This document shows, in pieces, positions 1 to 64,000 of a stretch of DNA of 64,000 bases. Every line of letters starts with the position of its first letter. The first letter of the stretch is position 1. Source of the stretch: Agapetus fuscipes (Eukaryota > Arthropoda > Insecta > Trichoptera > Glossosomatidae); assembly GCA_951799405.1 (NCBI GenBank), contig OX637345.1, positions 14,694,001-14,758,000 of the forward strand, in the 5' to 3' direction. The notes under the pieces are model-generated. The model ran no database searches. It was not told where the DNA came from and worked only from the letters and a program-made list of their open reading frames with translations. Both the position numbers and the translations under genes were made by a program.

Positions 1-35
1 GTAGTTGAGCCGCCACAAACATCCCACTCGCACTA

Positions 36-85
36 CAGCTTATTATGTCTGTGGACATTTTGTCAATGGACATTTTGTCGTGACA
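36..85. repeat. Short ggacattttgtc tandem
   Basis: Two adjacent units of ggacattttgtc with 3-nt spacers at 52-80. The same motif forms a longer array at 29040-29290. Confidence 0.45.
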
Positions 86-304
86 CTGGCACGGATAAAT
101 ATTGCTCGTGCAATTGCGGGTTTATTATATGGTAGGTAGACAGTGTGGCAGTGTGATGAGTCACCCGGTCCATAGTGAGACTAGTATTCGCAATTCGGCG
201 AGGCTAGGCGTTGCGAATTTCAGCGAAAAGACACTACATACTTAAAAAGCGCTTTGTATTCGGCGTGTTCAATACTATATTTCGCCACCTTAAATGTAAA
301 ATTA

Positions 305-424
305 AAATAGAGGGAAAACGAGGAGTTGGTAGGAGATGTCCTGGCTGCGCAACATTATAGAGTGACCCGGAATAGAGAGAGTGGAATACCTAATCCGGGC
401 GGCGCAGGGTTGGAAGTCTCATCT
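305..424 (+). pseudogene. Decayed LINE C-terminal fragment
   Basis: Frame fragments EGKRGVGRR..LRNI and YLIRAAQG resemble the GRR..SWL.NLR.W...LFRAA end of the RTE-like ORF at 11064. Interrupted by a stop and a small deletion. Confidence 0.4.
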
Positions 425-503
425 AAATCTAATCTAATCTAAGTTACAAAGATATGTAAACTTGGGGATTCACATTACATGCACTCTCACAAGCAGACAT
501 TTT
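425..503 (-). repeat. Family B fragment
   Basis: Reverse 3' end of family B: aatctaatctaagttacaaag through cccacaagcagaca-like sequence. Confidence 0.6.
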
Positions 504-530
504 ATATATATTAATCATAAAGGGAATGTA

Positions 531-680
531 ATAGGTAAGCGTGGAAGGGGAAGACCTAGGAAACAATGGATTGATCAGATAAATGAGATTGCGAATGAAT
601 GGAATTTACAGAGTGGAAACAAGAGAAGAGCATGCATGAAAAGAGTGATGAAAGAAGTATGCAAGGACAGAGTCAAGTGA
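531..680 (+). pseudogene. LINE ORF C-terminal fragment (KRRACMK type)
   Basis: In frame: GKRGRGRPRKQWIDQINEIA and NEWNLQSGNKRRACMKRVM, ending EVCKDRVK and stop. Same family as 16515-17017 and 31506-31898, where the preceding LRWFGHLERM block is also present. Confidence 0.65.
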
Positions 681-840
681 AGGCACTTGTGTGGAGGTAC
701 CGGCCACCCCTAGAGGAATGGCGGCAGGATAGAAGACAAGAATCAAATTAACAAAGTTCCAATTCACTTTTTACAATTTTATTTCTGTCTAGCACTTTTG
801 CCTACAAGGCATCATCAGGACAATCTGATGTTTTTTTTTT

Positions 841-949
841 ATTTATAGCGCCGTTTCGTGACATAGTCACTCCAAGGCAGCTTTTAAAAAAAAAAGATTT
901 GTGAAGAGGAATGCCTTTCACAGACCTATTTTACCTGGCCAGAAACTGG
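841..949 (-). repeat. LINE 3' UTR scrap and a dispersed repeat
   Basis: 841-882 (atttatagcgccgtttcgtg) matches the 3' ends of the CR1-like LINEs at 6010 and 29370. 898-949 (gtgaagaggaatgcctttca, cctggcc.gaaac) recurs in MED26 intron 7 at 43962-44013. Confidence 0.45.
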
Positions 950-997
950 TTTTCAGTAGCCAGAACATTGATTTCAGTCATTCTATTGAAATGTACT

Positions 998-1150
998 TCA
1001 GCCCCTAAGGGAATTTGAAAGCCCCACTTCTACTGAAGTGGTTGGCGTAAGGCCGGCTCCCTTACCTATAATAATAAATAGGTTCCACGCGCCACATGCG
1101 ACACCTTCGGGGCCAACACGGCAAGAAGTTTCACTATATGTGTAGCTTAA
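998..1150 (+). mobile_element. SINE-Y tail fragment
   Basis: Type-2 tail: inverted repeat cacttctactgaagtg, ggccggctcccttacc, ccttcggggccaacacgg, ending ctatatgtgtagctta. Confidence 0.7.
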
Positions 1151-1164
1151 AAAAAAAAAAATTA

Positions 1165-1578
1165 AATTAGGCTGATTTATTTGGTGAGCGCTGTTTTTGT
1201 GTGTATCACACCTCAAGAGCCCTCTGCGAGCTTGGTCGTCGCTGTAGAAAGCGCCAATTCTCAAGCAAGACCCAGTTGTTGTAAGGTTGGATGGACCTTT
1301 CAGTGACCGGTCTTTGGTAAAGGTTTATGAATTTTTTAACCCAGCGAAGAGCACATTCGAAATATAAATGGTATATTTTTGTGCTCCGCCGGGATTCGAA
1401 TCCACAACCTTCCATTTACGAGTCCGAAGTGTTGCCACTGGACTACAGACCGGTCCAAGATGCCAACGACACGCGGTGTACCTGAGCGGTCACCCATCCA
1501 AGTACTATCCGTGCCCAATGTTGCTTAACTTCGGTGATCTATGGGAACCGGTGCTTTCAACATGGTAACGTCGTTGAC
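1165..1578 (-). mobile_element. SINE-X copy with 5S head
   Basis: On the - strand: 5S-like head 1578-1461 (118 nt), joined through cttggaccggt to tRNA-like unit 1 (B box ggattcgaatcc), the X body (aagacccagtt... in reverse), and the type-1 tail (gagggctcttgaggtgtgat, then aataaatcagcc). It lacks tRNA-like unit 2. The same 5S/tRNA junction recurs at 49120 and 53112. It sits directly after a SINE-Y tail. Confidence 0.82.
1461..1578 (-). repeat. 5S rRNA-derived segment in SINE-X
   Basis: Full-length 118-nt 5S-like sequence with atcaccgaagttaagcaac and gtacttggatgggtgacc intact, i.e. the internal control region is preserved. Differences such as ctcaggtacacc where 5S has cctgggaacacc argue for a retroposed copy. 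Confidence 0.85.
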
Positions 1579-2291
1579 CAAAGCTTAATAGCATTTTTCA
1601 GCGTGCCAATTTTCTGTCAAATGTAATTTCAATCTCATGAACACACAAATCCACAAACGAGCAGCATGAAAACAACTTGGAATAAAATAAGCAAGCAAGT
1701 ACCATGAACATAATATACTTATATGGAATCAAAAACGGCAATCTACGTGTTTATTTGAAAACGAGATAAATACATGGAAATGATTAGAAAATGATAACCA
1801 CTGCTTCTATATTATATTCAATCCAGTATGGAAAAAATCCTAGTTTTCAGCCTTTGATTCTGTACGACTCACTTTTAGTATTTTTACTTTTCAGCTACAT
1901 AGTTAGTTGCAAGAGCATTTTTATTGACTTTTTTGTTCATCCATTCTTTCTTGCCAGCGGCAATGTCGAAATACTCGGAATCATTCGTCACCACTTTCTG
2001 TTTGTTTACGACGAACAATAATAATAATACATTCATTACTATATTTTTGCTTAAAACAAGTGCAAGCATCTTTAGAAATTGACTCACAAGCAAGATTTTG
2101 GAAGAATTTCAGACACTGCACGCTTGACGCATTCTACCCGGTCCGTAATCCAGGGGTAATAGTTCAGACTCGTGAATGGAAGGTTGTCGCTTCGAATCCC
2201 GGTGAAGCACAAAAAATATATAATTTTTATGTTCTAATATGCTCTTCGCTGGGTTGAACAACTCAAAAACCTTTACCAAAGACCGGTCACT

Positions 2292-2771
2292 CAGGCGCGT
2301 GCATTGGGTATAGGCAAATACATTTCAGAATAAATATTTTATCCCATTCCTTAAAAAGAACTCACTTGAAATTGACTGAAGCGCTAACGATGGCTCCAAT
2401 CTCAATTAAATTTTGAATTTTCTCTCAAAATCTTAAAATCAAGCTTAAATGTCGCACGTTTAATAATAAAGAGAAATAACTCGAAAATTGGGGAAATCGA
2501 GATTTTGTAATAAAACGCAAGAACAATGCGAGAAGAATAGGTAGAATCTCCGACAGCCGTTCAATTTGGACGAATATGACCGAGATAAAACATCGGCCGC
2601 CTTTTTCATCCCATACAAGTTGTACTGGCTGTCACTGCTGAACTTCAAACGTGATTTCCCAACATTCATGTTTTTTGAGTTATTGCTCTTTATTATTAAA
2701 CGTGCGATGTGTTATTCACATATATTGCCTACCCACTAGGCGCATGTGCCTGTATGGGACGCACGCCCCTG
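2292..2771. mobile_element. Non-autonomous hAT element in a SINE
   Basis: 480 bp with terminal repeats caggcgcgtgc / gcacgcccctg and a perfect 8-bp target duplication cggtcact (2284-2291, 2772-2779). Removing it restores SINE consensus. It encodes nothing and is itself interrupted by the MITE at 2453-2706. Confidence 0.82.
2453..2706. mobile_element. MITE-1 copy 1 (terminal repeat cgcacgtttaataat)
   Basis: 254 bp, inverted ends cgcacgtttaataataaag and its complement, flanked by atgt on both sides (4-bp duplication). Nested inside the hAT element. A second, reverse copy is at 9416-9662. Family unknown to me. Confidence 0.75.
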
Positions 2772-3363
2772 CGGTCACTAAAGGTCTACCCAGCCTTACA
2801 GCAACTGGGTTTTGCTTGAGAATTGGCGCTTTGTGTAGCGCCGACCAAACTTGTAAAAAGTCCGTTCGATAGCTCAGTTAGTAAAGTGCTTGCATTGCAT
2901 GCCGATAGCAAGGATTCGATCCCCACTGAAGGTATCAGAAATGATTTCACCTTCCGGTATCTATTAAATACCGGCAAGGTCTACTCAGCTTTCACAAGAA
3001 ATGAGACACAAAATCGATCCGACTCATGTATTTATTTTCTCCAAAATGTCCATGTTACACATAGTATGGCATTTGTACAAGTGAATAAAATAAAGCAGAC
3101 ACAACAACAATAATCATTATTATAAGGTTGTCATTATGCAATAGACAGTGGGCTAGGCGCCACAGCAACTACCTTCTCTGCTGTTCCAGTCTATGAAATT
3201 ATCTTTAGACTCTGGATGTTCATGAACACCAATATGCAAATCCATTTCGTACAAGTGTAAAAATTAGTAAATTTTTCAGGAGAGCCTGAAATTTTCAACA
3301 GTTATGAAATGAAGAAGACTTGTAGTACGTGTCGAGGACTCCAGTCATCAGAAATGTCTTGTA

Positions 3364-3513
3364 AGGCGCAGTGTCAAACCACCAGGACGTCCCAGGATAC
3401 TGTGGGCAGACACTGCTGAGGCCGATTCGGAAGTCTTGGGAGTAAGGGGACCATGGAGGGAAGCAGCACAAGACAGAGAGTCCTGGAGGATTGTGGTGCG
3501 GGAGGCCGTGCAG
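3364..3513 (+). pseudogene. LINE ORF2 C-terminal fragment (RTE-like type)
   Basis: Translates in frame as RRSVKPPGRPRILWADTAEA, DSEVLGVRGPWREAAQDRE, SWRIVVREA: the P-G-R-P and DR.SWR pattern at the end of many non-LTR ORF2 proteins. A sister piece is at 4955-5063. Confidence 0.6.
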
Positions 3514-3645
3514 ATCTCTCTATCTCCACTCCAGCCAAAGCACTACCAAAATTTGAGGTCCAGATACTCGTACCTATACCATTGATTCTCATATCTAAGG
3601 TCCGGCATTTTCAAGTTTAGTAAAGTTAACTAAAATGCACAAAAA

Positions 3646-4125
3646 AACGTAACTAAGCTACACATATAGTGTAACTTATTGGCTGCGTTATCCCCGAAAG
3701 GGTTCGCATGTGGCGGTTCGGGACCTATTTATTTTTACAAGTAAGGGGGCCGGCCTCACACCAACCACTATCAGTTGAAGTGGGGGTTCCCAGCTCCTGG
3801 GGGGGCTGGTTCTCATTTTTTGTGAAGGCTGAGTAAACCTTGAGATCGAACCCTTGCTCTCGGCATGGAATGCAAGCATTCTACCAATTGAGCTATCGAC
3901 CTTTTTACGAGCTTGGTCGTCGTCGCTACAAAGCGCCAATTCTCAAGCAAGACCCAGTTGCTGTAAGGCTGGATGGACCTTTGGTGACCGGTCATTGGTA
4001 AAGGTTTTATGAATTTTTCAACCCAGCGAAGACCAATTTGAAAATATAAATGGCATATTTTTTGTGCTTCGCCGGGATTCGAACCCACAAACTTCCATTC
4101 AGAGTCCGAAGTGTTACCACTGAAT
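3646..4125 (-). mobile_element. Composite SINE copy
   Basis: Reverse-strand order: unit 1 (B box gggttcgaatcc near 4075), X body, junction ctcgtaaaaaggtcgatagc at about 3900, unit 2 (B box gggttcgatctc near 3845), Y tail to gttacgt at 3646. No 5S head. An 86% or so visual match to the copy at 22194. Confidence 0.8.
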
Positions 4126-4742
4126 CCAGCGAAGAGCAATTTTTGTTAAGTTTTAATAACATTTAACTCACCAAACTTCGCAATTAAATATTTAGTTAGT
4201 TAACTAATGATTTTCAAGATGACGTCGTCTTCACTGAAAGCAGCTTTTTTTTTTATATATTCAGATACATCAAAATTGCCCCAAATGGGACATATTTGTG
4301 TCGTTTTCCAGCTTAATGAAGGTTAGACATTTGATTTTAATGACGAGTTTGTTTTCAAACTTTTCAATGGCACGGTAATCATTTATAAGGCTTGGGGGCG
4401 GGGCTTGTCGCTTCAGGATTTTTCAGTTGTAGTAAACTCAAATTGGAGTATTCTGAGTAAATGTCAAAGAATCGTTAACTATAATGTAACTAGACTTGAA
4501 AATACCGGCCCTAAGCTTGCGTGTGGCTTCCAATAACGATCCGAATCCCGTGTCTCGGATGTATAGGAGAGTTACACAATTTTATTAAACGATATAAATA
4601 GCTTCCGTTTATTCAATACCATGTATCCATTTTTGGATGAAGATTTAAAAACTTTTCCACTTATTTTTCTTTTAATGTAAAAGTCGCAGATGTCGTTTGG
4701 AAGTTGGGTATCATTCGTCTGTCTTGATTGCATTTATGCGTA

Positions 4743-4805
4743 TAAACGCGACTAAGCAACACATATAGTGCAACTCTTTTCCGCGTTTTCCCAAAGATAC
4801 GTGGC
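4743..4805 (-). repeat. SINE-Y tail fragment
   Basis: Reverse of the type-2 tail: cgcgactaagcaacacatat and tagtgcaactcttttccgcg. Confidence 0.6.
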
Positions 4806-4954
4806 CTAACAGATTATCCGTAAAAAAAACAACGGCTCAGAGTGACTTTATATAAGTAAATACTGTTACAAATTTTTGACTTTAAGTCTATGTATGTTTA
4901 CTTATGATTGTGGGCTTGTGTATTTTTACTTACTTGTGTGTGTGTGTATCGACG

Positions 4955-5063
4955 CTGAAGTTCTGGGAGTGAGGGGATCATGGAGGGAAGCAGCACAAGA
5001 CAGAGAGTCCTGGAGAATTGTGGTGCGGGAGGCCCTGAGCCTTCAAGGCTTATGAGCCGAAGA
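4955..5063 (+). pseudogene. LINE ORF2 C-terminal end
   Basis: AEVLGVRGSWREAAQDRE then SWRIVVREALSLQGL and a stop, followed by a short 3' UTR and (TAAG/TG)n tail near 5074-5100. Same family as 3364-3513, here with its real C-terminus. Confidence 0.6.
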
Positions 5064-5744
5064 AAGTAAAGAACAGTAAGTAAGTGTGTGTGTGTCTATA
5101 TGTACATAAGTATTTGGATGGTTGTACTAGTGTTTAATACAAGATTCTGATTGAGAAGATTCTGGCATGGTCTGGTGTATGCCAGAGTAGCCCTTATTCA
5201 CCTGTAAATACAGATCGCAGTGCTTTCAAGGAGCATTAGTACCTAAACCCCTAGAACGATATAGCAGGCAAAAAATATTAAATGTGAGTCAATCCTAAAA
5301 TAAATTGAGTTAAATAAATTTAACCGAAGTTTACTTAAATTGAAACAAGCAAATGGCGACAATAGTTTCTGCATACGGCATATAATTCGCACGCATATAA
5401 ATTCAACCTCTATTGACTACAATTTAATCCTACACACATGGATCATACATATAGAGAGGTTATATATTATGCACGGACGTTAGGTGGTTTCCAATTTCTT
5501 CAAGGTGTTGATTACCTACTTGTAGAATCGAGAATAAGTATCATTATAATAATAATATACTTTTTGCATGGTACTAAAATTTTCATATAAAAAATGACCT
5601 AGATTAGCTATTACACGGCAAAATAGTCCTTATGTACTGGAAATAATAAAAAAAACTAATATAAATCTATATTTTGATAGTTATAATAGGATAACACAAT
5701 GTACAAGCATGTTACATTACTTGATAATTTCAAATACCATAAGT
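5064..5744. other. No recognisable feature
   Basis: AT-rich; a (TG)n run near 5085 that is the tail of the preceding LINE piece. I see no gene, tRNA or repeat family member here. Confidence 0.5.
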
Positions 5745-5856
5745 CCTGGGCAGCTGTTCACTTGTGGCCATCTTGGATTGGCAGGTCTTCTTGGATTAAC
5801 AAGTCTTGTGGTGATTAGACTTCCATCCCAGGGCTGGATTGACCGTCGATATATCT

Positions 5857-5993
5857 TACCGTATCTATTTGAAGATAGGGCGAAATACAACATGGCGGCT
5901 TATCAACAGCTGATCTATTTTATATGGAGCAAAGATCAGCTGTTCAGTCACCGCCATGTTTTATTCCGTCCTATCTTCAAATAGGTACAGTAA
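5857..5993. mobile_element. Palindromic MITE (137 bp)
   Basis: Arms of about 55 bp: left reads ttaccgtatctatttgaag and on to acatggcgg; right is its complement (ccgccatgtttta ... caaataggtacagtaa). Only about 16 nt separate the arms. Strong hairpin potential; no ORF. Confidence 0.7.
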
Positions 5994-6255
5994 TAATAAT
6001 AATAAACACAGAATTTATATAGCGCCTTTTATGACAATGTGTCACTACAAAGGCGCTTGTCCATATGATTGGACGAAGAGGTGAGTCTTGAGACTTCTTT
6101 TAAATTGCGTCTCCAAATCCAGTTCCCTCAGTGTGTCAGGAAAAGCATTCCAGGTCATTGGAGCGGCTGCCTTGAATGCCCTGTCTCCAAAAACAGTGTG
6201 AGGTCTTCTTGCTGGGACTTCCAGGCAGCTGCTTCTTGATGCAGCTGACCTCAGT
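5994..6255 (-). pseudogene. CR1-like LINE 3' end
   Basis: Reverse strand encodes GDRAFKAAAPMTWNAFPDT and LRELDLETQFKRSLKTHLF then a stop, the usual C-terminal GDRAF..A.P..WN.LP..LKTHLF block. The 3' end is the tail (TTA)n at 5991-6000. Confidence 0.75.
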
Positions 6256-6479
6256 GTTTGTAAGATCTATCGACGGCCGAAGAGACTTCCACCTCAGGGC
6301 TGGAAGTCTCATCACCACGAGACCTGTCAATCCAAGAAGATCTGTTCATCCAGGATGGCCAGAAGTGAACAGCTGATAAGTCTTCATACAAAAATTACCG
6401 ACATTCGGTAAGTAGGGATTACCGTGGTGAAAAGCAGTCTCGATTTATCTACCTATTGATTTTTTGTTCTTGACTAACA

Positions 6480-6640
6480 GATTGGTATGAGACTGACCCC
6501 CATGCTGTACAAAATTGATTCACTTTTGCCAATAACACCCCGGTTTCAGAGAAACGCGGCAGGAATTGCAAATTATTATCCGCGAAGTATCAATTCAGTG
6601 CATCAGCACCTATTCAGTTTTACCTTTAAGGGGGATTTGA
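6480..6640 (+). repeat. Family B 5' fragment followed by MITE-D end
   Basis: 6480-6577 resembles the 5' half of family B (ttggtatgagactgaccccc); 6598-6640 matches one end of the TA-flanked MITE-D (tattcagttttacctttaag). Confidence 0.45.
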
Positions 6641-7627
6641 GACCCAAACAACTTTGGCTGTTCAAAAAAATAAATATACGGTTGTCTTTATATATATTTA
6701 AAAACAATGAAAATATTTTTTTTATTTTTTTTTTCCTTCAAGTCAGCTGGAAATATGCAAAAAACCAATTTAAAAAGGCTCATTTTCCAAGGCGACTCAC
6801 GTTTCTTTTCTTAATATTTCAAAACCAAATATACAATTTAATGATAGAGTATGTATTCAGCTAAATTACCACGACTTCCGAAAATTCATTACTTACTTAG
6901 TTACTGAGTTATTAATTTTTTTGAAAACGTATTTACGTAAGTTTTTTTCGTACGCGTTTTAAGTTCCTCCGAGTAATTTTCCGCAAACATCACATCGCGA
7001 TTAAATGAAAGAAGTGTTTTTAATTATTTTCGTAAAAGTTTCATTTCTTTAACTTAAACACCTAATTTTTAAATAATTATTGTAATTCTCTATTTGTTTA
7101 TTGTTTTATTTGTTACACAGATGGCGCTGGTGTCCCCAATTGCGATATTTTGGCCAACAGTGAGGATAAAACAGTTTACTTCATGTCCGACCAATGGGCT
7201 CATGTATAAATACATCAGCTGTATATGTATAAAAGTTCCGAGCCATGTCGTATAGACACTGCAACAATATAACTATACGAGGCATGGACACAGTCGGCCA
7301 TATGCAAAAATACTCAACAAACGTTTGACTATTTTGATCATATTATCATCAAAGTCAAAAACGAGTTGCGGACATAATATAAAATTTGAATGGGAATGGA
7401 AAAAAGGCGATTTTGTTTTATTTTTTAATTACATCGCCACTTAATGCTTTTTGCAGTTTTTTTTTGTATTTCGATACGCTTTTCATTTACTTTACTCTGA
7501 TAATTTTAGAATTCAGTAGAGATCACCAGTTTTTATGAAAAAGCTGAAAATCATTAGGGGACACACGCACAAGACAAAAGGTACAGATTTCGACGGCGAT
7601 ACCCTTATATTAGGTTTCCAAGCTCCC
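6641..7627. other. No recognisable gene or repeat
   Basis: AT-rich. A local hairpin at about 7240-7300 (ccgagccatgtcgtatag against ctatacgaggcatgg). The longest ORF (6487-6864) is AT-rich and looks random. Confidence 0.45.
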
Positions 7628-8066
7628 AATGGGCCTGAATGGAAGGTTGTGAGTTCGAATCCCGGCGGAGCACAAAAAATATTCCATTTATATTTTCAAA
7701 TTTGCTCTTCGCTGGGTTGAAAAATTCATACACCTTTACCAATGACCGGTCACCTAAGGTCCATCCAGCTTTACAGCAACTGGGTCTTGCTTGACAACTG
7801 GCGCTTTGTAGCGACGACGACCAAGCTCGTAAAATGGTCGATCGCTCAATTGGTAGAATGCTTGCATTCCATGCCAAGAGCAAGGGTTCGATCAGCCTTG
7901 ACAAGAAATGAGAACCAGCCCCCTCGGGAGCTGAAAAACCCCCACTTCAACTGAAGTGGTTGGTGTAAATCTGGCCCCCTTACCTGTAAAAATAAAAAGG
8001 TTCGGAATCGCCACATGGGACAACGCAGGCAAGAAGTTACACAATATGTGTAGCTTAGTTTCGTTC
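7628..8066 (+). mobile_element. Composite SINE copy, 5' truncated
   Basis: Begins inside tRNA-like unit 1 (gaatggaaggttgtgagttc), passes the X body and the junction aagctcgtaaaatggtcg, contains unit 2 (atcgctcaattggtagaatg) with B box gggttcgatcag, and ends with gtgtagcttagtttcg. It is abutted by a reverse SINE head at 8067. Confidence 0.78.
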
Positions 8067-8143
8067 TGTGCTCCACCGAAAATTGAACTTATGACCTTCC
8101 GATTATGAGTTGGAAGCGTAACCACTAGACTACAGACCGATCT
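8067..8143 (-). mobile_element. SINE-X tRNA-like head fragment
   Basis: Reverse copy of tRNA-like unit 1 only (cgatcggtctgtagtctagt ... ggaaggtcataagttcaatt). Head-to-tail opposed to the preceding composite SINE. Confidence 0.65.
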
Positions 8144-8544
8144 TTTGCACGCATTTGAAAAAAAAATACGAATTCTAAGATTATAATATTATCAATGAAT
8201 ATTATAAATAAAAATGGAATTCAAGTTTTTACCCGAAGAAATAAGAAATATTATTATGTATTATTGTATAACAAGTAGGTACGTACCTACCTTTTGTAGT
8301 ATTTTGGCATCCAGTTGTGTGTCTCCATACTATAATATTATTTGTGATGCAGGTGTTCAACTATTTAAGTAGGGCTGTCAAAAATATATTGTCTTCATGC
8401 GTAAAATTAATTTAAAAATATTTTTTCGTTACTGTGGCTTAGCTTAAAATCTATAATCTATAAAGCCCTATTGCCATTTAAGTGCGGCACATATTAAATG
8501 CATAACCTCTCATGTTGTACAATAATAGTAAAAAATATAATATT
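8144..8544. other. No recognisable feature
   Basis: AT-rich spacer between two SINEs; no ORF, repeat or RNA gene seen. Confidence 0.5.
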
Positions 8545-8835
8545 AGGATGATTTATTCGATGAGCGCTGTTTTTGTGTGAATCACACCCTCCCTCCCTCG
8601 AGCCCTCTGCGAGCTTGGTCGTCGCTGTAGAAAGCTCCAATTCTCATGCAAGACCCAGTTGTTGAAAGGCCGGATCGATTTATTGTGACGGACCTTTGAC
8701 AGAGACAGATTAATTTTGCAACCCAACGAAGCGCAAATTTTAAAAATGATATCTTTTTTTGTGCTCCGCCGGAATTCGAACCCACTTTTTTCCAATCTGG
8801 ATTCAAAGTTGTGACCACTAGACTGCGGACCGGTG
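8545..8835 (-). mobile_element. SINE-X copy
   Basis: Reverse: unit 1 (accggtccgcagtctagtgg), B box gggttcgaattccggc, body, type-1 tail to aataaatcatcc at 8545. Diverged, no 5S head. Confidence 0.75.
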
Positions 8836-8869
8836 TGCCTTTTTATGTGTAGGTTCCTACAAAATAAAT

Positions 8870-8990
8870 CAAATCTCACATGAACATGAACTTAGCAACT
8901 CTTAACGCCGTGTTTTAAAATCGGGGTGGCAATTGCAAAAGTGAACCAAGTTTGTTTCAGTATGGGGGTCAGCCTCATACCAAACAACTA
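8870..8990 (-). repeat. Family B 5' half
   Basis: Reverse copy; ggtggcaattgcaaaagtga and gtcagcctcataccaa mark the 5' end of the family. Confidence 0.55.
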
Positions 8991-9415
8991 GTAAAGATTA
9001 ATAGATAAAGGCATTATTTTCTCTAAACTTACTCATTTGATCTCTCTTTAAATAATATTAATTTATGTTGACAGACTGCATTTGCGTCAACCCTTGTGAG
9101 TGATAAAAAATATGTGCATGTGGTTTGTGTAGCGGCGAAAAAACACACACTGCAATGTTTTTTTTTGTATATTGATGGGATAGCTCCAAAACTTAATATA
9201 TACATTTTGTATTATTTTCAAAACAATTCAAAGATTTCAAAATAAAATTAACAGTTAATTGTGACAGGTTTGTAGTTCAGTAGTAACACTTCGAACTCTG
9301 AATGGAAGGTTGTGGGTTCGATTCCCGGTGGAGCAAAAAAAAAACATCTATATTTTCAAATTTGCTCGGCTGGGTTGAAAATTCATAAACCTTGACCAAA
9401 GACCGGTCATCAAAA

Positions 9416-9662
9416 CGTACGCTTAATAATAAAGAGCAATAACTCAAAAAATAAGAATGTTGGGAAATCACGTTTGAAGTTCAGACAGCCAGTACAACTT
9501 GTATGGGATGAAAAAGGCGACCGATTTTTTATCTCGGTCATATTCGTCCAAATTTAACGGCTGTCGCATTCTACTTATTCTTCTCGCATTGTTCTTGCGT
9601 TTTATTATAAAATCTCGACTTTCCCAATTTTTTAGTTATTGCTCTGTATTATTAAACGTGCG
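9416..9662. mobile_element. MITE-1 copy 2
   Basis: Reverse-complement relative of 2453-2706 (247 bp), ends cgtacgcttaataataaag and ttattaaacgtgcg, flanked by aaaa on both sides. Clean insertion in SINE-X. Confidence 0.75.
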
Positions 9663-9680
9663 AAAAGGTCTATCCAGCCT

Positions 9681-10170
9681 CACAGCCGTAGCTAGGGGGG
9701 GGGGGGGGAGGCATTGTGGGGCAATGCCCTACCTTAAAAATACCAAAAACTAAGACAAATTATTATAATTAAATTGTTTGTTCATAGCTTGAGATAAAAA
9801 AAATGTAGAAATTAACCAAACTTTACGCAGATCAGTTTAAACAAAATCAGTTGATCTGAACGAAGTTCTTCGCATTTTTAATAACATGGGGAATCGTAAA
9901 ACTCAGATGTTTTAAATATTTTTATTATTATGTTAATGGAGAGATTTCACATTTTTTTTTTTAAATATTTTTGGCTAACCAAATAATTTGTACTTACGTG
10001 TTTTTTTTTTCAAAATTCTCATTACTTTATTATTTTGTGGGAAAACAAAAAATCACCATGTACATCACTGACCCGTGCTTCGAGGGCAGATATTATGATA
10101 TTTTTTTTACTTCCGCCCTACTTGTAACCAATGCTGCCCTACATCAAATTCGACTCTAGCTACAGCCCTG
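9681..10170. mobile_element. Non-autonomous hAT element
   Basis: 490 bp, ends cacagccgtagctag and ctagctacagccctg, perfect 8-bp duplication tccagcct (9673-9680, 10171-10178). Contains a G14 run near 9697. No transposase ORF. Confidence 0.8.
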
Positions 10171-10764
10171 TCCAGCCTTACAGCAACTGGGTCTTTCTTG
10201 AGAATTGGCGCTTTCTAGAGCGACGACCAAGCTCGCAGAGGGCTCTTGAGGTGTGATACACATAAAAACAGCGCTCACCAAATAAATCAGCCTATTTTTT
10301 ACTTTTTTAAATAACATCGATTTGGAGCTCCCTACGTTTGACAGTATGCCACAGACCGGATAGCAGACAGAGTGCAAAATATCTATGTATTGGTAGGGTC
10401 TGGTCGTCTTAGTGTGGAATTGTAGAAAAAATATGATTATTTTTGTTAGCACATCTGCCGGAACACAGTGAAAGTTAAACATTATAAAAAAGTGCTGACC
10501 TTATTTAGTTACGACATTTATCAACAGATTACGAATTTTACGTTTTGTTACGAATTCCGTGTATCTATAACTTGCCGTTAAGGTGGCGGCATTACACCTG
10601 CGTACTCGGTGTACACAGCAGGTAAAAAGCGGCACGGGAAGCGCGCCGCGTTTTCGCCCGGGCGATGAGTCACATTCGCGAATAATTTATCCGCATGAGG
10701 TGACTGCTCCACAGGCACAATCAATTACCGACACTGTGACTGGCATTGCAATGCCGCGATGAGC

Positions 10765-10945
10765 TTCAACGTCACATCTTCTTCTTTCTCTTCTTCCTCA
10801 GTCTTTCCCAGTCCACTGCTGGACGTAGGCCTCCTCCTATCCAATACACTTCTTTTTTCTCTGTATTCAACATGTTCTCCCTCCTCTGACCCACGCCCTA
10901 TATATCTATCGCATCCGGGGATGTGTCATATGTCACAGGACGTAC
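10765..10945 (-). repeat. LINE 3' end scrap and an unclassified repeat
   Basis: 10765-10830 reads on the - strand like a LINE C-terminus (VQQWTG) with a GAAGAA-rich tail. 10894-10945 (gcatccggggatgtgtca, tgtcacaggac) recurs inverted at 28683-28735. Confidence 0.4.
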
Positions 10946-11043
10946 ATTGTGTGGTAAGTGCCCTCTGCGGGCTTGGTCGTCGCTGTAGAAAGCGCCAATT
11001 CTCAAGCAAGACCCAGTTGCTGCTGGATGGACCTTTAGTGACC

Positions 11044-12557
11044 TTCTTCTTCTTGTGCCACTTCTAACGAAGATCGGCGATCATCATAGCTATTTTGAGT
11101 TTTGATGCTGCGGCTCGAAATAGGGACTTGGTGCTTCTGCCGAACCACTGTCGCAGGTTCTTCAGCCACGATGTCCTTCGGCGTCCCTGAGATCTTCTCC
11201 CCTCAATCTTACCCTGAATGATAAGATGAAGGAGACGGTACTTCTCATTTCTCATAATGTGACCGAAGTACATTAGCTTTCTCTGCTTAATGGTAGGCAG
11301 GAGCTCCTTTGTAGTGCGCATTCGTTGAAGGACTTCTTCATTGGTGACTCGATCACGCCAAGAGATCCGAAGCATTTTTCGGTATAGACACATCTCGAAT
11401 GCTTCAATACGTCTCTCCAGTGCCTGCGTGAGAGTCCATCCCTCCATACCATACAGAGCGATTGGGAAAACGTAGCACCTCACTATGCGCTTCCGGAGTT
11501 CAAGGCTTAAATTTCGGCACAACAGTAATTTGCTCATTTTAGCGAAGACATTTCGGGCTTGCTCTAGTCTGCTTCTGACTTCTTGACACATGTCCCACTT
11601 TTCGTTGACCACACATCCCAGGTACCTGTAACTAGTGCATCTTTCAATGCTTTCGCCATCTAGTTCTACATGTACGGAGGCGTTTGTGTTTCTGCTGATA
11701 ACCATGACCTTGGTCTTCTTAAAGTTAATGTTAATGCCAGCTTCTTTGCTAGCGACATTTATTCTGGTCAACAATGTTTGCAGATCCGCCTGAGTGTCAG
11801 CGAGTAGGACTGTGTCATCGGCATACCGCAGGTTGTTTACCAGCTGCCCGTTGACAACAATGCCTTCCCTAGCCTCATGAAGTGCTTGCGCCATGATCCT
11901 TTCTGAATATAGGTTAAAAAGTGTTGGTGACAGTACGCATCCCTGTCTAACTCCTCTTCTGATTGGTATTTGTCTGGTCTCTGAACTCTCTACAAGCACT
12001 GAAGCAGTTTGCTGCCAATATATATTAGCAATAATGCGAGTGTTTTTATCGTCTATCCCAATGTCTTTCAGTATACTGATCAGCTTGTCGTGTCTCACTC
12101 TGTCAAAGGCCTTTTCGTAGTCAATAAAGCAAACATAAACATCTTTATTCATATCGAGACAACGTTGCACTAAAACCTGTAATCCAAACAGAGCATCTCG
12201 TGTGCCAAAGCCGTTCCTAAAACCAAACTGTTCGGCTGATAACTGTTGGTCACACTGTTGGTATATTCTCTTTAGTATAATTTTCAGGAAAGATTTCATC
12301 ACATGACTCATTAAGCTTATTGTTCGATGTTCTTCACATTTTTTAGCATTAATATTCTTTGGTATAGTGATGAAGTAGGATTTTAACCAATCCTCTGGCA
12401 GATTACCACTTTCATACACTTTGTTGAATAGCAATGTAATCTTTTTGAGTGCATTTCCTTCCATTAACTTCAGAATCTCCCCGTGGATGTTGTCTGGACC
12501 GGGTGATTTCCCATTTTTTATTTGCTTGATAGCATACTCAACCTCATCTTGTAGGAT
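11044..12557 (-). mobile_element. RTE-like LINE, 5' truncated
   Basis: A 1514-bp non-LTR retrotransposon insertion. Perfect 11-bp target duplication ctttagtgacc (11033-11043 and 12558-12568). The 3' UTR is only about 20 nt after the stop and ends in an AAGAAGAA run, as is usual for RTE-clade elements. Truncated in the RT domain at its 5' edge. Confidence 0.85.
11064..12557 (-). CDS. RTE-like LINE ORF2 reverse transcriptase, C-terminal 497 residues
   Basis: Open without interruption from the truncation point (ILQDEVEYAIKQIKNGKSPG) to a TAG stop. RT motifs in order: KNGKSPGPDNIHGEILK (motif 0/1), QFGFRNGFGTRDA, VCFIDYEKAFDRVRH (catalytic D), RRGVRQGCVLSPTLFNLY, and NLRYADDTVLLA (YADD catalytic box), then KTKVM, the thumb/tail with YRYLGCVV, ALYGMEGWTL and GHIMRNEKYRLL. 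No endonuclease domain because of truncation. An intact frame suggests a fairly young copy; it cannot act alone. Confidence 0.88.
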   Translation of the reverse strand: MLQDEVEYAIKQIKNGKSPGPDNIHGEILKLMEGNALKKITLLFNKVYESGNLPEDWLKSYFITIPKNINAKKCEEHRTISLMSHVMKSFLKIILKRIYQQCDQQLSAEQFGFRNGFGTRDALFGLQVLVQRCLDMNKDVYVCFIDYEKAFDRVRHDKLISILKDIGIDDKNTRIIANIYWQQTASVLVESSETRQIPIRRGVRQGCVLSPTLFNLYSERIMAQALHEAREGIVVNGQLVNNLRYADDTVLLADTQADLQTLLTRINVASKEAGININFKKTKVMVISRNTNASVHVELDGESIERCTSYRYLGCVVNEKWDMCQEVRSRLEQARNVFAKMSKLLLCRNLSLELRKRIVRCYVFPIALYGMEGWTLTQALERRIEAFEMCLYRKMLRISWRDRVTNEEVLQRMRTTKELLPTIKQRKLMYFGHIMRNEKYRLLHLIIQGKIEGRRSQGRRRTSWLKNLRQWFGRSTKSLFRAAASKLKIAMMIADLR

Positions 12558-12690
12558 CTTTAGTGACCGGTCTTTGGTAAAGGTGTATTATGATTGTTTT
12601 ACCCCGCGAAGAGCATATTATTTGAAAATAAAAAAATTGTGCTCCGCCGGGATTCGAACCCACAACCTTCGTAAATCGTAAACCAACGAA

Positions 12691-13930
12691 ATCCAACGTT
12701 CCAAAGCTGTCAATATATTTGCCAGAGGAAGGCAGGGACAAAACCAGGGTCGGCGCTAGGGTAAGGCGCGGTTGGTCGACCGCCCAGGGCGCCAGGTACA
12801 ATAAGGCGCCACAGGCCCCTTTTTATATGTTTTTCGTATGTATTTAAATGGCGGCCTTAGAAATTTCGCCCAGGGCGCTGGTAGTGCTAAAAACTTCACT
12901 GAACAAAATCATTGAGTTATAACATAGAGGAGTAGAATCAAGCTTACGGCTTTGATATATACCATGGGGCATAGTTGTTCCCATTCCTGTCAAACACAAT
13001 AATTTAAAAATCCCTTCCTTTCCAGTGAAATCCTATGTTTTCTTCGTTTTCTCATTCAACACCCAACATTTACACTGCCATAATGATTTAAATAATATCT
13101 TGACATGTGCCGTTTACGGTATCTTCTGTTTTATGTATGAGAGTTTCTGTCATAATGGTCATGTCATGTTATAAATTATAATCCTTGTGTTTTTTTTACT
13201 TCTTGTGATTTATTTTCTATGTTGTTTGTCATAGGATGTAAAGGCATGTGACGTAATGCCATGTTTTGTTTTGCCACTGTGCTGTTCTAACCCGTCACCC
13301 CAAATTACCTTTCCTACTTCCACCCTTGTTTCAAATTATTCAATTTCAAAATAATTACAGGGCGCAATATATTTTCAGCCACCTCTGGATGGGTTAAAAT
13401 TACAGGGTTGGTAAAATGTTTTTCAAGTACGAAAAAAAAACACACATTTCTAGCAAGGTTGGGCTCTCAACGATGAGTCATCATAGGAGCTAGGAGTGCT
13501 GTACGGAGCGTAAACACTCAACCATTTCGTAAACATAAAAATGTATGAAAATTCAATTGCGCCTCTAGCGAGTGTTTCAGTTTTAATACATTTTTATGTT
13601 TGCGTTTGATACATTATTGCTGGATAATTTCATGCGAGTAAAATTATTAATGTCGGTAATAAAACACGAAATGTGTGTGTGTGACAATTTGTGTATTAAA
13701 ATAATGAGGTTAGCGCATAGATAACGTACATCACCATTCATCATAATCAAAGTTGCAATTAATGTGAAGCGTTGATGTCGCAATCATTAAGAAGATTAAA
13801 TTTTCCCAAAGAAAATTCTCGGACGCCATTTTATCGTCACATTGCCTCCATTTTAACAAACAAACAAACACGCAAAACCAATGAGACCAAAATCTACAAA
13901 GCGCCTATAAAAAACGAAAATTGAAAATTT
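12691..13930. other. Unclassified, with a possible hAT-like end
   Basis: 12744-12800 (cagggtcggcgctaggg and paired gggcgcc blocks) looks like a DNA-transposon end, but I cannot place the other end. 13110-13300 has a few gtcatgt / gttttg motifs of the degenerate repeat at 32.5 kb. 13500-13620 shares tatgaaaa...agtgttt..agtttt with 53700 and 58260. No gene. Confidence 0.35.
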
Positions 13931-14312
13931 CAAAGCCTTTGCCTTAGCCGCCTACATTAGGGCCGTCCATAAATTACGTCATCGATTTTGGCCGATTTTC
14001 GACCCCCCCGCCTTACAATCATCCTATAGTCATTATCTAATGACCCCCCCCCCCTTCTTTCTGTAATAATTGATGAGTTTAATAATTAATAATGTTATAT
14101 TACTTACATAATATTTTGTATATTTTGTAGAAATTGGTACCTATTTACAAGAATGACGTCACTTTTGGTACTCGTACATCATTTGCCATAATCCCCCCCC
14201 CCCTTAATGCGAATGACGTAATATATGGACAGCCCCATTACAGATCAGCCGCTATTTTTTTCGTTCCTTACATACTTCTTCAGAGTCATAACCTTTTACA
14301 TACAAGCTCTCC
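13931..14312 (-). pseudogene. LINE C-terminal scrap interrupted by a MITE
   Basis: 13931-13959 and 14236-14312 together match the 3' end of the LINE at 16503-16610 (attacagatcagccgct, cttgcatacttct-like, agtcataaccttttacatac). The interruption is the element 13960-14235. Confidence 0.6.
13960..14235. mobile_element. Harbinger-like MITE (276 bp)
   Basis: Ends gggccgtccataaattacg and cgtaatatatggacagccc, i.e. about 25-bp imperfect inverted repeats. Flanked by catta on both sides (13955-13959, 14236-14240). The paralogous LINE at 16527 has a single catta at the same place, giving the empty site. Two internal C10-12 runs. The 5-bp duplication contains TTA, so a 3-bp TTA site (PIF/Harbinger rule) is equally possible. 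Confidence 0.75.
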
Positions 14313-14363
14313 ATGACCTTCAATTTAAGAGTCTGAAGCGTTACCACTAGACTACGGACCGGT
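14313..14363 (-). repeat. SINE-X head fragment
   Basis: Reverse tRNA-like unit 1 without its B box: accggtccgtagtctagtgg. Confidence 0.6.
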
Positions 14364-14387
14364 ACATAGATTGTTTAAATTCTACCG

Positions 14388-14525
14388 CTATATGTGGTTT
14401 TTATGTTGTAGGTTCGCGTACGGCATGTGCAAGCGCGAACTTGTACGTGTCTGGGTGTGAAAATGCATGTAATGTTAATCTCCAATGTAACATATCTTTA
14501 AAACTTAGATTAGATTATATATGTG
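14388..14525 (+). repeat. Family B 3' half
   Basis: ttttatgttgtaggttcgcg, ggcatgtgcaagcgcgaac, ending aacttagattagatta. Confidence 0.6.
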
Positions 14526-14876
14526 CTAAAAAAATTGGACTCCTGGGTTCGGAAGGGCTATAGAAAGCCTGATTCATTAATTCCACGAAATTGACTTCCC
14601 AATAGCAGAGCTAGCGATTCTTTAGTCACAAATCAAGCAGTGGATTTAGAGTATGTAGGTCACCGGACCGCGGGTCTAACATGCCGCCGAGGATTGTTTG
14701 TGAGAAGCACATGGCCTGGCTGGCTGATCTTGACCCCATTTCCAGACGAGACAGATCCGCGCACGCGCAATCACCTCGCTACCTTTGTATCGCCTACATA
14801 GATTACGTCAGATCCGTGCAATTAATGGTTGTAGAATCAAAATGTGATCATAGGAGAGAACTTACTTACTTACTTA

Positions 14877-15117
14877 GGGCCTGTTGCACCAAACTCCAAT
14901 CAGACGAAAATCAAAATTAAGTGTGATTTCTCCCTTTCAAATCAAACAATTGATTGCATATACGTAAGTCAGCTGATATGAATCATATTTCCTGTTCAAA
15001 TTCCATCACATTTTTACCAACTTTCGAGAAATATTTAACCGAGGTCCTTACCAGAACTAAGCAATCAAATTTGAAGTTTCAATTAAATATTGATTGGAGG
15101 TTGGTGCAACAGGCCTT
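14877..15117. mobile_element. MITE with gggcctgttgcacca ends
   Basis: About 241 bp; left gggcctgttgcaccaaact, right ttggtgcaacaggcc, followed on both sides by TTA (14874-14876, 15118-15120). The end sequence and TTA site fit PIF/Harbinger. Inserted next to a LINE end. Confidence 0.65.
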
Positions 15118-15120
15118 TTA

Positions 15121-15465
15121 ATCAGTTACTTCTTGTCCACTGCTGGGCATAGGCCTTCCCGCATATCTCTCCAGGCGTCCCTGTCCTGGGCTCTCTGCAC
15201 CCAGTCACCAGCAACTCTTTTAATATCATTTGACCATCGTGTAAGAGGCCTTCTTCTAGTTCTTTTGTCTTCACGAGGTCTCCATTCTTCCACTCTTTTC
15301 GTCCATCTTTGCTCGTTCAATCTGGCAACATGCCCGCCCACGACCACTTCTGCTTTACCACACCTTTTGATTATTCCAGTAACTCCCGATCTTCTACGTA
15401 TTTCGGAATTTCGTATCCGATCTGACAGTATTATGTGTAGCATAGCTCTTTCGTGATTTCGTTGT
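15121..15465 (-). pseudogene. LINE ORF2 C-terminal fragment
   Basis: Reverse strand: IIKRCGKAEVVVGGHVARLN, EQRWTKRVEEWRPREDKR, RRPLTRWSNDIKRVAGDWVQ, RAQDRDAWRDMREG, the W.GH.AR..RW...WRP..R.RP..RW.DDI..AG..W...A.DR..W pattern of RTE-type LINE ends. Ends in the stop after AVDKK at 15126. Confidence 0.72.
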
Positions 15466-15511
15466 GATACACATGGGAGAGAACACAGTCAGACAAATGG
15501 CAGTATCAAAA

Positions 15512-15825
15512 GACCGGTCCATAGTCCAGTGGTATCACTTCGGACTCGTGAATGGAAGGTTGTGTGTTCGGCTCCCGGCAGAGCACAAAAAATATGCCAT
15601 TTATATTTTCAAAATGATCTTCGCTGGGTTTACAAATTCTTAAAGCTTTACCAATGACCGGTCCCCAAAGGTCCATCCAGCCATACAGCAACTGCGTCTT
15701 GCTTGAGAATTGGCGCTTTGTAGCAACGATCAAACTCGAAAAAGTCCGGTCGATAGCTCAGTTGGTAGAATGCTTGCATTCTATACTGAGAGCAAGGGTT
15801 CGATCCCCACCGTTGGGTAAACTCG
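15512..15825 (+). mobile_element. Composite SINE copy, 3' truncated after unit 2
   Basis: Unit 1 (accggtccatagtccagtgg), X body, junction ctcgaaaaagtccggtcg, unit 2 (atagctcagttggtagaatg) with an intact B box gggttcgatcccc, then the homology stops near 15822 without the Y tail. Confidence 0.78.
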
Positions 15826-16149
15826 TAAAGATACGGCATTCAATCTCTCTATATCTCAAATGGCGGAGTCAAACCTGGATTCACCACCCTCTTAGTTGCA
15901 AATTTTACTCAATCCCTCGCTAGGTACCCTACTTCAGATGGTTGTGTCTAATATAGGTAGCAACTGACATTGTTTTCATTTCTGAATTTTTGAAGAAAGT
16001 TTTGTTCTAGTATTTCATGTGTCTGATAGCGTAATCATTTAGTACAAGCCTTTCACATTTCCTATAAACATATTGTCAATAATGGTTTGAAAGCCAAATG
16101 AAGTAATGCATTGATAAGACAATTTCTATATGAACCTAAACAATATGAA
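15826..16149. other. No recognisable feature
   Basis: Spacer between a SINE and a family B copy; no ORF or repeat that I can assign. Confidence 0.45.
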
Positions 16150-16402
16150 TCTAAAATCTAAATCTAAGCTGCAAAGATATGTATCATTTGAGATTCATAT
16201 TAAATGCATTCCCACAAGCAGACATGCATAATTTCGCGCTTACACATGCCGCATGTGGACCTACAATATAAAAACCCAATCTCAAATGAACATAAGCCCT
16301 GCAACTCTTGCCGACCTTCCCTGAAGCAGGGGTGACATTGGCAAAGTGAACCATTTTTTACAGTATGGGTGGTCAGCCGCATACCAACCTATCAGTCAAG
16401 GA
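16150..16402 (-). repeat. Family B, full-length copy
   Basis: Reverse copy from tail (taaatctaagctgcaaagat) to 5' end (accaacctatcagtcaagga). It lies 3' of the LINE ORF end at 16515 with about 110 bp between, as at 31135-31506. Confidence 0.72.
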
Positions 16403-16514
16403 GTACAAGCAATTAATACAATCAAATATATAAAACAAATAAACTCTAAACAATTAAACAGTAAAAAATTTAAAAACTACAAAACATATTTTTTTAAATT
16501 TAAAAGCCTCAGCT

Positions 16515-17017
16515 TTAACCGCCAGCATTACAGATCAACCGCCATTTCTTTCGATCCTTGCATACTTCTTTCATTTCATCCAGAGCCATAACCTTTTTCA
16601 TACAAGCTCTCCTTTTATTATGACTCTGGATATCCCATTCATTCGCTATTTCGAAAATTTGGCCCATCCATACCTTTCTCGGTCTTCGTCTTCCACGACA
16701 TCCATCAATTCTCGCAGCATACACTTTCTTCGTCAGTCTTTCCTCATTCATTCTCTCCAAATGTCCAAACCATCTAAGTATACCTCTTTTAATCTTTACT
16801 TTCACACTTTCTCTTACACCACATTCCTCTCTAACAAAATCATTCCTCACCCTATCACTCTTTTCCCAATCATACTTCTTAAGTAGTCCATTTCTACTGT
16901 ATGGACTTTACTAATCTCACTTTCATTCACCGTCCAGGCTTCACTTCCATACATCAGAGTGGGCACTAGTATACCACCGTGCACCGCCAGTCGAACATTT
17001 TTTTAAAGATTCTGGTT
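16515..17017 (-). pseudogene. LINE ORF C-terminal part, split by the LTR retrotransposon
   Basis: Reverse strand: LVPTLMYGSEAWTVNESEI, VHTVEMDYLRSMIGK, then after a frameshift VRNDFVREECGVRESVKVK, LRWFGHLERMNEERLTKKVY, GRRRPRKVWMGQI, KRRACMKKVMALDE, EVCKDRKKWR. Upstream LINE sequence resumes at 20772 after the LTR element. One frameshift at about 16855 marks it as dead. Confidence 0.72.
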
Positions 17018-17280
17018 TGTGAGGGTTTTTCTTCTCTGTCCTGCTGATTGACACAATTAATAATATAACAGCCACTTTAATATGTTTATTTTTATTTCTT
17101 TCACAATGTATACACAATAAACCACAGCACAATAATATTAATTATTCTTAATTACACAGGCTTGTGGCTATCCCGCCTGGCAAGCTTTTTTCTCCTTTTT
17201 TATATTCTTTTGTTTTCCTTTTCATTCAAATTCAAATCTCATGTTCCATTTTACCTAACAAACAAATCCATCTCGTTACA
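17018..17280 (-). repeat. 3' LTR
   Basis: 263 bp, tgtgagggtttttcttctct ... atctcgttaca in + orientation (TG...CA ends). It holds an aataaa-like signal on the + strand only as shadow. Identical in my reading to 20509-20771. Confidence 0.9.
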
Positions 17281-17284
17281 ATAC

Positions 17285-17299
17285 ACCTCCTTCCTCTCA
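17285..17299 (-). other. Polypurine tract
   Basis: The - strand reads gagaggaaggaggtg just before the 3' LTR, the expected plus-strand primer site. Confidence 0.75.
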
Positions 17300-17908
17300 T
17301 AAAAAAAAAACATTCCCAATTTTTTTTTTTTCTTTTACAATGAGTAAATAATGTATCATAATGCTCAGCCGGCGCCACATATTTTGTTTTATTTTAAGGA
17401 TAAATTTCAAAAATATGAAAATAAAAAAAAACCTGTTTCTGATACATTATTCAGTCATTAATACATTTTTTAACAATACCAATTATTTTCATACTAAAAT
17501 TAATATATTTTTTTTTTACACAAATTTCATATTCAATATTATAAACAAATATTTAATTCAACAATTCAAAATAATCAATAACAATACATAATAAACATTC
17601 ACCAGTTTATTAATCAATTCATTAAAATAACTTTTTTTTTTTTTTTTTAAACATGTATCACATCTTTCCCAATATTTAAATTTATTTCAAATTTATTTTT
17701 CATTAATAAATTTATCAGTCCATCAATTTTTTTTTTAAAAAAAACTTTACCTTCATATGTAATACTTTGTTTAATTTATATTTCATACCTTCATTCATGC
17801 AATGTTTCATAATTCATTCTTTCACTGATCACTTTTATATCAACTTTCACCGTATCATGCATCACCTCAAATTTTTCATACACATGAAAATATGTTTTCT
17901 TTTTTTTG
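17300..17908. other. AT-rich 3' region of the LTR element
   Basis: Between the pol stop and the PPT; very AT-rich, no long - strand ORF, so no envelope-like gene. Poly-T/A runs are frequent. Confidence 0.6.
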
Positions 17909-19066
17909 TTAATCTAATTTGATTATGTCCTTGATGTGATATTTATTTATAACATTTGTGTCTATATCTTTTAATACATAGACTATCTTGCTAACTTTCT
18001 TTTCTATTCTGGCTTTGACAAATTTTGGAGCCAACTTTGTACAGAAGTATTTCCCTGCATTTGATTGTATGAAATTTTTACGCCATACAATATCCCCTTG
18101 ATCATAGACACGATTTGATCTACCTTTATTATAATAATTTGCATTTTTATTATATGCATCCCATAAATTTTCTGTTACAATTTTGTATAATGTGTTTAAT
18201 TCCTTCATTTTATCTTTATACATATCTCTATATTTATCTAAATCTTCCTTTGATTCTATTTCATCATTTACTATTTCACCATGAATTTCACCATTTAGTA
18301 CAATCTCCCTACCTCTTGCTAATACATTAGGTGTGTATCCTGTTGCTAAATTGACTGTATTATTTATTATGCTTTGTACTGAATCTAAAAAAGTATCCCA
18401 TTTTCTTTGTTCATTTTCAACAAAAATAGCTAATGTATATCCTATTGTTCTATTATATGTCTCTACATTATTGCACATGGGAGTATATAAAGTTGTATAA
18501 AATATTTTCTGTACTCCATATGAGTACATAAAATCTTTAAATGCATTTGACTTTAAATTCTTTCCATTATCTGTTATTATCGTTTGCGGTACTCCTTCTG
18601 TTAATTTAGTTCTATTTGTAATTTTACCTAATTCACTAATATTTTTGCTATTTGAATATGTAATTTTACTTATTAAACTCGGTTCTAATTCAAATTTTAT
18701 CCAAAAATCTATTCCAAAAATTAAGTCTTGTTGTAAACCTTGTAAAACATAAAAATCTACATGTTTTATTTGATTGTCACATTTTACCTCTAAATTTATT
18801 TTACCAAGTATTTTTATATTTTTACCATTTGCCAACGAGATATTTTCATGGGTTTTTATAATTTTGTAATTTCTTTGTAAAAAATAATCAAATGTTTTTT
18901 CATTGATTGCAGAAATAGATGCACCTGAATCTAGTAAACCTGTAAAATTTTTGTTCTCAATATTTACTGTTAAAAATGGTCTTTTATCAAATTGTTTAGC
19001 AAAAATGAGTGGTGCAATTTGATAATTTTTATTAAAAATTTGAATGAAATTAAGCCAGCTCTTCAT
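17909..19066 (-). CDS. Pol remnant: protease fused to C-terminal part of integrase (RT/RNase H deleted)
   Basis: 385 residues from the first Met; the frame is open back to the gag slippery site, in the -1 frame. Residues 30-125 are an aspartic protease (LLDSGASISAI with catalytic D46; closing IFGIDF at 116-121). RT, RNase H and the HHCC zinc finger plus first catalytic Asp of integrase are absent. From about 158 the integrase core resumes (IITDNGKNL with D166; NVETYNRTIG with E202) and ends in a GPY-like C-terminus (VYDQGDIVWRKN, LAPKFVKARIEKKV). The join is around residues 130-150 (nt about 18620-18680) and keeps the frame, so the protein is probably not an active integrase. Confidence 0.85.
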   Translation of the reverse strand: MKSWLNFIQIFNKNYQIAPLIFAKQFDKRPFLTVNIENKNFTGLLDSGASISAINEKTFDYFLQRNYKIIKTHENISLANGKNIKILGKINLEVKCDNQIKHVDFYVLQGLQQDLIFGIDFWIKFELEPSLISKITYSNSKNISELGKITNRTKLTEGVPQTIITDNGKNLKSNAFKDFMYSYGVQKIFYTTLYTPMCNNVETYNRTIGYTLAIFVENEQRKWDTFLDSVQSIINNTVNLATGYTPNVLARGREIVLNGEIHGEIVNDEIESKEDLDKYRDMYKDKMKELNTLYKIVTENLWDAYNKNANYYNKGRSNRVYDQGDIVWRKNFIQSNAGKYFCTKLAPKFVKARIEKKVSKIVYVLKDIDTNVINKYHIKDIIKLD

Positions 19067-19101
19067 TTCTGATTTTTGTGTTTGTACTGAAGGCCGACTA
19101 T

Positions 19102-20046
19102 CTACAAGTTTTTTGAATTACTATTGTATGTCGTATTTGTTCTGTTTTGTATATTTATATTTCTGTTCATTTTTGTTTTGTCTGTATAATCACTTTTTTT
19201 ATTTTTAACAAAACAATCTTTTTGTACATGTCCTGTACGCTTACATGAGTAACAGATTACTGTGTGTTTTTTAAAATTTCCATTTTTTATAAAACAATTT
19301 CTTTCCACATGTCCTCTTTTATTACAAAAGTGGCATACTATATTATTTGTGAAACTTCTACATTTATTCTGTATGTAATCTAATTTTCTATTTTTAGTCC
19401 AACAATCTATTTCATCATGTCCTAATTTATTACAAAAATTGCATTTTTGCATTACATTTTTCTCTTCTGTGTCATTCATTACATTTAAATTCTTACATTC
19501 ATTAAATTTGAAAAATGATTCAAACTTGCTACATATTGTAGATAATTCCTCTGTATTTTTAATTTCAGATGTTGTCAGTAAAGTTGCATATTTTTCTGAC
19601 AATCCATGAATTATTATGTCCATAAGTTCTTTATCATGCATTCTTTTATTTAATAAATTATTTTTTGATTTTACCTTTAAAATATAAACAGATGCATTAT
19701 CATGACCTTGTACCATATTTAAAATTTCTAACTTAAGATTCCTTTGAAAGTCATATTTTTCAAATTGTTGTAAGAATTTGGTTTTAAAAATTTTCCAATC
19801 AAATTCACAGTTAATTGCTCTGTACCAAGTTAACGGAAAATCTGTTAAAAATATAGGCATACACTCTACCAAATAATCTAATTTTAATTTGTAGACTTTG
19901 GCTAATTCTTCTAATCTTATTATAAATTCATTTGGTTCACTTTCACCATTAAAAGATATTTTTAATTTGAGAGGATCAAAATTTATGGACTCCATTGTGT
20001 TACTTTCTAAATCCTTTTTATTATTTATTTTTTTAGATTTCGTCAT
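19102..20046 (-). CDS. LTR retrotransposon Gag with three CCHC zinc knuckles
   Basis: 314 residues. Middle region (about 60-150) has the retrotransposon gag pattern FPLTWYRAI...F..FL.QFEKYDF...L..LNMVQGHD. C-terminal half has three CX2CX4HX4C knuckles: CNFCNKLGHDEIDC, CHFCNKRGHVERNC, CYSCKRTGHVQKDC, then an Asn-rich end. Gag packages the RNA into particles. The frame is fully open. The last codons carry A AAA AAC (19108-19114), so a fraction of ribosomes would shift to the pol frame. Confidence 0.88.
   Translation of the reverse strand: MTKSKKINNKKDLESNTMESINFDPLKLKISFNGESEPNEFIIRLEELAKVYKLKLDYLVECMPIFLTDFPLTWYRAINCEFDWKIFKTKFLQQFEKYDFQRNLKLEILNMVQGHDNASVYILKVKSKNNLLNKRMHDKELMDIIIHGLSEKYATLLTTSEIKNTEELSTICSKFESFFKFNECKNLNVMNDTEEKNVMQKCNFCNKLGHDEIDCWTKNRKLDYIQNKCRSFTNNIVCHFCNKRGHVERNCFIKNGNFKKHTVICYSCKRTGHVQKDCFVKNKKSDYTDKTKMNRNINIQNRTNTTYNSNSKNL
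19108..19114 (-). promoter_or_regulatory. -1 ribosomal frameshift site A AAA AAC
   Basis: The - strand reads TCA AAA AAC TTG TAG at the end of gag. A AAA AAC in gag phase is a canonical slippery heptamer. After a -1 slip the frame continues KKLVDSRPSVQTQKSEMKSW into protease without a stop. No downstream pseudoknot was modelled. Confidence 0.7.
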
Positions 20047-20492
20047 TTGCTGTATATTTTCAATTTATGCAATTAAAAAAAATCATTTCATTGAAAAAAT
20101 TTTTTTCATACAAATGAAATATAACACCATCTATATATATTTATCTAAACTGATTTAAAACAAACTGGTTCATATCCATTCTTCATTCTCCCGCGACGTT
20201 CGATTTTTGAATTTCCATTCTTCTGAACGTAATGTAGGTAGTTTGAATTCTCTCACCTTCAATATTTTCAAACAGCGTTTCAAATCTTGTAATTTCTTGT
20301 TGTTAATTGTATAAGTCGATGTCTTCACTAGCTTTTAAACGTGTTGATGCTTTCACAACCATAAATCTGTCCAATTTTAATCATTTCATATATTGTATTG
20401 TTTTCAATGTCATTTGTTGAAATTGACTGTCATTTGTTTTTGTTTGTGAAAAATTTTCTTCATAGGAATTTCATGTACAGATTTTTTCTTTT
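20047..20492 (-). other. Leader between PBS and gag
   Basis: About 445 nt of untranslated leader in the LTR element, expected to hold the packaging signal; no conserved motif recognised. Confidence 0.5.
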
Positions 20493-20506
20493 ACGTTGGG
20501 CGCCAA
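20493..20506 (-). other. Primer binding site
   Basis: Just inside the 5' LTR the - strand reads tggcgcccaacgt, beginning with the TGG that pairs to a tRNA CCA end. Several Ty3/gypsy-like elements have a closely similar site; I cannot name the tRNA with certainty. Confidence 0.7.
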
Positions 20507-20508
20507 AA

Positions 20509-20771
20509 TGTGAGGGTTTTTCTTCTCTGTCCTGCTGATTGACACAATTAATAATATAACAGCCACTTTAATATGTTTATTTTTATTTCTTTCACAATGT
20601 ATACACAATAAACCACAGCACAATAATATTAATTATTCTTAATTACACAGGCTTGTGGCTATCCCGCCTGGCAAGCTTTTTTCTCCTTTTTTATATTCTT
20701 TTGTTTTCCTTTTCATTCAAATTCAAATCTCATGTTCCATTTTACCTAACAAACAAATCCATCTCGTTACA
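20509..20771 (-). repeat. 5' LTR
   Basis: 263 bp, same ends as the 3' LTR, followed on its inner side by the PBS. Confidence 0.9.
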
Positions 20772-20775
20772 GGTT

Positions 20776-22193
20776 CTTGGCGATGCTAACGTTGAATGAT
20801 AAAATTTTACGGCTGACAATGCTAAAAGCACCTTCATCCTTGCCGTCTCCTGATGATATTGGATAAGAAGCCAACGAAACATCGAGAACACTGAAATTCT
20901 CGAACTAACGGTTCACATAAATATCCGGTTTTTAAATTTTATTTTAAGTAATTTTACAAATAATGCTAAAATCATCGCACACATCAAGGCAAATTAGATC
21001 ATTTATTTCATCAAATCAAATATTGAGATTTTTGAAATGCGTTCCCCAGGGTGCCCAAGGTACAGGCAGATCTTTCTCGTTGCTTATAATCAGCTGTTTT
21101 GACGGGTAGTGAGCAAGGCAGAATGTGAACACGTTCCTCCCACTGTTCCTGTCCATGGTACACGCGCTGCCAAGTGATCGGGGTTTCGTCGGTTTTTGGT
21201 GGATTTCATAGGACCGGTGCAAGATCAATTATTGTTATTTGCCGTAAACGTTGTATAACAGGTATTAAAATTGGATTCAAAATAGAAAAAATATGCTGGT
21301 GAATTTAATTAATCGTTTCCATTTTACAGATCGTTTCACTTGTACATAGATAAGCTATGGATCAAACATTTATTTTTCACTGTTTTTCCTACGTCAGTTT
21401 TTTGTATGCTTCCGAGAATAAGTAATTGCTAAACAAACACTTCTTTAAGATCGCTAAAAATACCACTTTTGTTTGTGTTTTTTTAACAGATGATAACCAC
21501 TGCGTTAATTTTTATGCTAGAAATAAAAACCTCTCTCACTCTTTGGTTTTAATCATTGACAGATTACCTTTATCTATGGTTTTAATACAAACTCTTTTGA
21601 GTGTTTTTCAACGAAAGAATTAGGATTCTTTCTAGTTACAGATGTTGGGAAAAAATACTCTTTTTTTATTTTTTTCATTTTGGCGGGTGGACAATTTGTC
21701 TGTATTGTGCCGTTGGACATTCCGTTTATGGACATAGTGTCGTGGAACCAAATTTACCGATCAAAAAAAATATAACGCGAACCCACAATACTCGCGCAGG
21801 CGTGAGTTTCGAAACTACCAACTTTCTGTAAAGATTTCGTGGCTTCGCCCGAGTTTTTTTTACTCATAACGAATTGACACACCGGAGATCTTTGCTCTCT
21901 TTCTAACTAAGGACGATTTGCGGTTCAGTAAGATGAAACAGATACAGTGTATATTTTCGTTAAATTAGTTTCTAGTCCACATATTATATCGTAAGTTAAT
22001 GGATATGAATGAGTTATTTGTATGAAAAGTCTATACCTACCTACCGATAAAAATATACTCCACAGTTCATAGAGTTCAATACAATCTAGGTTTATGTTTT
22101 GTTGTTTTTAAAAAGTTAATAATTTATTGTGTTCATACAAATTGTATATCCTGTCTATCCATCTATAATCTAAGTTGCAAAAATATATTATCA
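20776..22193. other. LINE remainder then unassigned DNA
   Basis: 20772-20840 continues the LINE split by the LTR element. 20850-20885 holds a ctgatga...cgaaac motif. 21016-21228 is GC-richer and translates on the - strand as SLGSACTMDRNSGRN..., not recognised. 21690-21745 has ggacaatttgtc-like motifs. No gene supported. Confidence 0.4.
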
Positions 22194-22765
22194 GAGCGGT
22201 CCGTAGTCCAGTGGTAACAATTCGAACTCGTAAATGGAAGGTTGTGGGTTCGAATCCCGGCGGAGCACAAAAAATATACCATTTATATTTTCAAACTTGC
22301 TATTCGCTGGGTTGAAAAATTCATAAACCTTTACCAAAGACCGGTCACCAAAGGTCCTTCCAGACTTACACCATCAGCAACTGGGTCTTGCTTGAGAATT
22401 GGCGCTTTGTAGCAATGACCAAGCTCGTAAAAAGACCAATCGATAGGTCAGTTGGTATAATGCCGGCATTCCATGCCGAGAGCAAGGGTTCGATCCTCAC
22501 CGAGGGTGTCAGAAATGATTTACCGTTTCGGTGTATATTTCAAACCCGAAATAAATACCAGCGAGGTGTACTCAGCCTTCACAAGAAATGAGAACCAGCC
22601 TCCTCGGGAGCTGGGAAACCCCCACTTCAACTGAAAGTGGTTGGTGTGAGGCCGTCTCCCATACCCTTAATAAAATAGGTTCCGAATCGCCAAATGCGAC
22701 CCCTTCGGGGGAAACGCAGGCAAGAAGGTACACTGTATGTGTAGCTTAGTTGCGTTGCGTATTGA
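22194..22765 (+). mobile_element. Composite SINE (tRNA-like 1 + tRNA-like 2 + tail), clean copy
   Basis: Best-preserved dimeric copy, without the 5S head. Unit 1 starts gcggtccgtagtccagtgg with B box gggttcgaatcccggc; the X body follows to gaccaagctcgtaaaaag; unit 2 starts accaatcgataggtcagttg with B box gggttcgatcctcacc; the Y tail carries an inverted repeat (cttcaactgaaag) and ends gtagcttagttgcgttg. Confidence 0.82.
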
Positions 22766-22798
22766 AAATGATGATGACGAGTGTTAGAGGGTCTTTAC

Positions 22799-24191
22799 CA
22801 GAGGCGGCTCCTCAATAAAAATGTTGGCAGTTCATAATTTCCGCAAGTTCATTTTTTCTTGTATTTTTTTTGCTTTGGATGGAAATTGCAAGAAATACGT
22901 AAATATAGATTGTTTTATTTAGTTATTAAAAACTCAGTTTTATTTTCACTTTTTATTATTATTGTTTTAAAGGACACAAACGTTTTCGACTACACAGTAG
23001 TCATCATCAGGTCTGTGTCCTTTAAAAAAATAATAATTAAAAGTGAAAATAAAACAGATTTTTTAATAACTAAATAAAGATGAATTTTCAGTGTTAATGC
23101 ACCAACCATCCAAAATATATTGTTTTATTTACGTATACACGAGTAAGTACCTACACCCGTTTTATTGCATAACAAATTAGCGTATTTTAAGCTCGTACTT
23201 ACAGTTACATATTTGAAATGGAAATCCATCCGTCGCTCCTTCGCTTGAGCGAAAGCCTCAATCAAAGCCAAATCAGCACAAAATTTTACACAATCAATTA
23301 TTCTAGATATAGGTAATTATTAATATGTTTGAACGCACTTCGTCATTGAACTTTTTACTTGATTGTCTATAACTAACATCAAGCATTTGTCGAAGATCTG
23401 TTCGGCCTAATAAATTGAAATGCATTACAAGCTCAACTTGAGTTTGCGAAAGTGCATGCTGTTTAACTTTTATCTTTTTCACCATCTTCACGCACTTGCG
23501 ATGCTTTCAAATAATGTTCTTTTTCAAATACTATTCAACTATGATTTTTTTATAATGTCCACGTTTACTTTATTATTAAAATTTATCGTCAGGAAATTAG
23601 TAAAAAACAAAATTGTAAGTTGTTTCACGATAAATTAGAAAATAATGGAAAAAATCTTCACGTTCGATGAAAAAACAACCAGCAGCTGTTTATTTTAACG
23701 TCAACTGATGACGGAATGGAGGTCAACCAAATTCGAGTTACTGGCTTATATTATTTGTAATCAATGTCCTACAAGGATTTCATTGTTTTCGAATATCACG
23801 CACGAATAATTATTATATGTCGGCAATGCACGCAGTTATCCTTGTTGCTCGCACAAAAGGCCTATAATTTATCAGCTCTCTCCCTCTATATCACGGTTCC
23901 TAACTGATCTCAGAAAATGTAAAGGAATTGTTCATTGAAATCCGTTCACTGGGACAAATGCACGAGGAGTATAACTAAACAATAATATTATGTATCATGT
24001 ACGGCGGCTTTGTACTAGCGTAAACCTCAGGCGCTCCATATAATTATGATTTTTAACTTCAGCGACCATTCAAAACATCTGCCACACAATATACTTTTAT
24101 ATTTTAAAGTTTATACAATTATTTTGTTAAAATTATTACAAAATCTAGGCAGTGCACTGTCCCGTTGAACTGTATTGGGGAACCGCCTCTG
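22799..24191. mobile_element. Large non-autonomous hAT element (1393 bp)
   Basis: Ends cagaggcggctcc and ggaaccgcctctg with a perfect 8-bp duplication gtctttac (22791-22798, 24192-24199). It contains a nested palindrome (22914-23078). A 62-codon - strand ORF at 23303-23491 (ELVMHFNLLGRTDLRQMLDV) may be a transposase scrap, but I cannot confirm it. Confidence 0.82.
22914..23078. repeat. Palindromic insert with a hammerhead-like apex
   Basis: 165-bp inverted repeat, arms tttatttagttattaaaaa / tttttaataactaaataaa and cactttt.att, tttaaaggacaca. The apex on the - strand reads CTGATGA, a 6-bp stem gactac/gtagtc, then GAAA. Confidence 0.65.
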
Positions 24192-24199
24192 GTCTTTAC

Positions 24200-24688
24200 C
24201 ACAAAGCCTTACTAGAGAGATTAGTTCTAGTACGGCCTTATCTTAAAACTCCAAGATGCTCAACTGAACAAAAAAAAGGTTACTTTGTATACACTATTAT
24301 CCTTACGATATGGAAACTTGAATGAAGTCAGGTTTGTACAGAAGTCTATGACGTCATTACAAAGGTTGGCCGGCTGAAACGGGAGTGGGCGGAGAGGCAA
24401 ACAATATTATACCGCTTTTCCTTGTTTAGAATCTTTCTGGGAACCACAATACTTCTCCTGGATTAATCAATGCGTAAGAACCATTTCATTATTTGTTTCT
24501 AGTCTGCGAAATTTATTAATTACAGATAAATCTAATGCCAGAAACGAATTTGCGTTATCGACGCTGTGGTTCGAACCCCGCCTGCGTCACAACCCGCAAT
24601 GCAACATCAACAAAAACTTCGACCGCTGTTCAACAGATGCCATTGGGTAGTTATTAATTATAAATGATTCTCTTTGCCAATGCCACCC
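24200..24688. other. No recognisable gene
   Basis: A lone B-box-like gtggttcgaaccccgc at 24567-24585 has no convincing A box or tRNA fold. Otherwise featureless. Confidence 0.4.
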
Positions 24689-24868
24689 CTATCTATCTAT
24701 CTATTATCTATAATCTAAGCTGCAAGGATATGTTAACATTTAAGGCTCATATGAAATGCATGCCTACAGACAGGCACATATATATATATATATATCAGGC
24801 TTATTTATTTTTAATTGCACATGATAAGAGAGCGCCGTTTTTGTGTGTGTCACACCTCAAGGGCCCTC
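24689..24868 (-). repeat. Family B tail, (TA)n and SINE-X tail
   Basis: 24689-24785: tctatctatctattatctat and aatctaagctgcaaggat (reverse family B end), then (TA)n; 24815-24868: reverse type-1 SINE-X tail (gtgtgtcacacctcaaggg). Confidence 0.55.
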
Positions 24869-24873
24869 TCCGA

Positions 24874-25365
24874 TCACGGATAAGACTTTTTGAAAAGGTG
24901 CGTCTTAAGAGCTCCGCGAAATATGCCCATAGATTTGGAGTTCTTCACTCCGGGTGGCAGTCTGTTCCACTCCACCGGACCCGCAACACAGAAAGCACGG
25001 TCTCCAAAATTTGTACGGATCTGACGGTGCGGCTGAACCAAATTGATCGCACCATCGCCCGCAGATCTGAGTGTCTGCCTCCTCACACCCATCTCAACAG
25101 GCGAAATCATGTCAGTCAGATAAGGTGGAGCCACGCCATTGATGGCTTTATATACCATCAGACAAACACGGTAGACCACCCTCTCCGGGAAACGAAGCCA
25201 GTGTAGTTTTTTTAACAGCGGAGTGATGTGAGCGAATTTGGATATCCCGAATATGAGCCTTGCTGCTGAATTTAACACGGATTGAAAGCGGTTGAAATGC
25301 TTCTTTGGCTGCCCACTATAAAGCGTTGAGCAATAATCAATCCGAGACATCACAAACGCACTCAC
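24874..25365 (-). pseudogene. CR1-like LINE ORF2 C-terminal domain
   Basis: Continues the RT above after the frameshift: SRIDYCSTLYSGQPKKHFNR, LNSAARLIFGISKFAHITP, APPYLTDMISP, GDRAFCVAGPVEWNRLPPGV, LKTHLFKKSYP then stop. This is the typical thumb/tail of CR1-group elements. Confidence 0.82.
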
Positions 25366-25399
25366 CAGGGTCTTAACCGCATCTGACGGAAGACACTTT

Positions 25400-26080
25400 C
25401 TAATCGCCTTTATTTGGCGCAGTGAAAAAAAAGGAGGAAGCTATTGTGGCATCTATTTGCCTTTCCAATGTCAGGTTCCGATCCAGTAAGATTCCTAGAA
25501 GTCTCACCGAATCGGAAGGCTGGATCAGCTTACCTCCTATAGAGAGTGCTACCCCATTGACCAATAGATGGTCGCGCCTAGATGTGGCTGCCCAGAGTAT
25601 CTCCGTCTTATCCATGTTCAGGATTAGGCCATTGTTCACCATCCACTCACCGACCTCCGAGATACATCCAGAGACCCTACAACTGAGGTCCTCAGCCATG
25701 TCTGGCCGACAGTGAGAGTATATTTGCCAGTCATCTGCATATGAATGTGAGATGAGGCCCCATTTTTCAACAATACTCTCAATGTCAGCAGTATACAATA
25801 TAAAAAGGATCGGACCCAGCACAGAGCCCTGTGGAACCCCAGAGGACAGCGAGTAGGTAGGTGAGACACTATCACAAACACGCACCGCCTGCTTGCGTTC
25901 CACCAGATAGGAAGAGAACCATGCTAAAGCTCCGCCGGTCAACCCATACGACACCTCCAACCTTTCAATAAGAATCAGATGACTTACTGTGTCAAAAGCC
26001 GCACTCATGTCAAGAAGCGCCAGCAAGGCCAGATCGCCACACTCTACAGCCGATATCATATCCGATACAAGCTTGAGCAT
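25400..26080 (-). pseudogene. CR1-like reverse transcriptase, frameshifted
   Basis: RT palm with SGVPQGSVLGP and YADD boxes; open frame for 226 codons, ending out of frame just past the A8 run. The second part is 24874-25365 (163 codons). One indel separates them, so inactivation is recent. Confidence 0.82.
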
Positions 26081-26086
26081 ACCGGT

Positions 26087-26320
26087 TTAGGTTCGCGCCT
26101 ACACATTCTGCATGTGTGCATACAAATAAAGAAAACCTCATATGGACATAAACCTTGCAACTCCTGCCGCCGTTCCCTGAACCGGGGTGGCATTGGTAAA
26201 AGTGAACCGATTTTTACAGCACGGGTGGTCAACCTCTTACCAACCTATCAGCCTACTTTAGGGAAATTCGGCAAAAGTTACAGGGTTTATTTTCATTTGA
26301 GATTTGGATTTAATTTGTAA
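26087..26320. repeat. Two partial family B copies, opposed
   Basis: 26087-26252 is a reverse 5' half (ccttgcaactcctgccgc, taccaacctatcag); 26253-26320 is a forward middle part (ggcaaaagttacagggttta, ttcatttgagatttgg). Confidence 0.6.
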
Positions 26321-26593
26321 GTAGACCTTAAACATTTGTAAGCATAAACTTACACCATATCTACCATGATCGAGAACATGGTAAATACTTAATTAATCTG
26401 GTTTTATTCAAAACCAACATCAATCGCCATTTCCTTGCAGCGCCTCACGACAGAAGCAACAATTCAAGCAACACCTCTGCAGCACACTTCCAGGGTGACA
26501 TAAACCCCCAAGACTTTCAAGAATTGGGGAGTCTCCCGCACAGGATTCCTTTAAAAAATGCAAGAATCGTCTCTGCCGCACATATATATCTAT

Positions 26594-26822
26594 CAGTGGC
26601 GAAGGGTGAAATACAAGCCGGTTTCCATCGGTTTCCCGTTTAAAATGAGGCAGAAATGATAATAAAGTAGACTGCATGGTTTCAATGGGGGTAAAATACG
26701 TATCATTTCTTTGGTTTTAAATGTATTTTTTTACTTTGTGCCTATATTTTTTAACTACTTTGTTACATCATTTTAAAAGGGAAGCCGATGGGAACCGGCT
26801 TGTATGGCACGCTTCGCCACTA
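26594..26822. mobile_element. hAT MITE (229 bp)
   Basis: Ends cagtggcgaagggtg and cacgcttcgccacta with 50-bp imperfect inverted repeats (acaagccggtttccat, cggtttccc.tttaaaatga). The flanks repeat atatatctat on both sides (26584-26593, 26823-26832), which contains an 8-bp duplication. Confidence 0.78.
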
Positions 26823-27324
26823 ATATATCTATACGAACAAAGATTATGTGGGACCGAAAGAGTCGCTTTGATCATTGTGACACCTGTAAGCAGAGAGTGA
26901 AGAGTGAACAGAAAATTGTAACCTTTATCGTAAAAAAAAAAACTGTGATATAAATGATATAAATTCAAATCGCAATTTAATTAAAAGAACCCCAAGTCAA
27001 ATCATAACAATACAAATAATAAAAACAACGATAAACGAAATACCTACGTCATCAATCTTCAAAATTATCACATCAAAACTACGTTTGTTTTGATTGAGAA
27101 ACAAACAAAAAACCCGCGCCAAGGGGGAGCAGGGGGAGGAAGGTGGGGGGGGGGGTAAATTTGGCACGCATCAATAAAACAAAAAAATAATATCGACTCC
27201 ATTACAAAATACGGTATTATTAAAATCATCTCGTGCGATTGTGGCCGAATTGTGTACTCACTTACTAGTACTGTAATGTGACAACGATTGTCTTGCCTAA
27301 CGGACGATTCGAGCTGCGAACAAA
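26823..27324. other. No recognisable feature
   Basis: A G-rich patch (gggggagcagggggaggaag, 27124-27143, then G10) only. Confidence 0.45.
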
Positions 27325-27470
27325 AAATCTATCGATCTGTAATCTAAGTTGCAAAGATATATGTACACGTGTACATAAGTAAGTTTGCGCTGACAAATGC
27401 TGCATGTGTACTTGCAAATTAAAAACCAAACCTCAAAGGAGCATAAGCCCTGAAACTTTCAACAAAATAA
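27325..27470 (-). repeat. Family B copy
   Basis: gtaatctaagttgcaaagat, gctgacaaatgctgcatgtg, ataagccctgaaac. Confidence 0.62.
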
Positions 27471-27506
27471 CAAATCCGTCAAGAAAAAAATATCTTTCAT
27501 TTAAAT

Positions 27507-28058
27507 CAGGCCTGGCCAACCCAAATTGCACCCCGGGCCGCATTGATGGCCTAAAATTTCCCCAAGGGCCACACATACAAACATTTTACAAAAAAAAAAT
27601 TATATAAATAAACGAAACCACAACCAGATGTGAAAAGAAAACACGCATTGAACCAACAACAAAAAATGTATTTATGTTGTAAACAACATAAAAAAAATTC
27701 AACAATAGAAAAATATTTTAACAATGAAAATGATTAATTAACCCTTAACTTCATAGAGGAAAAAATTCTTAATTTTTCATTTCAATGCAATATTACAAAT
27801 AAAACCAATTATCAGGGACTTCTCCTTTCAGTGCAAGATTTGAGATTCTTTTCGCTTACTTAATTTTTCTAAATCTAGGTATTTCAATATTTGAAGTTAC
27901 ACACCTTAACTGGTTTTCCAGATGTACGTCTGTTATAGACGCCCTATTTTTATTTTCATTATATTTCATTTTTATTTTTCATCACACATGACCGCGGGCC
28001 GCACGTAAAGGCGCCGCGGGCCGCATGCGGCCCGCGGGCTGCGGGTTGGCCAGGCCTG
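27507..28058. mobile_element. Non-autonomous hAT element with GC palindrome
   Basis: 552 bp; ends caggcctggccaaccc and gggttggccaggcctg, a well known hAT (Charlie-like) terminus. Flanks atttaaat / attttaaa are a poor 8-bp match, so the duplication has decayed. A 24-bp perfect palindrome sits at 28014-28037. Confidence 0.75.
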
Positions 28059-28382
28059 ATTTTAAATGTTATTATCATTTAATGATAATAACATGTACTT
28101 AAATAAATTAAAAGCATGTCATTTCAAAAGTCTGTTGAACCATTGTTCGTACACGAGTACTTACTTTATGTCTTTTTTTTACTTTATAGCGGTCCTTAGG
28201 AACTGTTTTAATTTTTTGTAATAGTCGGCGAAAAAAATGAGGTTTCGACAGAAAGGAGTTGTCCTGCAACAGGACATTTCATAAAACCTAATCTGTCGAA
28301 CCTGTCCGTCCGTCTGTATGTATGTATGTGAACAGTCTCAATAGAAGCATCTCGAATTCTAGGCCTTAAGTCATATGTTAAT

Positions 28383-28510
28383 CTTATCTAATCTAATCTA
28401 AGCTGCAAAGATATATATCATTTAAGATTTATATTAAATGCATTCCCACAAGCAGACATGTATAATTTCGCGCTAACACACAATGTGGACCTACAATATA
28501 AAAACCCAAG
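28383..28510 (-). repeat. Family B 3' half
   Basis: atctaatctaatctaagctg, cccacaagcagacatgtata, gtggacctacaatataaa. Confidence 0.65.
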
Positions 28511-29039
28511 ATGCTCAGGATCACTTCGCATTTTTGTTTGTAAATTTAAAATCATCGAGCCCTAAACCCCCACGGCTATAATCTTTTAGTGATTTCTGAG
28601 CCTCCTTTGCTTTGTGTAAACACTTGGGAAAGTGTAGCTTCACGGGAGGGCCTTCTGCCACTCGCATCTCACATAACTTTTGCATGCGAGTCCTGTGACA
28701 CATCCCCGGATGGGATGGATATACAGGGCGTGGGTCAGTGGAAGGGAGACTGACCCTGAGAGAAGGTGTTGTGTATATGTATTTAGAACCAAAATCCGAA
28801 AACTGCTGATTGTGGAGACACCACTTTTTTGGGATCGAATATTGAGGTTAAAATATGTATGCGTCACAATACGTCGCACCCCATTATGCCACTAAAGTCT
28901 ATTATTCGGTGTTGCATAAACTGATTTGATAACCCGTCGTGCTGCGAGTGAGTTTTGTAATGATATTTCTATTAACAGCTCCGCGACCTCGGGGGTGCGC
29001 TCTTTGATAAGCCCTGCCCAAAATGCAGGGATGGCGGGT
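28511..29039. other. Unclassified, shares a segment with 10.9 kb
   Basis: 28683-28735 (gtcctgtgacacatccccgg, gggcgtgggtcag) matches 10894-10945 inverted, so it is dispersed. The rest is unassigned. Confidence 0.35.
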
Positions 29040-29290
29040 GACAGATTTATTGTTCCACGACAAAATGTCCAACGTCACAATGTTAACAGACAAAGGTCCA
29101 CCCGTCAATATGTAGGCATTGTGTTAGTGAACACTTCACGTAATGTTTACGAACATGTTGTCGGTGCACATTTTGTAGATGGACATTATGTCGGTGAGCA
29201 TTTTGTAGCGAGAACATTTTGTCGCATGGGCATTTTGTAGTTGGACATTATGTCGGTGGGTATTGTTTCGGAGGGCTTTCTGTCGCATGA
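29040..29290. repeat. Degenerate ggacattttgtcg array
   Basis: More than ten units around gacattttgtcg/gacattatgtcg with 3-6 nt spacers, e.g. ttgtagatggacattatgtc and gtcgcatgggcattttgtag. Also at 41-80 and, decayed, at 21690. Confidence 0.6.
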
Positions 29291-29364
29291 ATAGGGCCAG
29301 GCTCTTCCAGCTTGGCCTCTCAAGGGGGTCGGATGTTGATGGATGATGATGATGAGTTGATGAT

Positions 29365-29590
29365 TTCTTTATACCGCCGTTTCGTGATGTGGTCACTCAA
29401 AGGGCGCTGGTGCAAGCGATGCCAGAAATTTGCTTGTCTTCAGTGCATTCCGGAACTTTCCATGGTTCTCTAGCTCTCTCACATGATGTGGCAGGTGCTT
29501 CCAGGCCAGAGGGCCAGCAACTGCAAATGCACGCTCTCCAAATATTGTGTTAACTCTTCTTATGGGTTCTTCAATCTTTGATTGGCTCCA
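29365..29590 (-). pseudogene. CR1-like LINE 3' end
   Basis: Reverse: GERAFAVAGPLAWKHLPHHV, RELENHGKFRNALKTSKF, SLAPAPFE then stop. The 3' UTR matches those at 841 and 6010. Confidence 0.65.
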
Positions 29591-30164
29591 GTCTCAGCCG
29601 AGCGCAGTGTAAGGCTTTTTTTGCCGAGGGTGACTGGTTTGAGCGACGCTGCAGGACGATTCGAACCATAGCCTCCCATTGGGAAGGCAAACGAGACAAT
29701 TAATATGACAGGAGTTTAGCATGTATATAGGACAGGTAACGCACATTGTAAGATATATAATAGATGTAATGAGTCGCACAATGGCAGGAGACCTCAGAAA
29801 TGCCGGCAGTTCTAAAATAGCCATCGCCTATTTCAGTGGAGTGACGGGCGTCGGGCATTCCTAGGAGGTCCACCGGCGTAGGTTCCATGTTACAACACCA
29901 CAGTGACAAAACATCACATGACAAAACAACGCAAACATGAAAGACGACAGGAAAGAACATCACAACGACGAAACATCACTTTGCCTTGACTTAGATAGAT
30001 AGATAGATAGATTTATTTAGATAGATAGATAGATTTATTTTCACACATTATAGTAGGTACATGACAGGTTAAACCTAATACATACAATAATTAAAAACAT
30101 TAATAAGTAACCGAAATCAGCTTAGAAGAAACGGAAACCTCTGTCTAAGCTGATTTTTACTTAA
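29591..30164. repeat. Degenerate acatcacatgac repeat and (TAGA)n microsatellite
   Basis: 29905-29985 has acaacaccacagtgacaaaa, atcacatgacaaaacaacg and similar units. 29993-30040 is a (GATA)n/(TAGA)n microsatellite. The rest is unassigned; ggttcgaatcgtcc at 29652 (reverse) is a lone B-box match. Confidence 0.5.
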
Positions 30165-30795
30165 TAATAATAATAATAAATTGACAATATTTTTAGTGCC
30201 GTTTTGTGAATTCACTGCAAGGGCACTGCAGAGCCATAGCCCCTCCCGAACAAGCATGTCTTCAATCCTGACTTAAATGCACTTGTACTCTCCTCAGCTC
30301 TCAGCTCGTGTGGTAAGGCATTCCACAGCAGAGGGCCAGCAATGCAAAAAGCACGATCTAAATAATTGGCCATGTTGCTTCTGCAGGGAACCCTGAATCT
30401 ATTCACAGCAGTACTGCATGCAGACCTCAGAGTACCCCGCCTACCCTCTACTGTGTCCCCCACACATAGCTCTGAGATATACAGTGGCGCAATGTTCTGC
30501 GAGGACTTAAATACAGTTAAGCAGACCTTGTACTCCACCCTCTCCTTTATTTTCAGCCAATGAAGCTGATCCCTGAGTGAGGGTGTGATGTGCTCAGTAA
30601 TTTTTAAATTACAGATCAAACGTGCCGCAGCATTAAGCACAGATTGAAGTCTGCCCAGCTGTACAAGTGGCAAGCCACTGTATATCCCATTACAGTAATC
30701 AAGCCGGGAGAGCACAAATACTTAGGTGTAAGATATCAACCGAAGAGGAGATCTCATTGAGCATAGCCATTGCCCTCCCCACAGTCATAACCCTA
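30165..30795 (-). pseudogene. CR1-like LINE 3' part
   Basis: Reverse: MTVGRAMAMLNEISSSVD, then after a frameshift near 30715 SRLDYCNGIYSGLPLVQLGR, LNAAARLICNLKITEHITPS, LHWLKIKERVEYKVCL, LDRAFCIAGPLLWNALPHEL, LKTCLF. The stop is at 30212, then a short 3' UTR and (TTA)n tail at 30166-30178. Confidence 0.78.
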
Positions 30796-31009
30796 GGTAG
30801 GTTAGTCTTGGCAACACCACAGTGACAAACATCACATGACAAAACAACGCAAACATGAAACACGACAGGAAAGAACATCACAACGACGAAACATCACTTT
30901 GCCTTGACTTGGCAACACCACAGTGACAAACATCACATGACAAAACAACGCAAACATGAAACACGACACGAAAGAACATCACAACGACGAAACATCACAT
31001 TGCCTTGAC
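30796..31009. repeat. Degenerate acatcacatgac tandem with a 90-bp duplication
   Basis: 30814-30907 and 30908-31008 are two near-identical copies of a block starting ttggcaacaccacagtgac and ending gccttgactt, each made of shorter acaaaacatcac-type units. Confidence 0.65.
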
Positions 31010-31383
31010 TTATAGGTTGGTGTGAGTACTGTTTCCTTTGCCAACGTCACCGCTGTTTCAGGGAAGCTCGGCAAAGGTTGCAGGGTTTATGTTCATTTGA
31101 AGTTTGGCTTTTAATTGCTATGGATCTATAATAATAATCTATAATCTATAATCTAAGTTGCAAGGATATATTCATTTAAAGCTCTCAGATGTATGCCCAC
31201 AAACCAACAAGTGTAGTTCGCGCTTACAAATGCTGAATGTGTACTTACAAATAAAATCCAAACCTCAAATGAACATAAGCCCCACAACTTTTGCCGACCT
31301 TCCCTGAAACAGGGGTGACATTGGCAAAGTGAACCATTTTTTACAGTATGGGTGGTCAGCCTCATACCAACCTATAAGTCAAG
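31010..31383. repeat. Opposed pair of family B copies
   Basis: 31010-31130 forward (acttataggttggtgtgag, ggttgcagggtttatgttc), 31135-31383 reverse and full length (tataatctaagttgcaagga to accaacctataagtcaagga). Confidence 0.7.
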
Positions 31384-31505
31384 GAATATGAATGAATAAT
31401 AAATTACATTTAAATATAAAAAAGAACAAAACCTTACAAAGAAATCTATACAAAAAAAGTCAAAAATTTCCTATGCAAAAAATGTAGCAAATGAATACAC
31501 CAACA

Positions 31506-31898
31506 TTAGAAATCAACATTGCAGATTAGCCGCCACTTCTTCCTGTCCTTGCATACTTCTTTCATTTCATCCAGAGTCATAACCTTTTTCATACAAGTCC
31601 TCCTTTTATTATGACTCTGGATATCCCAGTCATTCGCTATTTCAGAGATTTGATCCTTCCATACTTTTCTCGGTCTTCCTCTACCACGACATCCATCTAT
31701 TCTAGCAACATATACTTTCTTCGTCAATCTTTCATCACTCATTCTCTCCAAATGCCCGAACCATCTTAACATACTTCTTTTAATCTTCACTTTCACACTT
31801 TCTCTTGCACCACATTCTTCTCTTACAAAATCATTCCTCACCCTGTCACTTCGTTTTTTCCCAATCATACTTCTTAGATAGTACATGGATGAGTACAT
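31506..31898 (-). pseudogene. LINE ORF C-terminal fragment (KRRTCMK type)
   Basis: Reverse: MYYLRSMIGKKRSDRVRNDF, VREECGARESVKVKIKR, MLRWFGHLERMSDERLTKKV, GRGRPRKVWKDQISEIAND, KRRTCMKKVMTLDE, EVCKDRKKWRLICN, stop. The frame is open; it is the better preserved sister of 16515-17017. Family B lies about 120 bp downstream in the same orientation. Confidence 0.75.
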
Positions 31899-31924
31899 AT
31901 TATGCAGCGTTATGCACCTATGCT

Positions 31925-32150
31925 GTTAAACTTTGCCAATGTCACCACTGTTTCAGAGAAGGTCGGTAAAGGTTGCAGGGTTTATGTACATTTGGGATTT
32001 GGTTTTTAATTTCTATGTATATATGCAGCATTTGTAAGCGCAAAAGTTCCCGCACGCCGTGCTGTGTTCCGCACGTGCCTGTTTGTGGGCATGCATTTTA
32101 TATGAATTAATTTAAATGTTAATTTTCACATCTACAACTTAGATTATCAA
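31925..32150 (+). repeat. Family B copy
   Basis: tgccaatgtcaccactgttt, ggttgcagggtttatgtac, tgtttgtgggcatgcatttt, ending aacttagattatc. Confidence 0.68.
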
Positions 32151-32159
32151 CTAAAGATT

Positions 32160-32645
32160 ATTATAGACATTGCATCACATGACAAAACAGTACAATGATG
32201 AAACACAACAGAAAAAACATTACAATGACGAAACATCACAAGGCAAAACATCACATGAAAAAACACCGCACATTATTAAAACATAACATAAACGGCACAT
32301 GAAAAAACATCACATGACCAAACATCACAAAACGCAAAAAAGGAAAATACAAAAACGGAAAAAGGAACATGTAAAAATGAAACATATGTACATGCATACA
32401 TTTTCGGTAAATTTTACAACCTATGCCGCCTTTATCTACAATCAGTGATGACAACGGCAAAGTATGCATTGATTGATAATTAACGTTTGTGATGTTTTGT
32501 CGAGTACTGTTCATTCGTGTGCCGTTTATGGTATGTTCTGTTTTAGGTATGTGATTTTTTGTCATGTGATGTTCTTCCATGTGAAGTAAAGTCATGTGAC
32601 GTTATGCCATGTGTTGTTTTGTCACTGTGCTGTTCTACCTGTCAC
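32160..32645. repeat. Degenerate acatcacatgac repeat with inverted arms
   Basis: 32160-32340 is built from aaaacatcacatgac units; 32470-32645 carries the complement (tgtgatgttttgtc, catgtgacgttatgcc). The arms could pair over the 130-nt centre. Confidence 0.6.
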
Positions 32646-32692
32646 TAGGTACCTACAATACCTGGCTGGACGCTACACAAGCCGCGACACGA

Positions 32693-32865
32693 CTGGGTTG
32701 AAAAATTAATCTGCCTTTATCAATGACCGGTCACCATGGGTCCATCCAGCTTTAAATACAACAATTAGGTCTTGCTTGAGAATTGGCGCTTTCTACAGTG
32801 ACGACCAAGCTCGCAGAGGGTTCTTGAAGTGTGATTCACACAAAAACAGCGCTCACAAATCCAGT
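32693..32865 (+). mobile_element. SINE-X 3' part
   Basis: ctgggttgaaaaattaatct, accggtcaccatgggtccat, gcgctttctacagtgacgac, ending gctcacaaatcc. Confidence 0.72.
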
Positions 32866-33544
32866 ACATCATTCTAATTCTATGTTTGTTAACTTTCGAG
32901 TAGTTTTCGAGAAATTTAGGTAACTCACTAGGCTACAATTTAACCGTTGTAGCTGTGACGCTAGCACGCTTGTGCTGTGGGTGGACACTGATGGAGAAAA
33001 TACGCCCACGTTTAAGTCTATTCTTGATGGGGCAACAGCACGGTTATTTTGTCTAGCCAACAGGAGGTACGCGGTTCGAATCTGAAGCGGTAAATAAATA
33101 AAAACTAGACACAAAATTGCTTCTTGGAAAATTTTTAGAAATTTCTTAACAACGAAAATTCTCCGAGTTTTAGGTCAGTTTCTCTTCACCTCAGAGAAAT
33201 TTATCTTGATGTATACTGGATAAAATTCTCTAAAGAAACGTTTTTTTTTTCTGAAAAAAAAAATGCATTCTCTGCCCTAAACCATTGCGAGTTTCTCCAA
33301 GGACAAAGTATCTACAAAGACTAGGTTTAATTTGTCAGCCAAAACCAAACAAAATTCTCTGAATTCCAAAAGTAAATGGATGCAATTAATGAAACATCAA
33401 ATCGGTGGGCTATAGTGGTTTTGACAACTTACTTAAGTTGAAGATGAATTGGGAGAAACTTTTAAGTAATTCGAGAATTAGAGAAACTACAAACAAAATT
33501 TAAGTACAAAATCTGTCAAGTGATATTATTATAAAGGAGGAATC
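32866..33544. other. No recognisable gene
   Basis: cgcggttcgaatctgaagc at 33070 is a lone B-box match without an A box. 33130-33500 has repeated gaaattctctgaa / gagaaac motifs but no clear period. Confidence 0.4.
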
Positions 33545-33812
33545 CTTGACTTATAGGTTGGTATGAGGCTGACCACCCATACTGTAAAAAATGGTTCACA
33601 TTGCCAATGTCACCTCTGTTTCAGGGAAGGTCGGCAAGAGTTGCAGGGCTTATGTCCATTTGAGAATTAGGTTTTTTTTTTATATTGTAGGTCCACATGC
33701 GGCATGTGTGTGAGCGCGAAATTATGCGTGTCTGCTTGTGGGAATGCATTTAAAATATGAATCTCAAATGATACATATTATCTTTGCAGCTTAGATTTAG
33801 ATTTAGATTAGT
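33545..33812 (+). repeat. Family B, full-length copy
   Basis: Best forward copy: starts ccttgacttataggttggta, then ccatactgtaaaaaatggtt, cctctgtttcagggaaggtc, cacatgcggcatgtgtg, tctgcttgtgggaatgcatt, ends in gcagcttagatttagattta. Confidence 0.75.
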
Positions 33813-34131
33813 AGATACAGTGCACGAGGATGAGTGTGAAAACATATGATGAATGTATCAAACGTGAATGAAGTGAAAGATGTGTGCCAAGATAAATAAA
33901 ATAAATGAACACGGTAATTATGTAAATATGAGCCGAGATATTTTGGCTGGTATTCGCAATTAATTCTTCAGGAATGAGTCGAGTGGAAAATATTCTAAAC
34001 AAAATGAGGAAAAAAAACACATTTGAAACTAAGTAAGTAGGTACCTACTTAAACCGCAGTAAAAAAGAGTATATTGGACTTCGAAATTCGTAAGTAGAAA
34101 ATATTAAGTTGAGTCATTCAAATCACATTAT

Positions 34132-34925
34132 AGGTTGGTATGGGGCTGACCTGCCACACTGAAAAATTGGACTGTTTCAGGCAAAGGCGGCGAGAATAGC
34201 AGGGTTCATGTGAATAGTATGAGGTTTGCGTTAATTTGTGCAAGCGCAGACATACACGTGAATCTTAAATGTATGTTTGAAGCTCACACTCGAGATGGAT
34301 TCTTTGAAATCGCAAAATTCGAAATTGTATTTTTTTCTCAACGGACAAACGTGAAGGTCTATGTAGCTAGGGTCCATAAAAACCAATAACAAAATATAAG
34401 TTTGCCTGTTCCTTAGAAACCCGGCTGTATGCCAAATGCCATTTTATTATTATTTGACTAACTACATATATGACTTCACTATATTTATACTTCTGAATTC
34501 ATTGACTTATAGGTTGGTATGAGGCTGGCCACTAATGCTATAAAAAATGGATCACTTTGCCAATGTCAAGAGTTGCAGGCCTCATTTGAGTTTGGGTTTT
34601 TACATTGCTAGTCCACATCCGCGCTTATACGTGTCTGCTTGCGAGAATACATGTAATATGAATCTTAAATGTAAAACATCTTTGCAATTTAGATTATAGA
34701 CTTGTTTTCGCCTGAATTCATACATCTAAAAATTCTTAGCAAGGCATTTTTAAGTCTAACGTTCCACGATTTTCGATTAGTCGGCAAAAGTTGCAAGGTG
34801 AGGTTTGGTTTTAATTTGTAAGTACACGCGTCAACTTACACGTGTCTGTTTGTGGGCATGCATTTGATATAAGTTTTGAATGTTAATAAGCCTTTGCAAC
34901 TTAGATTACAGATAGATTATTGATT
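34132..34925 (+). repeat. Three successive family B copies (34132-34300, 34503-34700, 34776-34925)
   Basis: All forward and internally deleted. The first two begin tataggttggtat; the last two end in aatttagattatag / aacttagattacag. Separate insertions, not a tandem. Confidence 0.65.
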
Positions 34926-35417
34926 TATAAGACTGCAGTTAAATTTGAAAATGTAAACAAGCAAGAATTTAAGCAGATCTCTTGATCGGCAATAAAAATA
35001 ACATAAAAGTTGTGTTAATTTCCGAGGTCGAGGTTAGTAAGAGAACAGCTGTGGGATTCTATTTTTAAAAAAATGTGTTGATCCAGCTTTTTTCCCGCCT
35101 CTGCCTGCGCATCACATTTTCTGACTCAAAATTTCGAAATAATAATAAATGTAAGGCCGACGAGGCGACAAAATGAAATACGACTTGTATACAAAACACA
35201 CAGGTACCAAAACATACCTACCAACGCGAGTTGCCCAAAATTACGAAAATAAATTTTGACACGAAGCAATAGCAACTACGTTACTTTGACGTTTGAATTC
35301 TGTATATTATAATCACTTATTGCATAATTGACAAAACGCCTGCCTAGAGAATAGAATGGACGGTTAATTTTGTTTTGATTGGGTTTGAAGACGTTGATTG
35401 AATGTAAATGGACTGAC
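34926..35417. other. No recognisable feature
   Basis: Repeat-free in my reading, leading into the possible divergent promoter; no downstream exon found for the - strand candidate. Confidence 0.4.
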
Positions 35418-35520
35418 CTTCGTCGTTGTGTCGACCCCCTGGGTTTTTCTCTTGTTCTTCAAAGAACAGGGTCCTGGCTGAATGCGGAGCACCCCGGCCC
35501 CGATTCTTGGAGCTATCCAT
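35418..35520 (-). CDS. Candidate first coding exon of an unidentified divergent gene
   Basis: On the - strand an ATG in a strong context (tcgccATGg) opens 34 codons starting MDSSKNRGRGAPHSARTLFF and ends at a good donor (gaag then gtcagt). It sits about 1 kb upstream of MED26 in head-to-head orientation, inside a locally GC-richer, repeat-free stretch (35400-36560). I do not recognise the peptide, and no second exon is visible in the repeat-rich DNA below 35400. It could be a chance ORF in a shared promoter region. Confidence 0.35.
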
Positions 35521-36557
35521 GGCGATTCAACACTTAATCCCGGCAAACATTTTCACCTTTTCAAAACCAATAATTGCAGCGACAAATTTCACTTCACCTT
35601 TCAAAACACAACACTCTGCCATATTTATCCGGCATTTTGACTTGTGATTGTTGGCGGACACGCCTACGTAATGCAGCAATATTTATTACAGATTACGGAC
35701 GCATCTCGAGTGGAGATAATTTTCCGATAAAATTGACGTTTGAGATAATAAAAATGTCGAAGGGAATATTGCAACCACGAGTCGCGGCCCTGCGCGCACG
35801 AGCGGTGAGAGAAAATGTTTTTTTTCCGAATGCCAAATTACGTCTCTAAAAATCCAATAGATGGCGAAGTCGGCGCAAAACTAACCAAAACATAACAAAT
35901 TTCGGCACGCACACAATACACTTTCTTGACACGATTGCGAAATTTTCTAACTTTTTTTCTTCTTATATCATTTTTGTATACAGATCGTTCAAAGAAATAT
36001 TTTCACACTGCTGTAAACTTGACAGATAAAAATATTTTTATGCTGTTTTTTTTGGTACTGCCATACGTCGAAAAACGATAAATAAGTTTTTTCATATTTA
36101 TTAAATTTCTTTGAGTTTTAATATTTTGTGATGAAATATAAAATAGTAGAAGATTTTTATTGTCCATTTTGCAATTTAAATTTATATTTTTCTTCCAAAT
36201 AGGTATATCAAGTCAACGACTGGCGGACAATTTGAGAAGCTTGCAATGACAGCCAAATTCCCTTTATTTACTTTTGCATTGTACACAACATGACTAAATG
36301 TACCAAATTGCTAATTTCTTTTAAATATTTTGTAAGCAAATTGAATTTGTCTACAGAGCATGTCTTTTTTGCCTGGTACGTGAACTACGATTCTCCGAAC
36401 GTGCGGCGGAAAGTCCCGAATGACGGACGCCTCGGCCTGATATCAGCTGAATTATTCGGCATAAGTGCCCTGTCTGGGCTATACGTAGTTTTTGGGTCAG
36501 CCATTACGCCTGAACGTTACACGTTTGTCTTATTTAGTTGAATATTTTGGTATATAA
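35521..36557. promoter_or_regulatory. Putative promoter / 5' region of MED26 and a divergent transcript
   Basis: About 1 kb without recognisable repeats, unlike the DNA on either side, and with GC-richer patches at 35640-35820 and 36370-36500. A short + ORF (35754-35804, MSKGILQPRVAALRARA) ends at a gtgaga donor, and a good acceptor (tcttccaaatag) lies at 36202. An 83-codon ORF at 36290-36541 ends 17 bp before the MED26 ATG. These could be 5' UTR exon, uORF or nothing; no TATA box was convincing. Confidence 0.35.
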
Positions 36558-36620
36558 ATGAGTAACACCGCTTATGAATTAACAAATCGACTTCTTAATG
36601 CCCTGGACAGTAATTACAAT
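36558..36620 (+). CDS. MED26: MED26 exon 1 (start codon, first LW helix)
   Basis: Encodes residues 1-21, starting MSNTAYELTNRLLNALDS. The ATG has the insect-like context aaATGa. The exon ends in phase 0 at aat followed by a consensus gtaagt donor. Reading through the donor gives an open frame to 36785, but family alignment (RLLQAID..N then M..VLEVIS in vertebrates) places the break here. Intron 1 is 3326 bp. Confidence 0.88.
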
Positions 36621-39600
36621 GTAAGTTGTCGGCTTTTTAAAGCTATTTGCGGCGAAAATGCGGTTATTCTGAAACAGCCCATGAATTTGGTTAACACATC
36701 ACTTGGGGTTCGAATATCTTATGACTTTTACAACATTGCCGAGGACGCAACTGGCTCCAGGATTCCTTTTGATGGCACCTTCTGATAATGGAGAAGCCCT
36801 CCCGAAAAAAACTTCCTGAAAAAAGTGGATTTGATGGTTTTCTTGCAGCATTCTCTGCTACAAAGTGACATTCGTGGGGGCCTCGCGGGGCAGTTATTCC
36901 TTATATAGTTTATCCAATGGCTTACACATACTCCCGCACACGAATAACAGTGAGTGCTTCATGAAGAAACTGTCTCCAAGCGAGGTTTGCTAGATATATC
37001 ACGTTTTCCTTCTGCGAGGTACTGTGTTTCATGACCTTATAGAGATTCCGTCAGTTCCTCTCATTTCCGCCCCAAAAAATACATATTTCAACTCTACAAT
37101 ACATGAAAATACTTATAAGCTATCCAAATAACACAAGAAATTGATATTTTCACGTTAAAACAGTGTTTAAAAATATTTTTCCAATGGCTGAAATACGTTG
37201 GACTTGTATGGTGGAATTTTGACAACTGTGATAACCTAGACAAAAAAAATGGCCAATGAAAATATTTTCAAAGAATTTTGTTTTTTATTAATTGAATTTA
37301 AATCGTTAAACGGTATAAATTAACAATAAAGTCTTATTTTATTGAAGAAAACGTAAATTTAATGTAAAAAATACAAAAAACGTTCATGAGAAAAAATCAT
37401 ATTGCACCTTCAACATGCAATCTTGTTATTTTGAATGATTCTTGACAAAAAGACTTTCAACGATGAGTTCCACACATTTGACACGAACAAAATGATGTGA
37501 TGTCACACGGTCGGGTTGCCAAGGCAAATGCTAGCTAATATTTTGTTATTGGTACCTAACGATGCCATGTAGCGAAATTTGCAAGGCAAGAAAATTTTAA
37601 ATTTACAACATTTAATCTAAGCTGCAAAGATATATATCATTTAAGATTTATATTAAATGCATTCCCACAAGCAGACATGTATAATTTCGCGCTAACACAT
37701 GCCGCATGTGGACCTACAATATAAAAACCCAATCTCAAATGAACAGAAGCCCTGCAACTCTTGCCGTCCTTCCCTGAAACAGGGGTGACATTGGCAAAGT
37801 GAAACATTTTTTACAGTATGGGTGGTCAGCCGCATACCAACCTATAAGTCAAGGAACCAACATCCTTGTCGAAAATGATCAGAATACATTTATCTATCGC
37901 TGATTCTTGTTACTTATTAAGTGGTCAAACTCATGGTTACCATTTAAATTGTTCGATAGCTTTTTTCTGTGTTGCATCAAAGATTGTTTCCTGTGATCTT
38001 TTGTTTTTTGCTTCTTAATTCCGTTGGAATGGTTTCTGCTCGAATTCCATAAACAAAAAAATTATGTTGTCACACTGTCGCGTTGCTAGGTAAATATTTG
38101 ATTATTGGTCGGTATGAGGCTGATATCCATACTGTAAAAAATGGTTCACTTGGCCAATGTCACCCCTGCGTCTTATGCGTTGTGGGGCTTATGTTCATTT
38201 GAGGCTTGGATTATATTTGTAAGTACACATTCATATTTCGCTGCCTTAGTTCTTGTTTATCGTATACGCCATTGAGAAAATTTTACATGAGCAATGTTTG
38301 CATGTGTACTGGACCAATGTGTCTTATGAAAACAAGAAATTCTTTAAAAAATATTTAAAAGAACTCTCACATTATCGAATTTTACGGTTTTTCTTAGCTC
38401 AGATTGTGTAGAATTTGATTCATAAGACAACTGCATGAAAAAGTCATATTTGACAAGATTGGCGTATATGATAAACAAGAACTGGGGGAGCGATTTGTAA
38501 GCGCGAACTACACGTGTTGGTTTGCGGGCATACATCTGAGAGCTTTAAATGAATATATCCTTGCAACTTAGATTATAGATTATTATAGGTCGGTATGAGG
38601 CTGATATCCATACTGTAAATATTGTATCACTGCCAATTTCATCCCTGTTTCAGGGAAGAGTTGCAGGGTGTATGTTCATTTGAGATTTGTGTTTTTATTT
38701 TGTGAGTACACCTGCAGCATATGGATAAGCGCGAACTCACATGTATCTGCTTGTGAGCATGAATTTGAAATGTTAATCTATGTTTGCAGCTTAGATTATA
38801 CATGAAATCGATATATTTAAAATATTTTGTTGACGAAAAGTCATTTGGATAAAGAATTCTTTGAATAAAACATGTAGGCGGGATGTGTGATCGAAAATAT
38901 CTGAAATGTTGGAGACAAAGTCTGTGTAAATGAAATATGAAGTCGACACAAATGGCGTACACAAAAAAATGGTGAAATCACTATTCCGTGTATCTATGGA
39001 AATACATACTAATATTTTGTTTCTCGTTGCTAATGTCACAAGTGAGAAAAAATTTCAAATTTGGAATGTCCGCCATTATGTTTTTTTTTGCTTTGTTCCT
39101 CAAGGTGTGGCCGCTATAATAAATTGAATGGTGTTTACTACGCAACTCATATAAATAAATATTATTACTGATTTTATCTTTGGTAGGTATACAATAAAAA
39201 GATTATTTCAATTCACATTGCAAAATAAATAATATTCATTCCATATCAGCGCAATGAAACAATATGAAGCCAATTTTCAAGGATATTAAATGCCAATTTC
39301 CCATCCAATCCCATTTCATTTTTCTGTTTCAATTCCACTGTTATTTCTTTTATATTTACGTTTCCGGTAATGCTTTCCAAACGGCCATTTCGATTGGACT
39401 CTGCTCTAAATCTGATTTAAGAATTTTTCAGCAGCAAACATCACAGGTTTATATGAATAAGGTCCTTAACAGCCAATACAAACTACTAGTACCGCTTTTT
39501 CCAGGCAATCCAGTTTTGTCGCAGCATCACAATTTATTGTCTTTGAAATTTGTGCTTGAGATTTTTTCTCAGTGGGGATAAAACTATAGTCTTTGGCAAT

Positions 39601-42600
39601 CATTAACAAAAATATATTGATAGAGTTGTCCCTAGCAACTCAGCTTGTGATGTCATAACGTTTTTGTTTTTGTGGAATGTGCTGACTACAGCGTTCGTCG
39701 GCCTAAACTCAGCACAAATTTAAATCAGCTAAAATCACACTCGTACGAGACTATTGCCCTTAGCAACAAAAAACAAAGTATTTGTTGGCCTATTTTCTAG
39801 CAACACCCCCGTGTAGTGTCACAATTTTCTCTATGTCAAATTATGTGCGGACATAGTAGTCTGTTAATTTCTGTGTGGCCAGCTCACAAAAGTTTTTATT
39901 TCTATTTTGACAATTCTATTTCATTTAAATTGTTTTTGTTTTTCAGGTTGTCGACATGTGCGCGATCAGTGGGGTCATATCAGAATTGGAAAATATCAAC
40001 ATCACAAAAGAGCTATTGGAGGTTGGTGAACCTGTTACTACATCTAGATCAAATGCTCCCTTCAGGAAATAACCTTGAGTGGCCCGTATGGAGACGACTA
40101 AATAGGTTGAGAGCTAATGTTTGAAGAGCCCAGGTCAACATGTTGGGATTTGGAGTGGGGATTTCCCAGCTCCCGAGGGGGCTGGTACTCATTTTGTGTG
40201 AAGGCTGAGTAAATATACTTTTGGATTTGAAATAAACACCGAAACGGAAAATCATTTCGGACACCCTCGGTGGGATTCGAACCTGAGCTCTCGGCATGGA
40301 ATGCAAGCATTCTACCAACTAGGCTATCGACCGTCTTTTTTTTCCATTTGCGACTATAGATTCTTCTATTTGCGTGGTGCAATAGGAATTTAAGCAGTGT
40401 TTTATTGTCAAAGTACTTCTTCTATAAATCACTTCATGCTATTTCATTCATCGGGTAATGCAACTAAGCTTCACATATAGTGTAACTTCTTGCCGCGTTA
40501 TCCCCAAAGGGTTTCGCATGTAACGAGTGGAACCTATTTCTTTTTACACGTAAGCGGGCCAGCCTTAAGACAACCACTTCAGTTGAAGTGGGGGGTTTCC
40601 AGCTCCCAGGGGGGCTGGTTCTCATTTCTTGTGAAGCGCACGCTCTCGGCATGGAATGCAAGCATTCTACCAATTGAGTTATTGACCGGACAAAGGACGC
40701 GTCAAACCCAAAAATTGTGGAGGGAATGCGGTGAGATCTGCAGTGGACAGATGAGGTCTGAAACAAGAACTACGATATTAATAACAGACTAAATAATTTA
40801 TATTGTTGTATTCCAACAGACCACCCGACTGGGCAAGCATGTAAACGAGCTGCGTCGTCACACCAGAGACTTGGCATTAGCGAGGCGGGCTAAGCTGCTC
40901 GTCAAGCGATGGAGGGACCTCGTCATACCCTCTGCTCCAGGTGAACTTATTATGCAATAACTAGGCTAACTAGGTAAGCCAATCAAACCCTTTCAAGTGT
41001 GATCATTAATCTATGACTGTTGCCATGTGTAATTATTGCTGTTAATTTTTTAATGTTGTCTATATTTCTTGTTTTGGAAAACTCCTCACTTGTGGCAATA
41101 TCGTGTTAAGATCCTCACTATTGATGAGGTTGTGCACACCATACCAGCCATTACTTAATACTCTAGTACATCTGCTAAATCCTTACACTTTGGTTATCAA
41201 TCCAAGTCAGAGCTTGTTACCGCTTGCGAAAGAACTCCAGGGATAGAAAGATCACAGTACACCTTATTTTTGGACACAAATCGCTATCAAGTCGCCTTCA
41301 GGTTGTAAGGAATTAGAACAGAATAGCGCTTCAGATGTTGAATCTAAGTATTAAATAATTGCAGTGAAAAGAACACACTTCTGTCAATCGTGTGGATAGT
41401 TTTTTTTTATCTTTTTAAAGTCACATAAGCTAACGTTAAAAATACCAAGCCCAAATGTATTAATTAGACTACTTGTCGATGCAAACAGTTTGATTTTGCA
41501 TCCGGCTGTAGATATTTAACTCAAAGTAATTAATCAAAAAACAAAATTGTTGGAGAGTTGCTTTCCGGGATCTGCTACCCATGATCTATGGAAGCTGGAG
41601 CTTCCAGACGCTATGCCGTTTTCAAAAGGGCCACATTGGGCATGTAGAATCTATATATTTTTACAGACAGTGAATCAGGGAGCTTGCTTTAACGCCAACC
41701 ATTTTATTTCAGGTTGGGGCTTCCCTGCCACCTAGAGAGTAAGGTCTCATTTATTGTGAATACAAAGCTATGTTTTATGTTAAGGTTCCAAACCCTCAAA
41801 TGCCTCTTCTGGTGTGGACTCTTCTCGGAAACCCTCGCCCCTGGCAACCAGGGGAGTCAGCACTGCCGTCACACCCTCGGTAAGTCGCCTCATTCTCCCA
41901 CAATACCTCCGATGGTCAGCTGTGCGTTCGCTCAATTTGCATGATCATTGTTCTTTGGTGTTGCCAGGTCACACCGAGGTTATGCAGTCCACTGGTGCCC
42001 CAGCAGGGAGTCAGCCTCGCACAGAATCAAGGTACAATTTTTTAATGTTTCATTAAAGATTTACTGCCTTTTCTTGATGCTGTTTTTTTCCATTCTTCAA
42101 AGTGATTTCTTACTGAGAAGTACCTACCCCCAGTATAGACAAACTGGTTTATGCTCACATGTCTTGATAGCTTACTTCATCCGGCTCAAAAACCTCGAAA
42201 GGTCAGGGCCACCCGTACCACAATCCTCCAGGGCTACATGTCTTGGGGAGTAAAAAATATATGGAAATTTGCGTTGCCATTTGTGTTCACTGGAGGCGCT
42301 GTTGACTCTTTGTGTGGAATGTTCATATACTTATATGTCTATTTTTCGGAACCATTTCATTAAAAAAACTTTCTTTCACTGACGTATGAGATAAAAAAAA
42401 ATGGACAGGAGATAGGTTTTGTATCTTTGGAGATATTTAATATCAAAACCAAGAGTTGGGTGGCTGGAGTATGGCAGAAAATCGCTGGAACCCTAGAGAT
42501 TAAAACCTAGTATTCCGCTCAAAAAAGGTATAGCTCAACTGATGGAGTTATTGTATTAAGGACTTATTCAACGTAATGATTAAATTGTTTTTCAGGTTCC

Positions 42601-45600
42601 CTAACCTCGTCTCCGGTGCAACCTCTGCAACAGCGCCGGCAACCCCTGTCGTCTCCAGCTCTTCAAAACCTTTCACAGAGCGGGCAGAGGAGCGTGGCGG
42701 CAACGTCACCCATCTTGAAACGGCCGCCCGTCAATAGCATCAACACGATGCCGACAAACGCTAACAACGCCTCGCCAAATCTTAAAAACCTCTCGCCAAA
42801 CCTCAAGAATGTCTCGCCAAATTTGAAAAACATATCGCCAAACTTGAGAAACATCTCGCCCGGCCTGAAACCGGGTGTAATTTTTAATACAACATCTCCG
42901 AATGTTAGAAATCTATCGCCAAATGTTAGAAATCTATCCCCGAATGTTAGAAATCTATCCCCAAATGTTAGAAATCTATCGCCGGGGGCTAAAGATGTGT
43001 TAATCAAGAATGCGGTGCGCAGCCAACCTTCCGCTAAAGTAGGTGTTGTGAAAGATCTCGGGTTTGATTCCTGGAGTTCCATTGATACCGTGAACATCGG
43101 GGCGCCCAAGAAGCTGATGGAGGGAGACTCGGATTCGGATGTCATCTTGGTGGACGACGATAGTCAGGATGAAGATGCGAAACCGGGGAAGCAGCCGTTT
43201 ACGAATGATAGAGCAAATATTTCACCAATCGTAAAAGGTGAGTGGATTTTTTTGGCATGATTTCAGCTATTACGACTGTGATCTATGTTGCATGTACCCA
43301 AACCCTCCTCCAAAACCTACCTGGCCTGTATCAGAAGGACCCACAGCGCATGGAAGCTCATCTAATCTAATCTAAGTTACAAAGGCATATTACATTTAAG
43401 ATTCATATTAAATGCAATTCCACAAGCAGACATGTATGAGGTCACGCTTACACATGCCGCATGTGGACTTAAACATGAAAACCCTCAAATGAACATAAGC
43501 CCTATAACTCTTGCCGACTTTCCCTGAAACAGGGGTGACATTGGTAAAGTGAACCATTTTTTACCCTATGTGTGGTCAGCCAGCAAAAAAAATTCAAAGT
43601 ACTGAAGGGTTGAGGAATGAATCTGCCTTTATGAAGACCGACCACCAGAAGTCTGTTCATCTTACACCAACTGGTTCTTGCTTGAGAATTGGCGTTTTCT
43701 ACAGTGACGACCAAGCTTGCAGAGGGCTCTTGATGTGTGAATCACACAAGCGCTCACCAGACAAATCAGCCTAGTATTATTATTATTATGTTTTCTTAGG
43801 TGGGAAAAGGCCTCGTTCACCCATAAACGGTGCATCTCCCAGTGCGGTGCTGGAGACAGAGGATCCTGGAGTGAGGAGACAGGCAAAGAAAGCGAGGAGG
43901 GAACCAGGAGGACGGAAATCCAAGAAGAGAAGGTATTCTTTTGTAGTTATTGTTTTAATATGTTTGTGAAGAGGAATGCAATTCACCAACCTTTTTTGCC
44001 TGGCCCGAAACAGGTACCTATTAACATTATCAATTTATAATTAATTATTTTATATTTTAATGGATTATTAATTAAACTTTCCAATGATATCTGTTGAAAG
44101 AGTGTCAAAGTTATCATTGAGGGCATATTGACGGGTTTTTTTTTGAGCTCTGTGGAGAATCAAACTCATGATCTTCGAAATGCGAGTCCATAGCCTTAAC
44201 CATTGGACTACAGACCAGTCTGTGTTCTAATGGGCATATAGGCCCAATGGGCAGGTAGATACATAAATGTTTTGAGTAGATAAGCTTTGTAATATAAAGA
44301 AAACCTTTTTGTTGTGCAATGATAAAAAATATTGAGAATTTATTCAATTCTCAATACTCAAAAAGGTAAATTAATGCTTTGAGTTTATTGGTTGGTACTT
44401 TTCTCCAATAGGAGTATGTTAAACGATTTTCAATCTTATTGCTGTGCAAAAACTAAATAAAAACTAAAAAATCATGATCAGTGCTATGAGCGTTCCGGCA
44501 CCCTAGAGGTTAAGAATGCCAATCTGCATTATGTTCACCGAGTCTCTTCTTAAATTTGTTCAACTAATTGTATCTTCTTACATTTCAGAAATCACACAAA
44601 GTCAGAGAACCGCACAGTGGATCACAGCCTGGATCCCGTCGGTTCTCCCTTTCTTCCAATTAGCTCCGCGTCCACCTCACCGGCGCTCGGAGCGTCCTTA
44701 GCTCTTCGCAACGGCCTCAACCAGGGGCCGTCTCCCCTTCAGGCCTGCCCAGTCGTTGTCGACGATGTAGACAGCCGGTCACCAGCCCCGATCCTGGCTT
44801 TACCCGACCCCAAACCGGCTAAAGCCAGCAGAAAGAATGGCTGCAAGAAACCAGCTGTGGACATGGACGAATACTCAAGGTTTATCAAGAATAAAATACC
44901 AAAAGGCGGGAAGAAGTTAAAGTCGACGCAAGAACTGCTGGACGATATCCAAGCGAGGAGTGCAGGGAATGCGAAAGCGGCCGTGGAGAAACTAGAAAAA
45001 GAATCTGCACCGAAAGAGGACTTCCTGACTGCGTACGATAGCCAAAAGCTGCATAAAAAGGAGTTCCTCTCAGCGCCGATTGTAACGGATATCATTGAAT
45101 TGAATGATTCAAATTCCAGTGGAAAGGTGACTGTGGAATCGGTTAAGGATACATCGCTGGAGCTTAAAACAGAGAAGGTAGAGGCTAAAGAGCAAGATGG
45201 CCCTGTAAAGTTTGAACCCCTGGAAGTTATCTTAGCTAAGTTACCCCCGATCAATCGGGAATGGGCCAATGAAGAGGAATATGTACCCGTGTGTACATGT
45301 AAGTTGATATACAACACTCCTGAAGTTACAGAAATCAAAATGCCTTCCCCACCGCCTGTCAAAAGATCAATTTTCGAATTGGATTATGAAGAAGCGCCAA
45401 AAGAGGTTAAAACTGAGGATGAGACCTTAATATCAATACCCGCCTTGCCGCTGTTTGAAGAAAGATTAGATCCGGATTGTGAAGCTGCTGAAATTTACCA
45501 CAAGAGACCGTCAAATGTAGCCGATAACCAAGTGTTTGCTCTGCACAATTGTTATGTACCAAACGTGAATGGAAATCGGTGTGTAAAGGACGCGAAGGCA

Positions 45601-46665
45601 CAACCAAATACAGTCACTTGTAAAATGAATGAATGGGGCTTGAGACCTTTTTATGATTGCAGCAATGATTTGTTTCATAGCGTCGTTCCCAAGTATAACT
45701 ATTTAGATTATAGCTTAGATCGTTGCGTTAAGAATCTTTCAAAACTGGAATTTGACAAGTACGAACCGGCGGAAGCGACGGCGAATTCCGAAGAGTGGTA
45801 TTTGGAGCTGGAAAGAAAGCATCCTCCGCCTTTGTGTGTTGAAGACTTGAAGACTGAAGAATTTCACAGCTCGGCAGACCTGCCGTTTAGTGAAAAACCC
45901 GGCGCGGAAGGTGATAGTGTTATTAAAATTGAACCTAGTGATAGCAAAGACGATGTAAATTTAGATAGTAATACTAGCCTAAACTGTGGCGATCACAACG
46001 ACGCCCCACAGGAGATGGACACGTCAACCAACAACAATGATCCGAGCTTCAACAAGTTGGAAGAAATGGAGGACGAAGATGACGAGGCTTACGACCAAGA
46101 AGACTATGAAGACGATCCAGAAATTTCAACGTGTCTCGTTAAGCAGGAAACTGAAGCGCTCCCAAAGAAACCGCGATTTGCGTACGGTGACAGTGTAATG
46201 TTGCTCCCGTTAAGTTTGACCGCGATCAACGCGTCGCCCGGTGCCGAATTCAACCTAGACAATGACTTATCGAGTGTGTTTCGGACAGAAAGCAATCAAT
46301 TGGTGTTTGACGAGATTACGTACGACGCTTTGTACCCGGACGCGACCATAGCCGCCGCCGACATTCTGGAATACAAAGACATAACGAATACAGTTACCGA
46401 GAGGTTAAAACGTTCGGGTAAAGCCGAGAGTCCTGTGATTTCTTCTGAGAGTGACGACGCCAATTGTGATAAAGACGTGGTGAAGAGGGAGGGGGAAGTT
46501 GGTGCCTTGGTGGGCGTTGGTGTCGCCTGCGACCGGGACGCGGGATGCCCGGTCTGGCTGGGCAGGTCGCAGCCGACACCGTTCAGGGAGTGGCACGAGC
46601 CGGTACTAACTAAATCTTACAACGATGAGCCGTTAACTGTGCTGCCCTATGTCGTTATAGACTGA
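36558..46665 (+). CDS. MED26: MED26, Mediator of RNA polymerase II transcription subunit 26 (8 coding exons)
   Basis: Coding exons: 36558-36620, 39947-40021, 40820-40940, 41785-41879, 41968-42031, 42596-43237, 43800-43932, 44589-46665. They sum to 3270 nt, i.e. 1089 residues plus TGA, and every junction keeps phase with AG/GT borders. MED26 is a nuclear Mediator subunit that in other animals bridges Mediator to TFIID and elongation factors through its N-terminal TFIIS-like (LW) domain. Seen here: LW helices in exons 1-3 (ELTNRLLNALDSNYN, VISELENINITKELLE, TRLGKHVNELRRHTRDLA, AKLLVKRWRDLV), matching the animal pattern ..ITKEALE..TRLGK..AKKLLRSWQKLI; a Ser/Pro-rich linker; a basic KKARREPGGRKSKKR patch (about 382-397); the STQELLDDIQAR block (about 510-521); an acidic run (about 889-910); and a C-terminus ending LPYVVID. 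Human MED26 is about 600 residues; insect forms are longer. Exons 4 and 5 rest on splice logic only. The introns are full of SINEs and MITEs. Confidence 0.93.
37613..37862 (-). repeat. Family B full-length copy in MED26 intron 1
   Basis: ttaatctaagctgcaaagat through ccaacctataagtcaaggaa. Close to the copy at 16150. Confidence 0.72.
38103..38590 (+). repeat. Family B split by a MITE, MED26 intron 1
   Basis: 38103-38238 (ttggtcggtatgaggctgat ... gtaagtacacattc) and 38493-38590 (atttgtaagcgcgaactaca ... cttagattatagatt) are one copy interrupted by 38239-38492. Confidence 0.7.
38239..38492. mobile_element. MITE (254 bp) in family B
   Basis: Ends cgctgccttagttcttgttt and aaacaagaactgggggagcg, inverted repeat of about 32 bp reaching ...atacgcca. 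Flanked by attt on both sides (38235-38238, 38493-38496). Internal sequence not recognised. Confidence 0.7.
38575..38810 (+). repeat. Family B copy in MED26 intron 1
   Basis: ttataggtcggtatgaggct, tccctgtttcagggaagagt, agcgcgaactcacatgtatc, ending gcagcttagattata. Confidence 0.68.
39947..40021 (+). CDS. MED26: MED26 exon 2 (LW domain core)
   Basis: 75 nt, phase 0 in and out, after a strong polypyrimidine acceptor (tgtttttgtttttcag). Encodes VVDMCAISGVISELENINITKELLE in two readable parts (VVDMCAISGVISELE, NINITKELLE), which align with the second and third LW helices of animal MED26. The donor is gttggt, weaker than consensus. Confidence 0.9.
40140..40335 (-). mobile_element. Stand-alone SINE-Y in MED26 intron 2
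   Basis: Reverse: starts at tRNA-like unit 2 (acggtcgatagcctagttgg; B box aggttcgaatccc) with A-rich DNA, not the SINE-X body, upstream; then the Y tail (tttccgtttcggtg, ctcgggagctgggaaat). Shows that Y exists separately. Confidence 0.75.
40455..40689 (-). mobile_element. Stand-alone SINE-Y, internally deleted
   Basis: Reverse: gtccggtcaataactcaatt, a deletion removing the B box, then the Y tail (inverted repeat cacttcaactgaagtg) to gttgcatt at 40455. About 130 bp before exon 3. Confidence 0.72.
40820..40940 (+). CDS. MED26: MED26 exon 3 (end of LW domain)
   Basis: 121 nt, phase 0 in and phase 1 out, acceptor ttccaacag, donor gtgaac. Encodes TTRLGKHVNELRRHTRD followed by LALARRAKLLVKRWRDLV. 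The TRLGK and AKLLVKRWRDLV blocks are the most diagnostic part of the TFIIS N-terminal domain in this gene. A SINE-Y copy lies about 130 bp upstream in intron 2. Confidence 0.93.
41785..41879 (+). CDS. MED26: MED26 exon 4 (Ser/Pro-rich linker)
   Basis: 95 nt, phase 1 in and 0 out. The acceptor atgttaag is weak; the donor gtaagt is consensus. Encodes a Ser/Thr/Pro-rich piece (SKPSNASSGVDSSRKPSPLA, then TRGVSTAVTPS). The phase fit with exons 3 and 5 is the main support. Skipping exons 4 and 5 together also keeps the frame (both flanking joints are phase 1), so they could be an alternative cassette. Confidence 0.7.
41968..42031 (+). CDS. MED26: MED26 exon 5
   Basis: 64 nt, phase 0 in and 1 out, acceptor ggtgttgccag, donor gtacaa, after a short 88-bp intron. 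In the spliced frame it reads VTPRLCSPLVPQQGVSLAQNQ. The other frames look equally plausible as low-complexity protein, so the choice rests on phase continuity with exons 4 and 6. Confidence 0.65.
42596..43237 (+). CDS. MED26: MED26 exon 6 with SPN heptad repeats
   Basis: 642 nt, phase 1 in and out, acceptor tgtttttcag, donor gtgagt. Encodes residues about 140-353. Residues about 199-274 are a tandem heptad SPN(L/V)(K/R)N(L/V/I): four SPNLKN-type units, a spacer, four SPNVRNL units. The DNA of the second block (about 42895-42990) is a near-identical 21-bp repeat. Ends with an acidic Ser/Asp tract (DSDVILVDDDSQDED). Confidence 0.9.
43355..43580 (-). repeat. Family B copy in MED26 intron 6
   Basis: atctaatctaatctaagtta, cacaagcagacatgtatga, ccctgaaacaggggtgacat. 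Confidence 0.7.
43655..43790 (+). mobile_element. SINE-X 3' part abutting MED26 exon 7
   Basis: cttgcttgagaattggcgtt, gcagagggctcttgatgtgt, caaatcagcctag, then (TTA)n ending at 43789, nine bases from the splice acceptor. Confidence 0.75.
43800..43932 (+). CDS. MED26: MED26 exon 7 (basic patch)
   Basis: 133 nt, phase 1 in and 2 out, acceptor ttttcttag, donor gtattc. Encodes GGKRPRSPINGASPSAVLE and a strongly basic end (RRQAKKARREPGGRKSKKR) that looks like a nuclear localisation signal. A SINE-X tail ends only about 9 nt before the exon. Confidence 0.87.
43962..44222. repeat. Dispersed repeat and SINE head scrap in MED26 intron 7
   Basis: 43962-44013 matches 898-949 (gtgaagaggaatgc). 44140-44222 is a reverse, decayed tRNA-like unit 1 (actggtctgtagtccaatgg). 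Confidence 0.5.
44589..46665 (+). CDS. MED26: MED26 exon 8 (middle and C-terminal regions, stop)
   Basis: 2077 nt from acceptor cttacatttcag to TGA at 46663-46665, residues 398-1089. Contains MDEYSRFIKNKIPKGGKKLK and STQELLDDIQAR (the conserved MED26 middle segment), a Glu/Lys-rich region, the acidic stretch EEMEDEDDEAYDQEDYEDD, and the C-terminal block FREWHEPVL...LPYVVID. The frame is uninterrupted for 692 codons and contains no transposon insertion, as expected under purifying selection. Confidence 0.95.
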
Positions 46666-46782
46666 GTAGTATTTTTTGAAATTATTATGATTGTTTTGAG
46701 AGATTCATTGACTTTGTTACGGACATTTTTCTAAACTTATCGAATGGGAAAGTATATGAGGAGAGTGCATCCGTGATATCTA

Positions 46783-47170
46783 TAATCTAAGTTGCAAAGA
46801 TACGAGTATATTACATTTTAGATTCATATTAAATAGAATCCCACAAGCAGACACGTATAAGTTCACGCTGACACGTGCTGCATGTGGATCTACAATATAA
46901 AAACCCAAATCTCAAATGAACATAAGCCCTGCAACTCTTGTCAACCTTCCCTGAAACAGGGGTGGCATTAGCAGAGTGAACCAAAGCAGACACGTATAAG
47001 TTCACGCTGACGTGCCACTTGTGGACCAATAATATAAAACTCAAATCTCAAATGAACAAACTCCCTGCAACTATTTTCGACCTTCCCTGGAACAGGGGTG
47101 ACATTGGCAAAGCGAAGAATTTTCTACAGCATGGGTGGTCAGCCTCATGCCAACTGAAAAGTCAAGGAAC
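46783..47170 (-). repeat. Family B with internal tandem duplication
   Basis: After the MED26 stop: 46783-46984 and 46985-47170 both contain agcagacacgtataagttca and cagggggtgac-type blocks; the second copy starts abruptly at that motif. Confidence 0.68.
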
Positions 47171-47189
47171 TACATTTATAATAATATTA

Positions 47190-47252
47190 TATTGGTCGGA
47201 TAAATTTGGTGACCGCTGTTTTAGTGTGAATCACACCTCAAGAGCCCTGTGC
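47190..47252 (-). repeat. SINE-X tail fragment
   Basis: Reverse type-1 tail: gtgtgaatcacacctcaaga. Confidence 0.6.
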
Positions 47253-48431
47253 TAGTCCGACTCATTACATTGCATGCCTGTAAGTGGTGTCTTGGCTCTT
47301 GGATCTTTGTAACCAAATGTGGTATGATCAAATATACAAATTTATTTTTAACATATTTTTTCATATTTCAAGTTTACAAATATGTTGGCCGATTTCTGTG
47401 AATCTCTCGAGACTGTCACTTATTTGAAGTTTGGAGTTTGCCTTGCATAGACTCATAGTATACTTATTATATTGTCTGTACCATTTTCATTTGTTTTTTC
47501 ACATTTGTGTGATCGTTGAGCAAAATAATTCCTTACTGAGAAGATGGGAAATGGAAGGGACTCGTTAAATTGAGCGGAAAAAATGTGATGTTATTCGGCC
47601 GGGTTGTTAGGGAAATTTTATTTTATTGTAAAAGTATATAAACAATTATTTTGTTATTGGTTGCTATGTTCCATATAAATGTGACGAGTCAGTCCCATAT
47701 GACAATAATGTAATTTTTTAACAATGATATTTATATCCAGTTCTATCAGTTAGGTACTTCGTTCATTTTTATTTTTTTAGTTTTCTTATGCAAGAAAAAA
47801 ATATTTTTCCTCCCGGTAACTTTTTATTTCGTTAGTTGCATTTTTAACTGAAGCAATAGGTGTGTTTCCTAGCTAAACTGTGTCCCAGCTAATTTCCCTA
47901 TTTTTTTCATTGTGGTGCGTGTCTCAGCTAAATGGTGTGTTACTCTGCTAGATGGTTCATCACCATTATAACACAGCTTTGTTGATAAAATGAAAAATAT
48001 TTATTTTTGGTGCATTTCTCAGCTACATTATGAGTGAGTTTCTCATCAAATAGGCTACTTCTCTTTTAGCTACAAGAAACTCTTGAATTAATTTTTGAGC
48101 TATTTTCCTCGTAGGTAGATACTAAAAAACATTTTTATGGGGAAAGACATTATTTTGACATAAATGCAAAGGAATATTTTTGGAATCAAAAAGTTATGCA
48201 TACAGCAATAAAATTAAGCTTTTTGTTACTTTCAATAGATGGCCTTGCAATATGTACTATACGAGTATAAACATTTATGTCTCCTCGATCGCGTAAAATT
48301 GAATATGTATGGAATATACAATAGTACTCCTAGTGTGTGAGTTAGTTTTCATACAATTCTTCAATTTATACTTAGAGTACTAGATTTAAAATGTCAATAA
48401 AACCAGATTACTTAAAAAAGTTTTTTTTATA
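47253..48431. other. MED26 downstream region, nothing assigned
   Basis: 47850-48070 repeats tttctcagctaa-like motifs at irregular spacing. The MED26 poly(A) site was not pinpointed; aataaa occurs only in AT-rich context. Confidence 0.4.
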
Positions 48432-48612
48432 GCGATACCTTAAAAGTAAAACTGAATAACTGACATGTTGAGTTAACCAGGGTTTCTCAGATAAATACAC
48501 GGTGTTTCTATTTTCTATTAGAGAAAACCCTACAATACAAAATTGTGAAAATCCTGTAGTTCATGAGCACTTCTTTGTTATTAGTTCACTTACTATGAGA
48601 CGTTACACCCTA

Positions 48613-49241
48613 AAACGCAACTAAGCTGCACATAGTATAACTTCTTGCCTGCGTTATCCCCGAAGGGGTCACATGTGGCGCTTCGGAACCTATTTATTTT
48701 TACAGGTAAGGGGGCCGGCCTCACACCAACCACTTTCAGTTGAAGTGCGGGTTTCCCAGCTCCCGGGGCGGCTGGTTCTCATTTCTTGTCAAGGCTGAGT
48801 AAACCTTTGAGATTAAACCCTTGCTCTCGGCATGGAATGCAAGCATTCTACCAATTGACTATTGAGCTATTGACCTTTTTACGAGCTTGACCGTCGTCGC
48901 TACAAAGCGCCGATTCTCAAGCAAGACCCAGTTGTTGTAAGGTTGGATGGACCTTTCAGTGACCGGTCTTTGGGAAAGGTTTATGAATTTTTCAACCCAG
49001 CGAAGAGCACATTTTGGGAAATATAAATGATATATTTTTGTGCTCCGCCGGGATTCGAATCCACAACCTTCCATTTACGAGTCTGAAGTGTTGCCACTAC
49101 GGACTACGGACCGGTCCAAGAAATGCCAACAACACGCGGTGTACCTAGCGGTCACCCATTCAAGTAGCATCTGCGCCTAATGTTGCTTAACTTCGGTGAT
49201 CTGATGAGAACCGGTGCTTTCAACATGGTATTGTCTTTGAC
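48613..49241 (-). mobile_element. Full-length three-headed composite SINE (5S rRNA + tRNA-like 1 + tRNA-like 2 + tail)
   Basis: Read on the - strand: 5S rRNA-derived head (49241 down to 49124, 118 nt, starting exactly at the 5S 5' end); tRNA-like unit 1 with B box ggattcgaatcc; a 200-bp body; tRNA-like unit 2 (degenerate here, box A atagctcaa); then the type-2 tail ending gttgcg. It is flanked by a 16-bp direct repeat, gagacgttacacccta (48597-48612) and gagaagttacacccta (49242-49257). It interrupts a TA-flanked MITE (48432-49328), so both borders are defined independently. Confidence 0.85.
49124..49241 (-). repeat. 5S rRNA-derived SINE head (not a functional 5S gene)
   Basis: 118 nt matching insect 5S rRNA along its length: ttgaaagcaccggttctc, atcaccgaagttaagcaac (box A region) and ttgaatgggtgacc (box C region), ending gttggca. 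Several substitutions and the direct junction to a tRNA-like unit show it is retroposed, not an rRNA gene. Confidence 0.85.
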
Positions 49242-49328
49242 GAGAAGTTACACCCTATAAATTGTTTTATCAATGATTTCTTCAATCAGTGAATCAGCAC
49301 TTATTCAATTTTACCTTTGAGGTGGCGG

Positions 49329-49907
49329 TAGACTCTTCTCTTCACATTAAACAAAAAGTGATTCTCGGATAACGTTTCCCAAATTAAACTCGTTATAGAT
49401 GATTTTGCTCAGCGATCATTAGAAACCATGATTGTATTGCAAAAATATGATTGTCTTACCAATTTATGATGTGTTATAATAATACAAAGAATTGAATGTG
49501 TATCCACTCTCTCTCAGGTACCTAAAGATCGTAGGAACGGGTCCCATATCACCTATTGACAGCGTTCAATCCAATATTATACCAAAATGGAATGAATGCT
49601 ATGGTTTTTGTTCTGCAAAAAAAGACCAAGTATATTTTGAAGGAATATTCTTGATTAAAGACTGAATTGTATTGTTTAAAGGCTATGGGGAGTATACCTA
49701 TAACTAGTTATCAAAAAATATGTAAAAACTTAAAATTATTTTTTAATGTTTCGTATATTTACAGTAGACATTCTTTTTTTTTTCAAAAAAATAAAAATAA
49801 TAAAAAGTCATTATTTTCTCCTCTCTCTTGTTCATTTTCACATTTTTTTTTTTAATTACAAACATTTTGGGTCCTCAGACCATCAGGTATAAATGTATTT
49901 AAAAAAA
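49329..49907. other. No recognisable feature
   Basis: AT-rich; ends in an A16 run at 49902. Confidence 0.45.
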
Positions 49908-50160
49908 AAAAAAAAAACGCAACTAAACTACACATATAGTGTAACTTCTTGCCGCGTTATCCCCCAAGGGGTTGCATGTGGCGAGTTGAACCTATCTATA
50001 TTTAAGATTCATATCAAACGCATGCATGTGAATTCATTCTTACACACGCTGTACTTAATAAAAATCCAAATCGCAAATGAACATAAACGAAACAGAGGTG
50101 ACATTGGCTAAACTGAACCAATTTGTACAGTATGGGTTGGCAGCCTCATACCTACCTTTT
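49908..50160 (-). repeat. SINE-Y tail joined to family B
   Basis: 49908-49995 reverse Y tail (cgcaactaaactacacatat); 49996-50160 reverse, shortened family B (cagtatgggttggcagcctc). Confidence 0.62.
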
Positions 50161-50623
50161 TAAGGTGGCGATTTGTCTAACTTTTTGAAAACATACTAAA
50201 CTGCCATGCTACTCAAATGACTGATAGCTTATTGTCTGTCTCGCTTTTCATTCCTTCTCTCTTTCCAATCCAAAAACAATAGAAAATATCCCCTGAAGGC
50301 AGTGATACCAATTTTTTTTCAAATCCTCATTATTTTCAAAATAAAAAATCAAAAATATTTTAGAACATACTTGGCTTGTTTTTTGCAGAACATCAACCCC
50401 CGAAAAATGTAATCTGTACAATAATTATCATAATGTTTTGTTTTTTTTTTTAAATGCTATTTATTTGTAAGAAATCACCCGCTGTTTTTCTCTCTCCCTT
50501 ATGTGCATAGGTAATGTGTGATATTTGAAGGCATAAAAAATACAAGTGGTCTCATTTTAAAAAATACATAATTTAATTGAAATATTTGTTTTTTTCTTTT
50601 TTTTGTGTACAACAGGTTTCTTG
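50161..50623. other. No recognisable feature
   Basis: AT-rich with homopolymer runs. Confidence 0.45.
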
Positions 50624-50925
50624 ACCGGTCCGCAGTCTAGTGGTGACGCTTCGGACTCGTAAATGGAAGGCTGTGAGTTTGAATCCCGGCGGAGCACAAA
50701 AAATATATCATTTACATTTTCAAATATGCTCTTTGCGGGGTTGAGAAATTCATATAACTGACCAATGATCCATCCAGCCTCACAACAACTGGGTCTTGCT
50801 TGAGAATTGGCGCTTTCTACAGAGTAGAGAAAGCTCGCATAGGGCTCGTGACGTGTGATTCACACAAAAGCAACGCTCACCGAATAAATCATCCTAATAT
50901 TATTATTTTAAACAAAAAATCACAC
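50624..50925 (+). mobile_element. SINE-X copy, no 5S head
   Basis: accggtccgcagtctagtgg, B box agtttgaatcccggcgg (one mismatch), body, type-1 tail with caccgaataaatcatcc and (ATT)n. Confidence 0.75.
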
Positions 50926-52687
50926 ATGTCGATCATAAGATCTGTGTGAAAATCTTGCAAACATAAGTTTTCAATTGAATTTGTATTTTTTGTAAAACAC
51001 CACTAATATTTCTATGCCTCGTCTTCATGATTATTTTGTATATTATTTAATTTATATATGGAAGTTATTACGTGCAATAGAACCAAGTGCATTTTGATTA
51101 TTATGGAAAAATTGCCTTTATAGTGTAAATAAATAAAGCCCGTGTTCCAGCAACGAAATTCGCTTGGTTTCAATATGCCTAACGATTCCTAAATATCTTC
51201 ATGTTATACTTAGACTTTATTGTTTTACTTTAGTCATTTGTACATAGATGTCATTGTTTTCTGCAAAACCTGATTAACTGCATTTGTCCCTGCATTAACT
51301 CTGTCTTTTATAACATAAGTAAAAAAGGCTTACGGCCCTCGTTAAATAAAAAACTATGGAAACTTAAGCATTTTGTAAAAAAAAAATTATAAAGTAAACT
51401 ACAGCCTTAAATAAGAAAAAAAAAACATTGGTTCTACACATTGAGTTATGACATAGGGGAGCGGAAACTAACATACTGAATTGATACATACTTGTTCCCA
51501 CATGCTTTCCTCTCCTGTCAAACGTTGCAGTGATGCCCCCAATGTACGGCGGCAAAAATTACCAATATGACGCATTAAATATCACAATAGTTATAATGAA
51601 ATGAGTGATAAAATTAAAATATAAATATACACCTTGAAAATATGAAATACTGACCCAAATTTTGGCGATCACAATATTTATAACGCGTGTAATGTGTCAA
51701 CTCTAGCTATTTCCGGTCTAATCATCAGCCATTATTTGCAATGGTACCAGCATTCAAGATTTTTTTTTTCGTTCTGCCGAGTTTTTTGTTCATATGGAAA
51801 TGCGACTGTGAAGTTCTTTGTTCTCTTTCTAACTAATGGCCATTTTCGTTAGTTTATTTACAGATATATATGTCTATTTTCGTTAAAATAATTTATTGTC
51901 CACATATATTATAACTTATAAGTCAATGGTTCTACAACTGGATATATTTTTTTCTTTACATAAATGTCAAAATATTTAATTGTATGGAAATTACGTCCTC
52001 ATATATCAAAATGTTATCGGAAAGTCTCAATGGTGTAAAAAAATACAGTTGATCAGTTTTTGTAGAAAGCAATGAAGTATTTTGATCTGTTAACCGATAT
52101 TAATCTTGTAATGAGAGAATATAAAATTCAGTTGGCGGCACTGAGTTCCTAGAAGTGCAAAATATGATTCCATATTCAAATTGAATTTTCAAAAAAAGAA
52201 TATTAATTTTTTCTGCCTATTATATTTCAAAAAGGAAATGTAAGAATCTTGTGCCTTTGTAATTTTTTTCACTCCTACTATTTATCGATTTTATTATTTT
52301 CTTCATTTACATTTGAAAGCTATTACAATTTCACTTCTAGAAATTCAATGTCGCCAACGATCATGCAATATTCCATGTTTTCCCTTGATATTTCATAGAC
52401 CAAAAATCCCTGAATGTGGGGAAAACATAATCAAAGCGAGCTTCTAAACTATATTGTATTAAACTCTGTACTTATACAAAATAAAATGCATTACAGAAAA
52501 ATAGGGAAACAAAACAAGAAAAAATAGAAACATACCTACTTATTATCTTTATGGTTTTTTCTTATTTTTTGTATCCACATCTGAGAAGAAAATAATTATT
52601 TACCGTCAAGAGTATTCCGCCAATCGAGATTTTGTTTTTCTTACAATTTTTTTAAATATTGCTTTCTAATAATTAATTATTTTGTAG
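50926..52687. other. No recognisable gene or repeat
   Basis: AT-rich, about 1.8 kb. A short sequence near 51410-51520 (ttgagttatgacatagg, tgttcccac) resembles 12912-12980, so an old dispersed repeat may be present. Confidence 0.4.
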
Positions 52688-53037
52688 CTTTGTGCCAATT
52701 CTCAAGTAAGACCCAGTTGCTGTAAGGCTGGATGCACCTTTGGTAACCAATCTTTGCTAAAGGCAGATGGATTTTTCAACCCAGCAAATAGCTATAATCT
52801 AAGTTGCAAAGATATATTACATATTAGATGCATCCCCATAAGCAGACACATATAAGTCACTGACACATGCTGCATGTGGACTTGCCACATGAAAACCCAA
52901 CCTCAATTGAACATAAGCCCTGCAACTCTTGCCAACCTTCCCTGAAAAGGGGTGAATTTGGATAGGTGAACCATTTTTTAACAATTTGAAAATTTATTGT
53001 AATTTTTTGTGCTTCTCCTGAAATGGAACTCACTACC
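52688..53037 (-). mobile_element. Decayed SINE-X interrupted by family B
   Basis: 52688-52792 (reverse body: gtgccaattctcaagtaaga) and 52986-53037 (gtgcttctcctgaaatggaa) are one SINE; family B occupies 52793-52985. Confidence 0.6.
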
Positions 53038-53039
53038 TA

Positions 53040-53428
53040 GAAGTTAAGCAACATTGGGCGCGGACAGTACTTGGATGGGTTACCGCTCAGGTACACCGCG
53101 TGTCGTTGGCATCTTGGACCGGTCCGTAGTCCGTAGTGGCAACACTTCGGACTCGTAAATGGAAGGTTGTGGATTCGGATCCCGGCGGAGCACAAAAATA
53201 TACCATTTATATTTCGAATGTGCTCTTCGCTGAGTTGAAAAATTCATTAACCTTTATCAAAGACCGGTCACTGAAAGGTCCATCCAACCTTACAACAACT
53301 GGGTCTTGCTTGAGAATTGGCGCTTTCTACAGCGACGACCAAGCTCGCAGAGGGCTCTTGAGGTGTGATACACACAAAAACAGCGCTCACCAAATAAATC
53401 ATCCTAATATTATATTATTATTATTACC
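53040..53428 (+). mobile_element. SINE-X copy with 5'-truncated 5S head
   Basis: Starts inside the 5S sequence (gaagttaagcaacattggg, 53040), runs to its end (gttggca, 53111), then tRNA-like unit 1 (gtagtggcaacacttcgg; B box ggattcggatcc), the X body, and the type-1 tail ending caaataaatcatcc and (ATTATT)n at 53400-53428. Third independent copy of the 5S-tRNA junction. Confidence 0.82.
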
Positions 53429-56400
53429 TTCAGAATACCAATCGGTAGCATTAACCTTATGTGACTGCTAGAGAACTTTTTTAATTTTCCAAATAAACAT
53501 CAAAATTCAATATTATTTTATCATATTGCTATGAAAATGCCTGAACTCTAAAATAATAGGAAACCCTTATTTGACAAAGCAATTTCATCTAAACCTTGCC
53601 ATGCAGTATTGTCTATAGAAGATGGAAAAAAAAACAAGAAAATTGTGATCATTGATATAAACATTGCCTCAGTACTCAAACATTGCGTTAATAAAAAAAA
53701 TGTATGAAAACTTAAAACACCCTAGGAGCGCTGTTGTATCTTTCATATATTTTCTGTTAATGCGATGGTTAAGTATTTACGCATTCTTGTATACCCTACT
53801 CAGGAAAGTACTTTCTCTTTTTGTGGGTGTCATTCATTTCACTGACTGAATTGACGGACAATGACTAAAATAAAAATAAGTTTTATTTTCATTTAGAACG
53901 GATTTAATAAGGAATAAAATTCAGATATTGATGGTTCACATTTTGATGTAGAAAAAAAATATTGTTGTAGAATTTATTTTGCAATTTTACTTGTGATTTC
54001 TTAAGGTGAAATTTAATAATTTGATATGAATAATGTATACTGCCATCTGTTGAGAAATTATAAAAGTTTTCCTTTTATACAAATTTTCAGTCTAGTAATT
54101 TGTTTCAAAAGTGTTAACGATTTATCGTTTTCAACAGGTGGCAGTCATCATTCATGTTGATTGATTGATTTATAGCTTAATTTGGAAGATATCAGTAGAA
54201 TAAAGTATGTTTTGTATTACTAAAATCTAAAACATAACTCGCAAAAAACATGGTTTCCTATGTAAATATCCATCCCCGTCCCACTCGACTGTTTTCTCTT
54301 CCATTTCAATGTTTTTTCTACCATTACTATTATTATTTTTTAATTTGTTGATAAATTGTAAAGAGTATTTCGTTGTTTTGGATCTGGTCCAAAGATGGCA
54401 GTTTTGAGCCCAAAATCAATAATTATTTAAAAATTGTATTTATAAAAGTGTTGGAAATAAATCGCCATATTATTTTTCATGACTGGTATTTTTATTTGGA
54501 AATCCGTGAAAGTTTGAATCAACCATTTGGAAAACTTCAAAATGTGAGAGCTCCGAAGGATGCTAAGCATTTCTTGGATGATCCATGGACATGGTCAGCA
54601 TTACAATTGTTCATCAGAGGCCGTGTTTGGGGAGCCCGCTTCAAGCACTCGGTTCGGGGAGCTGATCGTAGGCGAATGTGAGCAATGAAGACACGTACGA
54701 CAGCTCGGCCGTTCGCTAATTTTGTTAATTTGCGAAGGTGGGTCAGCGCAAGCGTTCCTAATTTCACACCAATGGTTCGTAATGTTGCACTGACAGTTGA
54801 AAGCTAACCTCAATAACACAAATATTAGCTGCAATTATTAATGTTGATTAATGGATTTGAGATATCAAAAGCACTTCAATAATTAAAAACTGTGTATGAC
54901 ATTTTGAGTTAAATCTACATCCACATTGTCGAGCTTTGAAAGCTGCTCCTTGAATGTGATTTTTACTGTAAGCGCTCACAGTGCTCAAACGAACTCCCTG
55001 AACACGGCCAGAGCGACTGAATTGATTGGGAGTTGCTGACCTATGTCAAAGCCCTGAGGGTGTCTTACTGGAGGCCTGTGCGAAGAGAAGACAAGAACGT
55101 ATCGTTGCACACGATCCTGAACCCTTCAACTGCTGGTGACACGCATAGGCGTCAAGTGTAAACTTGCATACAGTGCGGCTGTCAATCATAGACGACATCC
55201 AACTTTGAACTTATCCCTGACATCTGTGTTTAAGAATTCGAAAAACAGCAAATGGAAATATATGTGCTTAACCTTTGTAATTTTTGTTCTTGAATAACTG
55301 ATACATGTGACTGTTCACATAGTTAGAAGTGCCGTCAATCAATTACGGTAGAAAATAAATAAATGTGCTTGAAAAAGTATTCCGTTCTGGGGTTATTCAT
55401 ATAGCTAGAATATTCAGAAGCGAAAATATCAAGTGTCAATATATTTTGCAACTTAGATTAAAGATTATAGGGAAATTTACGCTACGTTTTTTGCTAGGGG
55501 TAATGAAAGTTCTTAGACCCATTTTGAGTTGTGACACTCCTGTTTGAACTACAGAGAAGCATTTTGTATATATAGAATTAAAAAATGGATTTTACGAACC
55601 TTCCAGTACACATACAAACATTGCTCATGTGAAATTAGCTCCGGGCTCTGATGGACAAAGACAAACAAGCACTAAGGAGACAACCAGTTTGCTTCCACCT
55701 AGGCATCTATCCTGATGTATTTTAGGACAACACTTTGGTTTTCTCTGCACACGTCCAGCCCATCTCAATCTTTAAAAAAATATGTGATGGAGGGCTGTGT
55801 GACGCAACTTGAGAAATTGCTGGAATAAAAAAATTGTGCTGAAGCAGTGAGTATATCTATTCTTCTGGAATGTTCTTTATTGCAGACGTTTAATTTATTC
55901 TCAATCAAAAGAAAAGCAATCAAATTCTGAGGCTTCAACATTTCCATCTAATAATCAAGTATCACTTCAAAATTGCAAGTTTTCCTATAAGGGACAAACT
56001 CAAAGAAGACCCTGTGAAGCAAGAATGTGCATCTTATGGCTGAGGAATTGAAGAATTGGCTTCACTGCAGAGTTTGTCTTCTTAGGGCAGCTACATAAAC
56101 AAATTACAAAATATTAAATGAATGCGAGATGAAGGAATAACGACGTCAAACAAAATTATGCATTTTAAATGTAAACTTAAAAGTCCTACGCATTTCTCAC
56201 CCTTGTTTACTTACCTTTTCCACTAGAGCTAGAGGGTGCAGATCAGATGGAGAGCTCAAATCAATATGGCTGGCTGGAACAGTGGCAGACTATTGTGTGA
56301 TAAAATCTATAATCTGTAACTCTGTCCCTATTGAGCTAGGGGGGGAAGAGCCTCTGCAGAGCTGCCTCAATTTCTTCCTATGGGACATGAGGAAAAAGGC

Positions 56401-56532
56401 ATTGGACAAGCAGCGCTAATAGCTGTTTATCAGGGACATCAACATCCATCCAAGATTGTAAAGCCAAGGGTCAGCATGATGATATTTTTGCCTTTATGGA
56501 ATCCTTGCCCTTGCATACTTATTGAGAGAATA
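53429..56532. other. Mostly unassigned; two GC-richer stretches
   Basis: 54540-54800 and 54960-55200 have higher GC and no repeat match elsewhere in the window. The + frame of 54541-54681 reads NVRAPKDAKHFLDDPWTWSA then LQLFIRGRVWGARF and stops; I do not recognise it. 55425-55470 ends like family B (tgcaacttagattaaaga). Could hide a retrogene or old transposon. Confidence 0.35.
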
Positions 56533-56995
56533 TTGATACCTTAAAGGTAAAACTGAATAAGTGACATATTAAACTAACATGGATATCTTGGAAAAAAATA
56601 TTCTTATGCGCACGGCAGCCATTGGTAAGTTTGTTAATGTGATTTATTGTTATTATTTATGTTGCCTTACTTTTTGTTATAAACTTATTCATATTTAGGT
56701 TAGGTTCATCAATTTGCACAGCGCCATGTCTATAAGTTTGGAACTTTGTGAATAAAGTAAGTCAACTTTGCCGTGCACATAATAACAACCCTTGGAAAAA
56801 ATGCATGTTTTTCCCTATTTTCAATGACAGAAAACACAAAAAAGTGTGAAAATCCTGTAGTTTACAACTTTGTCATGAGTATTTCCTTATAATTAGCTCT
56901 CCAACTATGAGACGTTACTCCCAATAAAATCTTTTATCCACAATTTCTCAAATCGGGGAATCAGCACTTATTTAATTTTACCTTTAAGGTGGCGA
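56533..56995. mobile_element. TA-type MITE-D copy with nested MITE
   Basis: Ends ttgataccttaaaggtaaaa and tttacctttaaggtggcga. Contains a second inverted-repeat element at 56604-56782 (ttatgcgcacggca / tgccgtgcacataa). Confidence 0.68.
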
Positions 56996-57215
56996 TGTAT
57001 TAGCAGGTAGTATATTTCCGAAAACAGTAAAAAATTTCTTTAAATTTTTAAGATTAATGCTTGTGTATTTTTTTGTTTCTAAGTCTGCTCTATCTTGACA
57101 AAAAACAAGAAGTTTGTCAGTGTTTTGTTACAATTTCTCCATTGTTGACATTAAAAATGTTGATTTCTCAAAATTGGTTATGTGTGGAGAAAGCAGGCTT
57201 TGGAAATATATCATA

Positions 57216-57413
57216 TTGCCACCTTAAAGGTAAAACTAAATAAGTGCTGATTCAATGATTTGAGAAATCGTGGATAGAACATTTTATTGGGAGTAACTTT
57301 TCATAGTAAGTGAACTCTAATTAAGTATAAAGAAAATGAAAAACTTGCATTTATCTGAGAAACCAATTTTAGCGTAATATGTCACTTATTCAGTTTTACT
57401 TTTAAGGTATCGA
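57216..57413. mobile_element. TA-type MITE-D, short copy
   Basis: 198 bp; ttgccaccttaaaggtaaaa to tttacttttaaggtatcga, TA on both sides; in opposite orientation to the copy at 56533. Confidence 0.7.
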
Positions 57414-57924
57414 TATAGTCAATTCTTTCGGTGGCTAGTGCCACAAATTGGAGGGCTTTACAAAATTGATTATTTATTTTATTTTGTTTTCATTGAAATA
57501 AAACCAGTAGTATTTTTCTAATTGGAAATAGAGTATATTTATAAATAATCAAATGTAATCATTTTAGGAATATTTTACAACAATTATTTATTTAAATATA
57601 ATTTCGGCCGCTTGGCGACACTCTCGATAGTACCGCTAAGTTAATGAGTAAATTATCAGCTAGTAGGCAACACTAAGACTAGATATAAAATGAATACCAC
57701 AGTGGGGGAAAAATCAACTAAGTATTATCGTAAAACAAGGTTCTCTTACAAAGTATATTGAAGGATTATTTGTAAATTAAATGAAGCATTTTTTTACTGT
57801 TAACTGACTCAGTCTTTATTTTTCTTATAGATTCTCAATAATTTGACTGCCAAATCGTCGAGTGCATACTTCAAGTTTTGCTTTTTCATAATCGTTAACC
57901 CAAATATGTTTTGTTTGCTAGTAA
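57414..57924. other. No recognisable feature
   Basis: AT-rich spacer. Confidence 0.45.
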
Positions 57925-58200
57925 GCTACACGTTTAGTGTAACGTCTTTCCGTGTTTTCCACAAAGGGGTCGCATGTGGCAAATGGAAAAAAGCTGACCT
58001 TGCACCAACCACTTCAGTTGAAGTGGGGGTTTCCCAGCTCCTGAATACTCATTTCTTGTGAAGGCTGAGTAAACCTTGCTGGCATTTTATTTTGGGTTTG
58101 AAAGAAACGGGAAATCATCTCAGATACCCTCAGTGGGATTTGAACCCGAACTCTTGGCAAGATATGAAAACACTCAACCAACTGATCTATTGACCGGACT
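57925..58200 (-). mobile_element. Stand-alone SINE-Y copy
   Basis: Reverse: starts gtccggtcaatagatcagtt, decayed B box gggttcaaatccc, then atttcccgtttctttc and the Y tail (cacttcaactgaagtg) to gtagctta at 57925. No SINE-X part. Confidence 0.75.
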
Positions 58201-61200
58201 TAATGATTGCATAAATAGTCAACCATCTTGTAAAAAGAAATAATTCTTGTATGAAAAATACAATTGCATCCCTATGAGAGTTTTAGTTTTCATGTGTTTT
58301 TTTCTGTTTAAGCAATGGTTGAGTATTAGCACATTGATTTATATGCAGTTACTCCAGGTATTTTTGTCTAAAATCTAACTAGCCAATATTTTGTTGCTTA
58401 TTGCAAAATAAAATCTATCTAAGTTATCAAATAAAATCAAAGTCACCTTGACTTTGTAATGTCTTGCCACCAAGTTATTTTAATTGGAACTTTACTACTT
58501 CCCTCTAGCAACCCTATTAGGGGATTTCACATTTTTTTGTCTATGTCATTTGTTATGATTTTTTCATATTAAAATCCACGTTTCATACTTTTGACATTTC
58601 TTGAAAGAATCCAAGGGTTCAATTTTGATAGCACCCTTAGCGGAAGTATTTAATTTCAATGCATCTATCTCCCTTCCTCACTCGCCTACTTTAAATACAT
58701 CTATCACCTTTTCTCATGAAAATTGCTCAGTGAAAGCTAAAACTCATGCTATCAAAATCAAATCCCAAGTCAGTATTTCAACAGTAAAAATGCTTCATTT
58801 GGTTGTAAATAGAAGAATCATGTGTGGAAACATATAAGTAGGTACATGCAATCATTACAACTGCTCATGTGAACTAAATGATTTTCTATAACAATTCTAT
58901 AGTAAAAGAAACGCTGGCAGTATTTCAAATTAATTACAATTAGGTAAATAGAATTCTGTCAAAGTCAAGCAGCCATTTTGCTTGTGCCGGCCATCTTGTG
59001 TAAATTGACATTAAAAACATTGTGTACAGCACTCCTAGTGACATTTTATTGAACTACGTTATTTGCATATGCCAACAGTTTTGAATCATCTTACTGATTA
59101 ATTAATTTGAATTAAAATGATCATTGGAAAAAAAACTTGTAGTAATAATCGAAATTTGAGGAAAATTATCACCTAAATATCAATCAATTGCAAAAAAATA
59201 ATTTTAGGATAACAAAAAATAAAAGTAGTACAGAACCAAAGGCAATTTTTTTTTCAAAAATGAGATTAGACATGAAAACATAGAAAATTAAATTCTTTCC
59301 ATTTCCATACATTTATCTAATTTAAAAAAACTTGGATTGCCTTTTGTTCTATAGGACTCTTTTTTTAAATATGTTTTTATTAAGAAATAAATACAATTGA
59401 TCAAGTTTACTGGGTTCATGTCTGAACTTTTGCTTTTATAATTTCTTGAGCCAACAATGCATGTGAAAAAGAAAGCACCATCTATTGAGTGTGAATAAAG
59501 AATTCCTCGCGTCATACAAACACATAGGTGGCAATTTTTAAAAATAGATTGTAAACATGAAGAATTTATAGAACCATTATTTTCAATACGGACTAAAAAC
59601 GACAGTTACAGACCATAGATTAGAATTTTTCTATTTTACGAATATCGCAAAATTTCCACAGCTATCGAATCTCAAACACCCAAAGGATTTATTTATTTAT
59701 TTTACAATCCCTACTTACACTAATAATAGTACGATAAATTCTAAATCATTTTAAGTATTAACAATGATAGTTTTTTACTTTTTTTCCATATTTACAGAAT
59801 TCAATAAAAAACATTTATCTACAAATCTTTCAACAAAATGATTTGAAATATCTTTGTACATTTATTCTAGAAAAAATAAAATGGGAAATGTAGAATAATT
59901 AATTATTTTACAGTTTTTTTTAAATCTATGAAAGAACACAATAAATTGTTATTGTTTTCAGAAATATCATCTACGTGAAATTATTGAAATTAAGGATGTC
60001 ACTTTAATTTTATTAAGTACCATTTTAAATAAAGAGGCACTAGTCTCATGCCTGACATTTTTGATTGTATTTTGAGAGCACCAATCAAATACTTTTAAAA
60101 AAACTACAATTTTTTGCGTCCCTTTTTTGAAATTGAATTAAACCAAAAATTATACTTGCTTTATAAGCTTTGTTGTTATTTTTATTATGCCTTGATGCCA
60201 TTATATTAAAAAGAAAAATGTAAAGCGCCATCTATGATTTTCTATGAAAAATATTTTTGTAAATAAGTTGGTAAATATTCATTTCTATTTCGGATTTAAT
60301 TGAGAACTGAAAATAAATAACTATTTCAAAATGATGAAAAACTGCAAATTACATTTGCTTTTATAAAAGGAGCAATTTATAAGAAGACCTATTAAATAAA
60401 ATATGGTCTAAACTTTAAAACTACAGGGGCAATAATTTACCTAGGTATTTGTCTAAAAAATAATATTTACAATATTCCGAATAAATGTACATTATTTTAG
60501 ACAGGGATAACAGTTTTTAATTGTATATTTCATCTGACAGATATTTAGAATCATTCTTTATATATTATTAAGTTTCTTGACCATTTCTGTTTTGCTATTC
60601 ACCCGGAGCATTAAAACGGCCAAGAAGAAAATCAAACTGGACTATTCACAAAACATTTGACCCATAGCTGATCCATGAATCACACTTTTTTTGTATTGAA
60701 AATTTACGTTTGGTGGAGGTTGAGCCATGGATTTGCTGCGTGTGAATAACTATGAAAGCGTCCACTCAATTTCCATACAGAATTTATGAATGTTTTTTAC
60801 ATTAATTTTTAAAACAATACCTTCTTTCAATAAATTATTGCATTTTCCAAAATAATCCTTTAATTTAAAATCAATAATATTTTTTTGTAATCGATAGAAG
60901 AAGAAAAACTAAAATTTGTTTGTATATTTCTTATTTCATTAAAAAAGCTGTTTTTAAAGTTCTACTGTGAATCGAAAAGAAGCATTATTGTTTAATATAC
61001 ATACTTCCAGTGGAGACGCTGAGAGAATGAATTTCTGACTGGTCGTAATAGTGTGAACGATGTTACTTTGAAGAATTTACAATAATTGTAAACCGAATAA
61101 AAAATGTCATTCTAACGCATAATTATCTTTAAAAATAAATCATCATGTTAAATGGAAATATTTGTTATAATTTTGGGTCAAATGGAAAGTTAAATAAATT

Positions 61201-61305
61201 AGAAAACAACATATTTTTTTAACTGTCAGAAATTCATTCTGTCAGCGGCTCCACTGTAATGAAATAATCGGAAATAAGTTACAATTAAATGGTTTGTACA
61301 TCCTA
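58201..61305. other. No recognisable gene or repeat
   Basis: About 3.1 kb of AT-rich DNA. 58255-58352 weakly matches 53697-53810 and 13500-13620. ORFs are short and compositionally random. Confidence 0.4.
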
Positions 61306-61640
61306 CAGTAGAGCCGCGCTAGTCCGAACCCTGCCTGATCCGTTTATCGCGGTAATCTGAACGATCTTGCACCCAGGAATTAAGATAATAAGCCATGCTG
61401 AGGCTGTGGAGGCATTCAACAAATGCATTCACGAAAACAGCGTGTCAAGTCAGGACACATTGTTGCTGCGGCGATTGCTAAGTGATGTCTTTTTCCCAAA
61501 AAATTGCCAAATCAAAGCAAAAGTCAATGCTAGATTTTCTTTTCCACTTCCATAGAATTTGTCCCATACTATAATCCGAACACCCCGTTATTTCGAACCC
61601 TCCTGTGTTTTTACGGGTTCGGATTAATGAGGCTCTACTG
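61306..61640 (+). mobile_element. pogo/Tigger-type MITE with transposase C-terminal scrap
   Basis: 335 bp; left end cagtagagccgcgctagtcc, right end the complement of cagtagagcctcattaatcc, the classic Tigger/jerky-like terminus. The inside encodes HAEAVEAFNKCIHENSVSSQ then DTLLLRRLLSDVFF, matching the end of DDE transposases of this group. TA precedes the left end. Confidence 0.78.
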
Positions 61641-63159
61641 TTATAATGTTTTGCAATAATTTGTAATCAAAACATTTATGATTCTTTTTAAATAATGATA
61701 TCATATAATGTATTGTTTATTTTTAAATAAATCTCTACTTACGCTTAAATAAATAAAATGAAGAGCACAGTCAACAAATCAGTCAAAAATATGAATTTGC
61801 TGGAAATACAGCAAAGATTTATTTTTATTTTCTTTAAAAATTAAAAGTTCATTGTTTGTAGTTTCCATCAAAAAGTAAATTTGTAATAATTTTCATAATT
61901 TATTACTTTTTTTTTCTACTAAAGAGAAATAAGCTACTGTTTCTGTACGGATTTAAGATTGAGAATCTTCAAGGATTTTCTGCTGGTTTCAGAATTTAAA
62001 TCTCTCTTGGTTGGATTTTAGTTCAAGCTTTATTCTTCGTTGTAGTTTGGGTAAATGAAAAAACCCAGAACCTAGTTTTTATAACCGCTTCTTCCTACCA
62101 TCATAAAAATGATGTGTCAATAATAAATTATAATAAAACAATGTTGGTTATATACACAACATACACATTTCTAACAGCCCGAGCGGCATAAACATTCGAT
62201 TGGTAGGTATACAAATAAATAAATAATCAAGTTTCATAAATAGAATGTTTGAAAGTGTAATTTTTGCAAAACGGATTTCCAATATTTTCTTTCTCTACTA
62301 AGAAATAGATAATAAAATTTCAAAGTCTATCTAATCGTTTTTTTAATTAAATTTATTAATACTAGAAATAAATTTTCATATTAATTTTTAACATTCAAAT
62401 ACATTAACATTTTTTTGAAGCAATTAAAAAAATGATTTTAAATCGATTTGAATTTTTTCTTAACTATGAAATTAATATGTAAAATTTTACCCTTAGTAGA
62501 TAGACAATATATTTTTTTAATTTTTATTCATAAGAAGCAATACCTTATTCATTTTTTATAATCCAGGACATTTAGAATCAATTTTTGACAAAAAAATCAA
62601 CTGACGCTGCCTTTAAATAAAGTTTACTACTTTCACTTTCACTTTTATGGTCTCAGTAAAGCATTCAACAAATTGTTTTTGTGTTTTTTGGGTAATACCA
62701 TGGTCTATTTGCAGCTTTTCTACGTCGCTTTGATAACTCGCCTTCAGAATACTTTCTGCCCGTGAAAGCAAAACGTCGGCAGATAAAAAAGCTGCAAATA
62801 GAGCATGGTCTCACCTTAAAAAAAACCACAAAGAGACAATTCACTATGCTGCCTTTCGTTGTAACCAAGATACAGGTAAAAACACTAAAAAAAATGAACA
62901 AAAAGTTCAGAGACAAAGGTATTTATTTGTTATTGATGTTCAGATAAGCTTTTTTGTCAAACTTGATTTATTTGATTTGATGTTATATCTAATATGCCAA
63001 AATAAAAATGCACTTTATTTTTTCCAGTTGGCCAACCTTTCTTACCTTTGAAATCTTGGGTTTTAGTTATTTTTTGAAGGAATGTTATGTTATATAGAGA
63101 GAGATAAATTCAGACACGTAGGGGCATAAAAACCCTGTACGATCATCAAGGCTATACAA
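61641..63159. other. AT-rich, one short inverted repeat
   Basis: 62697-62817 has 26-bp arms (accatggtctatttgcagct / agctgcaaatagagcatggt) around a 60-nt loop. No gene recognised. Confidence 0.45.
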
Positions 63160-63580
63160 AACTTAGCACATCTACCATTTGGACAACTCTGTACATATGT
63201 CATATTTAGAACTCACCACACCTACTATATTTATATCTTGGCACATATGACGCATCTGGAACTTGGCACATATGCCATATCCATAACTCGTCACATATTC
63301 TGTATTCATAACTCTGTATTTTTATACTTGGATGCAAAATTCAGAATACAGCTATCTACCATATTGATAACTCGTCACATACAACAAATTTTATTCTCAG
63401 CAAATATAAAATGTGCATATGAATTATGATGTAATGTAATGTTTCTCAAAACTCTGCACACATACCATATTAAGTATTCAATACTTAATTCTGTGTCCAG
63501 AACTTGTCTCATACACACACATTGCGTATCCAGAACTTAGCAAATGTGTCACATTTAGTACTCGGCACATATGACATATT
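63160..63580 (+). repeat. 25-bp tandem repeat array
   Basis: Six consecutive units start at exactly 63160, 63185, 63210, 63235, 63260 and 63285 with no indel. Consensus aacttggcacatatgccata plus tccat. Decayed or spaced units continue to about 63580 (aacttagcaaatgtgtcaca). Confidence 0.75.
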
Positions 63581-64000
63581 ATTTAGAAACATGCACATAA
63601 GCTGATTGGTAAAAATGTATTAAAAATGGCATGTTCAAGCAAAATCACGGTTCAGTGGCTGCCATTAGTCAATGGAGATGCTGAGGATATCTGATTTAAG
63701 ACACAGATAGTGAGTGAAGAGCCTAAATCAGTGATTTGGTATCGGCAAAGAAGAACAGTTTAGGGCGGTTACTAATGGACACCAGCTAGCTACAATGATA
63801 AACAAATTGCACAATTCTCATTTTGACATTTTAGATATTTGTCTACGTTTAATTTAATTTCAAATTTTACACTTTATTGGCTTGTTTTTCATTTGAATGA
63901 AAGTGTGCCTATCTATAGAAATCACATCAAGTTTTCATAAATCTAAGAAATATTGTTTATTCTTTTATTCATAATTTTAATGCACTAAGACCATTTATCA
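63581..64000. other. No recognisable feature
   Basis: AT-rich end of the window. Confidence 0.45.

Follow-up and report, generated by a model that had tools for sequence, protein, structure and literature searches.

A SINE with a 5S rRNA head and two tRNA-like units in Agapetus fuscipes: probable origin as a chimera of two resident SINE classes

SINE families are thought to originate by the exchange of modules, and the intermediates of such exchanges are seldom seen. AmnSINE1 carries one tRNA-related part behind its 5S head; it is not known to have a second tRNA-like unit, in contrast to the element described here, to which it is likened by architecture and not by body sequence. The closest precedents are the following. 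The elements of the AmnSINE1/DeuSINE (SINE3) group share the 5S-derived head and have partner LINEs of the CR1 type (PMC3747384, PMC5753468). HaSE3, a 5S/tRNA-SINE chimera from Helicoverpa armigera for which the authors proposed template switching, consists of a 5S-related 5' region followed by the body and tail of HaSE1 (PMC3272025). Both elements place a 5S head in front of body and tail sequences belonging to a tRNA SINE of the same genome; the difference, drawn from the description of HaSE3 only, is that the present element keeps a whole tRNA-related unit behind a full 118-nt 5S sequence and adds a second tRNA-like unit. Sbg9 from Blattella germanica, a dimer of Sbg1 and Sbg8, is likewise a low-copy dimeric insect SINE made from two co-resident SINE families, whereas the excerpted text describes tRNA heads only and no 5S head (PMC9191728). 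The tripartite template-switch chimera of Magnaporthe grisea is also a multi-part insertion between direct repeats (identical, 14 bp), in which three transcript copies were fused, but these derive from another RNA, a SINE and a LINE and not from two SINE halves (PMC2104539). In LINE-1 chimeras, 5S parts are mostly truncated and antisense, unlike the 5S part of the present element (PMC13174262), and for similar chimera events in hagfish SINEs, DNA recombination was named as the other possibility (PMC7245038). No description of a SINE of the 5S+tRNA+tRNA type was found among the open-access titles and abstracts searched. Given the dimer and chimera precedents, the architecture is best regarded as a variant of known designs and not as a new class.

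The element lies in a 64,000-nt stretch of Agapetus fuscipes DNA, referred to as the window. A first-pass annotation had read positions 48613-49241 as a 5S head starting at 5S base 1, a tRNA-like unit, a body, a second tRNA-like unit and a tail. All modules were recovered in that order (Table 1), and the 118-nt head indeed spans the 5S model RF00001 from position 1 to 120 of 120. The annotation had left the strand unstated; the element runs on the minus strand (49241→48613), and the 629 bp of the span are the element without its duplications. It is short, its junctions are dispersed in thousands of copies, and its head derives from a pol III gene, namely a full 5S, which (Rfam 5S model 1-120) is also the kind of head that characterizes SINE3, or 5S SINEs. 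As to a partner LINE, a LINE 3' UTR in the window matches tail A, whereas the element itself ends in tail B.

Table 1. Coordinates of the modules of the element, its flanking duplications and related SINE and LINE sequences in the 64-kb window.
Feature	Position	Strand	Evidence
5S rRNA-derived head, complete	49124-49241	minus	Rfam RF00001, 73.4 bits (gathering 38), model 1-120 of 120
Linker between 5S and unit 1, 7 nt (2-nt-longer form)	49117-49123	minus	long form matched 2,686 times in the genome, <=2 mismatches
tRNA-related unit 1, A box split by 2-nt insertion	~49040-49116	minus	nhmmer 49116-49040; boxes; tRNA nature from sister copies
Body, ~158 bp, common to the SINE classes here	48882-49039	minus	nhmmer 49039-48882
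Mosaic breakpoint interval	48904-48934	minus	5S-class alleles up to 48935, unit-2-class alleles from 48903
tRNA-like unit 2, boxes only, B box decayed in this copy	~48809-48875	minus	nhmmer 48867-48815; boxes; tRNA tests negative
Tail B	48613-48795	minus	nhmmer 48795-48614; 3' end of other copies similar
Target-site duplication, 5' end of element, abuts 5S base 1	49242-49257	minus	repeat score, joined-flank alignment
Target-site duplication, 3' end of element	48597-48612	minus	repeat score, joined-flank alignment
Sister class: full 5S + unit 1 + body + tail A	1164-1578	minus	nhmmer, Rfam
Sister class: 5S decayed at 5' end + unit 1 + body + tail A	53040-53409	plus	nhmmer
Presumed other parent class: unit 1 + body + unit 2 + tail B, without 5S	22194-22756	plus	nhmmer
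5'-truncated unit 1–body–unit 2–tail B copy	3645-4121	minus	nhmmer
5'-truncated unit 1–body–unit 2–tail B copy	7638-8065	plus	nhmmer
Stand-alone unit 2 + tail B, without upstream body	40457-40687	minus	nhmmer
LINE remnant (RVT_1), 3' UTR matches tail A	24794-26086	minus	domain + tail match

The tRNA nature of the two units was judged from tRNA models and promoter boxes. Unit 1 of the element itself gave no match to the tRNA model. The sister unit 1 copy at 44145-44217 reached 24.1 bits (E 0.0025 in a 121-base search; gathering score 29) and the copy at 22197 reached 15.2 bits (E 3.8), while ARAGORN read an 11-copy consensus as tRNA-Thr(CGT)-like at relaxed scoring and returned 0 genes at default. 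The sister copies thereby lend fair support to a tRNA derivation of unit 1. For unit 2, an A-box/B-box layout is present in related copies, and neither the tRNA model nor ARAGORN matched the copies tested or a 7-copy consensus, so that the term tRNA-like refers here to the boxes. If the element is viewed as a tRNA dimer with two tandem units, unit 1 is thus identified by model in sister copies and unit 2 by boxes only. Four A-box/B-box pairs occur in the window, against a mean of 0.01 and a maximum of 1 in 100 mononucleotide shuffles, and two of the four are unit 2 copies (15754, 40326). In the element under study, a 2-nt insertion splits the A box of unit 1, the B box of which has one mismatch; in unit 2 the A box is kept, with three mismatches in the B box. 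Three potential internal promoters, as put forward in the first-pass annotation, are therefore not borne out in this copy, with the A box of unit 1 split, the B box of unit 2 decayed and unit 2 unrecognised as a tRNA, and the phrase is better taken as a statement on ancestry. Transcription by pol III would have started from the 5S boxes, the tRNA boxes or both.

The same modules recur throughout the window in other combinations. The nhmmer profiles found 18 body stretches, which were read as 15 loci by counting three body pairs (2138/2772, 9263/10164 and 12670/11043) as single elements split by later insertions. Fourteen loci reach the end of the body; eight of them continue into tail A (at 11043 for 21 nt only) and six into unit 2. 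Nine reach the start of unit 1, three with 5S ahead and six starting within 3 bases of the unit 1 start, a tally that excludes the body-less unit 1 matches at 8142, 14363 and 44220. Among the nine loci reaching both ends, all four combinations of 5S or no 5S with tail A or unit 2 are found: 5S with tail A twice, 5S with unit 2 once, and no 5S with tail A or with unit 2 three times each, or twice each without the interrupted copies 2138 and 9263, which were joined by inference. One of the two 5S–tail A copies has a complete 5S head (1461-1578, Rfam 88.8 bits), and the decayed 5S of the other (53005-53111) matches weakly at 25 bits, below the gathering score. Body-less unit 2–tail B sequences lie at 40687 and 58195 and, with part of the tail only, at 40332. 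The match of tail A to a LINE remnant falls in the 3' UTR just behind the RT reading frame (24873-24830, 91%), so this remnant is likely a relative of the LINE partnering the tail A class. For tail B, no such partner could be recognised in the window.

Several arrangements were noted alongside. A LINE with a long open RT frame (RVT_1; 10956-12670, minus strand) interrupts a SINE body and is bordered by perfect 11-bp repeats GGTCACTAAAG, and its 3' UTR is only ~20 nt long with AAG repeats at the end. Upstream of the truncated unit 1 at 4121, 20 nt (4126-4145, minus strand) resemble the body in the same orientation (18/20, a level reached in 0 of 300 shuffles), which gives the appearance of a fusion between two SINEs. 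An inverted piece of tail B (989-1149, plus strand) stands directly beside the 5S–tail A copy at 1578, and an inverted piece of unit 1 (8068-8142, minus strand) directly beside the tail B end at 8065.

Both two-part junctions of the element are abundant in the genome, which comprises 618,241,784 bases (618 Mb) in 148 contigs. The 5S–unit 1 junction matched 5,882 times with at most two mismatches, and together with the 2-nt-longer linker form carried by the window copy 8,568 times; the body–unit 2 junction matched 6,003 times with at most three mismatches. The control gave 0 matches for each of the two linker forms and for the body–unit 2 junction. In 30 sampled 5S–unit 1 loci (exact matches, the first 30 in genome order and all on contig C1), the 5S profile match begins at base 1 in 19. 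Sixteen end in tail A, including L041, which has no 5S profile match, and none ends in unit 2. A third tail follows in eight loci by motif and in three more by eye (L031, L050, L057); of the remaining three, L060 has lost all but the end of that tail, L058 has an interrupted body and L038 has none. The 30 sampled body–unit 2 loci were not random, 22 of them being exact matches to a form close to the window copy. A 5S stands ahead in two (L061 and, in truncated form, L075), 19 have no 5S and start at unit 1, and nine are truncated, among them L078, which lies near another body and was placed from the locus map.

The third tail, tail D, is a 3' end closing in poly-A that matched 13,369 times with at most three mismatches, whatever precedes it, and at least 100 times exactly. 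At least 11 of the 30 5S-junction loci carry it behind the same cassette of 5S, unit 1 and body (e.g. L039, L044, L049). Mean pairwise identity over unit 1 and body is 0.942 for tail D (12 copies), 0.928 for 5S–tail A copies and 0.888 for unit-2 copies without 5S; the tail D class may be the youngest, since its copies are the most alike among the classes sampled. What is most telling about the SINEs of this genome is that a single 5S–tRNA cassette occurs with three alternative 3' ends. Short SINE patterns had 0 exact matches in viral contigs and 0 in prokaryote genome contigs.

The body of the window copy changes allegiance near its 3' end, inside an interval of 31 nt. Left of the breakpoint, it is identical to the two 5S–tail A copies of the window at 160/171 and 159/171 positions, and the four unit-2 copies with good coverage of the region reach 84.3% at best (e.g. 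150/178). Right of the breakpoint, it agrees with two unit-2 copies at 28/30 and 27/30 positions, against 19/30 for both 5S–tail A copies, in a stretch that takes in the first bases of the differing tails, including the start of tail A. The other three unit-2 copies of the window reach 21/30, 21/33 and 19/30 there, so that only two of five are closer to the window copy on the right side. A single-breakpoint test over 13 body sites gave no significant result (54,901 of 200,000 shuffles did equally well), because only one of the 13 sites lies right of the breakpoint; the case for a mosaic rests on the change of modules together with the grouped alleles. At two left-body sites (49021 and 49014) the window copy has the unit-2 allele, and long-linker tail A copies also read CCAAATG there. 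The linker and left-body alleles of the window copy are in fact those of the long-linker tail A copies. Of six long-linker places fetched, three reach tail A (L094, L095, L096) and three are broken earlier.

The triple form is not unique to this locus, as the window alone would suggest: a search with the whole element brought up six further loci and the junction samples two more. Of 9,663 candidates for this probe, 40 were scored; seven, the window copy included, run from 5S through tail B, and the main rows of the remaining 33 start at query positions 114-131, near unit 1. With the two loci from the unit 2 sample, 5S and unit 2 were thus seen together at nine loci, those other than the window copy being L002-L007, L061 and L075, all with the 5S head followed by unit 1, body and unit 2. 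The first-pass annotation had named the lack of any genomic copy joining the 5S head to both units as the result that would speak against it; such copies exist, though as a minority in the samples. An abundant family of triple elements is unsupported, with nine loci seen in samples against thousands of each two-part junction.

These loci seem to comprise at least three mosaic types. The long linker (with a single change in L002) and a left body of the tail A type occur in L001, L002, L003, L005 and L006, all of which switch in the same short interval. A short linker combined with a different body type is found in L004, L007 and L075, and L061 represents a third arrangement, in which tail B is absent behind unit 2. 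It is conceivable that the triple form is a small subfamily, in which one founder chimera copied itself and the window copy is a descendant. This would agree with the chimeric origin proposed below, the difference being whether the triple form is itself mobile; we regard it as a close contender while leaning slightly against it. Five of the nine loci share not only the long linker and the switch interval but also the same pattern at the 12 columns that separate tail A-type from tail D-type bodies. Against common descent, L006 is less clean, with three 5S-class alleles and four unit-2-copy alleles at nine separating sites, and the unit 2–tail B halves of the four testable long-linker copies resemble one another (0.909, 6 pairs) no more than they resemble copies without 5S (0.923, 168 pairs). 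No derived site specific to these four copies was found in that half, and the 3' halves scatter in a tree, though a star-like SINE phylogeny could do likewise. A broader picture, in which a mobile three-part subfamily from one founder is accompanied by a free exchange of 5' and 3' modules (tails A and D, unit 2–tail B) and template switching in the body is a recurrent source of new SINE families, may be proposed tentatively, as something that has nearly as much for it as against it.

The window copy entered its site in one piece. It is flanked by a 16-bp direct repeat with one mismatch, GAGA[C/A]GTTACACCCTA, as expected of a SINE with target-site duplications. The repeat scores 13, against a maximum of 11 among 5,000 random window pairs and of 12 among 4,000 mismatched flank pairs from other copies. 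One of its copies lies immediately next to 5S base 1, the other immediately next to the position at which further tail B copies stop as well. When the flanks were joined with a single repeat copy, single alignments spanned the junction, one to 56815-56994 (77% over 186 columns), the other to 57316-57218 (86% over 99 columns). This "empty site", ~8 kb away, is a related repeat and not an allele of the insertion site. From these continuous alignments it follows that the whole element, from 5S through both units to tail B, came in together, in agreement with the single retroposed unit of the first-pass annotation, for which target duplication and related empty site now both speak. A duplication arising by chance, which that annotation had considered as a way to be wrong, was discarded on the random pairs, the mismatched flank pairs and the joined-flank alignment. 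The related sites belong to an inverted-repeat element (56895-57316) with 102-nt arms that are 86% complementary and 218 nt apart, and by this resemblance the SINE is placed within a relative of it.

Duplications are scarce beyond this locus. None of 14 other window copies tested scored above 7, and in a wider sample five of 72 copies scored at least 8, against 2.45% expected from mismatched flanks; the window copy and L028 (15 bp, perfect) stand out. Of eight 5S–unit 2 copies tested, seven showed no duplication that could be detected. Most copies may be too old, or the target process may leave little trace. This scarcity weakens a general claim on mechanism, not the claim for the window locus.

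The position of the duplication also bears on a mosaic made after insertion, through gene conversion in place or by an unequal exchange involving a second SINE copy. Ectopic exchange could occur given the high copy numbers of the parent families, and several mosaic types exist; yet the duplication abuts 5S base 1 and the end of the tail B family, so that a converted resident element must already have begun at 5S base 1, and we consider this origin improbable. Separate SINEs nested or lying side by side and mimicking one element, as suggested by interrupted elements of the window such as the LINE inside a SINE body, can be set aside as a vanishingly small chance, because both two-part junctions recur in thousands of copies (6,003 for body–unit 2, 8,568 for 5S–unit 1) and the related, non-allelic empty site reveals one insertion.

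The module order, the single insertion, the mosaic alleles, the two abundant two-part junctions and the other 5S–unit 2 loci were observed directly, and from them we infer template switching by LINE machinery on pol III transcripts. With good though not full confidence, the window copy is thus read as a chimeric SINE with a 5S–tRNA 5' half and a tRNA–tRNA-like 3' half, most likely formed by a LINE template switch or else moved as an already chimeric copy. The 5' half (5S, unit 1 and most of the body) would come from the large 5S–tRNA class ending in tail A, and the 3' half (body end, unit 2 and tail B) from the large tRNA–tRNA-like class that mostly lacks 5S. The pol III-type RNAs of both classes would have the body in common, and a LINE reverse transcriptase that began on a tail B RNA could switch to the RNA of a 5S–unit 1 SINE inside this nearly identical body. 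Insertion of the joined cDNA by target-primed reverse transcription would then generate the 16-bp duplication. In the alternative case, the copy that was transcribed and moved would itself have been a chimera of this make. The full 5S copies joined end to end to unit 1 would fit a still earlier switch, in which reverse transcription passed from a tRNA-SINE RNA, at its 5' end, onto the 3' end of 5S rRNA.

With both parents present in thousands of copies, at least three apparent mosaic types and chimeric copies in one genome, the rate of module exchange, the preference for breakpoints and the success of the products should be open to direct measurement.

Other features of the window were recorded in passing. 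A LINE open reading frame had 1,782 matches in the protein search. Frames for gag, a zinc knuckle and an aspartyl protease mark an LTR-type retrotransposon at 17912-20064 (minus strand), which lies largely in the lowest-GC 4-kb bin of the window. Sub-threshold microRNA-family matches on both strands at 62677-62831 (~42 bits, against 139 required) are probably due to a palindromic repeat. A 703-aa open frame at 44554-46665 (plus strand), which may be Mediator-like, had no Pfam match and four homologues at 40-49% identity in the protein search, and is likely an exon of a conserved gene.
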